From: Mytilus galloprovincialis
Lineage: Eukaryota; Mollusca; Bivalvia; Mytilida; Mytilidae
Length of the DNA: 64,000 nt
Reading direction: 5' to 3'
Assembly: GCF_965363235.1 (NCBI RefSeq)
Contig: NC_134844.1
Location: forward strand, 87,754,664 to 87,818,663
Below, piece after piece: positions 1-64,000 of the stretch (positions are counted from its first letter, which is position 1; every line of letters begins with the position of its first letter). The position numbers and the translations under genes were made by a program. A model generated the notes under the pieces. It searched no databases, was not told where the DNA came from, and worked only from the letters and a program-made list of their open reading frames with translations.

Positions 1-160
1 ACCTGTTGACATCTCAGACCTTGTTTGTGAATAGGTACAATGTATTCCATTGTTGTTTGAATAGTTCAAATGGAAATTTTAAAATGTCAATTAACACTAT
101 ATTAGGAAGGTCTTTCTCTTCAAATTTAAATTGAACACCAACTAATTGTAAGGTATATTA

Positions 161-615
161 TAGGTTGCACTTCTTTAAATATTGACAATGCAATTTCCCA
201 TAGGAACTCCTTTTATGGCTAAAACTGTATCAATTTTTCTATGAAGTTTTGAAAAAAATCTTATCCTAGGATTGAAAGTTCACATGCACTACAATTTTTT
301 TTTTTCAAAGGTCAAAATGTAGGGTTGTGCGGCATATATTCAACCTTTATATACCCTGAACTTGTCAGAGTTTAAACTAACACTAATTTTCTTAACTACC
401 CTACCTCGATTGAAAGGTTACCACAGATTTCAATGAAAACAATATGCATATGTTTATTTACTGGTAACATTCCCAAGTTATGTCTCTGTGAGATGGAACA
501 CAGAGAGCATAACTGGGAACCAGTATGTAAACAAAATTAATTTCCTATGAATATTCTAGATCTCCCCAAAAGAGGCGTGGTTTGAGAAACAGCTGTATTT
601 ACAAAGTGCAACCTA
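161..615. mobile_element. MITE copy 1, TAGGTTGCAC termini
   Basis: Inverted ends TAGGTTGCACTT and AAGTGCAACCTA are flanked by TA on both sides (159-160 and 616-617), as for TA-inserting DNA transposons (Tc1/mariner or PIF type). It is 455 bp and non-coding. A second copy lies at 1763-2124 with about 85-90% identity by eye. Unlike copy 2 it holds an internal palindrome at about 476-524 (arms GTTATGTCTCTGTG and CACAGAGAGCATAAC). Confidence 0.75.
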
Positions 616-1762
616 TACAAACATTTATTCAAATAGACAACTCTCTAAGATCAGTTTTTAGCCTTATAGAAATCACTATGTGTACTCTGAGTTTTTCTTA
701 ACTGAACATTTTAAACCCCCTCCCCTGTTTCAATTTTTTTAAGAATTTGAAAAGAAGACTTTAATTATTAGCCTATTTGAATATTTTCTGATATAAAATG
801 CCTAGAATCTGTGTAAAACTGTTTTGATAACATATTGAAAGCATATCAGAATACTATAAATGTAATGTTTAGCAGTCAATCATTATAACACACAAGATTA
901 TATAAAGTATCCAATCCTGTCTCTGTCTCCAGCCCACATCTTACAGTATGCCTATTTGTCAATTAAATACATATTTTCTGCAACTATATATCTGACACAG
1001 TTTAGCTAATATATATACTAGAAGTGTTCAAACAAATCCATATTTGCAATAGTTGTATGTATGTAGATACCAGTCTGAGGTATAAATTCACTTAAAAATG
1101 TTATAGAGATGACTGTTAACATCTGATTTTTGCATATCTCCCAAGCATAGTTATTGTTTTCTATATTAAGAACTTGAAAATCATAAAATCATAGCATTTA
1201 CAAGTGAAATTATTGTTTTACGACCCAGGGGGTTGGCAATGTTCTATGTTTTTTTTCCCTGAGGCCTTAAATTTCCTAAATCATTCTGCTGTTTCTAGCA
1301 ATTTGGAATATTTAGTACATATTCAGGATAGAACACACTATTGTTAGTTTTGTTGAGATATTTTTGCATTTCTAGCTTGTATTTAATATGCTGTGGTGAA
1401 AAAAAAGCAGATTTAGGTGTTACGGCTAACTTTTGAGTTCTCGACAGCACACAAACACCCCATAAATAATATTCAGGAAGGATCTATGAGTTTCAATGAC
1501 TGCCAAAATGATAAGCACTTTTTAAAAATTTTACTTACAAATATGCAAATATTATGAATAAATTTTGTATTCAGGACTTTATGCAAGTAAACTATGCATA
1601 CTGTAAACTGTGCATTTATGCTGAGTCATCATAGTGAAGGCCCAGGATTCTATTAATCTTCATAAAATATTTATAAAACTTCATATTTGAGTTAGTTTCT
1701 TTGAAATCTTTGAAATAAAGCAAATTTGATATTATACTGAATGTTCTTTTTTTCACCCAATA
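616..1762. other. AT-rich intergenic or intronic sequence, no gene seen
   Basis: No exon-like ORF with splice sites, RNA gene or clear repeat was recognised. It may be intron of the partly visible gene whose exons begin at 2189. Confidence 0.5.
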
Positions 1763-2124
1763 TAGGTTGCATTTCGGTAAATATTGACAATGCAATTTCC
1801 CATAGGAACTCCTTTTACGGCTAAAACTGTACCACTTTTACTATGAAGTTTTGAAAAAAATCTTATCCTAGGATCGAAAGTTCATATGCACTACAATTTT
1901 TTTCAAAGGTCAAAATGTAGGGCTCCGCGGCATATTTTCAACGTGTATATGCCCTGAACTTGTCAGAGTTTAAACTAACTCTAATTTTCTTAACTACCCC
2001 TACCTCGAATGAAAGGTTACCACAGATTTTAATGTAAACAGTATGCACATGTTTATTTACTTGTAGCATTCCCAATAAAAGAGGCGTGGTTTGAGAAACA
2101 GCTGTATTTACAAAGTGCAACCTA
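1763..2124. mobile_element. MITE copy 2, TAGGTTGCA termini
   Basis: It has the same inverted ends and TA flanks (1761-1762 and 2125-2126) as the copy at 161-615, and the same internal order. It is 362 bp because the central palindrome of copy 1 is absent. An ORF on its minus strand is a by-product of the repeat. Confidence 0.75.
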
Positions 2125-2188
2125 TAATGGCCTTTTATTTACCAGACAATGTGCAATCTTAAATCATATTTGAATCTATTTATTACAG

Positions 2189-2314
2189 ACTTACTTTCCC
2201 CGAAGGAAATATCGTGGTATACCATAGCAGGAATCAGTATTTCAGTTATAACTTTGACCATTGTGAGTGGTGTGTTAGGAATATGGATATATAGAAAATG
2301 TTCTTCTAGATCAG
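2189..2314 (+). CDS. Transmembrane exon of the partial membrane protein
   Basis: The acceptor is TATTACAG and the donor is TCAG|GTATGT. It is 126 nt, phase 1 in and phase 1 out. It encodes a short acidic/polar stretch (LLSPKEIS), a helix of about 22 residues rich in I, V, L, S and T, then YRKCSSRS, a typical positive inside flank with a possibly palmitoylated Cys. Confidence 0.65.
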
Positions 2315-5300
2315 GTATGTTTTTAGTGTCAAGGTTGATGTAGATATTGGTAGTTTAAATGTTTCGACGTAGACTTCATCCCGATATCACTCCCGTTTTA
2401 TACCAGCTTTATTTAAACTTCTGTAGCAGTCATACACACAATCAAAGGACTAGCGTCATTGTTTACTCATGATTATTTTTTTATACATTTTTATTTGTTC
2501 TATTTGCCGGTTCCAGGTTCTATAATGCTCCTACAAGTGACATATGTGCATTGCGTTGAGACACATGATTTAAAAAGAGGCTAAAGATACTCAAATTAAA
2601 TATAAACTCATAAGTCTTGAACAAAGTGACAATGGCACTGCAAATTACAAAAAAAAACGTGAACAGTGGGTATGTCCGGAAAGGTATGAAAGAGGGGCGA
2701 AATATGCCAGAGGGACAGTCAAACTCATAGATAAAAAATAAACTGACAACGCCATTTTATTAAATCTTAAAAGATCAGCTGTACGTTGATAGTGTTTATT
2801 TCTAATTTGTTGATAACATTTCAGTTTAAATATATTTTTGTCACCACTTTTTTTAAATTAATATTTCAAAAGAGATGGCCGATATGCTGTGTGAATTTTT
2901 TTCTTATATATTTTTGTTTTATCTATTTTTTATTTGATGGCTATCTTTATAACTATTACAATTTATAATATAGTTTCAAATCTTCCTTGTAATTTTTATA
3001 GGAAAAAAGAAGGGAGGTAAGTAGATTTGACAGCATTGTGATTTCGTAAGATTAGATACGAAATAGTATGCTAATCCACATTGAAGCCCACCTGTAACCA
3101 AAAGTTCTACTTTAGAACCTAAAGAAAGTTATTCACCAAGCAAGTAGTTTGTAAAAAATGCCGCAAACATCACACTTTTTGTATTTTTTGCATGTTGTCA
3201 AAGTATAAGTTATATCCAGCAATATTTAATTCTACTTTCATGAGAAAGTTTAGTGTGAATGCAACAGACAAATAAAAACAAATCTTATAGCCTATTTTTG
3301 GTGTTCTGTTTGATTTTCATTTATTGTAATTGTATTGCTAGTTTGTATTCTACTAAGCATGGGTTATAATCATCTTCTTCTCTCAAAGATCAGTTTTGTG
3401 AATTTAACAAAGTTAATAATCTCTATGCATCATTAACTGTAAGGAATGTTAACGACAAAAAAGATTTAAAAAAACGACTAGAAATTACTCATCATTGGAA
3501 TATTCGTAAATAACAAAAAGAAAACAATGACACATACAAAGCTAACCCTAAGCCATTTATGACAGATATAAAGTACCTCAAATGAGTGGATAACAATTTT
3601 ATTACTGTATTTGGATGATTTTTTTTTATCAAAAGCTTGTTGTGGCGTATAGGCATTATAAAATCGACAATCTCGGAATTCGTATTTCACATTATTTGAA
3701 AATTTTATGAAATCGACAGATGACATTTAAATCATTTTCCATACCTAGACTTAATAAATAACCCAATGAAACACAAAATGTAGAAACTGTTCCCTTCCCC
3801 GGTATGCATTCATTCGTATTAATTGTTTATACTGCAAACGAAGGTATAACAAATGTTATAAAATAAATGAAATAATTATGTGTTCCTTCTTCTCGATCCT
3901 ATATGTTGTTCTTACAAGTCACGTGTTGACGTTGCAATAAGATACATAATTTAAAAGGAAGCGAAAGATACCAAAAGGATATCCAAACTTAGAAGTCGAA
4001 CACAAAGTGACAATTGCATAGCCGAATAAAGACTGATCAACATGAATCTCACTAATAACTAGGGGTGTGGCATGTGCTCTTCAATGGTATAGTTATTGTA
4101 CTCCCCACATGAGACATCCGTTGTGTAGCTAAATTAAGTAACAAAACTGGTCAATTTGTTTACAAAAAGGTAACAATCGAGTAAAATAGGAATGGTTACC
4201 ACAATTGGAACACATTTGATGTCATCTCTGAAACAGACATTCTACAACGGTAAACCAACTTGTGATGGCGTACGTGACAACGTAAATATATAATCTAGAT
4301 AAAGGACGGAGAGTTTTTCAAGTGAAGTTTTTTTATTCTGTAAAAAGTTATATTTCAAAAATTACCAGTACATTAATATTTTATTAATCAAGTTGACAAC
4401 TTTTCAGTTTGAAAATATTTATGTCATTACTGTTTTTTAAATTGATTTTTCAAAATTGATGGTAGATATGATGTGCGGTTAATACCTAATTAGCAGTTTT
4501 TCTTTGTTATTTTTTTCTTTTATGGTTATCATTATTACTTTTACAATTTATAATGTAGTTTTCATATCTTTTTAGAACGCTTGCTAAAAAATAAGGAACC
4601 GGGTGATAATGGTAAGTTAATTTGACAGCATTTTGATTTTAATAGAAAATAGTTATCGCAATAATTAAGACATATCATGCTTGAAAGGGCATTAGCTGTC
4701 AAATTCATGTTCACCAATTTTAATCAAATTCTCATATTTGATTTATAACAATATAAAACATGTATTCAAACTATTAAAGGTATAAAATAAAAAAAATAAC
4801 CAGGCACGGCCATGAAAAAAACGTAGCTTCGTTTCGTGTGTAATTTAGTCAAGACGCCATCTAATCATTTATCGAGTTGACCTCTAATTTTATCCGATGA
4901 CCATATAAGCGATGTTAACATCAATAAAGATATAATAGATTAAGCAAACTCGTGCTGTTGGATTATTTTAGGTCTATTAATTTCATATTATAGATGAAAA
5001 ATAAATGTTTATCATCGTTTTCACTTGTATAAGAATGATATTTTGTACATCGAATCAGTCAATTAAATGATGTTGACATTCATTTGCTTTAGATAACTTT
5101 ACACATACAACGCTCGTGTTATTCATCTCAAGTAAAGGGGTTATATTGAAGTTCACATGAATACGGATCTAATGAAGTCGAATTATTCACTTGTAAGTGA
5201 ATAATTTATAATCAATGTTTTAGCATATTTTGACGAAATTGAACCATACTGGCTGCTAAATGCGAATTATTATTTCACTATTTGCATTTAATTAATGATT

Positions 5301-6356
5301 GAGCAAAACAAATAACAGATTTGTTATCATATATATATCGTAGCTAGTGCCCCTTTAACAAGTCATATTCCATTTTTATATGCCACGTAATATTCATAAC
5401 ATTGGAAACAATGACATACGAAACTGTGGACGATTTTTTGGGGCTTTGATGCGTCTATATGCGAATGATACAGTAAATGAAAACAGCAATCACATGACAA
5501 AAATTGTCAAGAATATCCTTTTTAAATACTTATACAAAGGCCAATAGTATTAATCTTTCTTTGTTCATACAAAGTCAGATTAATTTAGCAGTAACCAAAC
5601 AAATATATTTGACCAATGTAAACTAAGGAGGCTCAAATTTTTCAATTTATATTGATCTATTGATGAGCAAAACATGCAAAACATGCGTCTTAGGTGTTTG
5701 TTTATCCTTCCATTTAAATGATATGCACATGCACATGTATAATCGTCATGACTTCTTTATGTCATTGTTAGTTCTTTTTTAAACAAAACAGGAAGTACTA
5801 CCCAATAAGGACACACTAAATTATTTTGACTATTTGATCCATAATTTACTCCGTATATTTTTACCCACTTCGTCTCTCATTCGACAGTTGTTATACAATG
5901 TACATTCGTGTGATGTGTTTGATCTTTTGATATTGCTATTTGATTTGATACTTTTTTTTTTTTGAATTTTCAAGTTAAAATGGAAACCCCACAGCATAAT
6001 TGTTTATATCTGACACTGATTTCAATGTTATGCAAGAGGAAGCATCAACAGAAGACAAATACAGAAGAAGAAATATCTACTTAATTTGGTTTTTCCGATT
6101 TATAAATTTTCAATATGAAAACAAATATCTTACATGGTATTCTCTTTCTTTGTTCTAAATTTATGTTGACACTTATGATTGTAATCTTGTACACTCATAT
6201 GTATATATCATGTATTTTTTATTCAATTTAACATGATTATATTCATTTTTTTTTTAATGCCATGTAATGTTTTCAACAGATACACATGTAAGTGCTGAGA
6301 GAAACCATTACCGCATTTCATTAGGTGCAAAAAGTCAATTGCATTTTTTGAATTGA
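2189..6356 (+). CDS. 3' part of a single-pass membrane protein gene (partial, unknown family)
   Basis: Four exons keep one frame: 2189-2314, 3002-3016, 4576-4611 and 6280-6356. Every junction is phase 1 with AG/GT borders. The first exon encodes one hydrophobic helix (about TIAGISISVITLTIVSGVLG) followed by the basic stop-transfer IYRKCSSRS. The rest is a short polar, lysine-rich cytoplasmic tail that ends at a TGA at 6354-6356. The extracellular part and the start codon must lie upstream of the window. I do not recognise the family; type I receptors and adhesion proteins have such 3' ends. Alternative last exons at 5975-6084 or 7835-8045 are possible. Confidence is moderate because the tail exons are very short. 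Confidence 0.5.
2684..2762 (-). mobile_element. Rep-D: 3' end of a Penelope-like retroelement
   Basis: It carries the Rep-D signature GAGGGACAGTCAAACTCATA then AACTGACAACGCCAT. The same block occurs at 45573 and 61752, and in sense orientation at 61860-62046. It is read as the 3' untranslated end of the retroelement whose RT remnant is at 8090-8960. Confidence 0.55.
3002..3016 (+). CDS. 15-nt microexon (lysine-rich tail)
   Basis: Acceptor TTTTTATAG and donor GTAAGT enclose 15 nt, which keep phase 1 and encode GKKKG across the junctions. The position is supported by the homologous splice neighbourhood of the exon at 4576-4611. Confidence 0.45.
4022..4292 (-). mobile_element. Penelope-like retroelement 3' fragment (minus strand)
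   Basis: On the minus strand it encodes RHHKLVYR...MSVSEM, matching the last coding motif of the RT fragment at 8090-8960 (FYGHLHELVDPYDVSLSKL). An ACTAGGGGTG block that belongs to Rep-D follows it. It is a broken fossil fragment. Confidence 0.5.
4576..4611 (+). CDS. 36-nt tail exon of the partial membrane protein
   Basis: Acceptor CTTTTTAG and donor AATG|GTAAGT; phase 1 on both sides. It encodes ERLLKNKEPGDN. It is the duplicated partner of the microexon at 3002-3016. Confidence 0.5.
4661..5974. other. Intron, no feature seen
   Basis: AT-rich intronic sequence; no repeat family of this window and no ORF-with-splice-site pair was recognised. Confidence 0.4.
5975..6084 (+). CDS. Possible alternative terminal exon
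   Basis: A long poly-T tract and TTTTCAAG acceptor open a phase-1 frame that fits after the exon ending at 4611: VKMETPQHNC..., then basic and acidic residues (KRKHQQKTNTEEEIST), stop at 6082-6084. It may be an alternative tail or chance. Confidence 0.22.
6280..6356 (+). CDS. Terminal exon of the partial membrane protein
   Basis: Acceptor TTTTCAACAG, phase 1. It encodes DTHVSAERNHYRISLGAK then SQLHFLN and a TGA stop at 6354-6356. NHYRISL could be a tyrosine-based sorting or signalling motif (inference). Confidence 0.4.
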
Positions 6357-6884
6357 GATACCAAAAATGTAACAAAAAGAAGGAACAGAAAACTCAAGTT
6401 GCATATAAATTTCATTTGAAGAAACGGTAATATAACCCTCAAAACATGTGTTATTAGATAAACGGTACCAATCACTTCTGCACTAAAAACTAACTGTCAT
6501 ACCTGGTAGTAATTGTCAGAATTGTAACAGTTGTTACATTTCACTGTGGAAGTAATTTTGTAACTGTTTATACTTTTAAAGAGGGATGTAGTTACCAAAT
6601 CGACTGAAACAACGCTAAAATTGGTTGTCAAAGTAAAAAAAGTGTACAAATTAGAAACAAAAACCCTTAATAGTCTCTGTTAGACTAGCATTTAAAAAAA
6701 TTGTAGAATTTATCTTTGTTTCAAATAAAGACATACTTGGCGTGACTAAAGTTGTATCCTGTCCAGTAGTATAGAAAAACATTCTTATGAAATTTTATTC
6801 CATCTCTAGACGTTAACCTATCAAATGTTCACCTCTTTTTTTATTTGTGTACAAGCTTTAGTAACCATGTAAATAAACTTATCA

Positions 6885-7652
6885 TAGACACCAGGATTAT
6901 TATTTTTTTCCGCCAGACGCGCGGTTCGTATACTAAAGACTCATCAACGTATGTTAAAGTCCAATGAAAGTACTATATTTTGTATATACACCAGACGCGC
7001 GTTTCGTCTACAAAAGACTCATCAGTGACGCTCGAATCCAAAAAAGTTAAAAAGGCCAAATAAAGTATGAAGTTAAAGAGCATTGAGGACCAAAATTCCT
7101 AAAAGTTTTGCCAAATACAGCTAAGGTAATCTATGCCTGAGGTAGAAAAGCCTTATTATTTCAAAAATTCTAAAATTTGTAAGCAGTTAATTTATACATA
7201 TAACCATATCAATGATAATTCACATCAGCACAAAAGTGCTGACTACTAGGCTGGTGATACCCTCGGAAAAATAAATCTCCACCAGCAATGGCATCGACCC
7301 AGTGGTTGTAAATAAACTCATCATAGATACCAGGACTAAATTTTGTATATACGCCAGACGTGCGTGTCGTCTCCAAAAGACTCGTATCAAATATAAGAGA
7401 ACTACGACACAACAGAGACACAACAGCGAAATGTAACACACCCAAAAACAAACCTCCCGCATTTATGGCAGTGTTAATTATAACATTAAAATGACAGCAT
7501 GACACGACAGTGTTACAATAAATAATCATATACATAGGAGTAAATATAGGACAGTGAAACAAACGAATAATAGCCATCAAACGGTAACAGGTTAAAAAAC
7601 AATATTTGTATACCCCAGACGCGCGGTTCGTCCACAGAAAACTTTGTTCAGA
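6885..7652 (+). repeat. Rep-C repeat cluster (composite)
   Basis: Repeated blocks contain CAGACGCGCGTTTCGTCTAC (6913, 6992, about 7357 and 7617, some degenerate), followed by AAAAGACTCATCAGTGACGC and GAGCATTGAGGACC. Part is nearly identical to 57132-57395. It is a dispersed bivalve repeat; minus-strand ORFs across it are repeat artefacts. Confidence 0.6.
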
Positions 7653-7834
7653 TGTAAAAAAGTGACGTCACATTTAAATTTCTAAAACGTGTACCGAAAA
7701 TTAAGAAAGAATTTGGATGAAATTAAATATTAGATGTGTATGACTTAACTAACTATTATTGATAACAGTAAAAAATATAAAAGTATATAATATTTAATTG
7801 TAGTAGTAATTAGATAATTAATTGTATTATATAG

Positions 7835-8045
7835 CTTTGTGTGGGCTTCTTCTGATCAAACTGCAAACCAAATATATAGTGTCAATTTCGTTGATCCAAA
7901 ATTAAATCTACCAAATGAACTGGATGAGTACTTATTCCCAAAACAACACGAAAACAACAGAAAAAAATACGATTTACAACTAAAAACGTTAAGACATTTG
8001 ACAAAATCCGATGACAACAACAAACACAACATCAAAACCCAATAA
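7835..8045 (+). CDS. Possible 3' coding exon, unassigned
   Basis: An acceptor-like TTATATAG precedes a 69-codon open frame that starts VWASSDQTANQIYS and ends in a Lys/Asn/Gln-rich tail, stop at 8043-8045. Composition is protein-like, but it needs phase 2 while the upstream gene supplies phase 1, so its link to the 2189-6356 gene is not shown. It could be an alternative tail, another gene, or chance. Confidence 0.22.
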
Positions 8046-8089
8046 ATTAATTAATGATGGAAAAATAACGTGCCACGTCTTAAAGCAAT

Positions 8090-8960
8090 ACGAATTCACA
8101 CTCAGCAAAACAGTCACATTCGGAGTAATTCACGTTCTGTAATAAAAATATCAGACGACGTAATGGCAAACCACAGTCTAACACGTGGTAAAAATGTCCA
8201 TAGTTAGTTTGGACAAAGATACATCGTATGGATCAACCAATTCGTGAAGGTGTCCGTAAAATTTACGGAGTTTTATTTTTAATCTGTCCTCCTCATAACT
8301 TTGTTGGAGCAGTTTCTGCGTTAGGAGCACACTCCTGTATATGAAGTCCGAAAAGTGTGAACATGCACGAGAATAACGTATTAATTGAGATATGTAAACA
8401 CCACACGAAGGGACAGAGTGTATGTTACTGCTGAGAAATGAGAAATTGATAATTGGGAAGTTGAAATCGTCCCGTTTATCATAGATTTTCGTGTGAAGTC
8501 ATCCATCTGTGTCAATATTTAGGAAAAGATCAAGGTATGAAGCAGTCCTTCTAGTATCAATACTATCCTTATTAAAAGTTCACTGGAATGTATGAGATGC
8601 AAGTATTGGCTGAAATATGGGTTATTCAGTGATAGGACATCATCAATATATCGGAAAGTGAAATTAAAGAATTTCGCAGGGTGCTTTTTCTGTTTGTCTT
8701 TTGGAGGGTTTGCATGCATTCTGCTTCATGCTAATACAAAAACAAATCGGTTAGTAGGCCATTGTAGGCGTACACAATAAAAACCCATTGAAATACCGAT
8801 TGTCTGTTAAAATATGAATCCTCCAAACTCAACAAATATATTGTCGATGAAAAAGTCCAGCATGTTTTTAATATTATCTTCAGTAAATTTTCTTGAAGAT
8901 TCAGTGTGGTTCTTAAAAAATATGAATTATTTAATAATAATAATTACAGATGTTTAAATT
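8090..8960 (-). mobile_element. Decayed Penelope-like retroelement, RT 3' half
   Basis: Read on the minus strand it shows, in order, a KFTEDNIKNMLDFFIDNIF block, an IGISMG block, the catalytic-type FRYIDDVLSLNN, and VLLTQKLLQQSYEEDRLKI then KLRKFYGHLHELVD. These resemble RTs of Penelope-like elements (MGT...AP...RYIDD); the family is from memory. It is a broken fossil with several breaks and no 5' half. The stretch at 8961-9194 next to it has no identified function. Confidence 0.6.
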
Positions 8961-9644
8961 CATAAAAACGATTTGACGACACCTCAAGATAGCTGTCAAC
9001 AATTGAGGGAATCGCATGGAATCCTAACGAAGCGAGACCCGGTGTTTCAACATGGTAAGTGTCTCCTGCTATAAATGTGTTACCCGCCATCAAATGTATC
9101 TGATCAAATGTCCCACGTAGAAATAGGACACGACCGTAACATAGCAACTTAAATTCCACTCTTGTATTTGAAGATATAAGATTCTGCATACATGCACTAC
9201 AAAAGTCAAAAAGTCTGAAAAGACTACTTTTTGTCTGAATTTGCTTGAATTTTTACTCGACATTCTTAATTTATATGAATATTTTTTTTAAATTCTTGTC
9301 ATAGTATTAATTTGTCTAATAAGGTTCTTGATTTTTCTTGACATGTTTCTTGACAGCATGAACACTGTCTTAAAATTTCCTCGAAACTTCCTGTATTATC
9401 TGATAAGAGTATGGATTCGTCTCGATCTGTCTTGACATATTCTTGACATTCTTTATAATGTCTGAATGTGTTTTGACATATTCTTGACATTCTAAATAAT
9501 GTCTGAATATGTCTCAACACGTACATTATTGACAGTCTTAAATATGTCTTGAAACTATTTCAACAGTATAAATTTCGCCTGAAATATGTACAGACGTGTT
9601 CTGCACTGTTTATGACATTCTATTGCTGTTATATACTCCTTTTT

Positions 9645-11680
9645 AGCTCACCTGGCCCGAAGGGCCAAGTGAGCTTTTCTCACCACTTGGCGTCCGTCGT
9701 CCGTCGTCGTCGTCCGTCGTCCGTCGTCGTCGTCGTTAACAATTTACATTTTGAACTTCTTCTAGAGAACCACTGAATGGAATGGAACCAAACATGGCAT
9801 GAATGTTCCTTATGAGGTGCTGACCAAGTGTTGTTACTTTGTAGCCGATCCATCATCCAAGATGGCCGCCAGCAGGGGACTTAGTTTAACATAGGACCCT
9901 ATGGGAAATGCATACAAATGACTTCTTTTAGAGAACCACTGAATGGAATGAAACCAAACATGGCATGAATGTTCCTTATGAGGTACTGACCAAGTGTTGT
10001 TACTTTGTTGCCGATCCATCATCCAAGATGGCTGCTAGCCGGGGACTTAGTTTAACATAGGACCCTATGGGAAATGCATACAAATGACTTCTTTTAGAGA
10101 ACCACTGAATTGAATGAAACCAAACATGGCATGAATGTTCCTTATGAGGTGCTGACCAAGTGTTGTTACTTTGTTGCCGATCCATCATCCAAGATGGCCG
10201 CCAGCCGGGAACTTAGTTTAACATAGGACCCTATGGGAAATGCATACAAATGACTTCTTTTAGAGAACCACTGAATGGAATAAAACCAAACATAGCATGA
10301 ATGTTCCTTATGGGGTGCTGACCAAGTGTTGTTACTTTGTAGCCGATCCATCATCCAAGATGGCCGCCAGCGGGGGACTTAGTTTAACATAGGACCCTAT
10401 GGGAAATGCATACAAATGACTTCTTCTAGAGAACCACTAAATGGAATGAAACCAAACATAGCATGAATGTTCCTTATGGAGTGCTGACCAAGCGTTGTTA
10501 CTTTGTAGCCGATCCATCATCCAAGATGGCCGCCAGCGGGGGACTTAGTTTAACATAGGACCCTATGGGAAATGCATACAAATGACTTCTTCCAGAGAAC
10601 CACTAAATGGAATGAAACCAAACATAGCATGAATGTTCCTTATGGAGTGCTGACCAAGTGTTGTTACTTTGTAGCCAATCCATCATCCAAGATGGCCGCC
10701 AGTGGGGGACTTAGTTTAACATAGGACCCTATGGGAAATGCATACAAATGACTTCTTTTAGAGAACCACTGAATGGAATGAAATCAAACATGGCATGAAT
10801 GTTCCTAATGTGGTGCTGACCAAGTGTTGTTACTTTGTAGCCGATCCATTATCCAAGATGGACGCCAGCGGGGGACTTAGTTTAACATAGGACCCTATGG
10901 GAAATGCATACAAATGACTTCTTTTAGAGAACAACTGAATGGAATGAAACCAAACATTGCATGAATGTTCCTTATGCCGTGCTGACCATGTGTTGTTACT
11001 TTGTAGCCCATCCATCATCCAAGATGGCCGCCAGCATGGGACTTAGTTTAACATAGGACCCTATGGGAAATGCATACAAATGACTTCTTTTAGAGAACCA
11101 CTGAATGGAATGAAATCAAACATGGCATGAATGTTCCTAATGTGGTGCTGACCAAGTGTTGTTACTTTGTAGCCGATCCATTATCCAAGATGGCCGCCAG
11201 CAGGGACTTAGTTTAACATAGGACCCTATTGGAAATGCATACAAATGACTTCTTTTAGAGAACTACTGAATGGAATAAAACTAAACATTGCATGAATGTT
11301 CCTTATGAGGTGCTGACCAAGTGTTGTTACTTTGTAGCTGATCCATCATCCAAGATGGCCGCCAGCAGGGGACTTAGTTTAACATAGGACCCTATGGGAA
11401 ATGCATACAAATGACTTCTTTTAGAGAACCACTGAATGGAATAAAACCAAACATGGCATGATTGCTCCTTATGAGGTGCTGACCAAGTTTTGTTACTTTG
11501 TAGCCGATCCGCCATCCAAGATGGCCGCCAGTGGGGGACTTTTGAATGAAATTAAACATGTTCCTTTCCTTATCAATGAGGTTGTGTTGTCACTTTTAGC
11601 CAAATTTTATATTTTTTCATATGATTTCAAAAACCCAAGTAGAATCAGGTGAGCGATACAGGCTCTTGAGAGCCTCTAGT
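9645..11680 (+). mobile_element. Helentron-associated (HINE-like) element, 166-bp tandem core
   Basis: It starts with a hairpin (GCTCACCTGGCCC-GAA-GGGCCAAGTGAGC), has a CGTCGTCGT microsatellite, a tandem core, a short terminal inverted AGGTGAGC, and ends in a hairpin GGCTCTTGAGAGCC followed by TCTAGT. This order (short subterminal inverted repeats, microsatellite, tandem core of about 160 bp, 3' hairpin with CTAG) fits HINE / pearl-CvE type bivalve elements. It is non-coding. Confidence 0.7.
9756..11541 (+). repeat. 166-bp tandem array, about 10.7 units
   Basis: Units start at about 9756 and every 166 bp (one unit is a base short). Each holds AACCACTGAATGGAATG, AACCAAACATGGCATGAATG and CCAAGATGGCCGCCAGC. 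Minus-strand 62-residue ORFs recur once per unit and are artefacts of the period. Confidence 0.9.
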
Positions 11681-11767
11681 TATTATAGCTAAACTAAACT
11701 TTGTAGGATTAATTTGGTAAAGTAAGATACCTTGTTTGTGCACCTAAGTTGGAATACCGTGAATAAT

Positions 11768-11783
11768 CCCCCCCCCCCCCCCA
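11768..11783. repeat. Poly-C tract
   Basis: A run of about 15-16 C. Similar runs occur at 21433 and, as G, at 41136. Confidence 0.8.
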
Positions 11784-12197
11784 TGTAGTTTAATTTTGAT
11801 ATTTTTTTATTAAACGTTTAATCAATTGTTTTCACTTGGAATATTAGTCGAGGTAACTGACAAACAGCATTTAGATTTTTGCCATTCGCAAAACTGCCAG
11901 TTAAATTTGCTTTACTTCAGGTGTCTTGAAGGCAGTTTTAAATTGTGACCATGTGTCTCTTTTTGACCCCACAATTCGTCTTTTGGGTTTGTGTGGCTAC
12001 AAAAAAGAGGAGGAGGGTGCTTTGGTGTAGGTCAAAGAATTCATTCTCATATTGATTCAAAAACCTTATTCATTTTTTTTAGAACAACCCAAAAACATTT
12101 TTTATTCAAATTTGTGTGTTGAATTTTATAAATTTTATAATTTTTTTTTGTGATAACTCCTTTCTGAGAAGCATGTCTGTTTGACATCCATTCCATA

Positions 12198-12264
12198 AGA
12201 CCGATGATTTCTATAGAAATCATTGGTCTTATAGAAATCATTGGTCCTATAGAAATCGTTGATC
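12198..12264. repeat. Short palindrome and 18-bp direct repeat
   Basis: GATTTCTATAGAAATC is a perfect palindrome, followed by three copies of TATAGAAATCATTGGTCY. Confidence 0.6.
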
Positions 12265-13772
12265 ATTATGAATACATTTTTTTATTATTCCTGGAGTAGA
12301 TAATAATTTTCTTTTAATCTTTAAAATGGTCAATTGATAAGTTGTATGGCTGCTTACAGGTAAATCAGTAATTTCTATTTGACAGTTGCGTGTATTCTGG
12401 GGTGTGGAATACCTTAATTTTATGAGAAACATCCTGTCCATGTGATTCCAACAGATGACATTACACAAATTGTTCTTCTGTTAAATGAATGATTTGTATA
12501 TCATCATAATTTGCTATTTAAATAAACCACATTTTTGTACAATAATAATTTTACCATATTAACATTGAATATTATGAATGTAGAATGTCTACAGTATGAT
12601 TGGTTTTAATCATTTAATTAATAAGATTTACAGATCAAAATTTGTTATCTTTTAAAAACCCACATTTTAATTGTTGTATATCAATACACCCACATTTAAA
12701 TTAGTTTATACATTAGATTTCATAGCCATATTTGCATTTGAAAAAATATTTAGATACCCAAATTTTCAATTATTTTACATGCCTAAGTTTCATATTTGTT
12801 GTAAACAGTATTTTATCATGTAGAGAGAAATAAAGATAAAAGTTATATCATGAATTAATATTGGTCATGATTTGTAAAACTCAGAACTTTCAAGTAAGTT
12901 TAAGACACAATTCAAAATGTTCAGAATATGTCAAGCCATAATTAAAAAAATAAGAATGTCGAAAATATGTCGAAAAATTTCAAGACAGTATTCAAATGTC
13001 AAGAGTTTGTCAGGAAATTTTAAGACCATATTCAGAATGTCGAGAATACATGTATGTCTAGTAAATTTCATACAAATTTGATATAAATGAGAATGTGTCA
13101 AGAAAAATTAAGACACAAGTCATACTTTTGGAGAATGACAAGTAAAATTTCATTCAAATCAAGACAAAAACTCGTCTTTTCAGGCTTTTTGACTTTTGCA
13201 GTGATGTCGCTTGTGAGTTGAGAAATATTGTTTATTTTATGGATAAGAAGTGTTTCGTTAATAATGTCTTTTAAACGATCCAACGTTTATCCATTGTGTC
13301 TATTTCTTCAACTATTGTTTGGTTCTTTGAATAATTAGAACTAATTAGAAGTTACTTCCGATAACCGCCTAAGTATCCTGGATGATTTTCAAGACAACAA
13401 CAAAAGTTAGAAGTATACAGGTCTTGGATTTGAATAATGAAATAATATTTGTTTCAAAATCGCATGTACTTTCAGTATCCTCTGCTGAAAAGTGAATTGA
13501 GGTATTAAGAACAAATCAGCCGTAATATATCAAATCAGCATGTGCAATACTGATGACGTTGTCCTGCCGATATAAAATTAGGAGTTAATATTGCTTTTTA
13601 AACAATGTCAAAAAAATTGTGCAGAATTTATCTTTGTTTCAAGTAAAGTAATATCTGACATGCGTGAAGTTTAAACATCGGTTTTCAACAGCTAGTCTTG
13701 TATTATTTTAATTTTAGTTTCTTGTGTACAATTTAGAAATTAATATGGCGTTCATTATCACTGGACTAGTAT

Positions 13773-13921
13773 ATATCTGTTTAGGGGCCAGCTGAAGGAC
13801 GCCTCCGGGTGCGGGAATTTCTCGCTACATTGAAGACCTGTTTGTGACCCTCTGCTGTTGTTTTTTATTTGGTCGGGTTGTTGTCTCTTTGACACATTCC
13901 CCATTTCCATTCTCAATTTTA
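13773..13921 (+). repeat. Rep-B copy
   Basis: It contains GGGGCCAGCTGAAGGACGCC, CGGGTGCGGGAATTTC and GTCTCTTTGACACATTCCCC. Other copies lie at 17341, 35741, 51862 and 59215. It is a dispersed family common in mussel sequences (from memory). Confidence 0.65.
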
Positions 13922-15196
13922 TCTTCGAGAATTGGGAGCATTCATGCCATTCAATTAGGTTTAATTTGATTTATGTATGAATTTTGTTGCATGTTTATAC
14001 CTAAATGATCATTATTTGTTTCGGTTAATAATGACAAATGGGTAACCATAAAAAAAGTTTATTTTGATTTTTTGATAAATGAGAATATCCACTTTATAAA
14101 TTTAAATGACATAGATAAAATAGCATAATATACTAAACCCAATTTCACACATTCAGGTAAATAAGCTAGGATTATTTTTTAAACAGTCTATTGAAAATAT
14201 TTACTTTTATTGTGTATATTAATGATCTTGTAGTTATTTTTTATTTTCATTTTGTTATGTTGTGTCACAACTATAAATATGTAGTTTTATGACAATAAAG
14301 GTTTTTTTATTGATTTGATTTGGTAACAAATGGTTTGAAGGGTCTTGTTAAACATCTACATGTTCTTAATATTTGCTGCAAGACTATTACCATGTTTATA
14401 AATTTATATGCTAGACGAACATTTTGTCAGCATTAGTTGAGAAGGAATCACAGCATGTTCGATTTGAAGGCCGAATAAATTTTGAAGTTGGAGAGCATTA
14501 TTAATGTGTCACAGTTTTTCAAAAGGTTTGGCAGACTTATCAGTTCAAGGGGATAGCAAAAAAATCAATGCTTTGATTAACTGTTAATAAAAATGGAACA
14601 TGTTTTTGAATCTGTTACATTGTCAAAATTGGTTGGCTTCAACTAGCTGATATGTTACAATCATATTGCAATTAGGAGCTTCTGATATCAAAACAAAACA
14701 TCCTCAGGGGATCAGATGTTATAGATGTACTATTCTTCTTATGAAGTACTTCGAGTATATTTATTTTTGTAGATTGAGCTCACTGTAAACCTTGTGTTAA
14801 GATTGCACTTAATGCTTAAGAAATTGAAAAATTATTCCATTATTGCAAAACTATTGTCCGCCATTCACAGTTCTCCTGCAATAGGTGAAAAATAGAAAAT
14901 ACAAAAGAGAACCATTTCAACAATTAATTTTATAATACAAGAAAGATAACTCATACTCTAATGTAAACTAAATGTGAACCACAATTGAATGAACATTTCA
15001 ATTGAACAGTGGTCAGTGTATCATATAGATATAATATATACGCATGTAAGACACAAATATGTGTTACTACGTTATTATATTTGGAGTTAAGATATTTTTT
15101 TCTATGATTTCCTGTTTTTGATAGAAATATAAACTTATGTAAAAATAATGTATTTTACTTCTACATTGGTAGAGAGAATAACAACTAAATATGTTA

Positions 15197-15217
15197 ATAT
15201 ATATATATATATATATT
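15197..15217. repeat. (TA)n microsatellite
   Basis: About ten TA units. Confidence 0.85.
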
Positions 15218-16889
15218 GTATGAGAATCAGATGACGAAATTCAAAATAAAGAATTGTATAAAACTTGCATGAACAACACGAGGGATGCCATAAGTGGTGA
15301 AGGATCTGCACATCCTTTTAGAGAACCTGAGACCATGTCAAGACTCAGTGGGGTTAGTTTTATTCGGGCTTGAGTTACCTATGTTGTGTGTTGCGTACTG
15401 TAACAGAAGTTTATAATGACATTGCGTGTGAAAAGAGTCAGCAATATTTCGCCATTAGCTCTGATGTTCTTATATATATTAATGGTGTACGGAATAATAT
15501 AACTTTGCACTTCTGACTGTTTGATGATGACACTTCAATTCGATGTGCTAGCAGAAATCCACGGTTAAATTTTATTTGCATCCAATAAAGACATAGATTA
15601 GATATCTGAAACACTGTCAACGCTCAGAAAACGTTTTATTTGGACTTACTACTCAAAACTTTCGATAATACCTAGCCTTGAAGTCATACAACTTTCGAGT
15701 TTATTGTTTGTACGCATACTCCAAAATTTACAAATCAAAATGCTTTATAATTTTATGACTTTAACACCTCATCGTTAATGTTTTGAGATTATATTTAGAA
15801 ATGTGTTTATAAATGGAACTATCTTGTTAAAACAATGAGAAGGTCTTGATTTTTGTTAAGATTAGAGAATAATATACTAAAATTTTGCAAAATAAATGGC
15901 TGAAATTAAGATGACTAAAACATGGTAAATAAAATGCTTCGCTGATACGACCGCAGAAGTGGAACCCTGAACAGTTGGGACAAGTTTTGACACAATATTC
16001 AAGCTTCATATTGTCTGAATCAGGGTTGTGATAAAAAAAAAAACATGATATGGTTTCTGACACATAATAATTTTATGGTCAAAGATCTATAAAAACTCGT
16101 TTACGCATAACTGTGGAATTGAGGATTTCTTCTTGAAACTTAAAAAAAAAATGAAATTTCAAAAAAATTTGAAGAATAAAAAATGAATAACCCTTTGAAA
16201 TAATTATCCCCAAACTCAAATCCAGCATTCCTTTTGTGGTATGGAACCTTTTACTACAATTATAGTTTATAGAGAGATCCATACACTTAAACACGTCAAG
16301 TCTGGAATCTAGAAAAATGCTTCTTTTTGGCCCCTAATTCTTAAACTGTTAATACAAATTGAATCCCGGGCCTTACATTAAAGAACAAATTAAAGAAATG
16401 AACTATTACCTTACCGACAGCTTTATTTCATTCTCATATAAATTTAAGTTAATCTAGCGTGTGTAAGCTTTGTGGTGATATAATTGATTATCTCTCGATT
16501 GGACAATGTAAGTTTTGAGTTATTAATATAGCTACATCGATTTCATGCCATTGCCTTAATGTATTCCAAATTTCAAATATCACGTCTAACGCCCTTTTCC
16601 AGATTAACCTTCTCCAGTAACATTTGGAACCAAGGGATGTATAAATACGTGAAAACATGGAGGCATAAAATAAATGGCAAAACTTCTCTAAATTAATAAT
16701 AATATGCATCGCCGTATTGTTGGTGATTTTTCAGGACCATGGTGGTACGTATATAACCGAATCTCTTTGGAAGCATTTAAGAAAAAAAAATGTATGGAGG
16801 TACCATTAAACATGGCTGTTGTATGCAGAAGTTTGGACAACTACTAACGTATAAAAAGTTTTTGTTCATTATATTGAAAAAAAAGTACT

Positions 16890-17088
16890 GCTTTGGTCTC
16901 CTGTGGAGAGTTATTTCATTGGCAAACACGCTACATTTTATTTGTATACCCATTTAGTAGGTACACAAATGTATTCGGTATGGGCTTTGTTCATTGTTGA
17001 AGGCCGTACAGTGACCTATAGTTTCTGTGTCATCTTGGTCTCTTGTGGACAGTTGCCTCATTGGCAATCATATCACATCTTCTTTTTA
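16890..17088 (+). repeat. Rep-A copy (composite)
   Basis: A short 3'-end piece at 16890-16935 is followed by a longer piece with GTATGGGCTTTGTTCATTG, GGCCGTACAGTGACCTATAG and CATATCACATCTTC. Rep-A is the most frequent repeat here. Confidence 0.65.
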
Positions 17089-17340
17089 TATGTATTTATT
17101 ATATCTGAAAAATATTTAATCAAACTTGTATCGTATCAACTGTTTACTGACTGCAAGATTAGGATTCTGGTAGCAGATTAAACAGTTTTTAATCACAGTT
17201 TTTCAAATATTTTTTTTTATAATTATTATTTTCTTTTTAACTGTATTTCGTTGTTTTCTAGCAATGTGCAGTTTAATCTCCATATCCCAAATCCGTAACA
17301 TATAATGGAAACCTCATAATGGGATCTAATACACTTTAGA

Positions 17341-17478
17341 ATTGAAATGGGGAATGTGTCAAAGTGATAACAACGTACCCGCCCAAAGAGCGGAAAACAG
17401 CCGAAGGCCTCCAATGGGTCTTCAATACAGCGAGAAAATCCCGCACCTGGAGGAGTGCTTCAGCTGATTCAAAGTCGC
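17341..17478 (-). repeat. Rep-B copy, inverted
   Basis: GGGGAATGTGTCAAAG, then CAGCCGAAGGCCTCC and ATCCCGCACCTGGAGGAG are the complement of the Rep-B core. Confidence 0.6.
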
Positions 17479-18065
17479 CACTTCATATTTTTATTGTACT
17501 TTTCTTTAATGAAAAACTGTAAACACAATATTTCTTTGCGACTGTACAGTCCTAACACATAACCAAATGAGATAAGCATCAACACTGGACAATATGACCT
17601 AAATCTTCACATATACATATACATGTACACTGTGTCAGTTAATAATGATGTACGTTTAACTTAACATTACACAAATACACTAGTTAGAATGCAATAAAAA
17701 TACATTTTTTTTGTACGTCAGTTTAAGTGACTAATTAGCATGTATAAGTGTCAACAACATAATTAGAATACTTTCACAAATTTTAGGAAGTTGCATGTTT
17801 ACATAATTAATAATCGGCAAACTTCGTCATTATACGAAATTAACCGAATCGTAAACTTGTACCGGAGTTTCAACAAAATATGTATGACAATCATACTTAA
17901 ATATTTGATTTGACTACGCATATGCATGATAAGTTACGAAGCGTAGGTTGGCACTTCCAAAATAGATGAACCCACTACATCAAATTAAGAACATTTATTT
18001 GATAATATTCTTTAGCCTCTGGTAATAGAGAGCTCAGAGATAACTGTTAGAACACACAGGGTACT

Positions 18066-18258
18066 CCGTTGGTTTTCCCGTTTGAATGGTTTTGCACAAG
18101 TAATTTGTGGGGCCTTCTATAATAGCTTGCTGTTCGTGGTGAGCCAAAGCTCCGTGTTGAAGGCCGTTCCGTAACCTATAAAGGTTTACTTTTATAAATT
18201 GTTACTTGGATTGAGAGCTGTCTCATTGGCACTCATATCACATCTTTCTATATCTATT
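18066..18258 (+). repeat. Rep-A copy, subfamily with GTGAGCC
   Basis: TTGGTTTTCCCGTTTGAATGG, GGTGAGCCAAAGCTCCG, then GTTGAAGGCCGTTCC and TCTCATTGGCACTCATATCA. The same subfamily is at 30829, 39651 and 45180. Confidence 0.6.
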
Positions 18259-18660
18259 AATAATAAAAACATAAGTAGAATTGTTAACCTTAATTCAAAG
18301 ATGTCAAGATTAATCTCTCCCTTTTCACCAGAGTTTAATTCTTAATTTACCGGCTTATTAGCTGGACCCTGCTCTTTTTTCCAGATTTCTACCACTGGAA
18401 TCCCATTAAGGTCATATCATAAGCTGCACTTGAAATTATGTTCTTGTACTTCAGCCTCTTTGGTGAAATATATCTATATATAATTAAACACTTCAATTTT
18501 GGTAAATTATGAGTGATTAAAAAGGCATTCTTAGCCAAACAAAACAGTAACAGTGAAATTATTTGTGTAAATCGTCTATCGGTTAAAAATAATTCATTTA
18601 TGGTAATGATGTCTTTTGATAGCAAATTTTACAAAAAAGAGTCAAATGCACAACAAATAT

Positions 18661-18724
18661 AAAGATGTTATGTGATTGCCAAGGAGACCACTCTACAACA
18701 AAAACCAAGATAACACAGAATTTT
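18661..18724 (-). repeat. Rep-A fragment, inverted
   Basis: AAGATGTTATGTGATTGCC then a degenerate AAACCAAGATAACACAG match the complement of the Rep-A 3' end. Confidence 0.45.
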
Positions 18725-18956
18725 AAAACAAGTGTAGGTCACAGTAAATTTTTAATAAGTTTTCCAAACTAAATATTCAAACGAAACCCTGGTTGACTAG
18801 CGTATAACATGTTTCCATTAGCTTGTATACATACATGTGCTAGTTAAGTTGAGACATCTAATCGTAGTTCTGATTAATCGTAGAACATGTAGAAAAGTCA
18901 GTGCTTTCGGAATAAACCTCAAATTAAGTAGCTTTATGACTGATCAATTGGTTGTT

Positions 18957-19072
18957 GGTGCTTTAACACCACTTTCAAGCGCACTTTTTGTGGCTATTTC
19001 GTGGCGGTCTGTTTTTATGCGTGGAGGAAGCCGGAGTTCCCGGAGAAATCCACGGACCTTCGATAGGAAAAC
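18957..19072 (+). repeat. Possible dispersed repeat fragment
   Basis: Relatively GC-rich, with GGAGGAAGCCGGAGTTCCCG then GAGAAATCCACGGACCTTCG. I recall near-identical motifs as dispersed repeats in molluscs, but there is no second copy in this window. Confidence 0.3.
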
Positions 19073-20060
19073 ATAGCTTTATTTAATGCAGGCCCTGAAC
19101 GCGTAATGTAATTTCAACATGTTCGCTTATCATAATCGAAATATTAGCAATTATTATAATTGTTGTTATTACATTTTTCATAAATAATCAAACTGTTATC
19201 ATTACAGGCTCAGTAGGGATCGTTGATAATTGTCTGTTACATTTTTTCTGTAAAAATTGAAATAAAACTGACCATAATCATTGGATAGAAGTAGGACAAC
19301 AATGCAAGTAGGGAACAAATATATACTTTATTTCTTTTTTATCAGCTGATTTGTCAAAAACATGCGGTTTGCCTCGTAAAACTAACATCTTTTACCTGTG
19401 TGTATTGGAGCACACCTGCGGTTTTATTAAAAGGGTGATAGAGTAAACGATGTCGAGATTTATTAATTCCTTTTTTAGACAGCAGGTAAACTAAAGAAAA
19501 GACGTCAAACATGTGGATAAGGGATCGGAGATCATTTTATATAAATTAAAATGCATGTTTACAAATTAAAAATTTAAAACATAACAGGTAAGTGTGCATC
19601 TAATTATCATATTTTATTAAAATGAATTTTTGATTCACAATAGAATACCATAATTTGTTGTTTTCGCTAATACTAGAAAAGAAGACGAAGAAAATTTGAT
19701 AATTTCAGAATTGAATTGTACAGTACTTAGAAAAAAACAACTAATTTTAATTGGAAATATTTGAAAATAGATATTTAATAGTCAACCTAGTTTATATTTG
19801 AAAACAAGTTCATAATTGAAAATACTCTTTCTTATGTTTTTTTATGTTTTACTACACCAAACTTAAAAATGTAATTCTAAATAAACTATTTTTTGTTCAA
19901 ATTCTTCCAATTTAGTAGCATGTTGACAAAAGCATTTCTATAAAACGATTTATGTTGAAACCATTTCTGTTTTTCTTTTTAACAAGTCATTAAGAAAGTA
20001 CTTTAGATAAACAATATATTATTTCACTTAGCTTTTCATTTTTTATTCGTAGACATTACA

Positions 20061-20205
20061 ATGAATCCAGTCCTGAGTCTTATCATCATTATAGTAAACA
20101 TCAACATGATTTATGGAATTCCGGATTTTAATCTTTTCCCTTTCGAAATAGACGAGGATTTACTTTTCGCTCTTAGATTCCAAAGATGGCATCGAAACAA
20201 TCATG
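20061..20205 (+). CDS. Exon 1: signal peptide
   Basis: ATG at 20061 follows an acceptor-like TTTTTATTCGTAG (20052), so the first UTR exon may lie upstream. MNPVLSLIIIIVNINMIYG is a typical secretion signal; the mature start is acidic (FEIDEDLLF). Donor CATG|GTAAGA, phase 1. Confidence 0.75.
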
Positions 20206-23200
20206 GTAAGAATTTACATAGTGATCTAGAGGAAGTGGGTCCTTAATTTCTGTATTCTCTAGAATTATTTTTTTTTTTAATTTTTTGTCATCATTAAAAA
20301 TAACGCTTATTCTGTAAAATTCTTACGAAATTATTTGATTTTTAATTCTTTAATTGCATGATTTCTTTATTTTTACCTCTACAGAATACATGTTTTTTTA
20401 TTACAAATAATAACTTTTTTCCTACAGTTATTCTCCACTATTCTCTATTCCGTTAGTTTTATTCATGTTTCTCAAATATTCATTTTTTGCCGTTATTAAA
20501 TTTTCTATTCTGTAAGTCGCAACCGGATCCTCTTACATAACAATAGTTTGATTGGGGTTTGTTCATATCATCCATTTACACGGATAAGGGATGTGGAGCA
20601 ATCTTTTGAAGCATTCTCGTTACCTACAAGATACTGAATGTACTGCTATTGGCATGATATTTCTTTTCTCCGAACACTCTCATGAAGAAAACATAAGAAA
20701 GTAACAAGGTTTTGTTTACAATAGTTTTTGCTATCGTCAACTTAATTCACACTTGCGGTTAATGGATACCATCGTAAATCAAAACAATTCATTGGTGTAG
20801 GTTTTCCTTACTTTTTCTTTTAAGACATTTCGTTTCTGCTAATGGTTATGAATGTTTTGTAACTTGTCTATTTGTCTGTTTGTCACTTCTTATTCTCATG
20901 ATGTTATCTTCGTCTTATTTCAAAGTTGTGTTATTTTATTTTATTTTTTTTAAATTTCTGTGGTACCTTCTCATTTTAATGCCAAAATATATATTCTGTG
21001 CTAAACAAACATATGACTTTGGAATGAAATTAATTGTAAATTTTTGATGCGTAAAGTGGCACATCGAGATTCCTTATCATGCTTATGGATAAGAGATGAA
21101 AATTAATAGAATAATCGAGAGTAAAGAATACGCAATGTAAGAATTGAAATATTTTCTTGAACATTAAGATTACTAGTAGTTATAATATACCATTGATTAC
21201 AGCGACTTCGTAAATCGGTACCATAGGGGTACAGTGTACGCATATAGCAGAGTAAACATAACATAATATAAAAGTAGGACATGAATTAATTGAGATGTGG
21301 TTTAAATGTCAGTTTATTGGTAACACGATAACACGTTTGTATAGCTCTAATTCCTTTCCGAGTCATACGAATGGGATTTATTAGACTGAGATTTAAACAT
21401 TTACCATCAGCACTTGATATCAATATGTTTACCCCCCCCCCCCCCCCCCGGAACTCTTAGTTCTATCAAAAGTAACAAAAATGTTTATTCTTCCGGCATT
21501 TTAAGCACATTTTTGCTCTATCCTTTATATTTTTGCCTATTATTTCTTTTCTTTATGTTTTAGTATCCTATTTTTATCTAATCTTTACTTTTAGACCCTT
21601 GATTCTGCACTTTCCCCCTTAAACATCAGGGGCGGATGCAGGAATTTTCGAAAGGGGGGTGCTAACCCAGGGCAAAGGGGGGTGCAGGGGGGGTGCAAAA
21701 CATATGTCCCGATACAAATGCATTGGTCGGCAAAAATAAAGGGGGGGTGCGCACCCCCGGAACCCCCCCCCCCCCCCTGGATCCGCCACTGAACATTCTC
21801 AATTCTTGAAACAACCCTCTCTAATGTTGAAAGATACTCTTTAGTTCGGACAAATTACAAAGCAAAAAATCACATGCACTTAAAATCTTTTTTTCTCCCA
21901 AATTGAATGTAGTTAAACTCTTGCTCCTTTACGATGATTGACATATGTAATTACTCCTTTTTAAATTATGCTGATGATGCATTAGTGACAAATTTCGTTT
22001 TATCATTTTTCGTTGTAATTTTGGATAAAATATGAAGTTAACAGAAATGCTAGTTTTTGACAGATCATGATATGGCCTGGTGACCAGAGGTCAAACCAAA
22101 TATTAATTTCAAATGGCAAGCAAACCTTTAAACTCGTAGTAATTTATACCAATGTCGAATTTCAACACGAAATCGACACTTTGTCTTCATCATCGTAAAC
22201 TACAGACAGGTGTACAGAATTAATAACAAGAGTTTCGTGTTGTGAAATGGTCGCATTTTTTGTTTGTTTTAAAATATGTAATTGTTAAAAAGCGCATTCA
22301 TCCAGAATTAATGTAAATCGTGAAATTTTTTAACATAGACCAATGGAAGATGTCATAATGAGAACATTTACTTGAAAAACTAAATTTTAAAGTATGTCTC
22401 ATATAATTTAAACTATTTTTGTCTATGTATACTATAAATAAATGTGTATCTGTCTCCTTAAGTCGTCGTAAGTTTGTGTTTTGGCCCATCGAAAATCCTA
22501 CAATATCGCCTAGCTTATATTTATGTAAATCTTAATACGGAAAAGATTGTAAACAAATAAAATTAACATTTATTATAAGGTTTATGCTAGGATCCTAAGT
22601 CCTGTCGATTGAAACTAAATATCATTATTTTTTTACAAATAGTTGCATAGTTGGAGGCCACTCGGCTTCATTTTTTTACATACATAAGGCCGTTAGTTTT
22701 CTCGTTTGTATTGTTTTACATTGTCTTATTGGGGCCTTTTATAGCTGACTATGTGGTATGAGCTTTGCTCATTGTTGAAGGCCGTACGGTGACCTATAAT
22801 TGTTAATGTCTGTGTCATTTTGGTCTTTTGTGGATAGTTGTCTCTTGACAACCATACCACATCTTCTTTTTTATATTTAGAGGCAAGGTCGGGTGTTCAG
22901 GGAGTGGGGGTGATAAATCACAGTGAACTACACAACCCTCTTTCTTAAACTTTGTATTTTAATCATTTTCGAATAAATCATCCATTTCCTAGGACTCCTG
23001 ATCCGCCTAATGAAACGGATGATTTTATTTGGATTTTTATCCATAGTAAGAGTCATAGCAATATTATGCTAGTAGGTCGAACCTTTGTAGGTATTTTGTT
23101 TAGACCATGTACTTGTAGTTTTTGGCCACAAATATGTAGGACACAAAGTCAAAGATATTTTACGAGCGTGTTATTAATTCAAACAAACATGGTCTGCTAG

Positions 23201-26200
23201 TTCAACTGTCCCTCGCTCTAATCATTAAGAAATCATTTATGTTGAAAGACATATTTATAATGAATTTATCGTTCATGTCAAATTAACCAAAATATGGTAA
23301 TACACCACTCTTACATTGTAGCGTTGACTTTTATCTATACATAGGGATACAATAGACAAACAATATATTATTAGCATAATTTGTTTATACATTTCTATAG
23401 CTATTATAATATCTTGTTAGCAATCGTTTAAGAGGGTACCCAACACTTTGACCAAAATACATTTGCCTCGTTTAAATTCATAATTTTTTTACAAAATGTT
23501 TGCTTGGACCTGTTTACAAAAACGTAAAAATTTCTTAGAAATTTGAACCACACAATTTACAGGAATAAATTGGTTGTCTTTTAAGCAGTTTGACAGACAC
23601 TAATTTTAATCGCTGAAAAGCTTGATTTCTCCTCTCTTATGTGAGTAAAACGTTCAGCTGATTTTAAAGAGTTAACTCCCTTAGGTGTTCTGTACCCCCT
23701 GAAATAGATTTTGAAATTGTAGTTTAAAAGATTCGAGTTTATTGACCAACCTAGGTTTCTTCGATTTTAAAATAGTTTAAATTTTTTGTAGGCCTAAATA
23801 ATAACTGGTTTCAGAGAAATACTTTTCCAAATCACAACGTTGCAAACATATTAAAACCAAGACAATCCTTAAAAGGTTGGCTTCTGCAGCAGATTGATAA
23901 GTCGAAGATTCAAACATTTAGGACGTCATCTGCCTCGACATCAACGCGGCAGAATGAAGTCTCAACACCATCGCTTCTGAAATTACTTTCTACGCAGACG
24001 CAACAGGAAGTGGAAAATATAAACTATTCAAATGACGATGATTCGCATAAAAACGTTTACAATAAAAATTCAGATTTAAGCTTTGAAAAATCAAAGGACA
24101 ATTTGAATGCTGAAATAATAGATCTTCCGGTGAATAAGTTCGATCCTATTCCACAATTCGACTCACATCAAAGTGCTTTAAAGGAACAGTTCGACTCACA
24201 TCATAGTGCTTTAAAGGAACAGGACAGCTATCCTTCAATAGACAAGAGTAACACTGTTTCACCTTATATTACTACTAGAACACATGCAAGTACCATTTCG
24301 GAAACTACTGTTTCAGAATCACCAACTACTAGAAAAACATCTGTTGAATCCAATCTGGATAAAAAAAGACATAAAACAAAAAATGTTGAGAGAAATGTTG
24401 CTATGGTGATATCTACGACAACGGCGGTGCCTAGTACTATAACCGTTGTAAAAATGTCACCAGAGCCATCAACGATTGCGCTTCTGAAAGATGTTCGTAA
24501 AACCCTTAGCAATGGGAAAACGCTAGAATCTGGTGGCTTGACTATTTTTGGTGAAGAGAAAAATAAAGATACTGTACAATATTTACAACCGATGAAAAAC
24601 ACCGAGGAGATATTTCGTAACGACTTGAAAAAAATCTTTAAACACTTGACAACAACTCCTGGCTCAAGTATGCTTGACCCACAATACACAATCACCAAAG
24701 AATACAAGCCTGCAACTGTCGAATTCAGACCTTTATCTGAAATCTATAAAATTGTTACACCTGCATATAGAGACATTATAAGTAGAAATAGTTCTAAGAA
24801 TACAATTTCTGTCCGATCAAGACAAAATGGAGAGATCTTTTTAAAAGTGCAAAATGATTCTCCATTCAGTAAACAATCTATAGATAGAACACACGAGGAA
24901 AGCAGAATATTGCATGTGCCTTCTGCAACCGCAACAACACAATGGCCTTTTCTAAATGGATTAACAGTGAACTCATTTGATTCTACTTTCAAATCACCCG
25001 TTGAAAGTCATGAACCTTTGGTGGCAGCTCCGACAAAATCTACCCCAACTAAAAGATCTTCTGCAGTTGGGGTACCAGTACAGCTACCTGTCATTTCATC
25101 AGATATGGTACAAGAAAATTATCTTGCTAATATAGCCATGAATAATGGGAACATTATGGCTTTAGAAAGGATTGCTGCTCAAGGTATGAATTTGTTTATT
25201 CTTATTTCGTTTTCTTCTTCCTTGTTGTTTTATTATTTAATCGTGTGTGCCTTAAACTGCATGCCCACGTTATCAAGCTCTAAAATGTAGGAAATGTTCA
25301 CAATTTTACAACAAAGCATTACGAAAAAAAATACGTTAAGAAGGTCCAAAAACAAAGCTACTAATTTGAAATTTAAAATCATGTCCAGTAGCCAATATAT
25401 CAGAAATAGCGAGTTCAGTATTGGCAAAATGAAACAATGCTTTACAATGTATCAATCTATCGAAGGATAAGACACAGCCGTTACGTCCAACCGTACAGTT
25501 CGTGTAAAATATTAACTTTAAGCATCCGGACGTACAATGCATATTAAATTCAAGGGTAAAGGAAACAAATACATAATGATTGACCTTCTATATGAATTCC
25601 GACAAAGAAAATAATTATATTTTATAAACTAATTATAGAAGTTTAACAAGACTTTTATAGATTACTTTATGGTATGGTTTTTCTCATTTAAAAGACCGAA
25701 CGGTTGCCTATATACATGAAATTACTTACAATTAACCATATAATTTCAACTTTGTAGAATATATCTGTCTCATTGGCAATCGTACCACATCTTCTTATCT
25801 TTATATATCTGTGTTATATAATGCATGGTATTCAATTTGTTCATTTAAGGAGCATGTACTGGTTGTAAAATGGAGAATGGAGCCGGATATAACAGCCACC
25901 CGACAGAATGTGATAAATATACTCAGTGTTTGTTCGATAAAGAAGGTTTGGTGACAGCATTCTACAGAGACTGTCCGTGGGGACAATATTGGAACCAGGA
26001 AATTCTCTCCTGTCAACCTCCAAAACATGCAATGTGTAAAAATGGTATGTATCTTAAAAACCGTCCTCAAAATATAGCAGAGTTTTAAAAGCTATACTAT
26101 TTTATACTATTTTAGGGGCCTCGAGGAATAAAAATTTGCATAAATTAAAAAATAATTCCTTATTATTTATTTTGTTTTGTAAAAAAATGAATTACAAAAG

Positions 26201-29200
26201 ATAAAATTTTATTAAAACAAATTTGGTGTGTTAGAACCGTTTTTATAGATTAACCTTAAGCAGAAAGGTACAACCAAAAATAATATTAGTCAGGGATGTA
26301 TATGTATTTATCTTACCTCCTATACATGTCTAGGAATTTGATTGGTTAAAAGCGTCCGCATGAAGACCGTGTATATTTAATATTAGGTCAGTAGGGAGGC
26401 GGGGCTTATTTCATAAACGATTAGTAGTGGAGTAACATCCCTTTATATTCCATATTAGGTAGTAAGGAGGCGGGGCTTATTTCATAAACGATTAGTAGTG
26501 GAGTAACATCCCTTTATATTCTATATTAGGTAGTGAGGAGGCGGGGCTTATTTCATACACGGTTAGTAGCAACTGTTAGTAGTGGTGTTACGTCCCTTTA
26601 TAAAAACAAAACGTCACTGAGAAAAAAATCGTAAAGGTTTCGCCGAACGAAGAAATTGATGATTAAGATTGAAATAAATTTATAAAACACATTTAAATTA
26701 ACAAGTTGTTTTTGTTGGCATCTGTTTTTGTAAGATCAATGGAAGTAGTTTCTTAATACAAAGAGTATTGAAGACTTGCTCATTTTGATAAATCACTATA
26801 GTCTAGATTTCACACGCTGAGATAGTCGGTAAGATAAATTCGTTACATAGTGTGCTAGTGACGTAATACGGTATAAATATGGGTCAGTAAATTCCATATG
26901 GGGTGAGAGCGTCTTTACTGACCCAATATATACCGTATTAGGTCACTAGCACACTATGAAACTAATAGTATCGTAACACATTGAAGGTGTACGTATTAAT
27001 GAAATATGAAGAACGAGAATAGGGTGTAATCATATGCAATAACCCAACGTCACATACAATCAAGATACGACTTAAAGGTCTCCAATGATAGACACATGTT
27101 TATGCAATAGTTCAAACTAACATTAATCACTTACTCCTACTATATAATATTTCCATATTTTAACATTTACATGATTTAAAATAGTTTGAAAGTCATAAAT
27201 CTTTTTTATTTCTTTTTCATTTAAAACTATTATTCAAATTGTTTGAAAATACAAGTACTAGGATGTAGACATTGTTTACTAAGAAAATAAACTTTCCGAA
27301 ACGTGCATATCCGGGTTTAACTTACTTGGAATTGTGCGTTTTAGCTAAGAAGAAAAACAAAGTTTACGCTGATAAATTAACCAAATCATCATATATATCA
27401 AATACTTTCCCATGGAATATTTTTAATATTTAGAACTTTTCTGTTTGCAGATCCATGCTTGAATGTCCGGTTTGAAACCTACGCAACTAAATCATCTTGT
27501 AGAGCTTATTGGGAATGTCAAGGTCATTCTGTACCGATGTGTTGTCCTCAAGGTCAAGCTTATCTGTCCAATGTCGGATGTGTTCCAGATACCAGTTGTC
27601 ATGATGAATGCCAGTCAGATAATGTTTCAACATATTCAGGTAAACCCCCAATGTACATTTGTACATGTTTTTACCTCCTCGCATGCCAGGGTGAAAGCCA
27701 ATTAGACAATGTTCCGAAATATTCAGGTACATAAAATCAACCTTGACCTTACAATACATATGTACTTTAAAACTTTATTGGTAATGGTAAACATAAATTA
27801 TCACTCTCATCCGATATTAACTGAACCTGAACAGAAATACAATCAGATTGAATGCTCAGCAATATATAACCTAGTTTCTATTATTGTGATGAAAATATTG
27901 CATACACAAACCTTTGGAATTATTTGGAGAAGTGGAACCGCTACCGTTGATCTGAAATCTAACGATTACTTTTAACAGTTTATTTAAACGCAATGTATAT
28001 TTGTATTTGTAGGTTGCGATAAGCGTATCCACTCGCGTGATCCCGCCATGTTTGAACAACTGGTACCTGGTCACGGCTGGGTCAAGATGCATTGTGCCGC
28101 TGGAACACAGTTCAGTCCTGCAGAATGTTCCTGCTCGTTGACTACGTCCAGTAAATATCTCCCACAAGGTAAATGGATAGTGATTTATTGTTTGTTGTTG
28201 TTTTACGTCTCATAAATGATTAGCAGAAAAGTACATTTTAGTTTTAAAGCTCACGCAAAATAATTGTACACATGTAAACTTTTACAGGATACAAAAGATG
28301 AACAAAGAATAGTTAATTGCTTCCACAAAACTGAAATTTATTGAGGAACAACGTCTTTCTTCTTTAACAAATAACCGCAGACTTGCATTACTATAAAAGT
28401 ATTCTTTGTGATGTATGTTTTCTTGTATCTTTACAGAATGCAAGTCCCTGATGTTTTTAGAGTTTACAAATCACATCAGTGACAGTTCCGGAAATGACGT
28501 ATTTGTCAACAATGAAAATGTTCAAGTCAGAGACGGAGTAGCTTATTTCAACGGAAGTGCTCGACTGGTAATTCCCCAATTTACAAACGCTGAACTTGGA
28601 AATAATTTTGGATTTCGGATTAGATTTAAAGAGACCAAGGCATTTCTTAGCAGTGGTTTGAGGCAGAGTTTAATTAACAATGGCGACTGTGGTGATCTTG
28701 GATCTGTTCGATTGACTATAAACGACAACAATGTGGAGTTTGGTCTCGAGACTGATGGTGAAGAAAGACCTAAGGAACTGAGTATACAAAAACCAGTAAG
28801 TTTATACAACACATTATGTAGTTGTGTCGTAAAGAACACACCTTGCCGACCCAAACGCGTCCATGCAAGTTTGGTATCTTCAAGATTACACATGACGTTC
28901 TAAGTCACTTTGGAAAGGTCTTGATAAGAGTCACGAGCGCGACGCATTTAAAATCTGTACATATCCCAGTAACAACTTTTTTTTTAATTCTAAAGAGCAA
29001 TTTTATGTTCAATGATAATACCATATGAAAAAAAATCATGTTTTAAATTTTACAAAAAAAAAACATTCATTAGTAAATTCCAATGTACAGGATAATTTAG
29101 TAACCACAACACAGGGCATATCAAATACGTCACATTGACTGACGTAAGGTTAATTCCATTTAAGTAAGTGTCAAAAAGGAGGACGTGAACTTATGTCATT

Positions 29201-32200
29201 TTATTTTTCTCCGAAGATGACACTAATTAATGAATCCTGAGTGTGTTTGGGTACTATACTAGAGAGAATTTACAACTTAGAAAATGTCAGATATTTCTAT
29301 TGGAACACGTTTCATAATTGAATAGTTTAATATGCAGATTAGGGTCAGTAAGTAGGCTAATGAGTAATTAATTTACACTAAAAAATGGCATTCTACTGAC
29401 ACATTTTTGTAATTTGAATGCCACATTTATTTCTTTCATTGCGAACTCAATTTTGGTCAAGTCATTGAGTCCCGAGAACCTCGGACGAAACTGCAAACAT
29501 CAGTTTTATAAACGCATACGCCCGCTTCCAAATTCCCTTTTGCTAAATTAAATACAATGAAAAGGCAGAGTCAAAGAATGTCAATGCTATGCGTGTACAT
29601 TTGCCCAAACATCATGCGGATTAAAACATGGATTATTATAAGATCTACACAATAGATTTTGATGTTAAGGATTTTGTAACTCTGCTTAGATAAGTTGCTG
29701 CTCAGATACAGAATGCCTCCTCTTAATTTCCATTAATGTGCATAGGATTGAAAACTTTATTTTTTGGGTGTGTGTGGGGGTGGATATGTGCATGACTTGT
29801 GTGATGCTACAGTACGGGTAACAAAAAACAATACAAACAAGTGGTACACAAAGCCTATAGATACTATGAAGCTTCTTTTGACATGTCAATATAATATAAG
29901 AGGGGACCACCTAAAACTAAATGAAAAAAATAAATCTTTCAATTTCTTTAAGCAATACACAAGACAATATTTAATAACGGTTAATTAATAATAACTAATT
30001 CTGATTAATATTTTTTTAAGTGTTAGTATATAATAACAAAAATTCTTAGTCCTTAATCCCAGGTATATAACATTCACAAGCTAGATAAACTACAGTAAGT
30101 CTGTGTCAAAATGCCAAGAAGTCAATTAAAAACAATCATACATTTATAAATCACATTTTAGTTACGTCGATATTTAGTACACAAATTCGTAAAATTGCAG
30201 AAAAAATCAGCCAGTTATAAGAACTTTGTTAAATCAAGCTATCTTCAAGATCCATTTTAACTATAATACGAAAACAATGTCATGTTCGCGCTACAATTGT
30301 CAAGATAGTAGACATTTATGGTAAAATTTATTGGTTACATGTCGTCCCAACTGTGAAAAATGACAATTAAAGAATACAACGTTTTATTTGTGTTAATGTC
30401 AAATAAAGCAAAATCTATTACGCGGTCAGTCATCATGGACCTTAACAGCTATGATAAATTTTAAATTCAAAGCAAAATAATATTGTTTATTTTTTTGCAT
30501 CAGTTTGAATTGCTGTTACACTTCGTTCCTTTGGTTGATAAAGTCTAATTACGTTGAAATTTGAAAGTTTTTTTTAATATATCCCGTTTTTTTTTATTTT
30601 ACCTATTTGTTTACATATTTTTTTTACAATGAACATTCTAAATTCAATGTTTGTAAAAAAAACTCTTAATTTGTAATATAATTAAAACATGAGTGTACAA
30701 AGCAGGATTTGTTGTTAATATCCAGTCACAAATATTACAAAATTTGAATGCGATGATATTATCTAGACAATTGATATCACATTATGAAAACTTGAATAGC
30801 TATTTGATATGCATTTTGTTAAATATATTTCCCGTTTGAATGGTTCTACACTAGTAATTTTTTGGGGCCCTTTATACCTTGTTGTTTGGTGTGAGCCAAG
30901 GCTCCATACATTGACCTTTAATGGTTTACTTTAATTTATAAATTCTGACTTGCAGAGTTGTTTCATTAGTACTCATACCACATCTTCTTATATCTATAAA
31001 TATAATATTTCCATTGTTTTTGTCTTATTTTAATGATTGTTTAATGAATAGATGATATCAACCCTTAGGGAATAAAAGTACATAGCCAATAAAAGTACAC
31101 ACTACAATGTTTGTAAGTTCGACCGTACGTATTTGAATATGTTTCGTATACATGTACGTGTATGTCATTGTTTTCCTTGTCTTATGTGTAGGAAATAAAT
31201 TACAAAGCATATGTTTTCCATTACTGTTGATTCATTATCATTTGTTGAAAAATAAGTACAAGTAAAAAACGAATTCAAATATTCAACTGACGAATTACAC
31301 ATTTCATAGGTTTTGTATACAGAGATTGGCATAACTACATGTAATAAATCAAATTCGCAAACATTGATTTACCCAAAAATCTTATAATCACAGAAAATAT
31401 GTGTCCTGGTTATATTTTAGAGATACGAAATGATGGAATTCAATCGCCTATGGGACAAGCACATGTCTATTTTAAGTCTTGTTTAAAAATATAAAGATTG
31501 GTATATTACAGTGAGTTGACGCTAATGTGTTTTATTCCTGTTAAAACTTTAATTTTTAATTTGTAGTCCGTTGAATGGACAGAAGTGGTGTACTACGTGA
31601 CTGACAATAAATTGAATGGATGGGTCAATGGAGAGGCAGGCTCAGTTACAGCTTCAGGTAAAATACTTTATTTTAAATGTTGGTACTGGATACCGAAGGA
31701 GGGTAATCACCTACAAGTCGAGGACAAACCGAAAACATCAAAAAAAATAACGGCAAAGCATTACACAATGCCCAATATAAGAGATACCGAAGGGTACCGA
31801 ATGGAGTTAAATTAAGTCGAGAAAAAAAAACCCCAGAGAAAACCACTAGTGATAAGGAGAATTATAACACAATGATTTAATACTAACCAAAAAAAACCAA
31901 AAAAACAACAAGAACAACAAACAACAACAAAAAATAAAAAAAAATAAATATTATAATCGATTTACAGAAGCACATCAAATGAATTAGATATAGGTTGACA
32001 TTCATTTTAGAGGCAAGAAAAAATGAACTTCAACAAACTAATTGATTGGTAAGAAAGTTTTGATAGTGAGCTAACGAGTGAGCTTATATTTTTGTTAACA
32101 AAAGTATATAATAATTCATTTTAATATTTCTAGGTCAGATTGAGAAGAGAAAATGCGCACTTCAAATAGGTCATGGTGAAGGATTCAGTAACTTTGTCGG

Positions 32201-34560
32201 TTATATAGATGAGGTATTTATTTGTCAATAATTACATTACAAAAAAGACCTAAATGACACAGCTATTAACAACTATATGTCACCGTACGGCTTTCAACAA
32301 TGAGCAAAGCCCATACCGCATAGTAAGCTTTGAAATGCCCCGAAACGACAAATGAAAAACAAGCCAAACGAGGAAAATAACGGCCTAAATTATATACAAA
32401 AACTTGAGCGAAACACATCAACAAACGACACCTACTGAATTACAGGCTCTTTACTAAGGACAGGCACATACATATATAATCTGGTGGAGTTAAACGTGCT
32501 GGCGGGATCGCAACCCTCCCCCTAACCGGAGACAGTGATGTAACAGTAAAACATAATAGCGAAACTATAATTCCAAATCAGTCAAAAAAGACTTTACTCA
32601 TCAGATGGAAACAAATCCATCTAAGGAATAGAGTGGACGTGACCTAGTACTTGTTTATCCCAACAACAAAAAGACTCTAAGTACTGTTTTGAAAGTACTC
32701 GCAGTTAATGACATCTAGTTTAAAGTTTTTCACCAAGAGTTAAACAGGGTTAGACACTGGTTAAGACACAAATGTGACATTGTATCGTTTTTAAACAAAT
32801 GGCTTTGCTTATAATGTAAAATCAATTTAAAAGATATAGATTAGAATGAAAAACAACAATTGACATAAATGTCTGGATTTTTTTTCTTCGAATCTTTAAC
32901 TTTGTAGCTTTTTAAATCTTTTATGTAAACTAGTATACATATTATACAAATGTAGCACGTAGTCATGTTATTGTTGTCGTCCTTTTTTTTCTCTATTTAG
33001 TATATGTTGGCTCATATTTCGTAAGTAGTTGACCATTCTTTTCAATTCTGTAACCCCACCCAGACTTTATTATTTCTGACAACAGTCCTCATAGAATCAC
33101 ACTGTGTGTGTGTGTGTACATGTGTGTGTGTGGAGCTATTATACATAGCCAAGAACCTGAAATTATGTGAATGAATAAAACATTTACATTTCTACCAAAG
33201 ATGTGTAATACACAACTTCAACGTTGTTCGGTCCTTATATATATCCTCTGATTTTAAATATTCGGCTTTGGGCGTTACTGGTGAAGGTAAATTTAGAAAA
33301 TCGCTTCGAACACATGAATGGTGTGTGTCATTTATTTTCATTTTTTTAAGCTTGTCAATTCCCTTTATGTTAATCTCGATTTTTATATTTCAGGTGGAAT
33401 TTTTTAGATGTGATTCGGGTGACTGGAAACGTTATTCATCCGTGAATCCTATATTACCGATCTTCACACCAACTAAATCGATTACAAAATCTACAACAAA
33501 AAGCCCCATAACCTCGACGAAAAGTTCAACCGAACAAAGTACCATGTCAAACAATGGAATTGTTGTTACCATACCAACAGAACCAGCTACCATTCCACAG
33601 ACAACAAGACATTGGATTGACAAAACACTTCCGCCGATTGATTTTCAAACGCTTCCTACATTCACAACACCTCCAACAACAGAACAACCTACTGTATGGT
33701 TGCCTCACATAACAACAACACCGTTCAACCAAGCAACTACAACACACTACAAGGACCTAACTACCACAAAGGTTCGTTCTACGACACCATCACCGTGGGA
33801 ATGGAGAACAATGCCACCTATAATACCAGTTACTTGGCAATATCCAGTTACCTCCACAACACCAACAACGCCATATGTAAGCTCTACGGCAACACTAACT
33901 ATTCCGTCAACCACCGTTGTTGAAACTACACCAGCCACAACAAGTCTGAGCAAGCCATCAACTACGACATACACTAGCAAGACTACTACACAAACGACTC
34001 CATCAACACCAACTAGTAAAACGACTTCGATTACAACTCGGTATCCATCATCAACTGAGGTACATGCTTGTACAACTACAGCACAAACTGTTCCGTCAAC
34101 TGCTACCACCCAAACAACTACTGAATCTACATCTACGAGCACACCAACGACTACCTCATATGTTGACACTTCGACAACGCAAAATACTCAATCAACAACT
34201 TCATCTACAACAACTATACGCACACCTTCAACTACCTCATATGTTGACACGACAACAACACCTACTACTCCTTCAACTACCACAAGTGAAATAACTACAG
34301 TGACAACGGCATCGAGTACACCTTCAACTACCTCATATGTTGACACGACAACAACATCTACTACTCCGTCAACTACCACGTCATCACGTAAGACAACAGA
34401 AACAACACCATCTAGTACGACAACAGAAACAACATCTGCTCCAATCAAAACTACAACATTATTAACAACAACTGTTGAATCAACAACTGTGCCGACCACG
34501 ACATTAAGAAAAACAACTTTGACATTACCCACAAGAGGGGCCGCCCCTGATCCAGCATGA
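20061..34560 (+). CDS. Secreted chitin-binding / LamG mucin-like protein, Pif-like shell-matrix candidate
   Basis: Nine exons (20061-20205, 23792-25183, 25850-26044, 27451-27639, 28013-28168, 28437-28795, 31567-31657, 32134-32213, 33394-34560) join into one frame of 1257 codons plus stop, all with AG/GT borders and matching phases. Order: signal peptide (residues 1 to about 19), Ser/Thr-rich low-complexity region (50-512), peritrophin-A type module (513-577), a second cysteine-rich module (578-640), a short third module (641-692), LamG/concanavalin-like domain (693 to about 880), Thr/Pro mucin-like tail (885-1257). Two to three chitin-binding modules followed by LamG is the known layout of bivalve Pif/BMSP shell-matrix proteins, which bind chitin in nacre and prismatic layers. 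No VWA domain is seen and a mucin tail is added. The role in shell or extracellular matrix is an inference; it could also act in mucus or periostracum. Confidence 0.82.
21433..21450. repeat. Poly-C tract
   Basis: An uninterrupted run of about 17 C. Confidence 0.85.
21627..21791. mobile_element. Small MITE, CAGGGGCGGAT termini, 5-bp target duplication
   Basis: Inverted ends CAGGGGCGGATGCAG and CTGGATCCGCCACTG; flanking AACAT on both sides (21622-21626 and 21792-21796). Interior G/C-rich and non-coding. A shorter relative is at 42152-42255. Confidence 0.65.
22672..22876 (+). repeat. Rep-A copy
   Basis: GGCCGTTAGTTTTCTCGTTTG, GGGGCCTTTTATAGCTGACT, GGCCGTACGGTGACCTATAA and ACCACATCTTC in the usual order; nearly full length. 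Confidence 0.75.
23433..23700. mobile_element. Foldback element, GGGTACC termini
   Basis: The left end AGGGTACCCAACACTTTGACC and the right end TAGGTGTTCTGTACCCCCT are imperfect inverted copies. The right side (CAGCTGATTTTAAAGAGTTA) also matches the right end of the element at 48490-48703. Confidence 0.45.
23792..25183 (+). CDS. Exon 2: large Ser/Thr-rich linker
   Basis: 1392 nt, phase 1 both sides; the acceptor is TTTTTTGTAG. It encodes 464 polar residues without cysteines or a known domain, with Thr clusters (VAMVISTTTAVPSTITV) and a tandem pair FDSHQSALKEQ / FDSHHSALKEQ around residues 170-190. Probably disordered and O-glycosylated (inference). The ORF runs past the donor into the intron, ending at 25290. 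Confidence 0.8.
25668..25800 (+). repeat. Rep-A copy, degenerate
   Basis: GGTATGGTTTTTCTCATTT, a degenerate ACCGAACGGTTGCCTATA and CTCATTGGCAATCGTACCAC. Confidence 0.5.
25850..26044 (+). CDS. Exon 3: peritrophin-A (CBM14) chitin-binding module
   Basis: 195 nt, phase 1. Cysteines and aromatics follow the peritrophin-A pattern: CTGC...GYNSHPTECDKYTQCLFD, FYRDCPWGQYWNQEILSC, then CKN. This is the clearest chitin-binding domain of the protein. Confidence 0.88.
26382..26600. repeat. Tandem triplicate, about 72 bp per unit
   Basis: ATTAGGTCAGTAGGGAGG starts unit 1 at 26382; units 2 and 3 begin at 26454 and 26525. Each has GGCGGGGCTTATTTCATA and TTAGTAGTGG. The third unit has a small internal duplication. 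Confidence 0.85.
26846..26958. repeat. Perfect-looking foldback, about 46-bp arms
   Basis: The left arm begins CATAGTGTGCTAGTGACGTA; the right arm ends GTCACTAGCACACTATG; the inner parts GGGTCAGTAAA and TTTACTGACCC also pair. The loop is about 22 nt. It could be a MITE or a structured intronic RNA. Confidence 0.8.
27451..27639 (+). CDS. Exon 4: second cysteine-rich module
   Basis: Acceptor TCTGTTTGCAG, donor TCAG|GTAAAC, phase 1. Cysteine pattern DPCLNV...SSCRAYWECQGH, PMCCPQGQAY, then GCVPDTSCHDEC; AYWEC and CCPQGQ fit a divergent chitin-binding (peritrophin-type) fold. An alternative in-frame donor lies 87 nt downstream (27726|27727). Confidence 0.75.
28013..28168 (+). CDS. Exon 5: third cysteine-containing module
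   Basis: 156 nt, phase 1. It encodes GCDKRIHSRDPAMFEQLVPG, then HCAAGTQFSPAECSCSL. A C-AAGTxFSxxxCxC end is typical of the segment before LamG in Pif-type proteins (from memory). It has fewer cysteines than a full peritrophin domain. Confidence 0.75.
28437..28795 (+). CDS. Exon 6: LamG-like domain, first part
   Basis: 359 nt, phase 1 in, phase 0 out. It encodes a beta-rich sequence (LMFLEFTNH, VAYFNGSARLVIPQF, FGFRIRFKE, INNGDCGDLGSVRLTI, VEFGLETDG) typical of LamG/concanavalin A-like folds. Confidence 0.82.
28796..31566 (+). other. Intron 6 of the Pif-like gene
   Basis: Mostly AT-rich with no recognisable structure; one Rep-A copy at 30829-30999. ORFs here lack splice support. Confidence 0.5.
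30829..30999 (+). repeat. Rep-A copy, GTGAGCC subfamily
   Basis: CCCGTTTGAATGG, GGTGTGAGCCAAGGCTCC and ACTCATACCACATCTTC. Confidence 0.6.
31567..31657 (+). CDS. Exon 7: LamG-like domain, middle
   Basis: 91 nt, phase 0 in, phase 1 out. VEWTEVVYYVTDNKLNGWVN then GEAGSVTAS fits the LamG core strand pattern (W-x-x-V-x-Y...L-x-G-x-V-N-G). Confidence 0.82.
32134..32213 (+). CDS. Exon 8: LamG-like domain, last strands
   Basis: 80 nt, phase 1 in, phase 0 out. KCALQIGHGEGFSNFVGYID matches the conserved end of LamG (C-x-L-x-I-G...F-x-G-x-I-D-E). Its Cys probably pairs with the Cys in NGDCGD or FFRCD. Confidence 0.85.
32241..32452 (-). repeat. Rep-A copy, inverted
   Basis: AAAAGACCTAAATGACACAG, TCACCGTACGGCTTTCAACA, GAGCAAAGCCCATACCGC and ACTGAATTACAGGCTC in reverse order of the + copies. 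Confidence 0.7.
33101..33133. repeat. (GT)n microsatellite
   Basis: Interrupted TGTGTG tract in intron 8. Confidence 0.8.
33394..34560 (+). CDS. Exon 9: end of LamG and Thr-rich mucin-like tail
   Basis: Acceptor TTTATATTTCAG, phase 0. VEFFRCDSGDW closes the LamG domain, then about 370 residues very rich in Thr, Ser and Pro follow, with tandem units of the type TPSTTSYVDTTTTPTTPSTT at residues about 1130-1215. The end is PTRGAAPDPA before TGA. Dense O-glycosylation is likely. Long minus-strand ORFs opposite it are artefacts of its composition. Confidence 0.82.
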   Translation: MEFFRCDSGDWKRYSSVNPILPIFTPTKSITKSTTKSPITSTKSSTEQSTMSNNGIVVTIPTEPATIPQTTRHWIDKTLPPIDFQTLPTFTTPPTTEQPTVWLPHITTTPFNQATTTHYKDLTTTKVRSTTPSPWEWRTMPPIIPVTWQYPVTSTTPTTPYVSSTATLTIPSTTVVETTPATTSLSKPSTTTYTSKTTTQTTPSTPTSKTTSITTRYPSSTEVHACTTTAQTVPSTATTQTTTESTSTSTPTTTSYVDTSTTQNTQSTTSSTTTIRTPSTTSYVDTTTTPTTPSTTTSEITTVTTASSTPSTTSYVDTTTTSTTPSTTTSSRKTTETTPSSTTTETTSAPIKTTTLLTTTVESTTVPTTTLRKTTLTLPTRGAAPDPA

Positions 34561-35257
34561 TGAAAATGATATCATTTGTTTCATTGTTTAAGTCTCATTC
34601 ACGATGAATTCCTAAGGGATGCATTTTAAAGCTAGAGAAATGCATTTCACCGTTCACCGTATACAGTGACAAACTTGTAACTATATTATCCATGTGTTAG
34701 TGAGATAATGAAAGGCACATATCCAAAAACTACGGAGTAGTGAAATTAGAAATCCATCAAAATATTTTGTGTACAGATTATTTACCTTATAAATGATTTG
34801 TTAATACGAAGTGCGATTCTTGAAATTGTTCAGCTTTTAAACAATACACCTTTTGTTTTCGTACTAACATGTTATCAAAGATAGACTGGATTCCGGTTGC
34901 AAAGACAACTGGCTGCCCTTACTCTTGAAAAAAAAGGGGTACCAGTTTATTGAAAAATAATGTTGACATCCTTGTGAAAGGTGGCATTGCTGCCAAGACT
35001 GCTATATAGTGCTGACATATTGATATTCGACTCGAGTTGTAAATATGTGTTTTATTTATTCTGTATTTTGTGGTTACTATGTATCAAAGTTCCTTTTTAT
35101 AATTGCAACATAAAACAGAATGTTATTAGACTATTTATATAATTGTCATTTTTTTTTCGAAGAACACAAAGGAAAATATATTTACTAAAAACATAAAATT
35201 ATGCGTATGCGGTATGTAGGAAACGTCAAATCGAAAAAATAATGAAAACTTGTGAGG

Positions 35258-35402
35258 TTTTTAATTGGCCACATATGGAGCAGGATCTGCTTACCCTTCC
35301 GGTGCACCAGATATCATCCCCAGTTTTTTTTATGAGTTTCGTATTGCTCAGTCTTCGGTTTTCTGTGTTGTGTTTTGTATACTGCTGTTAAAAAGACAGT
35401 TT
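35258..35402 (+). mobile_element. Rep-D: retroelement 3' fragment, sense orientation
   Basis: GGAGCAGGATCTGCTTACCC, TTCCGGTGCACCAGATATCA and TTTTCTGTGTTGTGTTTTG match the 3' flank shared with 61860-62046 and, inverted, 45573-45782. Confidence 0.5.
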
Positions 35403-35411
35403 ATAAAAAAA

Positions 35412-35606
35412 AAAAATGACATGATTACCAATCATTCAACTCTCCAAAAGAGACCACCAAATTAGACCGTAACAAACAGCTATAATAGATCATCGTACAG
35501 CCTTCAACAATGAGTAAGGCCTAGTCAGCTACAAAAGGCCCTGAAAGCACATAATGTAAAACAATTCAAACGAGAAAATGAACGGCCCAATTAATGTACA
35601 AAAATG
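35412..35606 (-). repeat. Rep-A copy, inverted
   Basis: ATGATTACCAATCATTCAAC, CTCCAAAAGAGACC, CATCGTACAGCCTTCAACAA and AACGGCCCAATTAATG. Confidence 0.65.
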
Positions 35607-35740
35607 AACTATTGGCTATTTTTAAGCCATTACGTTGTCCGTCTATTTTCGATTGAATAGTTTGAATGTTCGTTTAGTATTTTTCGCCTTTCTTATTGTA
35701 ATTGTACCGTGAGTCCAAGAAAATTGTAAACAAATTCTTA

Positions 35741-35842
35741 TTGCTGTGCTGGTGACCAATTGGTGACTTTTGGCTTTTTTTCTGTCCATGACCGGATTGT
35801 TGTCTCTTTGGCAAATTCTCTATTTCCATTCTAAATTTTATC
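35741..35842 (+). repeat. Rep-B copy, partial
   Basis: GGTGACTTTTGGC, then GGATTGTTGTCTCTTTGGCA and TTCTCTATTTCCATTCT. Confidence 0.55.
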
Positions 35843-36050
35843 AAGTTGAACATGAAAACCAAAGCTGTTAGTAGAATTTATTTGATGTAAATGAAGAACA
35901 TGTATACTGTGAAAATAAACCGATACATGTGTCAAATGAAGCACCCCTACAGTGACAATAACAGAACTGATCAGTATTCGACAGTAAGCACGTACTGCAT
36001 AAAGAAAGATCAAGTTGAACATGAAAACCAAAGCTGTTAGTAGGAGTTAA
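35838..36050 (+). repeat. 40-bp direct repeat bracketing about 130 bp
   Basis: ATCAAGTTGAACATGAAAAC and the following CAAAGCTGTTAGTAG occur at 35838 and again at 36009, almost identical. Confidence 0.75.
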
Positions 36051-36557
36051 TACTAATTTTTCTATTCAATGTCGAACATAATTATATTGAAAATGAAAAA
36101 TGAAATTTGTGTAAAAATATGAATGCTCTTTATCATTCTTACTGCACCAAATGCGCATTTCGACGATTACGTGTGTGTCAAGTCCAAAATATTTTCAAAG
36201 TTAAAATCATATTAAGTGCCAATCTGTCTCAAACTCAGGCAGTGGTGAAAACATGGCTATAAAAAAACACTCAAATTTATATTAACATAATTACAATGTA
36301 TGTTCAAAATTTATAATGATGTACGGATGTAGCATTAGTTTCCCTTTCCTGTTCTGGCAACTCAAGTTATAATTAATTTTGTTTGAAATGCACCAAAAAA
36401 AATGAAAATGAAGGGTAGCTAACTCCGTAATTCCCTATAATCATTCTAATCAAAAGTTATCTCCGGAATTACCAGACAGTGTCACGTACAATAGAAAGAA
36501 CTACCATTTCTAACTGAGGGGAAAAAATACCATGATCATGTGTATTGCGCTTTCATG

Positions 36558-36735
36558 TTGATCCGGTCCCAAGTCAATACGACCCAAGTCGATCCGGTCC
36601 AACGTTAATCCAGCCCCACGTCGACCAGGCCCCATATTTACAGTCGATATGGTCCAAATAAAAAAATATATTCCGGATGGATCGACTTTGGGCCAGATCG
36701 GTTTGGGGCTTGAACGACCGGATACCTGTACTGTT
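36558..36735. repeat. Degenerate 16-bp minisatellite with inverted units
   Basis: Units of the type TCGATCCGGTCCCAAG repeat about five times; near 36675-36735 the complement appears (GGATCGACTTTGGGCC, AGATCGGTTTGGGGC). Confidence 0.55.
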
Positions 36736-36933
36736 ATAAATCAGTATTGCGTAGAACAAAGATGAAATTGTGCAATCATTAGAAAGAAAAAAAATATAAA
36801 AACTGAAACAAACTTAAACATTCTTTCCGATATACAATTATTTATCAAAATGTTCCCGTTCTTGTTAAGTCATTAGAACAAAGACCGGGGCCACGAGGCC
36901 CCGATGTAAGCTAGTTTTGTCCTTTCATTATTA

Positions 36934-37852
36934 CTAGAACACACCCGCGAAATCGCGGGCATTCAGAGCGGAGTTAAAAGTATGTAAAGTGTTGTTAGAA
37001 ATTTTATACCTCCTCCTTCATTTCCAAAATTCCCAATTTTTGGTTTTCTATCAATTTCAATATGAACATACATTTAGTATGTTATGAACATTTAAGTAAG
37101 AATCCTGTAGTTCAGTGGTTGTCGTTTGTTTGTGTGTTACATATTTGTTTTTCGTTCCTTTTTTGTACATAAATAAGGCCGCTAGTTTTCTCGTTTGAAT
37201 TTTTTTAAATCGTCATTGCGGGGCATTTTAAAGCTGAGTATGCAGTATGGGCTTTGCTCGTTTTTGAAGGCCGTACGGTGACCTATAGTCGTAAATTTCT
37301 GTGTCATTGTGGTCTCTTGTGGAGAGTTGTCTCAACATGACAATCATACCACATCTTTTTTTTTGTAATCAATGAATTTTGTAAAATATTTAATGAATGG
37401 AGAATTTCAGAAAAGGTATCAAAAGTTCACATGAATAATTTTAGCGCTTATCTGTATATTACTATATAAATCAAGTGTATTTACTTTCAATTCTTAGTTT
37501 AGTAATCGATCCATGGTGGTCAATTGACATAGTATACAGACCCTCTCCATTTAATAAACTCTGAACAGAATTAAAATACACGTTATTCGTACTATTTGTT
37601 TGTTCAAAGTATACAGAAAAACGCAAACCGGAAGTATAATCTGACTTAAAATTTCGTCCAATGACGGGACAATATCTGGATGCCTTTTTTCTCGTTTTTC
37701 TTCCAAAATAACTCAATCTGAATAATCATATGAATGGATGACAAATGCGACTATGCACTGTACATATAGGACACAGAGTCGTGTTGATTAATTTATTGTG
37801 GAAAGAAGAGAAGCGACACCAAAAATTAGGTCTTCTCGTTTAATAGTATAGA
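36934..37852 (-). mobile_element. Non-autonomous Helitron with nested Rep-A
   Basis: On the minus strand it begins TCTATACTATTAAACGAG after an A, and ends CCCGCGATTTCGCGGG (hairpin), six bases, then CTAG before a T. These are the canonical Helitron ends and A/T insertion site. About 919 bp, no Rep/helicase ORF; a Rep-A copy (37111-37360) is inserted in it. A related 3' end is at 51490. Confidence 0.75.
37111..37360 (+). repeat. Rep-A copy nested in the Helitron
   Basis: Full-length type: TTCAGTGGTTGTCGTTTGTT, GGCCGCTAGTTTTCTCG, GGCCGTACGGTGACCTATAG, CATACCACATC. Confidence 0.75.
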
Positions 37853-39051
37853 TTCTTATAACATTGTTAACATGTGCTATTATATCTTAACTGACATTTA
37901 GTGTTACTTGTAGGGAGATGATAGGTACATGTATGAGTATGAGTTTATACCTGAAAAACAGTAATTAAATTTTGAGAATAAAACATTTTTAACAATTGAC
38001 TTTGTTCACTCCGTCGTTAGTTCTTTTCTCGTGTAGTCAGTGTTTATTACAGATGACCACTTGTGCCATACGAGTATGAATTCTATTTTTTTATAATACC
38101 AAATGTGACCGAACAGTTGTGTGTTAAGAACGATCATTTCTCTCTTTCAAAATAACACATTTTTAAAAGTCTGTTTTAAACAAAAGTGATAGCATATTGA
38201 AAAAAAAAGGAACTAGACAAATTGAAGGTTAAAAAAAATAAGGGTCCGTGTGCTTGTTTTTCAGATATAAGCGACTGAGAAAAAAAAAATAGAAACAGGA
38301 GTAGCGAACATCCGTAAGAAAAAATGTTGATTGTAATATAAAAAAAAGTAAGACCATAGAGAGATGATAATAGGCGTTTTTTTGGGGAGTTTATATAAAA
38401 GCGTAGTCTACTTTAAAAAAATGTTAAAAGTTTCAAAAATCATTTATTTATTTATTTGTCTATTTAAATACATGTATATGTTTAGATTTGTTTAGACCAA
38501 AAGAAGTCATTGTATACTTTTGTATACAATCAAAGTAATGTAAACTACTTATTAATACAACTACCTTTATGTGTGCTCGAAGATAAATATACTTAGATTG
38601 AACAATATTTAAATAGCAAAGACAATACAAAATTGTATGCATGCAAAATAGCAGAAATAGTGATGTTATCTTGAAATATGCATATTGAACTATAATAGAA
38701 CTAGTTTAAATACACCAGGTCCACTTATAAATCGACTTCTGAAATTGTCAACTGTTATAATACAACTCATAGGGAACGACTTGTGAATGTTAAAAGACAT
38801 GCAATGAAATATACAATAACAAACAGTTTAAATTCAGAAATCGGCCACGAATATTTAAGAATTGTCCCAATGGAACTGAGAAAGAACGACACGTGTTAAT
38901 GTAAAATTTGTTGCTCTATAATATTCATTTTTAAGAATACTTGTGTGACAGACAGTGATGTTGTTACATGTATCCGTAGTGAAAGGTTGTTTTAAAATGT
39001 TGTAACGTTCAGTGGCAAATATGTGATGTATAAAAAAAAAAGGCGAACAGT

Positions 39052-39357
39052 TTAGTAAATGAGAAAAACGAACACTTTACAATCAGTAAGAATACACTCA
39101 AAATGCACCATCTGCTCAGAGTTCATCGGATATGTATTATTACTACAATGAACCACACACAACATCGCCTCGTGCAAATATGTAAAGCTCATTTTGCATT
39201 CACAGAAATAGGTCTTTATAGAAGGCTCTACACAGTTGGTCAACAGGAATGAAGGACGAAAACTTACGGCAGCCACTGGAAGATGATGGTAAAATACTAA
39301 AAGAAAAGCAAGATTACCAAAAAAAACTAAACATAAAATCACAGCATTCACAAACAT
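39052..39357 (-). CDS. Possible small cysteine-rich secreted protein
   Basis: A single 101-codon ORF starts with a hydrophobic signal-like stretch (VILCLVFFGNLAFLLVF) and goes on with seven cysteines in about 55 residues: TNCVEPSIKTYFCECK, EAMLCVVHC, HFECILTDC. Bivalves have many such secreted peptides with C-x-C and C-x3-C spacings. No known family is recognised, and no TATA box or splice signal supports it. It could be chance. Confidence 0.3.
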   Translation of the reverse strand: MFVNAVILCLVFFGNLAFLLVFYHHLPVAAVSFRPSFLLTNCVEPSIKTYFCECKMSFTYLHEAMLCVVHCSNNTYPMNSEQMVHFECILTDCKVFVFLIY

Positions 39358-39650
39358 CCGACTCTCACGAGAAGATAAACTTTCAAAGATAAACTACAAC
39401 AAACGACACGCAGTGAACCTAAAACCTGACGTATATAGTACCAGCACAGAAAGGAACGAGGTTGAAACAATTCGACGTGCACTCCTACATGTAGCCCCTA
39501 ATAACATATCTAATTGTCGTTGATTAATATGAAACATATAGAACACACCATAAAAAAACTGCACAGCCCTGTTTCAATCGTATGACCACTCACTTGATTT
39601 TTGGAATTTGAAAACAGAACAAAAGAAGTTCTAAGTCAGGACTCTGTTCT

Positions 39651-39860
39651 TTAGTGGTTGTCGTTTGTTGATGTGGTTCATACGTGTATCTCGTTTCTAG
39701 TTTTTTATACGATATAGTTCAGAACGTTGGTTTTCCTGTTTGAATGGTTTTACACGAAACCTTTATAGCTTGCTTGCCGGTGTGGCCCTTTGTTCCGTGT
39801 TGACAGCCGTACTTTGACCTATATTTGTAAACTTTTTACAAACTAAGACTTGGATGAGAC
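39651..39860 (+). repeat. Rep-A copy, GTGAGCC subfamily, degenerate
   Basis: TTAGTGGTTGTCGTTTGTTG, TTCCTGTTTGAATGG and AGCCGTACTTTGACCTATA. Confidence 0.55.
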
Positions 39861-40287
39861 TTTACACTAGTAAATATTGATTGGGTATTAATTGAGAAAT
39901 AAAAAAGCAAAAAAAATATAGGGGTCAATGTGCTTTTTTTTAAAGATATTAGCTATTGGAATTTTGGCGGGAAAATGTTCTCTCTTGATTTTTCATAGCT
40001 TTATCATTAACCAGTTAAAGTTCTCAAAAACTAGTAAAAAATGAATAAAATGCTATAAAGATTTTTCAAATGATTTATAATTATACAAAAAGATATTATA
40101 TAAAAGAAAAATGGAGGTCCATGGGCAAATTTGTTAAGACATTCAAATGGATAAAATAAGAGGATTTCGAAAATCTGATAAGAATTCCAAAACATGATAA
40201 GCAAACATCCTTAAGAACATGTACAGACTGAAAGTGTCCAGTTATCTTTTTATTACTTCACTATTGTTCTTATTTAAAATAGAGAAT

Positions 40288-40414
40288 ACGGTATTGTTTT
40301 TTTTCTCTTTCTCATTGTTGAAGGCCGTACAGTTCTCTTAAATAGCTTCAGACACTTCATTTGAAATTTGTTGATAGTTGTCTTATTCGTAATCATGCCA
40401 CATCTTCTTATTTT
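40288..40414 (+). repeat. Rep-A copy, partial
   Basis: TCATTGTTGAAGGCCGTACA then TAATCATGCCACATCTTC. Confidence 0.55.
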
Positions 40415-40528
40415 CATATATCAAGACTTTATTAAATATAATATGATAAAGTTATAAACGCTTGTTTTTTTTTTTGTTCCTATTTTTACATGTAAATTGA
40501 GTGTAATATAGTCCTCTGTCAGGTAACA

Positions 40529-40718
40529 TTGCATTCCCCGGTTATATTTTCTTTATATAAAACTCAGTAATGAATAAAACGTAAATTATCAGATGTTTGT
40601 AGTTTAAATTGTTTGTATAAAAATTGCATTCCCCGGTTATATTTTCTTTATATAAAACTCAGGAATGAATAAAACGTAAATTATCAGATGTTTGTAGTTT
40701 AAATTGTTTGTATAAAAG
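40529..40718 (+). repeat. 95-bp tandem duplication with TATA-like boxes
   Basis: Two nearly identical 95-bp units (starts 40529 and 40624), each with GCATTCCCCGGTTATATTTT and TTTATATAAAACTCAG. A partial third start is at 40719. It lies about 300-480 bp upstream of the tetraspanin ATG, so a promoter role is possible but unproven. Confidence 0.85.
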
Positions 40719-41007
40719 TTGCATCTATATAAAATTTATTTTAATTTAAAATGCAGTTTGACAACGTGACACGTGCCAATATGGTATCAGTTTTATACAA
40801 ACAGTTTTGAATCAAGATTTAAAAGGTCCATTGATTCAAATGTAGTTTAGTTACTTGTTTGAGATAAGAATTAGTTTTAAATTCAATGTAGGAAGTATAG
40901 TACCATATCTAAATACATTTGAACGATATAAATGTGATGTGTATGTGCATGTAAAGTGCACACATATTTAGGTATGTGCATATTTGGATAAACATTGCAA
41001 CACGAGA

Positions 41008-41082
41008 ATGCTGGAGAAGGTGTTTAATGGGAGGTTATCGGTGTCTGTTACTGTTTTTATGCTGTCCTCTGTAATTGTTAGG
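41008..41082 (+). CDS. Exon 1: start and TM1 first half, unit 1
   Basis: 75 nt, phase 0 out. MLEKVFNGRLSVSVTVFMLS then SVIVR; short cytosolic start then helix, usual for tetraspanins. Donor AGG|GTAAGT. Confidence 0.75.
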
Positions 41083-44000
41083 GTAAGTTAACTTCATTGC
41101 ATTATTTTCGTATTTTCAATTAAAAAAAAAATGGGGGGGGGGGGGGGGGTGTAAAAAAATACAATAGTTGTCGGAAAACGGGCTGTTCTTTTGTAAAGAA
41201 TTAATATGCATTGTTCAGTTTTGCCTACGATTCGTGTTGAAATTCACGTGTCAAATAATCACAGGTACGATAATTTATCATAAATGTTTTTGGTAAACAT
41301 TCTGTAGATTGTTCATTAGGCGGAAAACCACCCGACTGGTATTCGTTCTCCCCATTAGTTCGTCCCATGTACATATTGGGACGTATTTATAACAGTCGTC
41401 TAGTGTAAACCTCCGACTAAGATTAAGAGAAGATTTTCATTATTCCATTTAAAAGGTCCTTGAACATGTTGAAGAGAAAATTAATGTATTGCAATGATTC
41501 ATTTAAAATTATGAGACACCTAAACATTTTAGAAAAACTTAATTAATTGCTTAGTAATAACACAAAAAGAGTATTGGAATTTAGTCTCATCATTGCGAGA
41601 ACATAATAATGATTATGATAACCTTCAGAATTTCATAGAAAGGAACTTGGCATTTCAACTTTATCTAAAACCCTATAAAGGAAGAATACAGGAAATAGAA
41701 AGTAAAATTAAACAAATAGTTAATAATTGAGAATATACTAGTTTTACCAATCTAGATTTTAAAATATCACAGTCAGAATTGCAGAAAGCAATAGCTAGTT
41801 TAAAATCGGATAAAAGTCCTGGGTTAGATAAAATAAATAATGAAATGCTTAAAGCTGCACAGTTATATATATATATAAACCAATGCTTGTTAAAGCTATT
41901 TAACTCGGTTTTTACATCAGATCTTATTATTTGTAATGAAATGTTTAATAGATAAATATGTTAACACAGGAAACAAACGATATAATTATGCATGTTTTGT
42001 TTTTGTCATAAAGCATTTGACACAGTGATCCACGAAGGGATAACATTGACATTATTGCAATGTAATATAAATGGTTTGTTTTATAATATATTATGTAGTA
42101 CGTATAGACATAGTAAAATAGTAGTAAAAATTGGAAATAAGCCACGAGATTCAGGGGTAGATCCAGCCATCTCAAAGGGGGTCCCAACCCATAGTAAAAG
42201 GGGAGGGGTGTTTCAACCATATGTCCATATTCAAATGCACTTTGATCCGCTACTGGGATTATATCACATACTATTGTTGGTTACACATAAAAGAATCTCA
42301 ACCCTTAATTTTTGAGGGGTTTGTATGATGTGAGTTGTTTTTATCATAATCACCAAGCCTTCATAATCAATTCGCATTTGAAATTTGCAAAATATTTATA
42401 ATGTAAATATACTGTTCTCCTGAATATACATCAACTATTAGCCACTGGACATGTATATTAGGGAGAGAGCGATGCAGATGGGTATTTATAAGATGGTCAT
42501 CGGACAGTTTCACTATACCGCGGTCAACTATACGATTTGAAAATGATATGTTCAAAGTAAGGTTTTGGTTGTCTTCGAAAAGGGTTAGGTAAGGTATTTG
42601 TAGGGTAATTAAGGCTTAAGGTAAAGGAAAGTTTATAATAGCTCTAATGATGGTGGTTTCCCTACAGTAAAATAATCAAAGTGTCAATCTTTTTCAGTTC
42701 TTTGGATTAGGATGCATAGGTCTTGCGTTTTACATGAAGTATGGTGACCGCCTCATAGACGATGACGTACTTCCTGCCCTCAACAGTTTAGAGATCTATG
42801 GCATGGAGCTGGGGACATTTATCCAGGGAGTAGTTTTTTCTACTGTTGTTTTTTTCGGATTTGAATTTGTTAATGGTATATTTGGTATATATGCTGGTTT
42901 AAATAAAAGAAAGAACTTTTTGATCGCTGTAAGTATATGTAATATTTCTTTTGTTCTCTGAATTCCGGAATCGACGATTAAAGAAAAGAGAAGAAACAGA
43001 TTTTTGTAAACATACATGTAGTAACATAGACGTGCACTTTAAACAACAGTCCAATTGTCACATATTTATTTATATTTACCATGAAAGAACTGCGTTGCAG
43101 GGAATATTTTAGACAAGAAGGGAAGTCATCCTTTAAAAATTAGTTAGTTCACCAATACCAAATAAAATGCTATATTAAAAAAAATTAGAGAACTTGGGTA
43201 CGTACATTGCATTTTTTTGAGAACATATTATCCAAAGAATCGATATACTGCATGTGTTTGCGTGTTTATCAAGAAAAACAGACATGTGTATCCGAGTCTA
43301 GTGGTAACAAGAATTTGAAGGATTGATTGAAAAGGAAACCTACAAAAATAAACATTACAAATGATAAACAATATAAACACAAAAATTAACAATTAGCTTT
43401 AAGCAACAAATTAGTAGTTGTGGAATATACAATATCAATATAAAAAAAGAAGATGTGGTATGATTGCCAATGAGTCAACTATCCATAAAAGACCAAAATG
43501 ACACAGGCATTAACAACTATAGGTCACCGTACGGCCTTCAACATTGAGCAAAGCCCATACCGCATAGTCAGCTACAAAAGGCCCGATAAGACAATGTAAA
43601 ACAATTCAAACGAGAAAACTAACGGCCCTATTTTATGTAAAAACCAATGAACGAAAAACAATTATGTAACACATAAACAAACGACAACCACTGAATTACA
43701 GGCTCCTCAAGTATGGCTTATTTTATTTGTTAATCATTGCATCCAACAACAGTCTGAAATTTGCTCAATTGAAAAACATAAAATGCAATAACAATAAATA
43801 CATTGGGATATGTTTTGAATCAAGACTGACATAAGGTTTATTGTATCAATATGTATTTGTAGTACATCTGTATATGCCTGTGTTTCATATTAGTGTGTAT
43901 AGTGGAAATAGTTCTCTGGTCACTAATGTACTATTGGGTAGGTATTGTATTATTTGACAACATATCTAATTGTGCAAGTATCGTATTTTTTTTATTTGAT

Positions 44001-45639
44001 TAGTATTTCTATTCCATCATACATGATTTGGGAGAAAATTAAAGCAAACATATAAAACACTTAATATGCAGGGAAAAAATGCGCTATCAAAACAAAAACA
44101 TTGATTCACGATACGACATTTTTCATACCGGGGTATTTTTGTTTCCTTGTATGTTTGATTATTATGTTTACTCTGATATAGGATATATCATAACACAGAT
44201 TTTAAGCCGAAGCTACGTACACATTGTGGTCACATAGTATACCTACATGTAGCTTATTGCACGCCTTTAATTGTTGCATGTGATCATCGCTGTGTTCTCT
44301 TAAAGGACAAACTGATTTACTGAGACTCAGACAACCAGCTTATGGGCATACATTTACGAGAAATATCAGAAACTCGATTACCGTATGTTTGCAATGCCCT
44401 TCAATTTTGTACTTGTTTGGTTTCATAACTGTTTTGATCTAAGTGTCACTGGTGAGTCTTATGTAGACGAAACGCGCGCCTGACGTATTATAAGTCTGGT
44501 ATTTTTGATAACTATTTGCAATCATTGTAAATATTTTACGTATTTCTGGTCTTTTAAATTATCAACACTGTAATTAACGTACCAACCGAGAAGTTTCAGA
44601 ATTACATGTTAATTTCCCATAAAATCTATGTTGTTGAAAAAAGACAAGTGTGTCAGTCACGCTGCTTTTGCTGTGAAAAAAGCTAGTTTAATAGCTCAAG
44701 ATCCAAACACTGGGTCGTACGAGCTGACCGAAGGACTTTTGACAGTACACGTGCAAACAAGCCGGGTAGCAATCTTGTATATGAATTTGAATTTCTTACG
44801 TAGGAGAATTACTACACGAAAAAACATCGTCGTTATACATACGTCAGTATTAGGTCCTTACCATGCATCATGTTTTGAAGGAATAAAATATATGAAAATG
44901 TGACCAATGATTGTATACATTGTAGATAAACAATGCATTGGAAGAAAATATTGACACGTTTCATAAAAGATATTCCGGGAGCTATCTGAAGAACGGTTAT
45001 CATGAAAAATGGAAAGCATTGTATGATTGTGTAAGTTGGTTTTAGAGAACCGTCTAATATTTAAGTGAAAATATACATATGGAGAAGTTGTATGAGGGCT
45101 AATGAGACAACTCTCTATCCAATCACAATAAATGAAAATTAAAGATCATAGTACGGTTTTCAACAAACAGCCTTCAATATAGGGGCCCTTTATAGTTTGT
45201 TGTTCGGTGTGAGCCAACGAAGGCTCCGTGTTGATGGCCGTACATTGACCTGTAATGGTTTACTTTTTCAAATTGTTATTTGGATGGAGAGTTGTCTCAT
45301 TGGCACTCACACCACATCTTCCTATATCTATTTAAGTGGCTCACACGAATCATCATGCTACAAAGGATACAAAAAGTGTAAAAACATTCAAACAGAAAAA
45401 AACAACAGTATAATCTCTTTAAATAAACGGGATACGAGAAACACCCATATGTACATGTATGAATCACAACAACTTGAAAAGTCAACATCCGAACAACAGT
45501 TTTGAATAAGATATAACGGAAAAGTTCAAATGTATTACAACAATATAATAAAAGAAACCAAACTATACTGTTTGACGAGCGAAATATACCAGAGGGACAT
45601 TCAAACTCATAGATAAAAATTAAACCGACATCGCCATGG

Positions 45640-45675
<36 letters not shown>

Positions 45676-48600
45676 ATTAGAGTACACAAAACACAACATA
45701 GAAAAATAAAGACTAAGCAACTCCAACCTCACCAAAACTGGGGGTGATCTCAGGTGCTCAGGAAGGCTAACTAGAGATAATTACCTTTTAATCAGATTTG
45801 GTACTCTTACTTCGACAATTTATGCCTGAACATTCAATAGCGATGTTGTTTTTGTTTTGTATTTTAGTTGGAATGTTGTGGCACCAACGGAACTGGTAAT
45901 ACATGCTCTGGAGTTAATGGCAATGGTGTGAACTTTCCTGGATGTTTTGACCTCTATTCAGAGAAAATGAATTTGTATATTCAGGTTTATCTTGGAATAA
46001 TAATAGTGTGTTTTCTTTGTCAGGTATGTTAATGAAATACTCAAAGGTGGCAAAGGTTTCATGTGTAACATAATTAAATAATAAATACCCTTTCAAAGGG
46101 GACGTAATTCCTGTCAGTATTCACCTTTTTTGTTTGTTGGCCATTGAATTTGTTCTCTATTATCTACACTATTAAATGAGAATGCATGTACCTGATTTTG
46201 TGTGTCGCTTCTCTTCCTTCCACAATACCTTAATCAACAAACCTTTGTGTCCTAAAGGTACCATGCATAGTCCTGGCACATGGCTTGTTTCCGTTTGGGT
46301 CATTTTTGGAGGAGAACGAAAACAAAGGCGTCCGTATACTGTTTCCGTCATCGGACGGTTTTTTAAGTTATAGATAAAACCTCAGTTAAGAACTGTTTGA
46401 AAATACACATAAGTGTCATAGGTACTTGGGGACAGAATTATTATTTCGCTTATTCTGTAAACTATGAACATACATACATGTATACTATAAATAAAATGAA
46501 TTTGCTATATATTTTCAATTCCAAGTTCACTATCAACGGCGGTCATATATTATATTGAGATAATATAGTATTGTAGATGTCCATAGTATACAAAAAAAAA
46601 AAACGCAATAAATAAATGAAATTAATAGAAAAAAATAAATAAAAAAAGATTTTGAAAAAAAGGGGGAGGCCTTAAAAAATTGTTCTGCCCCCAAGTACTA
46701 ACTAAAAGACTTTTGATACCTTTCCTGAAATTACCCAGTCATAAAATATTTTACAAAAAATCATCCTTCACTGATGAGTCTTATGTAGACGAAACGCGCG
46801 TCTGGCGTATAAAATTATAATCCTGGTACTTTTGATAACTATTTACAAAAAACCATCCTACAACAGTTTACACATTCAACCACGCTCTAAATGGACGCGA
46901 CTTCGCGGGTGTATTTTTGTTATATTTAAGTACCTCAGTATTCTCTAATGTGTATATTAACCCCAAGGGTGACTGGGCTATAGAAATATGGTCACTTGGT
47001 CTTCTCCCGACCGGCAGTAAAACGCTTGCCGAAGTGGGGTGTCCGTTTGGCTTTGCGGGATGTATCAAGTTCGAAGTCACGTCCTGTCAGAAGGGGGACG
47101 TTAAATCCGATGCCTCGTGTAAAGTGAGTGCCACGCTCTTTGCACGTTACCCTTACAACAACTCTTTGAGGGATCCGTAGGTGGCCTGTTGCAAGGCAAA
47201 ATTTCAGTTTCTATCCAATATACCCTCATTTTCCAGTGGCAGTCCAAATTTCCCCGACCATCATCCTCTATTATAAAAACCTACCTATTGTATTTATTGC
47301 TTACTTGTTTTCGCCCTGAATATGCATGCAATATTTGCCACTGGACGTTAAGCAACCAACAATCAATCAATCAACCAATCTTATGTTTATTGAATTGTTT
47401 CATTTTTTAATATCCTTTGTATTTGTAATACGCTTGTTTGTGGCGCTTTTTAAGTGATGTTGAAACAATTGTTTTTAATACGAATATAGCTTTGTTTTTC
47501 TCATCGGTTAACACTTCTTGGTAATAAAACAACCTATTGCTGCATACTTTAGTAATACAACAAACAAAAGAGTATCATTTTTGATTTTATTGTAGATAAT
47601 TGGTATTGGCGCTGCAGATTATACAGTAATAAAGCAACAAATGAAAAATGAAGGTGTCAAAAAGCTGTCTTCAGAACGGAGATATCTTCTCTGTATGAAG
47701 GAATATGGAGTTTTTCGTACGCTCTTAAAATTCCTGAAAGAAACTTGGAACAGGTAACTTTATTGTACATTGTTTGAATCCCATAATTGCTGTCCATATA
47801 ATATGGGTAATTTTCGGTTAATAAGCTTTTCAACGTTTAACTTTGTATAGTTTTTCTTTTTAAATAAAATGGCATAGATCATCACAAAAGAATGTTGTTT
47901 TTTTTTTTGGTTTTTGGTTTGTTACCCCGATTTTGTTTTTTTTTGTCCATAGATTTACGAGTTTTGAACAGCGGTATACTACTGTTGCCTTTATTTTTCC
48001 TTATCAAAATGCGCATCTAGTTGAGTTAAATTGGTGTCGTTATTCATGTTATTGTTATTAGAGATAAATGAATTGAAATAGTTATCTCTTGACATTTTTG
48101 GTCATAAGTGTTGTATGTTAATTTGATTATATAACATCTCAAATAACAAAGAATATTTATATGTTTTGGGCCTTCTTGAGGAATGTAAATGTAAATGCTG
48201 GAAAGTGCCTTGGACGCAGAACATTTATAACGTTATTATTTACAGCACTTGGTCATTACCTCTGCTGCATGGTAACTTAGTCCATGGTGATATCTACAGC
48301 TCAATAGTCAGTACTTTGGTATTGGTGTGATTTATAAGAATTATTTCTTATATTGTCCGTGGATAAGTTTTGAAATCATAAAGAAACTAAGATTTAAACT
48401 CCATCAGGCAATGTTAACCTTAGATTGAATTGACATTGTTTTAGGTCCTTTTTCTTCAAATGTTTCGATTCTTATACAATCTTGACTTTTAAGGAGGTAG
48501 ACCTAGGTTAAGGGAAATAACTCTTAAAATCATCCATACGTTTGTGTCAACCATTTTCAAAAATATATTCTAAGCTTCTAGGTTACATAGACTAGTTTTA

Positions 48601-51600
48601 ATCTGTTTCAGGTAAATGCTTAAAATACATTGACGAACTTGACTTTTACAAACGCTCAACTGATTTAAAGAGTTATTACCCTGAACCAAGGTCTACCCCC
48701 TTAAATATTCGGCGTTTAGAGTTCTTGTTGCAAGTTAGTCCAGAAAAGCGCGTCGAACGCGGTTGAAATTTATAACGTGCTGATTTCATTTAGTGTTGCT
48801 GTCAATATCTTAAGCGTGAGCGTTCCTAATATATATTAAATGAAAACAATTTAAACAATGCTATTTTTGTTGTCTTTTTTTCAGAACACCCCTACGCATT
48901 ATATCAGTAATAGTGAAATCGATAAACATGGTAGGTGGTAATTTTATAGGTTACTAAAACAAAACATTCCTATTCGATTATTTTATGTTTTTTAATCAGT
49001 TTTTTAGTAAAATTATTTCATTGACAAATGGTTGCATATATTAGATACGAAACAGTTTTATAGCCATATACAACTGTTGCCTATTTTTATTATACATAAT
49101 GTGTTTTTCTTCATTTCTCCGAACAGAAATTTACTTTGTGGTTAATAATACTTTTACCGTTATACATCTTGTTTAAAAAGAGCTAGCTATTTACAGTTTG
49201 TTACGGGTTATTACGATTAATTTTCTTTAATTTTCTGCAAAATTTGTCGATACTTATGCTTTGTCACGGATACCGAAGAGCACTTGATGGGCAATTTATG
49301 AGTTTTTTTCACGATATGATACCATTATCTAAGGGATTATACATAAATCATCAAATAAGATATGGTTTGAAGTTTTATGTATAACGCATAATGGTAATTC
49401 TGTTTTTAGTAGATATCGGCCCTACATGTAACTACAATTAACTACCGTCGCACTATCTTCGTGCCCTGCTCTATCATGGTGTTCGGATCAAATTCTCACT
49501 TGAATCAACCACAGACATAATAAATAAATGTGATTTATTATACTTTACGTTAAAGTGCCAGATTTTGATTGGTTCATAGGAAGGAAACAATTTACACTAT
49601 CACATAGCTCAGCGGGAGATATATCTTTTTAATGTAATCTTCTCGTGGGGACCAATCATCAATCGATAATTCAAAATCGATGCATTTACATCAATGACAC
49701 TAAAGACATAGCTAAAGTTATAGTTCTTTCATTGAGAGTCACTTTAAGAATAGAATACTTTTGTTATTTTGATTCAACATTAGTTTGTAAACGACTTCAT
49801 GGGGTAATGATAACTCTCTCAGCTATGTGTTATTTATATATTGTTCCCTCACTTAACACTCGATTGTCTCAAAATATGCACTTTTTTATCAATAACACTT
49901 CAACTTAGATAATATTATCTTCATATGTTTTTTTGGTTAATAGGTATCCAGTATAGCACTCATAATAACCAGTCTATGGTTTATAAGAAGTGATTTAATA
50001 ACCAATCAAGAGTTTATATACTACTTCCGGCGAATGGATGTATACGGTTACAGTTATCACAACGTGTTTACAGGTTTTGCTTGTTGTACACTTGCAATAG
50101 GAACGTTTGGTATCGTGATTGGAGTTATAGGCTTAGTTGGTTCAACAAAACAATCGACAGCACTGCACACAGTTGTAAGTATTACACCAGCATAACAAGG
50201 GTGGGGTTGTACACACCAGTTAAGGACGTACATCGTTACGTTCGGTCTGTTTTCCCCGATAACATAATGAACTGAAAGTAAATATCGTTGAATAATCATG
50301 CAGTAACAGTTAAGATATTGTACATATTCCCTTTGCAATGTGGCGATCTACATATTTGAGAAACGATTTAAAACAAACTTCTAGTTTATTCTCAAAATAT
50401 GGAACATTTTATGTTTGGGGAGGTGAAAGGTCTTGAAATTTGGTAAATAGCTTAGGAAGCTTTAGGAGTACCCATGTCTGACTTTACAAAAAAAAATCTC
50501 ATCCCCTTCTTTTTATTTTATGAAGAAACCTACGCGAAATAAATTGGGAAGGCATCTTAAAACATTTGCAAGTAATAGTTTGTTTTCTTGTTTTGTGTCA
50601 TTTAATTTAAAAAGGATTTGTGAGTTTTGAACATCGGTACAGAGTACTTTCGACACTGAAGAAAAATAAACACGTGATAAAATAATATAGAAGTCTTGTC
50701 AATAACACACAATTAGACTTATCGAAAGTTAAAAACGTAAACATACTTTGCATAAAACCGTTGTTCTTGATAGCTAATAAAACTATAGAATTTTCTTGAT
50801 GATGTAATGTTTAGTTGCATATGGTATATAGAAACACCGAATTTAATTCATTATTTCAGACATTTGTTTCATCAATTGCATTTGGAGGATTGAAAATAAT
50901 GGCATCAATATTCTGGGTTATTATGCTAAACGAGGTTTGTCTAATAATCAGTGAAGAATAGTCACGAGCTTGGAAATTTTTACCTTATATTATTTAAAGT
51001 TTAAATGCGATATTGAGTAAGGGAAAACATAATTATCTATAATACCAAAATTACGAGGTCCAATTTGTAAGACTTTCTAAGATAACAATACGAATACTAA
51101 AAATCTGGACTAAAAATAAGGCCATAGGTACAGTTTTCAATATATTAGTTGTCATTTAATTATTTTGTTTGTTTGTTTGACATCTTAGGTATTTGAAGAC
51201 TTTTTTCGTCAAATAATCGATCACAGATATCATTTGTTTCAAAACGTTTAACGATATCATGAAATTCATTACATGACGTCACAAAGTAAATCGGTTTTTA
51301 GATATTCTAAAAATAACCGTGCAATATGCTCTGTGCAATATGCTTTTTGCTATCCGCCGTTTTCTCTCTACCTTCGAAAATATAGTTTGACATGTGACTA
51401 TCCCTAAACGAATCAAATTTGTTAAAATATACGAATTAATGATATACTTTAATTCAGTCACGGACTCGCGATATCACGGGTGTGTTCTAGTATGATTGAA
51501 TTTTAGAGAACTTAACATATTTTGTGTACGTGTACGCCTGAGGCCTTACAAAATACAAACAAACAAGAAGAAGAAACGAATTAACAATCATAGCAAATGA

Positions 51601-54600
51601 ACAAAGCAGAACCTCAGAATACTTTAAGACGTATTAACTTTTCCGTTCTCTAGACATAATTGCGGGAACATACCATCGTGACATTAAAACACCATAAGTA
51701 AGAAACGTTGCTATATATAATTATCATTTCAAAACAAATAAAAGATATTTAGAGATTAATATGACAATCTCTCAATCATTATGAGTTTCGAAAAGTAGTG
51801 GAAGAATTCAACAAAAAATAACTAAAATTTTGCATTCAACATATATTTTGTTAAAGACACTTTCGTGGTCCTTGGCTCATGGTGTGGTTGTTGTCTCTTT
51901 TACATATTTCCAGTTTCCATTCTCTTATTTATCGACAAAATACAAAATACAATAAGAACACAAATAAACCACATTCAGATATGTCAAAAGACATAAAAGC
52001 TATAATCATATTGCGTGTTTAAACATATTCGTAACTAGCATCCATCAGTAAATTAAATAAACAAATACAATGGTTTAGCGATAGCACAAGGCATACTACT
52101 ATTGAATTGCATGCTTAAAAAAACTAGTAAAGAATATTGCATTCGTTTGTAGTGTTTGAGCTTTTGATTTTGCGATTTGATTATGAACTTTCCTTTTTTA
52201 AATTTTCTTTGGATTCAGTTTTTTTCAATTTTTTACTTTTTGCAGGTACATGTACATGTACATATATAAATTCAAATTCTCAATATTAAAGTATATATTA
52301 TTCTGATAATATTTCGTAACACATTGTATGTTTTCATTTAATCATAAAACTCATCTTCTTACAAGATAACAAGACATGTCGATGCTGAGCTGACTGAGTT
52401 AAGTGGAACTGATATATTTTACACGACACTTATGTTGAAGGTAAGTAAATATTAGGTTCACAAAAGAAGAAGTGTCGATTTTGGTGTGTTTGTAACACAA
52501 AAGATTTCAACAACATTACGGTAATATAACTTTTCATGCCTTATGATTTTAGGTTGGAAATGATTACAATTGATATTTGTAATGCATGTAGTTCGTTCTT
52601 AAATCAAATATAGCAAACTTTATATCTGAATAGTGTATATGGTGTTTTGGATTGTGAAAATGTATTTGACGCAGGAGGTGAGAACTTTACGTAAAACATT
52701 AAAGGCACAATCATTATAACAAAAACGAAAAGAAACCGATAATACACTGGCCAAAAAAAACTTAGAGGAAAACTAAACTTTTAGCAGCAGGAAGCCAACA
52801 AACAAAACAAGAGTGCTTTTAGTGCTGCAAAAGGCTACACAGATACTTCCATTTATTTGACCACTACCTTACTGATACAGTTGAATTTTAGGGAATAATC
52901 AATTAGTTTTATATTTTGTCACATGGTTTCGTTGTGCTAGATTGTAAGGTGGTGACTCATATGGGCGTTTTTCAATAAAAACGTATTTTCTTGTCCCAGC
53001 CACTTTAAAAAAATATGCTTGATCTTTTTGCAAGTAATTTTTTGTGCAGTAATTACATTGAATTAGATTTAACATTTTTAAGCAAAGAAACAGTTTATTT
53101 TTTAGAGGGATTGATAAGATATTGACTCCTGAATGGTCCAGAACAACCAAAATGGCATGTCCCTAGACCACCTGTTCAACATTCATACTCTGAAATATCG
53201 TAAAAAAATGAAGAAATAAATGTTATTTTTACTTTACATAAGTTCATTAATAATTCAAAAGTATGGTCAGAGCCAACATATTTTAATAAACAGCTTTCAA
53301 TATAGGATTTTTAATTTCAGAAGGTGTGTCCATCACAAAATGTCCACTACGAAACGAAGTCATTAAAATTTGCCAATAAACAGTTTTATAAAATCAATGT
53401 AATTTTTGTTTGCAAGAGATATAAACATTAGGGTCTTATAAAAGAAGTGATGCTTTTATAATGGCAATTAAATTGTTGGTAAGAAAAATTGAGCACATCA
53501 AATGGACCAGAGTGATACCGTATTTTTGTTAATTACCACTACGAAACGGGTCAAATCTCCTTCATTATCTGGTTTTAAAATTATGAAAAAAATATCAGTG
53601 TACAGCTTAATAAATGCTTTGATGAATACAATCAGTCTTGTTACTATTGCAATATAGGGATTGTGGGGGGGGGGAATAAAACATGCGAATATGTCCCCTA
53701 CGAAACGGTCCCCTACGAAACAAGTATGGGAGAAAAACGTTTCGTAGTGGACACTACCACTACCATGCAGTCTTTTTTTAATCTTTTGTCAATTATATTC
53801 GTGCAAAACTAATAACAAGGGTTAGTTTCATGTTATTTTCATTATGTTTTTATTAACATAAAATATGGTCGATGTCAACTACGAAACTTTTTGTCCACTA
53901 CGAAACGGTTTTGTCCACTTCGTAACGCATCAAAATGTCCACTACGTAACATGAGTTTTACCTTCATATGTGAAGTACTGTCTAATCTTTAACGATAAAA
54001 ATGGTTTTCCAATTCAGAAAAAAATGAGATTTTTCTAGTATTTATGGTAAACAAACTTGAATGTCTATAGGAAACATTTAAAATTGCAAAAAATATGTGT
54101 GTTTAGAAGAAGTTTCGTAGGGGACAAAAGTCCCCTACGAAACAGTACACAAATTATGAAAATAATATCATTTAAGGAGGGTCGAGGGTATAAAAATTTC
54201 AGAAAAAAATCAAACATTTGTTTTTCATTACAAATTTTATTTACTTCCTTTTGTAGTTGTTACTTTATCATATGGTACAAAAATCATTCAAAACAATCAA
54301 TTCGTGTTGGCCCCAGATGACTTTCAAAATGTATACATCATTGAAAAAGTTCCAAATTATCTCCCTTTGGTGGAAAAATGCCATTTTTTGCTCTAAAATT
54401 GAAATATCTTTTTCAACTCATCGGTGACCTATCTTTTTTAATATAATTTCCATATAAGCTGTACTTAAACTAAATCATTGTAAAATTTTAGCGATTTCTG
54501 TAATAAATTTCTTTTTTTTATTTTGATATTACCTTTATTTCTCCTATTACTTCAACAGAAAAAAACCGCCTTTACAAAAATGCATGCTTCTTTCGAAGGC

Positions 54601-57600
54601 AGATTGTGAGCGCAAATGAACGGTGACCCCACTTTTTTATTTTATTTTTCTATTAGCTATAAGATAAAGTTCATTTATAGAAAAATATAGGGAAATCCTA
54701 TATAAATGATTTATACCCGCGAACCCCCTTAAAAGAATATTTAAGATTGCACTTTTTGTTTATAAAATTGCACTTTTTGTTTACAAACAGGTCTATAATA
54801 GAGGTATTCAAAGTAACTCTTGAAATGATATTTTAAACAAGTTGATTTTCATTTTTTTTTTAGGTCTGAAAGTTACGCTTTTACTGAAAAACGCCCATAT
54901 AGAAGAATACATGTCACATTTGTTTCCCACAAGTTCCCCATTGAATTTTATCTTGGTATATAAATAATTGCAACAGTAGTATACCGATGTTCGAAAGTCA
55001 TAAATCGATAGAGAAAAAAAAACAAAATCCGAGTTACAAACTTAAATCGAGGAAAACACATCAACTATATATAAGAGTTAAACAACGATACAACAGAAAC
55101 ACTAAAATGCAACAAAAAGCAAAACGAAAATGTAACACACACAGAGTTATCTGATATAAAATGATCAGGAGGGGAAGCACTCAAAGGACCTGAAAACATG
55201 TGTTTTAAGCTCACCTGGCCCGAAGGGCCAAGTGAGCATTTCTCATCACTTGGCGTTCGTCGTCTGTCGTCCGTCGTCGTTAACTTTTACAAAAATCTTC
55301 TACTCTGAAACGATTGGGCCGAATTAAACCAAACTTGGCCACAATCATCATTGGGGTATCTAGTTTAAAAAATGTGTGGCGTGACCCGGCCAACTAACCA
55401 AGATGGCCGCCATGGCTAAAAATAGAACATAGGGGTAAAATGCAGTTTTTGGCTTATAACTCAAAAACCAAATCATTTAGAGCAAATCTGACATGGTTAA
55501 AATTGTTCATCAGGTCAAGATCTATCTGCCCTGAAATTTTCAGATGAATCGGACATTCCGTTGTTGGGTTGCTGCCCCTGAAATGGTAATTTTAAGGAAA
55601 TTTTGCTGTTTTTGGTTATTATCTTGAATATTATTATAGATAGATAAACTGTAAACAGCAATAATGTTCAGCAAAGTAAGATCTACAAATAAGTCAACAT
55701 GACCAAAATGGTCAGTTGACCACTTTAGGAGTTATTGCCCGTTATAGTCAATTTTTAACCATTTTTCGTAAATCTTAGTAATCTTTTAGAAAAATCTTCT
55801 CCTCTGAAACTACTGGGGCTAAATTTAACCAAACTTAGCCATAATCATCATTGGGGTATTTATTTAAAACAATGTGTCCGGTAACTCGGCCAACAAACCA
55901 AGATGGCCGCCATGGCTAAAAATAGAACATGGGGGTAAAATGCAGTTTTTGGCTTATAATTCAAAAACCAAAGCATTAAGAGCAAATCTGACAAGAAGTA
56001 AAATTGTTGATCAGGTCACGATCTATCTGCCCTGGAATTTTAAGATGAATCGGATAATCGGTTGTTAGGTTGCTGTCCCTGAATTGGTAATTTTGAGGAA
56101 ATTTTGCTGTTTTTTTGTTATTATCTTGAATATTATTATAGATAGAGATAAACTGTAAGCAGCAATAATGTACAGCAAAGTAAGAACTAAAAATAAGTCA
56201 GTATGACCAAAATAGTCAATTGACCCCCTAAGGAGTTATTGCCCTTCATAGTCAATTTTTAACAATTTTCTTAAAATTTGAAGATTTTCAATAACATTTT
56301 CCACAGAAAGCAATGTTATAGATAGAGATAATTGTAAGCAGCAAGAATGTTTAGTAAGGTAAGATCTACAAACACATCACCATCATCAAAACACAATTTT
56401 GTCATGAATCCATTTGTGTCCATTGTTTAATATTCACATAGACAAAGATGAGCGACACAGGCTCTTTAGAGCCTCTAGTTTATATATATACAGACTCCAC
56501 CTGGATAACTGATATCTTTTATACTAAAATAACGAAGTCTAATTTGTTCGCTGATATGACGTAAAAATGACGAATCAAACAAGTCAACTATACATTTAAC
56601 TTAGACAAGAGCAAAGTGCTGATAAACAGTTACACCATTCCAGGACCTTTTGTTTTTGCAGATAATCAATATAACCAATAACTAAAACACATGTAAAAAG
56701 TCCTGGGTTAAATCCGATACCGGTTCCAAATTTGTATAAAGCCAGATGTCAAGTGCATAAATCAATTTTGTTTTCTTTAAACTATCAAGTGAAAATCAGA
56801 GAACATGAATACAGCTTCCTTACCGATGTTAGGAACCTTTAAATCAGTGGTTTTTCGTTCATTGTTTTGTACATAAATCTGACCTTTTTTTTAGTGATTT
56901 TTTCTGAATTGTTCATTTCGGGGACTTTTATAGCTGTCTATATGGAATGGGTTTGGCTAATTGTTGTGGCCGTACCAAATGACATAGTAATTAACCTCTA
57001 TGTCATTTGGTACATGTATGTGGTCTACCACATCTTTTTATTTTTATATTACAGAAAAAAAACAGTATACCTTGTCACGTGTTTTGGTACTTATTTGTCC
57101 CTGGCTTTCAAATATTTGACTTAATTTGTGTAGAAAAATAAACTCATCATAGATACTAGGATTGAAATCCTATATTTACATCAGACGCGCGTTTCGTCTA
57201 CAAAAGACCCATCAGTGACGCTCGAATCAAAACATGTTAAAAGGCAAAATAAAGTACTAAGTTGAAGAGCATTGAGGACCAAACATTCCTAAAAGTTTGG
57301 CCAAACGCAGCCAAGGCAATCCCTTCCCGAGGTAGAAAAGCCTTAGTATTTCGAAAATTCAAAATATTGTTTACAGTTAATTTATAGTTATTAGAAAAGC
57401 ACTCAAACGCAAATTCAATTTTTGAAGTGCAGTTTTCATTTGTTTAAGCAAATCTCATAATAACCATAGCTATAGTGCAATAGTTACTTATAATTAAAAA
57501 AAACGTAGAATTTATCATTGAAATATTAGATTGCTTTTGTTCAGAAAGAAAGTTGACGGTGCTAATAAATGAAATTGATATCCGTTCCAGTGAAAATATA

Positions 57601-60600
57601 AATTGATATGTATTAATTGCAGGAATTTTCTTTTTTTCAGTTTCAATGCTGTGTAATAAAGACACAGTCGCAAGCCTTTTTCTGTTATTCCAATATGCAT
57701 GAAAGCATAGTTAATTACGGTAGTGGATGGAATAGTCATGGTTTGTATATAGGAAGTGGTCTATATGGAACCAACGAAGGAGAAAAGGTCAGTGTATTTT
57801 TTATTTCAACTTCTTCTTTATGTCTGTCATCTAAGCTAGTCAATGTCTCATCTTCGTTAGCCAGGGATTATGATTGTAGTCCCCTCCTCTCCGACCTTTG
57901 CCTATTACGACAGAATTCAAGGTCCAGGAGGTAATAATTTCAGTTGGTTGCAGTTGTAAATGATTGCGTCCAATCAAAAATGATATAGAGATGATCTCGT
58001 ATAAATATATAATATGTAAATAAACAATTGCAACGTGCTGATAGTAAACTAAGTCTTTATCCCCATAGCCAAGGACGATATTAAAGGATATTAAAATAAT
58101 TGATCAACTAATTGAGGTTCCTGGGTATGTTTCTCGTAAACACGTTTGAATGTAAAAGTATATTTACGTCTCTTTCTTCACGAAATTCGTAAACACTAGC
58201 CACTACCATTTTACACCTCCACAAGAAAGAAAGTATAAGTGCAGCCATTGGTCAAAATTGACGTGACTTTTTTCCGGTAAATGGCTCAGCGTTGTAATCA
58301 CAAATGTTGGCTTAGACTTCCAAGGGTTGAGAAAAAGGGGCTGGATCATTAACTTTGCTTACGAAGATAGTCAATGTCTATGCTGTAACCAAAAGCGTTA
58401 ATTCTACAGCAATAAGTACCGATTTGCTTATTTTAATTGTTCAATCACATCTATATACATAAATGCATTGATATCCTAATTATATACATATATGCATTGA
58501 TATCCTGATTATATACATCTTGCATTGATTTCCTTATTATATACATATATGCATTGATATCCTGATTATATACATCTTGCATTGATTTCCTTATTATATA
58601 CATATATGCATTGATATCCTGATATCTACACAATAATGACGACATTGTTAATCATTTGTATATAACGTTTGTTTGTTTTTTTTCAGTATTGTTCTGAAGC
58701 AATTTCAGGACGCTTAGTAGTTATATCAGGATATTATTTCGCCTTTTTAATACTAGGAATAATTTGCGATGTAAGTTTATTCAAAGTGCCTTCAATAGAC
58801 CTATTGCAAACAAAAGAACATTTATTCGATTGAGACTTACGTACTTTGAACCATTAATATTACGATATAATAATACAACATGTACCTACGATCCGTGATA
58901 TATTAGGAATTGAGCTAGTGTCATTTACAGAGTTTCGATATTCGTTAAGTTCTAGCGATCGGGAAAAGGTTGTAATTAATAATATATGAACAATCTTAAA
59001 AAAATAATGATACGTATGTTTTTTGCATGGCAAATACGAGTACTCGCCGTATGTTGTGTTGTGTATATTTTAATCTTTTTTTTTTTAATTTTTCCTCGAC
59101 ATGCGGACAACAGCTTTAGCCCAAAAGATCATGTCTTTTTTATGTTATGGTTTCTGGTTATGTCTACGTGGTTTTCATTCTGAAATTGAAATACCATCAT
59201 TTGATAAAATTAAGACTGGAAATGAGGAATATGTCAAAGAGACAACAACCCGACCAAAGAGTAAATTACAGCCGAAGGCCACTAATTAGTCTTCAATGCA
59301 GCGACAAAATCGAGCACCCGTTAGTGGTCATCAGCTTACATGTACCCTTAAATAAAATATGTACTAGTTCAGGGATAACTGACGTTACCCGTAACTCCAA
59401 ACATATAAATGAACTGAAAAATATACATAACTCACTAAAGCCAGAGGCTCCTAGATTTGAACAGGCTGCAATTTAAGTCTTTTAATCGAAAAGACGTTCA
59501 TTTCCCCAAAAGAGTTCTTCAAACCTACCCTCATGAAAATAGTAAAACAAATCGTCACATGTACCAGGTTTGAATTGTGTACGTCGTAAACAAAAGAATC
59601 AACAATGACTCTGGAAGTACTACATTTTAAAACATTAAGGACATGACATGCATAATTCTAAAAAGGTTTTACCAAATAATTATAAGGAAACTAATTCATG
59701 GGACAGATACATTTTTATGAATTACCTACACGGCAAACAGTATAAACTAACAGGACGGTTCACTATTGATTTTTTTAAATTATTGAAATACGCCTCCATT
59801 ATGAACAAGCACAAAACAATTAACTAAGATTCTCTGGTGAGTGTACATTGTAATTTTTTTTAAATCCTACAAATCTGATGAATAGCTATAAACCATAACA
59901 TACAAAAAAGATTTTAAAATGCGTATTACACTCAAACATCTCACTTTAGTGAGACAAAAGGGGTTACACATTAAACAAGATAGCGGCCATTCTAATTTTA
60001 CTTACAAAATACCTCAAAGTTCAAAGGTCTATCAGTATGTTTTTTCTAAATAAAAACGTTTTTCAATATCAAAATTGTCAATTTCATAAAAATGGTACTT
60101 CATTAAGCTTGAAAATATAGTTATGAAGAACACTTCGAAAATGTCTTGTGACATTAGCGATTGCACAGTTCTCTTTGCACATTTTTATAGACATTATCAT
60201 AAGTGACCAGTATAATGGAACTGCCTATGCAATATATCAATTTAAAAGTCAACTCAACCATGTCTAAATTGCAGATCGTAGCACCTATTTTTATCAGCAA
60301 AGAATTTAAGGAAAGTCAACGAGTAAACGTCGAGAGAGAGACAAAGGAAACGATGCATTTGGTTCCTTGGTTAAATCATTTAGTTAGACGTGATAAGCCA
60401 AGGTATATTGTACATATACATATGAATATCGTAATCATGATTGAATGGCTTTGAAATTTATTATTTCCCGAATCTATGTGTTTAATAGTATTAGTTTTAT
60501 TAAAAGAGCTTACCAACTGTAGGCCAATCGACTGCAATGATTCCAGTTAACATTTACTTTCCGGATACGAGTGTTCGCAAGATATGCTAACGGTTACTGA

Positions 60601-61635
60601 CATATTTCAATAACAAAGTTACATCTTGACACGAAATGGAATATTCTTTTTAAAAAGATGTTCATTATTAAAAAAAATAGGCTCATTGAAGGATCTGCAA
60701 CAAACAAACACCAATCGAAATTTAACTATCTTCATTAACATGATTAAGTTTATAAAATTTTATTGTTTGAATATATATATGTAGATTTATTCAAATAGGA
60801 CTTTTCTTTTTAAACACGACAATTAATCTATTTTTAGGAGTGTCTTATTATCGTTATACATCTGTTTGGCAGTTTTTATGATGGTTTGTATGATTATTTA
60901 TCTCTATCATAATTTTCAATATTTCATTGTATTTGTGTGATTCTTGTTTGTTTTCCCATTTACTTCCGTTAATATACCTATATTTACTACACATTTTTGA
61001 ACATTTTCAATGCTATTTAGCTGTTTTGATTTGAGCGCCATTGGTAAATATAATGCAGACGACCCATGTGTCTAGCGCACTAAACAACACATTTGGTATA
61101 TTTGATTTCATCTAGGGAGTAAAACTAAATTGCAATTGGTTTTTTTTCACCTAGTTTTATCCGTTTGCTTTTTTTATATGTACCAAACACCGAAAACGTC
61201 TTATGCAAAGTATATGTTTTTTAAGTTTCATAACCAATATTCTCTAACCCCCCACCCCCCAAAAAATGATTAAAAAACGGAATGAGCAAATGAATGACTA
61301 CATTGATAAATTCTGATAATGCATTTATCAAATCAGAAAGCAATATATTTTCAACTTAGATATTGGTTTTGCTTAACTTTATGCTTTAACAAAAATATGT
61401 ATTTCCAATTCTTTGGTTTTGATAAATTCGTTTTCAGTTACTTGAGATGGCATACATAGTGTTAGCGGCCGTATTTAGTATTTCAAACCACGTCAACAGA
61501 GATTATATAGATCATATAGGGGATTTGTATGTATTCTTGGCTATAGGAAGCATTGTCCTGGTGTCATGCTTCATGATCGTTAGATTTGCTGGTTTGATTG
61601 TTGTTCTTAAAAAATGGAAGAGGAGCCTGTATGTG
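41008..61635 (+). CDS. Poly-tetraspanin: at least three tetraspanin units fused in one frame (3' end outside)
   Basis: Fifteen exons join without a stop into 610 codons from ATG 41008: 41008-41082, 42698-42928, 43863-43937, 44926-45030, 45868-46023, 47596-47753, 48885-48930, 49944-50174, 50860-50934, 52366-52440, 57641-57787, 58687-58770, 60275-60402, 60838-60883, 61438-61635. All borders are AG/GT and phases match. Unit 1 (residues 1 to about 225) has four helices, a large loop with the tetraspanin CCG motif (165-167), a PGC motif and a possible N-glycosylation site (NGT). A 40-residue basic linker leads to unit 2 (about 268-495) with the same helix order and CC at 412-413. A second linker leads to unit 3, of which the first two helices are seen. 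Tetraspanins organise membrane microdomains and are normally about 200-300 residues with one unit. The fused form is, to my knowledge, unusual. Later exons are not found up to 64000. Confidence 0.8.
41136..41151. repeat. Poly-G tract in intron 1
   Basis: An uninterrupted run of about 15-16 G. Confidence 0.85.
41590..42151 (+). mobile_element. Non-LTR retrotransposon (LINE) RT fragment
   Basis: SELQKAIASLKSDKSPGLDK then INNEMLKAAQL is the start of a LINE RT domain (S-P-G-x-D). After a deletion, a KAFDTVIHEGI...LLQCNINGLFYNILCSTYR block continues the RT. It is truncated and frame-shifted; the clade was not determined. It is interrupted by a MITE at 42152. Confidence 0.7.
42152..42255. mobile_element. 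Small MITE, CAGGGGTAGATCCAG termini
   Basis: Ends CAGGGGTAGATCCAG and GATCCGCTACTG resemble those of 21627-21791; flanks AGATT and GGATT give a near-perfect 5-bp target duplication. Confidence 0.5.
42698..42928 (+). CDS. Exon 2: TM1 end, small loop, TM2, unit 1
   Basis: 231 nt, phase 0/0, acceptor CTTTTTCAG. FFGLGCIGLAFYMK, an acidic small extracellular loop (KYGDRLIDDDVLPALNSL), then TM2 VVFSTVVFFGFEFVNGIFG and the basic turn NKRKN. Same length as exon 8. Confidence 0.88.
43448..43706 (-). repeat. Rep-A copy, inverted, full length
   Basis: AAGATGTGGTATGATTGCCA, TAGGTCACCGTACGGCCTTC, GAGCAAAGCCCATACCGC, AACGGCCCTATTTTATG and TGAATTACAGGCTCC. Confidence 0.8.
43863..43937 (+). CDS. Exon 3: TM3, unit 1
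   Basis: 75 nt, phase 0/0, acceptor TATTTGTAG. YICICLCFILVCIVEIVLWS then LMYYW: a cysteine-rich helix with a conserved-type Glu near its end. The later AG at 43891-43892 is not used because it would break the frame. Confidence 0.8.
44441..44515 (-). repeat. Rep-C fragment
   Basis: GGTGAGTCTTATGTAGACGA, AACGCGCGCCTGACGTA and TTTTTGATAACTATTT; same orientation as 46769. Confidence 0.6.
44628..44903 (+). other. Unassigned ORF in an intron
   Basis: The first 45 codons or so are less AT-rich than the surroundings and look protein-like (KCVSHAAFAVKKASLIAQD, YELTEGLLTVHVQTSR). No family is recognised, and it is not in phase with neighbouring tetraspanin exons. It may be a fragment of a transposed gene or chance. 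Confidence 0.15.
44926..45030 (+). CDS. Exon 4: first part of the large extracellular loop, unit 1
   Basis: 105 nt, phase 0/0. INNALEENIDTFHKRYSGSY then WKALYDC; charged helix A/B region of the tetraspanin EC2, ending just before the CCG exon. Confidence 0.85.
45074..45330. repeat. Rep-A inverted pair (head-to-head)
   Basis: An inverted piece (45074-45180, degenerate) abuts a + copy of the GTGAGCC subfamily (45180-45330, TTCGGTGTGAGCC, GATGGCCGTACATTGACC, CTCACACCACATCTTC). Confidence 0.6.
45573..45782 (-). mobile_element. Rep-D: retroelement 3' end with long A run
   Basis: AGAGGGACATTCAAACTCAT, CATCGCCATGGC, about 30 A, then GGGGGTGATCTCAGGTGCTC. Same order as other Rep-D copies. Confidence 0.6.
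45868..46023 (+). CDS. Exon 5: CCG loop and TM4, unit 1
   Basis: 156 nt, phase 0/0, acceptor GTATTTTAG. LECCGTNGTGNTCSG carries the diagnostic CCG; FPGCFDLYSEKMN is the PxxC-like end; VYLGIIIVCFLCQ starts TM4. Confidence 0.92.
46769..46835 (-). repeat. Rep-C fragment
   Basis: CTGATGAGTCTTATGTAGAC, GAAACGCGCGTCTGGCGTAT and ACTTTTGATAACTATTT. Confidence 0.65.
46958..47380 (+). mobile_element. Probable tRNA-derived SINE
   Basis: A B-box-like GTTCGAAGTC (47069-47078), a GC-rich body and a 3' end GCCACTGGACGTTAAGCAAC followed by an (ATCA)n tail. That tail is familiar from bivalve SINEs (from memory). It lies in intron 5 of the tetraspanin gene. Confidence 0.5.
47596..47753 (+). CDS. Exon 6: end of TM4 and cytosolic linker 1
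   Basis: 158 nt, phase 0 in, phase 2 out. IIGIGAADY ends TM4; a basic linker of about 40 residues (VKKLSSERRYLLCMKEYGVF, TLLKFLKETWNR) follows where a normal tetraspanin would stop. Confidence 0.85.
48490..48703. mobile_element. Foldback element in intron 6
   Basis: AAGGAGGTAGACCTAGGTTA at the left and AACCAAGGTCTACCCCCTT at the right are inverted; related to 23433-23700 by its right end. Confidence 0.5.
48885..48930 (+). CDS. Exon 7: linker end and TM1 first half, unit 2
   Basis: 46 nt, phase 2 in, phase 0 out, acceptor GTCTTTTTTTCAG. RTPLRIISVIVKSINM. It has no initiator Met at its start, so unit 2 is reached from unit 1. Same length and phases as exon 14. Confidence 0.8.
49944..50174 (+). 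CDS. Exon 8: TM1 end, small loop, TM2, unit 2
   Basis: 231 nt, phase 0/0, exactly the length of exon 2. VSSIALIITSLWFI, a loop with FIYYFRRMDVYGYSYHN, then TM2 FACCTLAIGTFGIVIGVIGL. Confidence 0.88.
50860..50934 (+). CDS. Exon 9: TM3, unit 2
   Basis: 75 nt, phase 0/0, same length as exon 3. TFVSSIAFGGLKIMASIFWV then IMLNE. Confidence 0.85.
51266..51490 (+). mobile_element. Helitron 3'-end fragment
   Basis: CGCGATATCACGGGTGTGTT then CTAG before T is a diverged copy of the 3' end of the Helitron at 36934. The 5' border was not found, so the start given is a guess. Confidence 0.4.
51862..51936 (+). repeat. Rep-B copy, partial
   Basis: GGTTGTTGTCTCTTTTACAT then CCAGTTTCCATTCTC. Confidence 0.5.
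52366..52440 (+). CDS. Exon 10: first part of the large extracellular loop, unit 2
   Basis: 75 nt, phase 0/0. ITRHVDAELTELSGTDIFYT then TLMLK; the homologue of exon 4 but ten codons shorter. Confidence 0.82.
52963..54896. mobile_element. DNA transposon-like element, GGGCGTTTTTC termini
   Basis: The left end GGGCGTTTTTCAATAAAA and the right end TTTTACTGAAAAACGCCC are inverted copies, with ATAT on both outer sides (a possible 4-bp target duplication, though palindromic). Similarity goes on for about 35 bp. No transposase ORF is seen; the interior holds the motif array at 53341-54145. The superfamily was not determined. Confidence 0.6.
53341..54145. repeat. Array of about 11 TCC(A/C)CTACGAAAC motifs
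   Basis: Motif copies at about 53341, 53534, 53692, 53708, 53739 (inverted), 53873, 53892, 53914, 53936, 54111 (inverted) and 54130. Spacing is irregular and both orientations occur. GTCCACTACGAAACG and GTCCCCTACGAAACG are the two forms. Confidence 0.8.
54900..55206. other. Intron, no feature seen
   Basis: Nothing was recognised between the GGGCG element and the second HINE-like element. Confidence 0.4.
55207..56479 (+). mobile_element. HINE-like element 2, about 500-bp core repeats
   Basis: It has the same start hairpin (GCTCACCTGGCCC...), CGTCGTCGT tract and end (GGCTCTTTAGAGCCTCTAGT) as 9645-11680. Here the core is two units of about 500 bp (from about 55290 and 55790), each with CCAAGATGGCCGCCATGG. 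Confidence 0.7.
56843..57042 (+). repeat. Rep-A copy, diverged
   Basis: TCAGTGGTTTTTCGTTCATT, GGGACTTTTATAGCTGTCTA, ATTGTTGTGGCCGTACCAAA and CTACCACATC. Confidence 0.55.
57132..57395 (+). repeat. Rep-C copy
   Basis: CAGACGCGCGTTTCGTCTAC, AAAAGACCCATCAGTGACGC, GAGCATTGAGGACCAAA and GAGGTAGAAAAGCCTTAGTA match 6990-7160. Confidence 0.75.
57641..57787 (+). CDS. Exon 11: CC-containing part of the large loop, unit 2
   Basis: 147 nt, phase 0/0, acceptor CTTTTTTTCAG. FQCCVIKTQSQAFFCYSN; the CC pair is kept but Gly of CCG is Val. The rest is Gly/Ser-rich (NYGSGWNSHG, GSGLYGTNEGEK). Confidence 0.85.
58450..58622. repeat. 28/29-bp minisatellite, about six units
   Basis: Units TATATACATATATGCATTG + ATATCCTGAT alternate with TATATACATCTTGCATTG + ATTTCCTTAT. 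The minus-strand ORF with repeated QDINAYMYIIRKSM is an artefact. Confidence 0.88.
58687..58770 (+). CDS. Exon 12: last loop Cys and TM4, unit 2
   Basis: 84 nt, phase 0/0. YCSEAISGR then LVVISGYYFAFLILGIICD. Together with exon 11 it equals exon 5 of unit 1. Confidence 0.86.
59215..59345 (-). repeat. Rep-B copy, inverted
   Basis: GGAAATGAGGAATATGTCAA, AGAGACAACAACCCGACC and GTCTTCAATGCAGCGAC. Confidence 0.65.
60275..60402 (+). CDS. Exon 13: end of TM4 and cytosolic linker 2
   Basis: 128 nt, phase 0 in, phase 2 out, as in exon 6. IVAPIFISKEFKESQRVN, acidic/basic ERETKETMHLV, then WLNHLVRRDKPR. The linker differs in sequence from linker 1 but has the same place and phase. Confidence 0.83.
60838..60883 (+). 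CDS. Exon 14: TM1 first half, unit 3
   Basis: 46 nt, phase 2 in, phase 0 out, same as exon 7. RSVLLSLYICLAVFMM. Confidence 0.72.
61030..61112 (-). repeat. Degenerate Rep-C fragment
   Basis: AATGCAGACGACCCATGTGT then CTAGCGCACTAAA and TTTGGTATATTTGATTTC keep the order of Rep-C with many changes. Confidence 0.35.
61438..61635 (+). CDS. Exon 15: TM1 end, short loop, TM2, unit 3
   Basis: 198 nt, phase 0/0, homologue of exons 2 and 8 but 11 codons shorter in the small loop. LLEMAYIVLAAVFSISN, NRDYIDHIGDLY, then FLAIGSIVLVSCFMIVRFAG and KKWKRSLYV. Donor GTG|GTAAGC implies further exons. Confidence 0.85.
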
Positions 61636-61751
61636 GTAAGCTATTTAAACTTGAGAACTGAAAAATTGAAAAACAGCGGCTTCATTTCATATAAAATATT
61701 GTTATACTGTATTCGTATTTTATTTGCAAATTCTCTTTGAATCGTTAGGTT

Positions 61752-62046
61752 ATATAAAAGAGATACGAAAGATACCAGATGGACAGTCAAACTCATAAAT
61801 CGAAAACAAACTGACAACGCCATGGCTAAAAATGAAAAAGACGAACAGACAAACAATAGCACCTGGGATCACCCCTAGTTTTTGGAGGGGTTCGTGTTGC
61901 TTATTCTTTAGTTTTCTATGTAGTGTCATGTGTTCTATTGTTTGTCTGTTTCTCTTCTTTCATTTTTTGTCAGACGTTGTCAGTCTATTTTCGATATATG
62001 AGTTTGACTGTCCCTCTGGTATCTTTCGCCCCTCTTTTAAGATTAT
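61752..62046. mobile_element. Head-to-head pair of retroelement 3' ends (Rep-D)
   Basis: The left half (minus sense, 61752-61855) carries GACAGTCAAACTCATAAATC and GACAACGCCATGGC. The right half (plus sense, 61860-62046) carries GGATCACCCCTAGTTTTTGG through GAGTTTGACTGTCCCTCTGG. Together they form a long imperfect palindrome. Broken fossils. Confidence 0.65.
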
Positions 62047-62255
62047 ACAGAGGTTACTTATGGTTTTTACCCGTTTAGTGGAACAATTATATGAAGAAGG
62101 CTTAAAACTCTTAGTACTGTAACTAATATGGATAAGTGCTTTACAGTGCTTTGACGCCAATTGGGACACATTTAGTGTTTATTCTAATCTTATTGTCTGA
62201 AGACATGTTGAAACGATTGAGAACAGATTTTTGTCTACACCCTTACGAAAATTTC

Positions 62256-64000
62256 AACAGGAGTTCAACTGGACTTCAGCTGGACTTGAGACGTATTCCA
62301 GTCTGACTAAGTAAAGTCCAGTCTGACATGAGCCGTACACTTACTTTTTTTTATACTTCGGTTATTTGCCAGCCGGTATTTTTTTAAAAGTCCAACTGTA
62401 CTTTTTGTAATTCTGACAAGAAAATAAACCTGGCTGGACTTTTGGGGGAAATTATTCTTTCTGTAGAATGATCAACAGGATTTTTGTCTTAGAACATTTT
62501 ACAGTGATTTATGAGCAGGAATTAGGAAATTTTCATCAGCCAAATCTGCCCTTACAGAAATAAAAAGTTTGTCACTAGGATTCTGTTTTTGAAAGGAACA
62601 ATTTCTTTCAAAATGGAAAAGAGTTATAAATGAAAATTTGCAAGTTATAATAATGATGTATTTTTTTACAATTTACTTTAAGATCAAACTATAAGATGTG
62701 ATCTTTTCCCCTAATTTTTTTATTTCCATTATAAAATATTTAGAATAGACTGTAAATGGAAAGTTGAAATTTAATATAGATGATATAATTTTGATTGAAT
62801 TATATCCCAGTTAATATGTTTTCAACAATTATTTTAATTTAACATTTTTACTTTTTCATGAAATAAAACCCCTAGCAAAATTACATCTATTAATAGGTTA
62901 AATTTACACATTTTCCAGTATATTTATATTTAATAAGATGAATGCATAAAATAAATAATTATCATCATTCTTTAACATCAATTAGAAACTTGAGCTATAA
63001 CAGGGATTTAATAGCAGTAGTCTTGTAGAGAGTGCCATCTGAGGTTGATCATGAGACCATTTGAAGGATAACACATTTCTAAATACATATATCTGCAATA
63101 ACTATCACTTTTATTAAACATTTAATAATTGAACAAATTAATAATTGATTTCCTTTTTTTTAATATATCACATATTCAAAATTAAGACATATGCAAGAAG
63201 TCATAAGAAGAAAAAAATTCACAGCTCTTCAAACAACCTCATGTATTGCAATACAACACAATTTGAATTTGGAATAAACAGGAAGATGTGTCTTCTTTCT
63301 TAAACAAAATGAGAAATTTACATTGGATGTAAAGCAAGTGTTTGGAAGTAGGTCTTTTCACATCATATAAGAGAAGATGGATCTTTCTGACTAGCATCAA
63401 TTTCAAGTTAGGAAGATTGTTGTTTGCATGTATTTTGGATTGCATATTCTGGTAAGTACAATCTGATTTGCTCTTTTTTCTTCACCATATTGATAAAATG
63501 ATTACAACATTATAAATAGCTTAATTTTTATTTTTGAAGAGTAAAAAGAATTAAAAAAAACTACATAAAATACTTTATTATGCAAAATATTTCAGTTTGA
63601 GTGATTTTCAAAGCTTTACTTTATTTTATGCACTTTAAATTTATTTAGTCTTAATATATAATCATGATAATTATAACCACACATTTTTAGGAGTATAGGC
63701 ATTTAGCTTCACAATTCCCATTTTCTTGATTTTGCCAGTAAAACAGTAGAAAAAAGAAAAAAGAAATAAGCAGTATATGCATAATGCCATCTGTTTTTTT
63801 TTTCTTTTTCAGATTATAACAAGGGATGCATATCAAATCAGAAGAATCCACCATAAGCAGTAGTAATCAAGAGGGAGGGTTCTGCGAGGGTGGAACCCCC
63901 CTCATTTTTTGTGGATCAGCCCCTGCTGAGATCATCTTTGAAGGTCAAACAGAACTTTTTGAAGTCCAGCTGAACTTTTATGAGTTCAGCTGGACTTCTT
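62256..64000. mobile_element. Possible DNA element with AGTCCAGCTG motifs (cut by window end)
   Basis: AACTGGACTTCAGCTGGACT and further AAGTCCAGTCTGAC motifs cluster at 62270-62460. The complementary arrangement GAAGTCCAGCTGAACTTTT and GAGTTCAGCTGGACTTC lies at 63961-63999. The interior is AT-rich and shows no exon that could continue the tetraspanin gene. Confidence 0.4.

Follow-up and report, generated by a model that had tools for sequence, protein, structure and literature searches.

Tetraspanins are normally separate single units, thought to act by lateral, changeable association, and the locus analysed here raises the question of whether several such units can follow one another in a single protein. 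It lies in a stretch of 64,000 nucleotides of Mytilus galloprovincialis DNA (the window), and the original prediction was that at least three tetraspanin units share one open reading frame. Our results give good support to a predicted covalent two-unit tetraspanin at the DNA level, and this part of the prediction stands, while the third unit is proposed from exon anatomy more than from sequence. We give the presence of at least two tetraspanin units in one protein a probability of about 0.65.

Gene model and identity of the first two units

Rebuilt exon by exon, the gene model has 15 exons between 41008 and 61635 of the forward strand, which join into 1830 nt and 610 codons with no stop. AG is found at all 14 acceptors (exons 2-15) and GT at all 15 donors, and the frame is kept at every junction, which bears out the AG/GT exons with matching phases that had been proposed; the two joins between units, 47753/48885 and 60402/60838, were exact to the nucleotide in the rebuilt gene. 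The start codon at 41008 is preceded by an in-frame TAG at 40969, with no earlier ATG. Unit 1 covers 41008-47753 (267 residues) and unit 2 covers 48885-60402 (262 residues), giving 529 residues for the two full units, and a putative unit 3 at 60838-61635 (81 residues) is cut by the end of the window. A single unit would have 200-300 residues with its own start and stop; here the frame crosses both linkers, although exons 6 and 13, left unspliced, would each run into a stop. Splice sites were ranked with a rough site table, scored against all GTs or AGs of the window. The exons of the first two units are as follows.

41008..41082, + strand, exon 1: start codon, TM1 (first half); phase 0 out; donor in the top 0.2% of window GTs
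42698..42928, + strand, exon 2: rest of TM1, small loop and TM2; 231 nt, phase 0/0; inside the PF00335 match
43863..43937, + strand, exon 3: TM3; 75 nt, phase 0/0, length and phases as in exon 9; hydropathy peak 3.0; weak acceptor, top 41.7%
44926..45030, + strand, exon 4: start of the large extracellular loop; 105 nt, phase 0/0; inside the PDB match; weak acceptor, top 28.2%
45868..46023, + strand, exon 5: large loop with CCG, most of TM4; 156 nt, phase 0/0; CCG at residue 165
47596..47753, + strand, exon 6: end of TM4 and first basic, putatively cytosolic linker; 158 nt, phase 0 in/2 out; donor in the top 0.7% of the window
48885..48930, + strand, exon 7: TM1 (first half), reached by splicing without an upstream start; 46 nt, phase 2 in/0 out
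49944..50174, + strand, exon 8: rest of TM1, small loop and TM2 with glycine motif; 231 nt, phase 0/0
50860..50934, + strand, exon 9: TM3; 75 nt, phase 0/0
52366..52440, + strand, exon 10: start of the large loop, ending just before CC; 75 nt, phase 0/0; donor top 0.1%, acceptor top 21.7%
57641..57787, + strand, exon 11: CC part of the large loop, after a 5200-nt intron; 147 nt, phase 0/0; acceptor top 2.2%, donor top 0.7%
58687..58770, + strand, exon 12: rest of the large loop, most of TM4; 84 nt, phase 0/0; acceptor top 0.4%, donor top 1.4%
60275..60402, + strand, exon 13: end of TM4 and second basic, putatively cytosolic linker; 128 nt, phase 0 in/2 out; donor in the top 7.3% of the window

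An acceptor at 43894 was tried for the TM3 exon of unit 1 and rejected, as it breaks the frame; 43863-43937 (75 nt) fits. In the 5200-nt intron between exons 10 and 11, inspection by eye shows several spaced copies of a motif like 'actacgaaac' at 53340-54140 and two similar longer repeats containing 'ccaagatggccgccatggctaaaaatagaacat' at 55390-55990, the latter perhaps belonging to a mobile element.

Unit 1 scored 33.5 bits against the Pfam Tetraspanin model (PF00335) over residues 16-174, above the curated cut-off of 32.1, and matched the PDB entry 8jj5_A, a chain named Tetraspanin, at E 4.4e-4 over residues 74-171. Unit 2 reached 21.7 bits against the same Pfam model (E 1.7e-4), which is significant yet below the curated cut-off of 32.1, and gave no Tetraspanin match in PDB at E<=10. 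The large loop of unit 1 holds five cysteines in the pattern C-CC-C-C, namely CCG at residue 165 together with C162, C175 and C188, and that of unit 2 holds four in the pattern CC-C-C, namely CC without G at 145-146, C157 and C193; CCG in unit 1 and CC in unit 2 had both been read correctly at the outset.

Human tetraspanins conserve Gly67, 74, 77 and 80 and a small residue at 81 in TM2, in CD9 numbering, as well as Asn-Gly-Gly in TM1 and Glu/Gln in TM3 and TM4 (available part of PMC1190194). The TM2 pattern, searched as G.{6}G..G..G[AST], has one copy in the 127,996 six-frame codons of the window, and this copy is TM2 of unit 2, in exon 8; the pattern is absent from unit 1. For TM1, N.{6}G.{6}G is absent from units 1, 2 and 3. 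By eye, unit 1 carries Glu in TM3 and Gln in TM4, and unit 2 carries Lys in TM3 and Asp in TM4. The two units share about 20% identity, and their alignment score was reached by 1 of 1000 window-shuffles in global and 30 of 1000 in local alignment. On the strength of the Pfam scores, the PDB match of unit 1, the TM2 motif of unit 2 and these shuffle tests, units 1 and 2 are, as judged from their sequences, tetraspanins.

Their gene structure recalls that of the CD63-like group, which is defined by ancestral introns 1-6 of animal tetraspanins together, all of them in phase 0 (available part of PMC2650405). The six introns of unit 2 are all in phase 0: one lies in TM1, one each after TM2 and TM3, one each before CC and TM4, and one in the end of TM4. 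They agree with the CD63-like six when matched by order and protein region only. Unit 1 has five phase-0 introns, and the one it lacks from the six is that between the CC exon and TM4. On the Pfam profile, intron 1 lies near position 13 in units 1 and 2 alike, provided that their first residues are aligned gap-free, and the exon from the second part of TM1 to TM2 (231 nt) and the TM3 exon (75 nt) have the same lengths in units 1 and 2. The CD63-like loop is described with six cysteines, CC-CC-C-C, and relatives with 4, 6 or 8 cysteines are described as sharing the introns (PMC2650405, same part); neither loop found here shows this six-cysteine arrangement. As far as that part of the source goes, the likeness to CD63-like tetraspanins consists of four TM per unit, a CC loop, phase-0 introns (six in unit 2, five in unit 1) and, in unit 2, the TM2 glycines. 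The differences are that CD63-like tetraspanins are described there as single proteins of 200-300 residues, whereas here two full units would make at least 529, that the loops have fewer cysteines, and that a phase-2 intron appears in place of a stop and a start (PMC2650405).

It is highly improbable that the locus is a pseudogene or an unexpressed remnant of a tetraspanin cluster. The absence in unit 2 of the G of CCG and the failure of unit 3 to match any tetraspanin model would suit such a remnant, but the 15 exons contain neither a stop nor a frameshift, and 14 of the 15 donors lie within the top 8% of window GTs, although just 8 of the 14 acceptors lie within the top 10% of AGs.

The search of the window for other copies with all three units (tblastn, E<=10) returned 17 matches outside the exons (best E 0.033, stop-interrupted), and no cross-unit match on the exons was better than E 2.1. 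An NCBIfam scan gave no relevant match. Pattern searches gave 3 matches in viral contigs and 16 in prokaryotic contigs, none confirmed, in collections not expected to hold a relative. Two other open frames of the forward strand were noted in the window. That at 33397-34560 is very rich in Thr, Ser and Pro and mucin-like, with repeated TTSYVDT blocks; that at 24010-25290 has 426 codons, is Ser/Thr-rich and carries a hydrophobic stretch near its end. Neither has a Pfam match at E<=0.1.

The first join

Between units 1 and 2, no donor within 47596-48884 scores higher than 47753, and no acceptor within 47760-49940 scores higher than 48885. Among open AG..GT stretches of 40-55 nt with the same phases as exon 7, exon 7 ranked first of 432 on the forward strand, and 0 of 346 on the reverse strand were better. 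Upstream of exon 7 there is an in-frame TGA at 48841 with no ATG between, and both inter-unit introns of the model are in phase 2, lie just before TM1 and are followed by a 46-nt exon. The first join is well supported.

The same region bears on the possibility that the units are separate neighbouring tetraspanin genes produced by tandem duplication, the open frame of the linkers being due to chance or to occasional read-through. Unit 1 would then end at TAA 47755, unit 2 would begin in an unseen 5' exon or at the ATG with which exon 7 ends, and the same would hold for unit 3. We regard this as quite unlikely. Exon 6, if unspliced, does run into that TAA and is followed by AATAAA at 47863, but AATAAA is frequent here (1.77 per kb in the window). 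Also in favour of separate genes, 6% of random frames have an open tail of 47 codons and 12% one of 35 codons, the lengths seen in linkers 1 and 2, respectively. Linker 1, however, holds no first exon leading from an ATG to a phase-2 donor with a donor in the top 13.2%, and at least one such candidate is found in 88% of 40 equal-length stretches across the window. A start at the ATG closing exon 7 would lose the first half of TM1, though that half is open, hydrophobic and preceded by the best local acceptor. That both joins have the same phase and the same length of following exon also argues against separate genes.

Some products of single units may exist alongside a fused one. A short unit 1 isoform made by intronic polyadenylation is possible, given the stop at 47755 and AATAAA at 47863, and a shorter unit 2 could start from the ATG of exon 7, losing half of TM1. 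The base-composition coding score was -0.032 for the exon 6 tail, -0.006 for the exon 13 tail and -0.030 for exon 7, with a mean of -0.025 for open windows; on position-specific base composition the linkers resemble open DNA that is non-coding.

The second join and the putative third unit

Between unit 2 and the putative unit 3, donor 60402 is the best of 60275-60837 and acceptor 60838 is the fourth best of 60410-61437. In the ranking used for exon 7, exon 14 came 25th of 432 on the forward strand, and 20 of 346 on the reverse strand were better. Upstream of it there is an in-frame TAA at 60824 with no ATG between, and its base-composition score is higher in another frame. Exon 14 alone proves little, since sequence of this kind is common: the forward strand carries 68 short AG..GT stretches that are open, hydrophobic and in the same phases. 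The second join is weak, and several of its features suit separate genes. Read-through of exon 13 meets a stop at 60452 and ATTAAA at 60499, and two ATGs close exon 14, as one closes exon 7. For unit 3 there is one alternative first exon, which opens with ATG 60445 and closes at donor 60518, ranked second among the donors of its stretch; 55% of 435-nt stretches (n=40) hold at least one such candidate.

The exons assigned to unit 3, half a unit in the window, are the following.

60838..60883, + strand, exon 14: first half of TM1; 46 nt, phase 2 in/0 out; weak sites, top 12.6% and 13.1%
61438..61635, + strand, exon 15: rest of TM1, small loop and TM2; 198 nt, phase 0/0; donor top 0.6%, acceptor top 20.1%

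At E<=10, the 81 residues of unit 3 had no Tetraspanin match in Pfam and no match in PDB, and the TM2 glycine pattern is absent from them. Compared with the first half of unit 1, their score was reached by 13 of 1000 shuffles in global and 208 of 1000 in local alignment; compared with the first half of unit 2, by 516 and 894 of 1000, respectively. Control halves aligned globally had their scores reached by 448 and 389 of 1000 shuffles. Downstream, in 61650-63990, seven candidate exons passed the filter and none was convincing as TM3, in a search that could miss a weaker exon. Exons 14 and 15 give two hydropathy peaks, and their lengths and phases fit a tetraspanin unit. By its exon anatomy, and only by it, unit 3 is likely a tetraspanin, its sequence not proving this. 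Of the two complete units and half of a third announced for this frame, the former hold as tetraspanins, and the latter follows more from the shape of its exons than from what they encode.

These observations also bear on a gene of two units only, a reading that overlaps with our own. In it, 60838-61635 would form a gene of its own, represent a decayed unit or contain no exon, and the end of unit 2 would be the stop at 60452 or lie in an unrecognised exon. We consider it rather unlikely, although the missing Pfam and PDB matches, the weak pairwise scores, the weak sites of exon 14 with an alternative first exon at 60445, and the lack of a convincing TM3 exon and of the TM2 glycines all speak in its favour. 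Against it, exon 14 repeats the form of exon 7 (46 nt, phase 2/0), exon 15 is open, in phase 0/0 and followed by a good donor, the two exons together supply two hydropathy peaks, and the global comparison with the first half of unit 1 (13/1000) is better than most shuffles achieve.

The predicted protein and known tetraspanin assemblies

The reading of at least two units in one protein agrees with the topology that can be predicted from the frame. Ten hydropathy peaks fit 4+4+2 helices, and the linkers, taken between peaks, have 51 and 44 residues, with 12 K/R against 5 D/E in linker 1 and 9 against 6 in linker 2. Under the positive-inside rule cytosolic loops are basic, and a cytosolic placement of these basic linkers fits that rule. 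Each unit would cross the membrane four times with both ends in the cytosol, and since a unit that starts and ends there can be followed by another through a cytosolic linker, units can succeed one another in this way. Both cysteine-bearing large loops would lie outside, in a fixed one-to-one order.

Most likely, a tetraspanin gene with CD63-like introns would have been duplicated in tandem and its copies would then have fused. The phase-2 intron just before TM1, standing where a stop and a new start would otherwise separate the units, would be the trace of that fusion, and the product would be expressed as one mRNA and one polypeptide. A concatemer of at least three units in one chain, a tandem cluster fused through phase-2 introns and possibly representing a gene family in this lineage, is a tentative extension that we hold at somewhat less than even odds. 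Equally tentative is the idea that such a concatemer of at least three units would act as a genetically fixed microdomain core with set order and stoichiometry. A permanently linked pair or chain may hold partner proteins at set number and spacing, and the linked units would achieve through the peptide chain what single tetraspanins achieve by associating laterally.

Protein databases contain automatic models with several Tetraspanin hits. The claim that no family like this has been described agrees with the literature matches listed, among which no natural tandem, double or fused tetraspanin appears by title and abstract start, and the literature search found no paper on tetraspanin exon lengths. 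Multi-unit tetraspanins are not mentioned in the available parts of PMC4930577, PMC11944595 and PMC3534613. How tetraspanins cluster their partners is called unknown in the available part of PMC7536822, where a 'concatenation model' is proposed for CD9-EWI-F. The likeness lies in adjacent tetraspanins organising partner receptors; the link there is non-covalent and transient, whereas here it would be a peptide chain. In oligomers of peripherin-2/ROM1 (available part of PMC9645710) tetraspanins are covalently chained, but by disulfide bridges between separate proteins, unlike the gene fusion proposed here.

If the proposed gene is real, a fixed tetraspanin pair or chain would be functional in nature. 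It would provide a ready-made object for structural work on the side-by-side packing of tetraspanins, and it would clearly exemplify how the copies of a tandem duplication can fuse, in a family whose introns are old and conserved.
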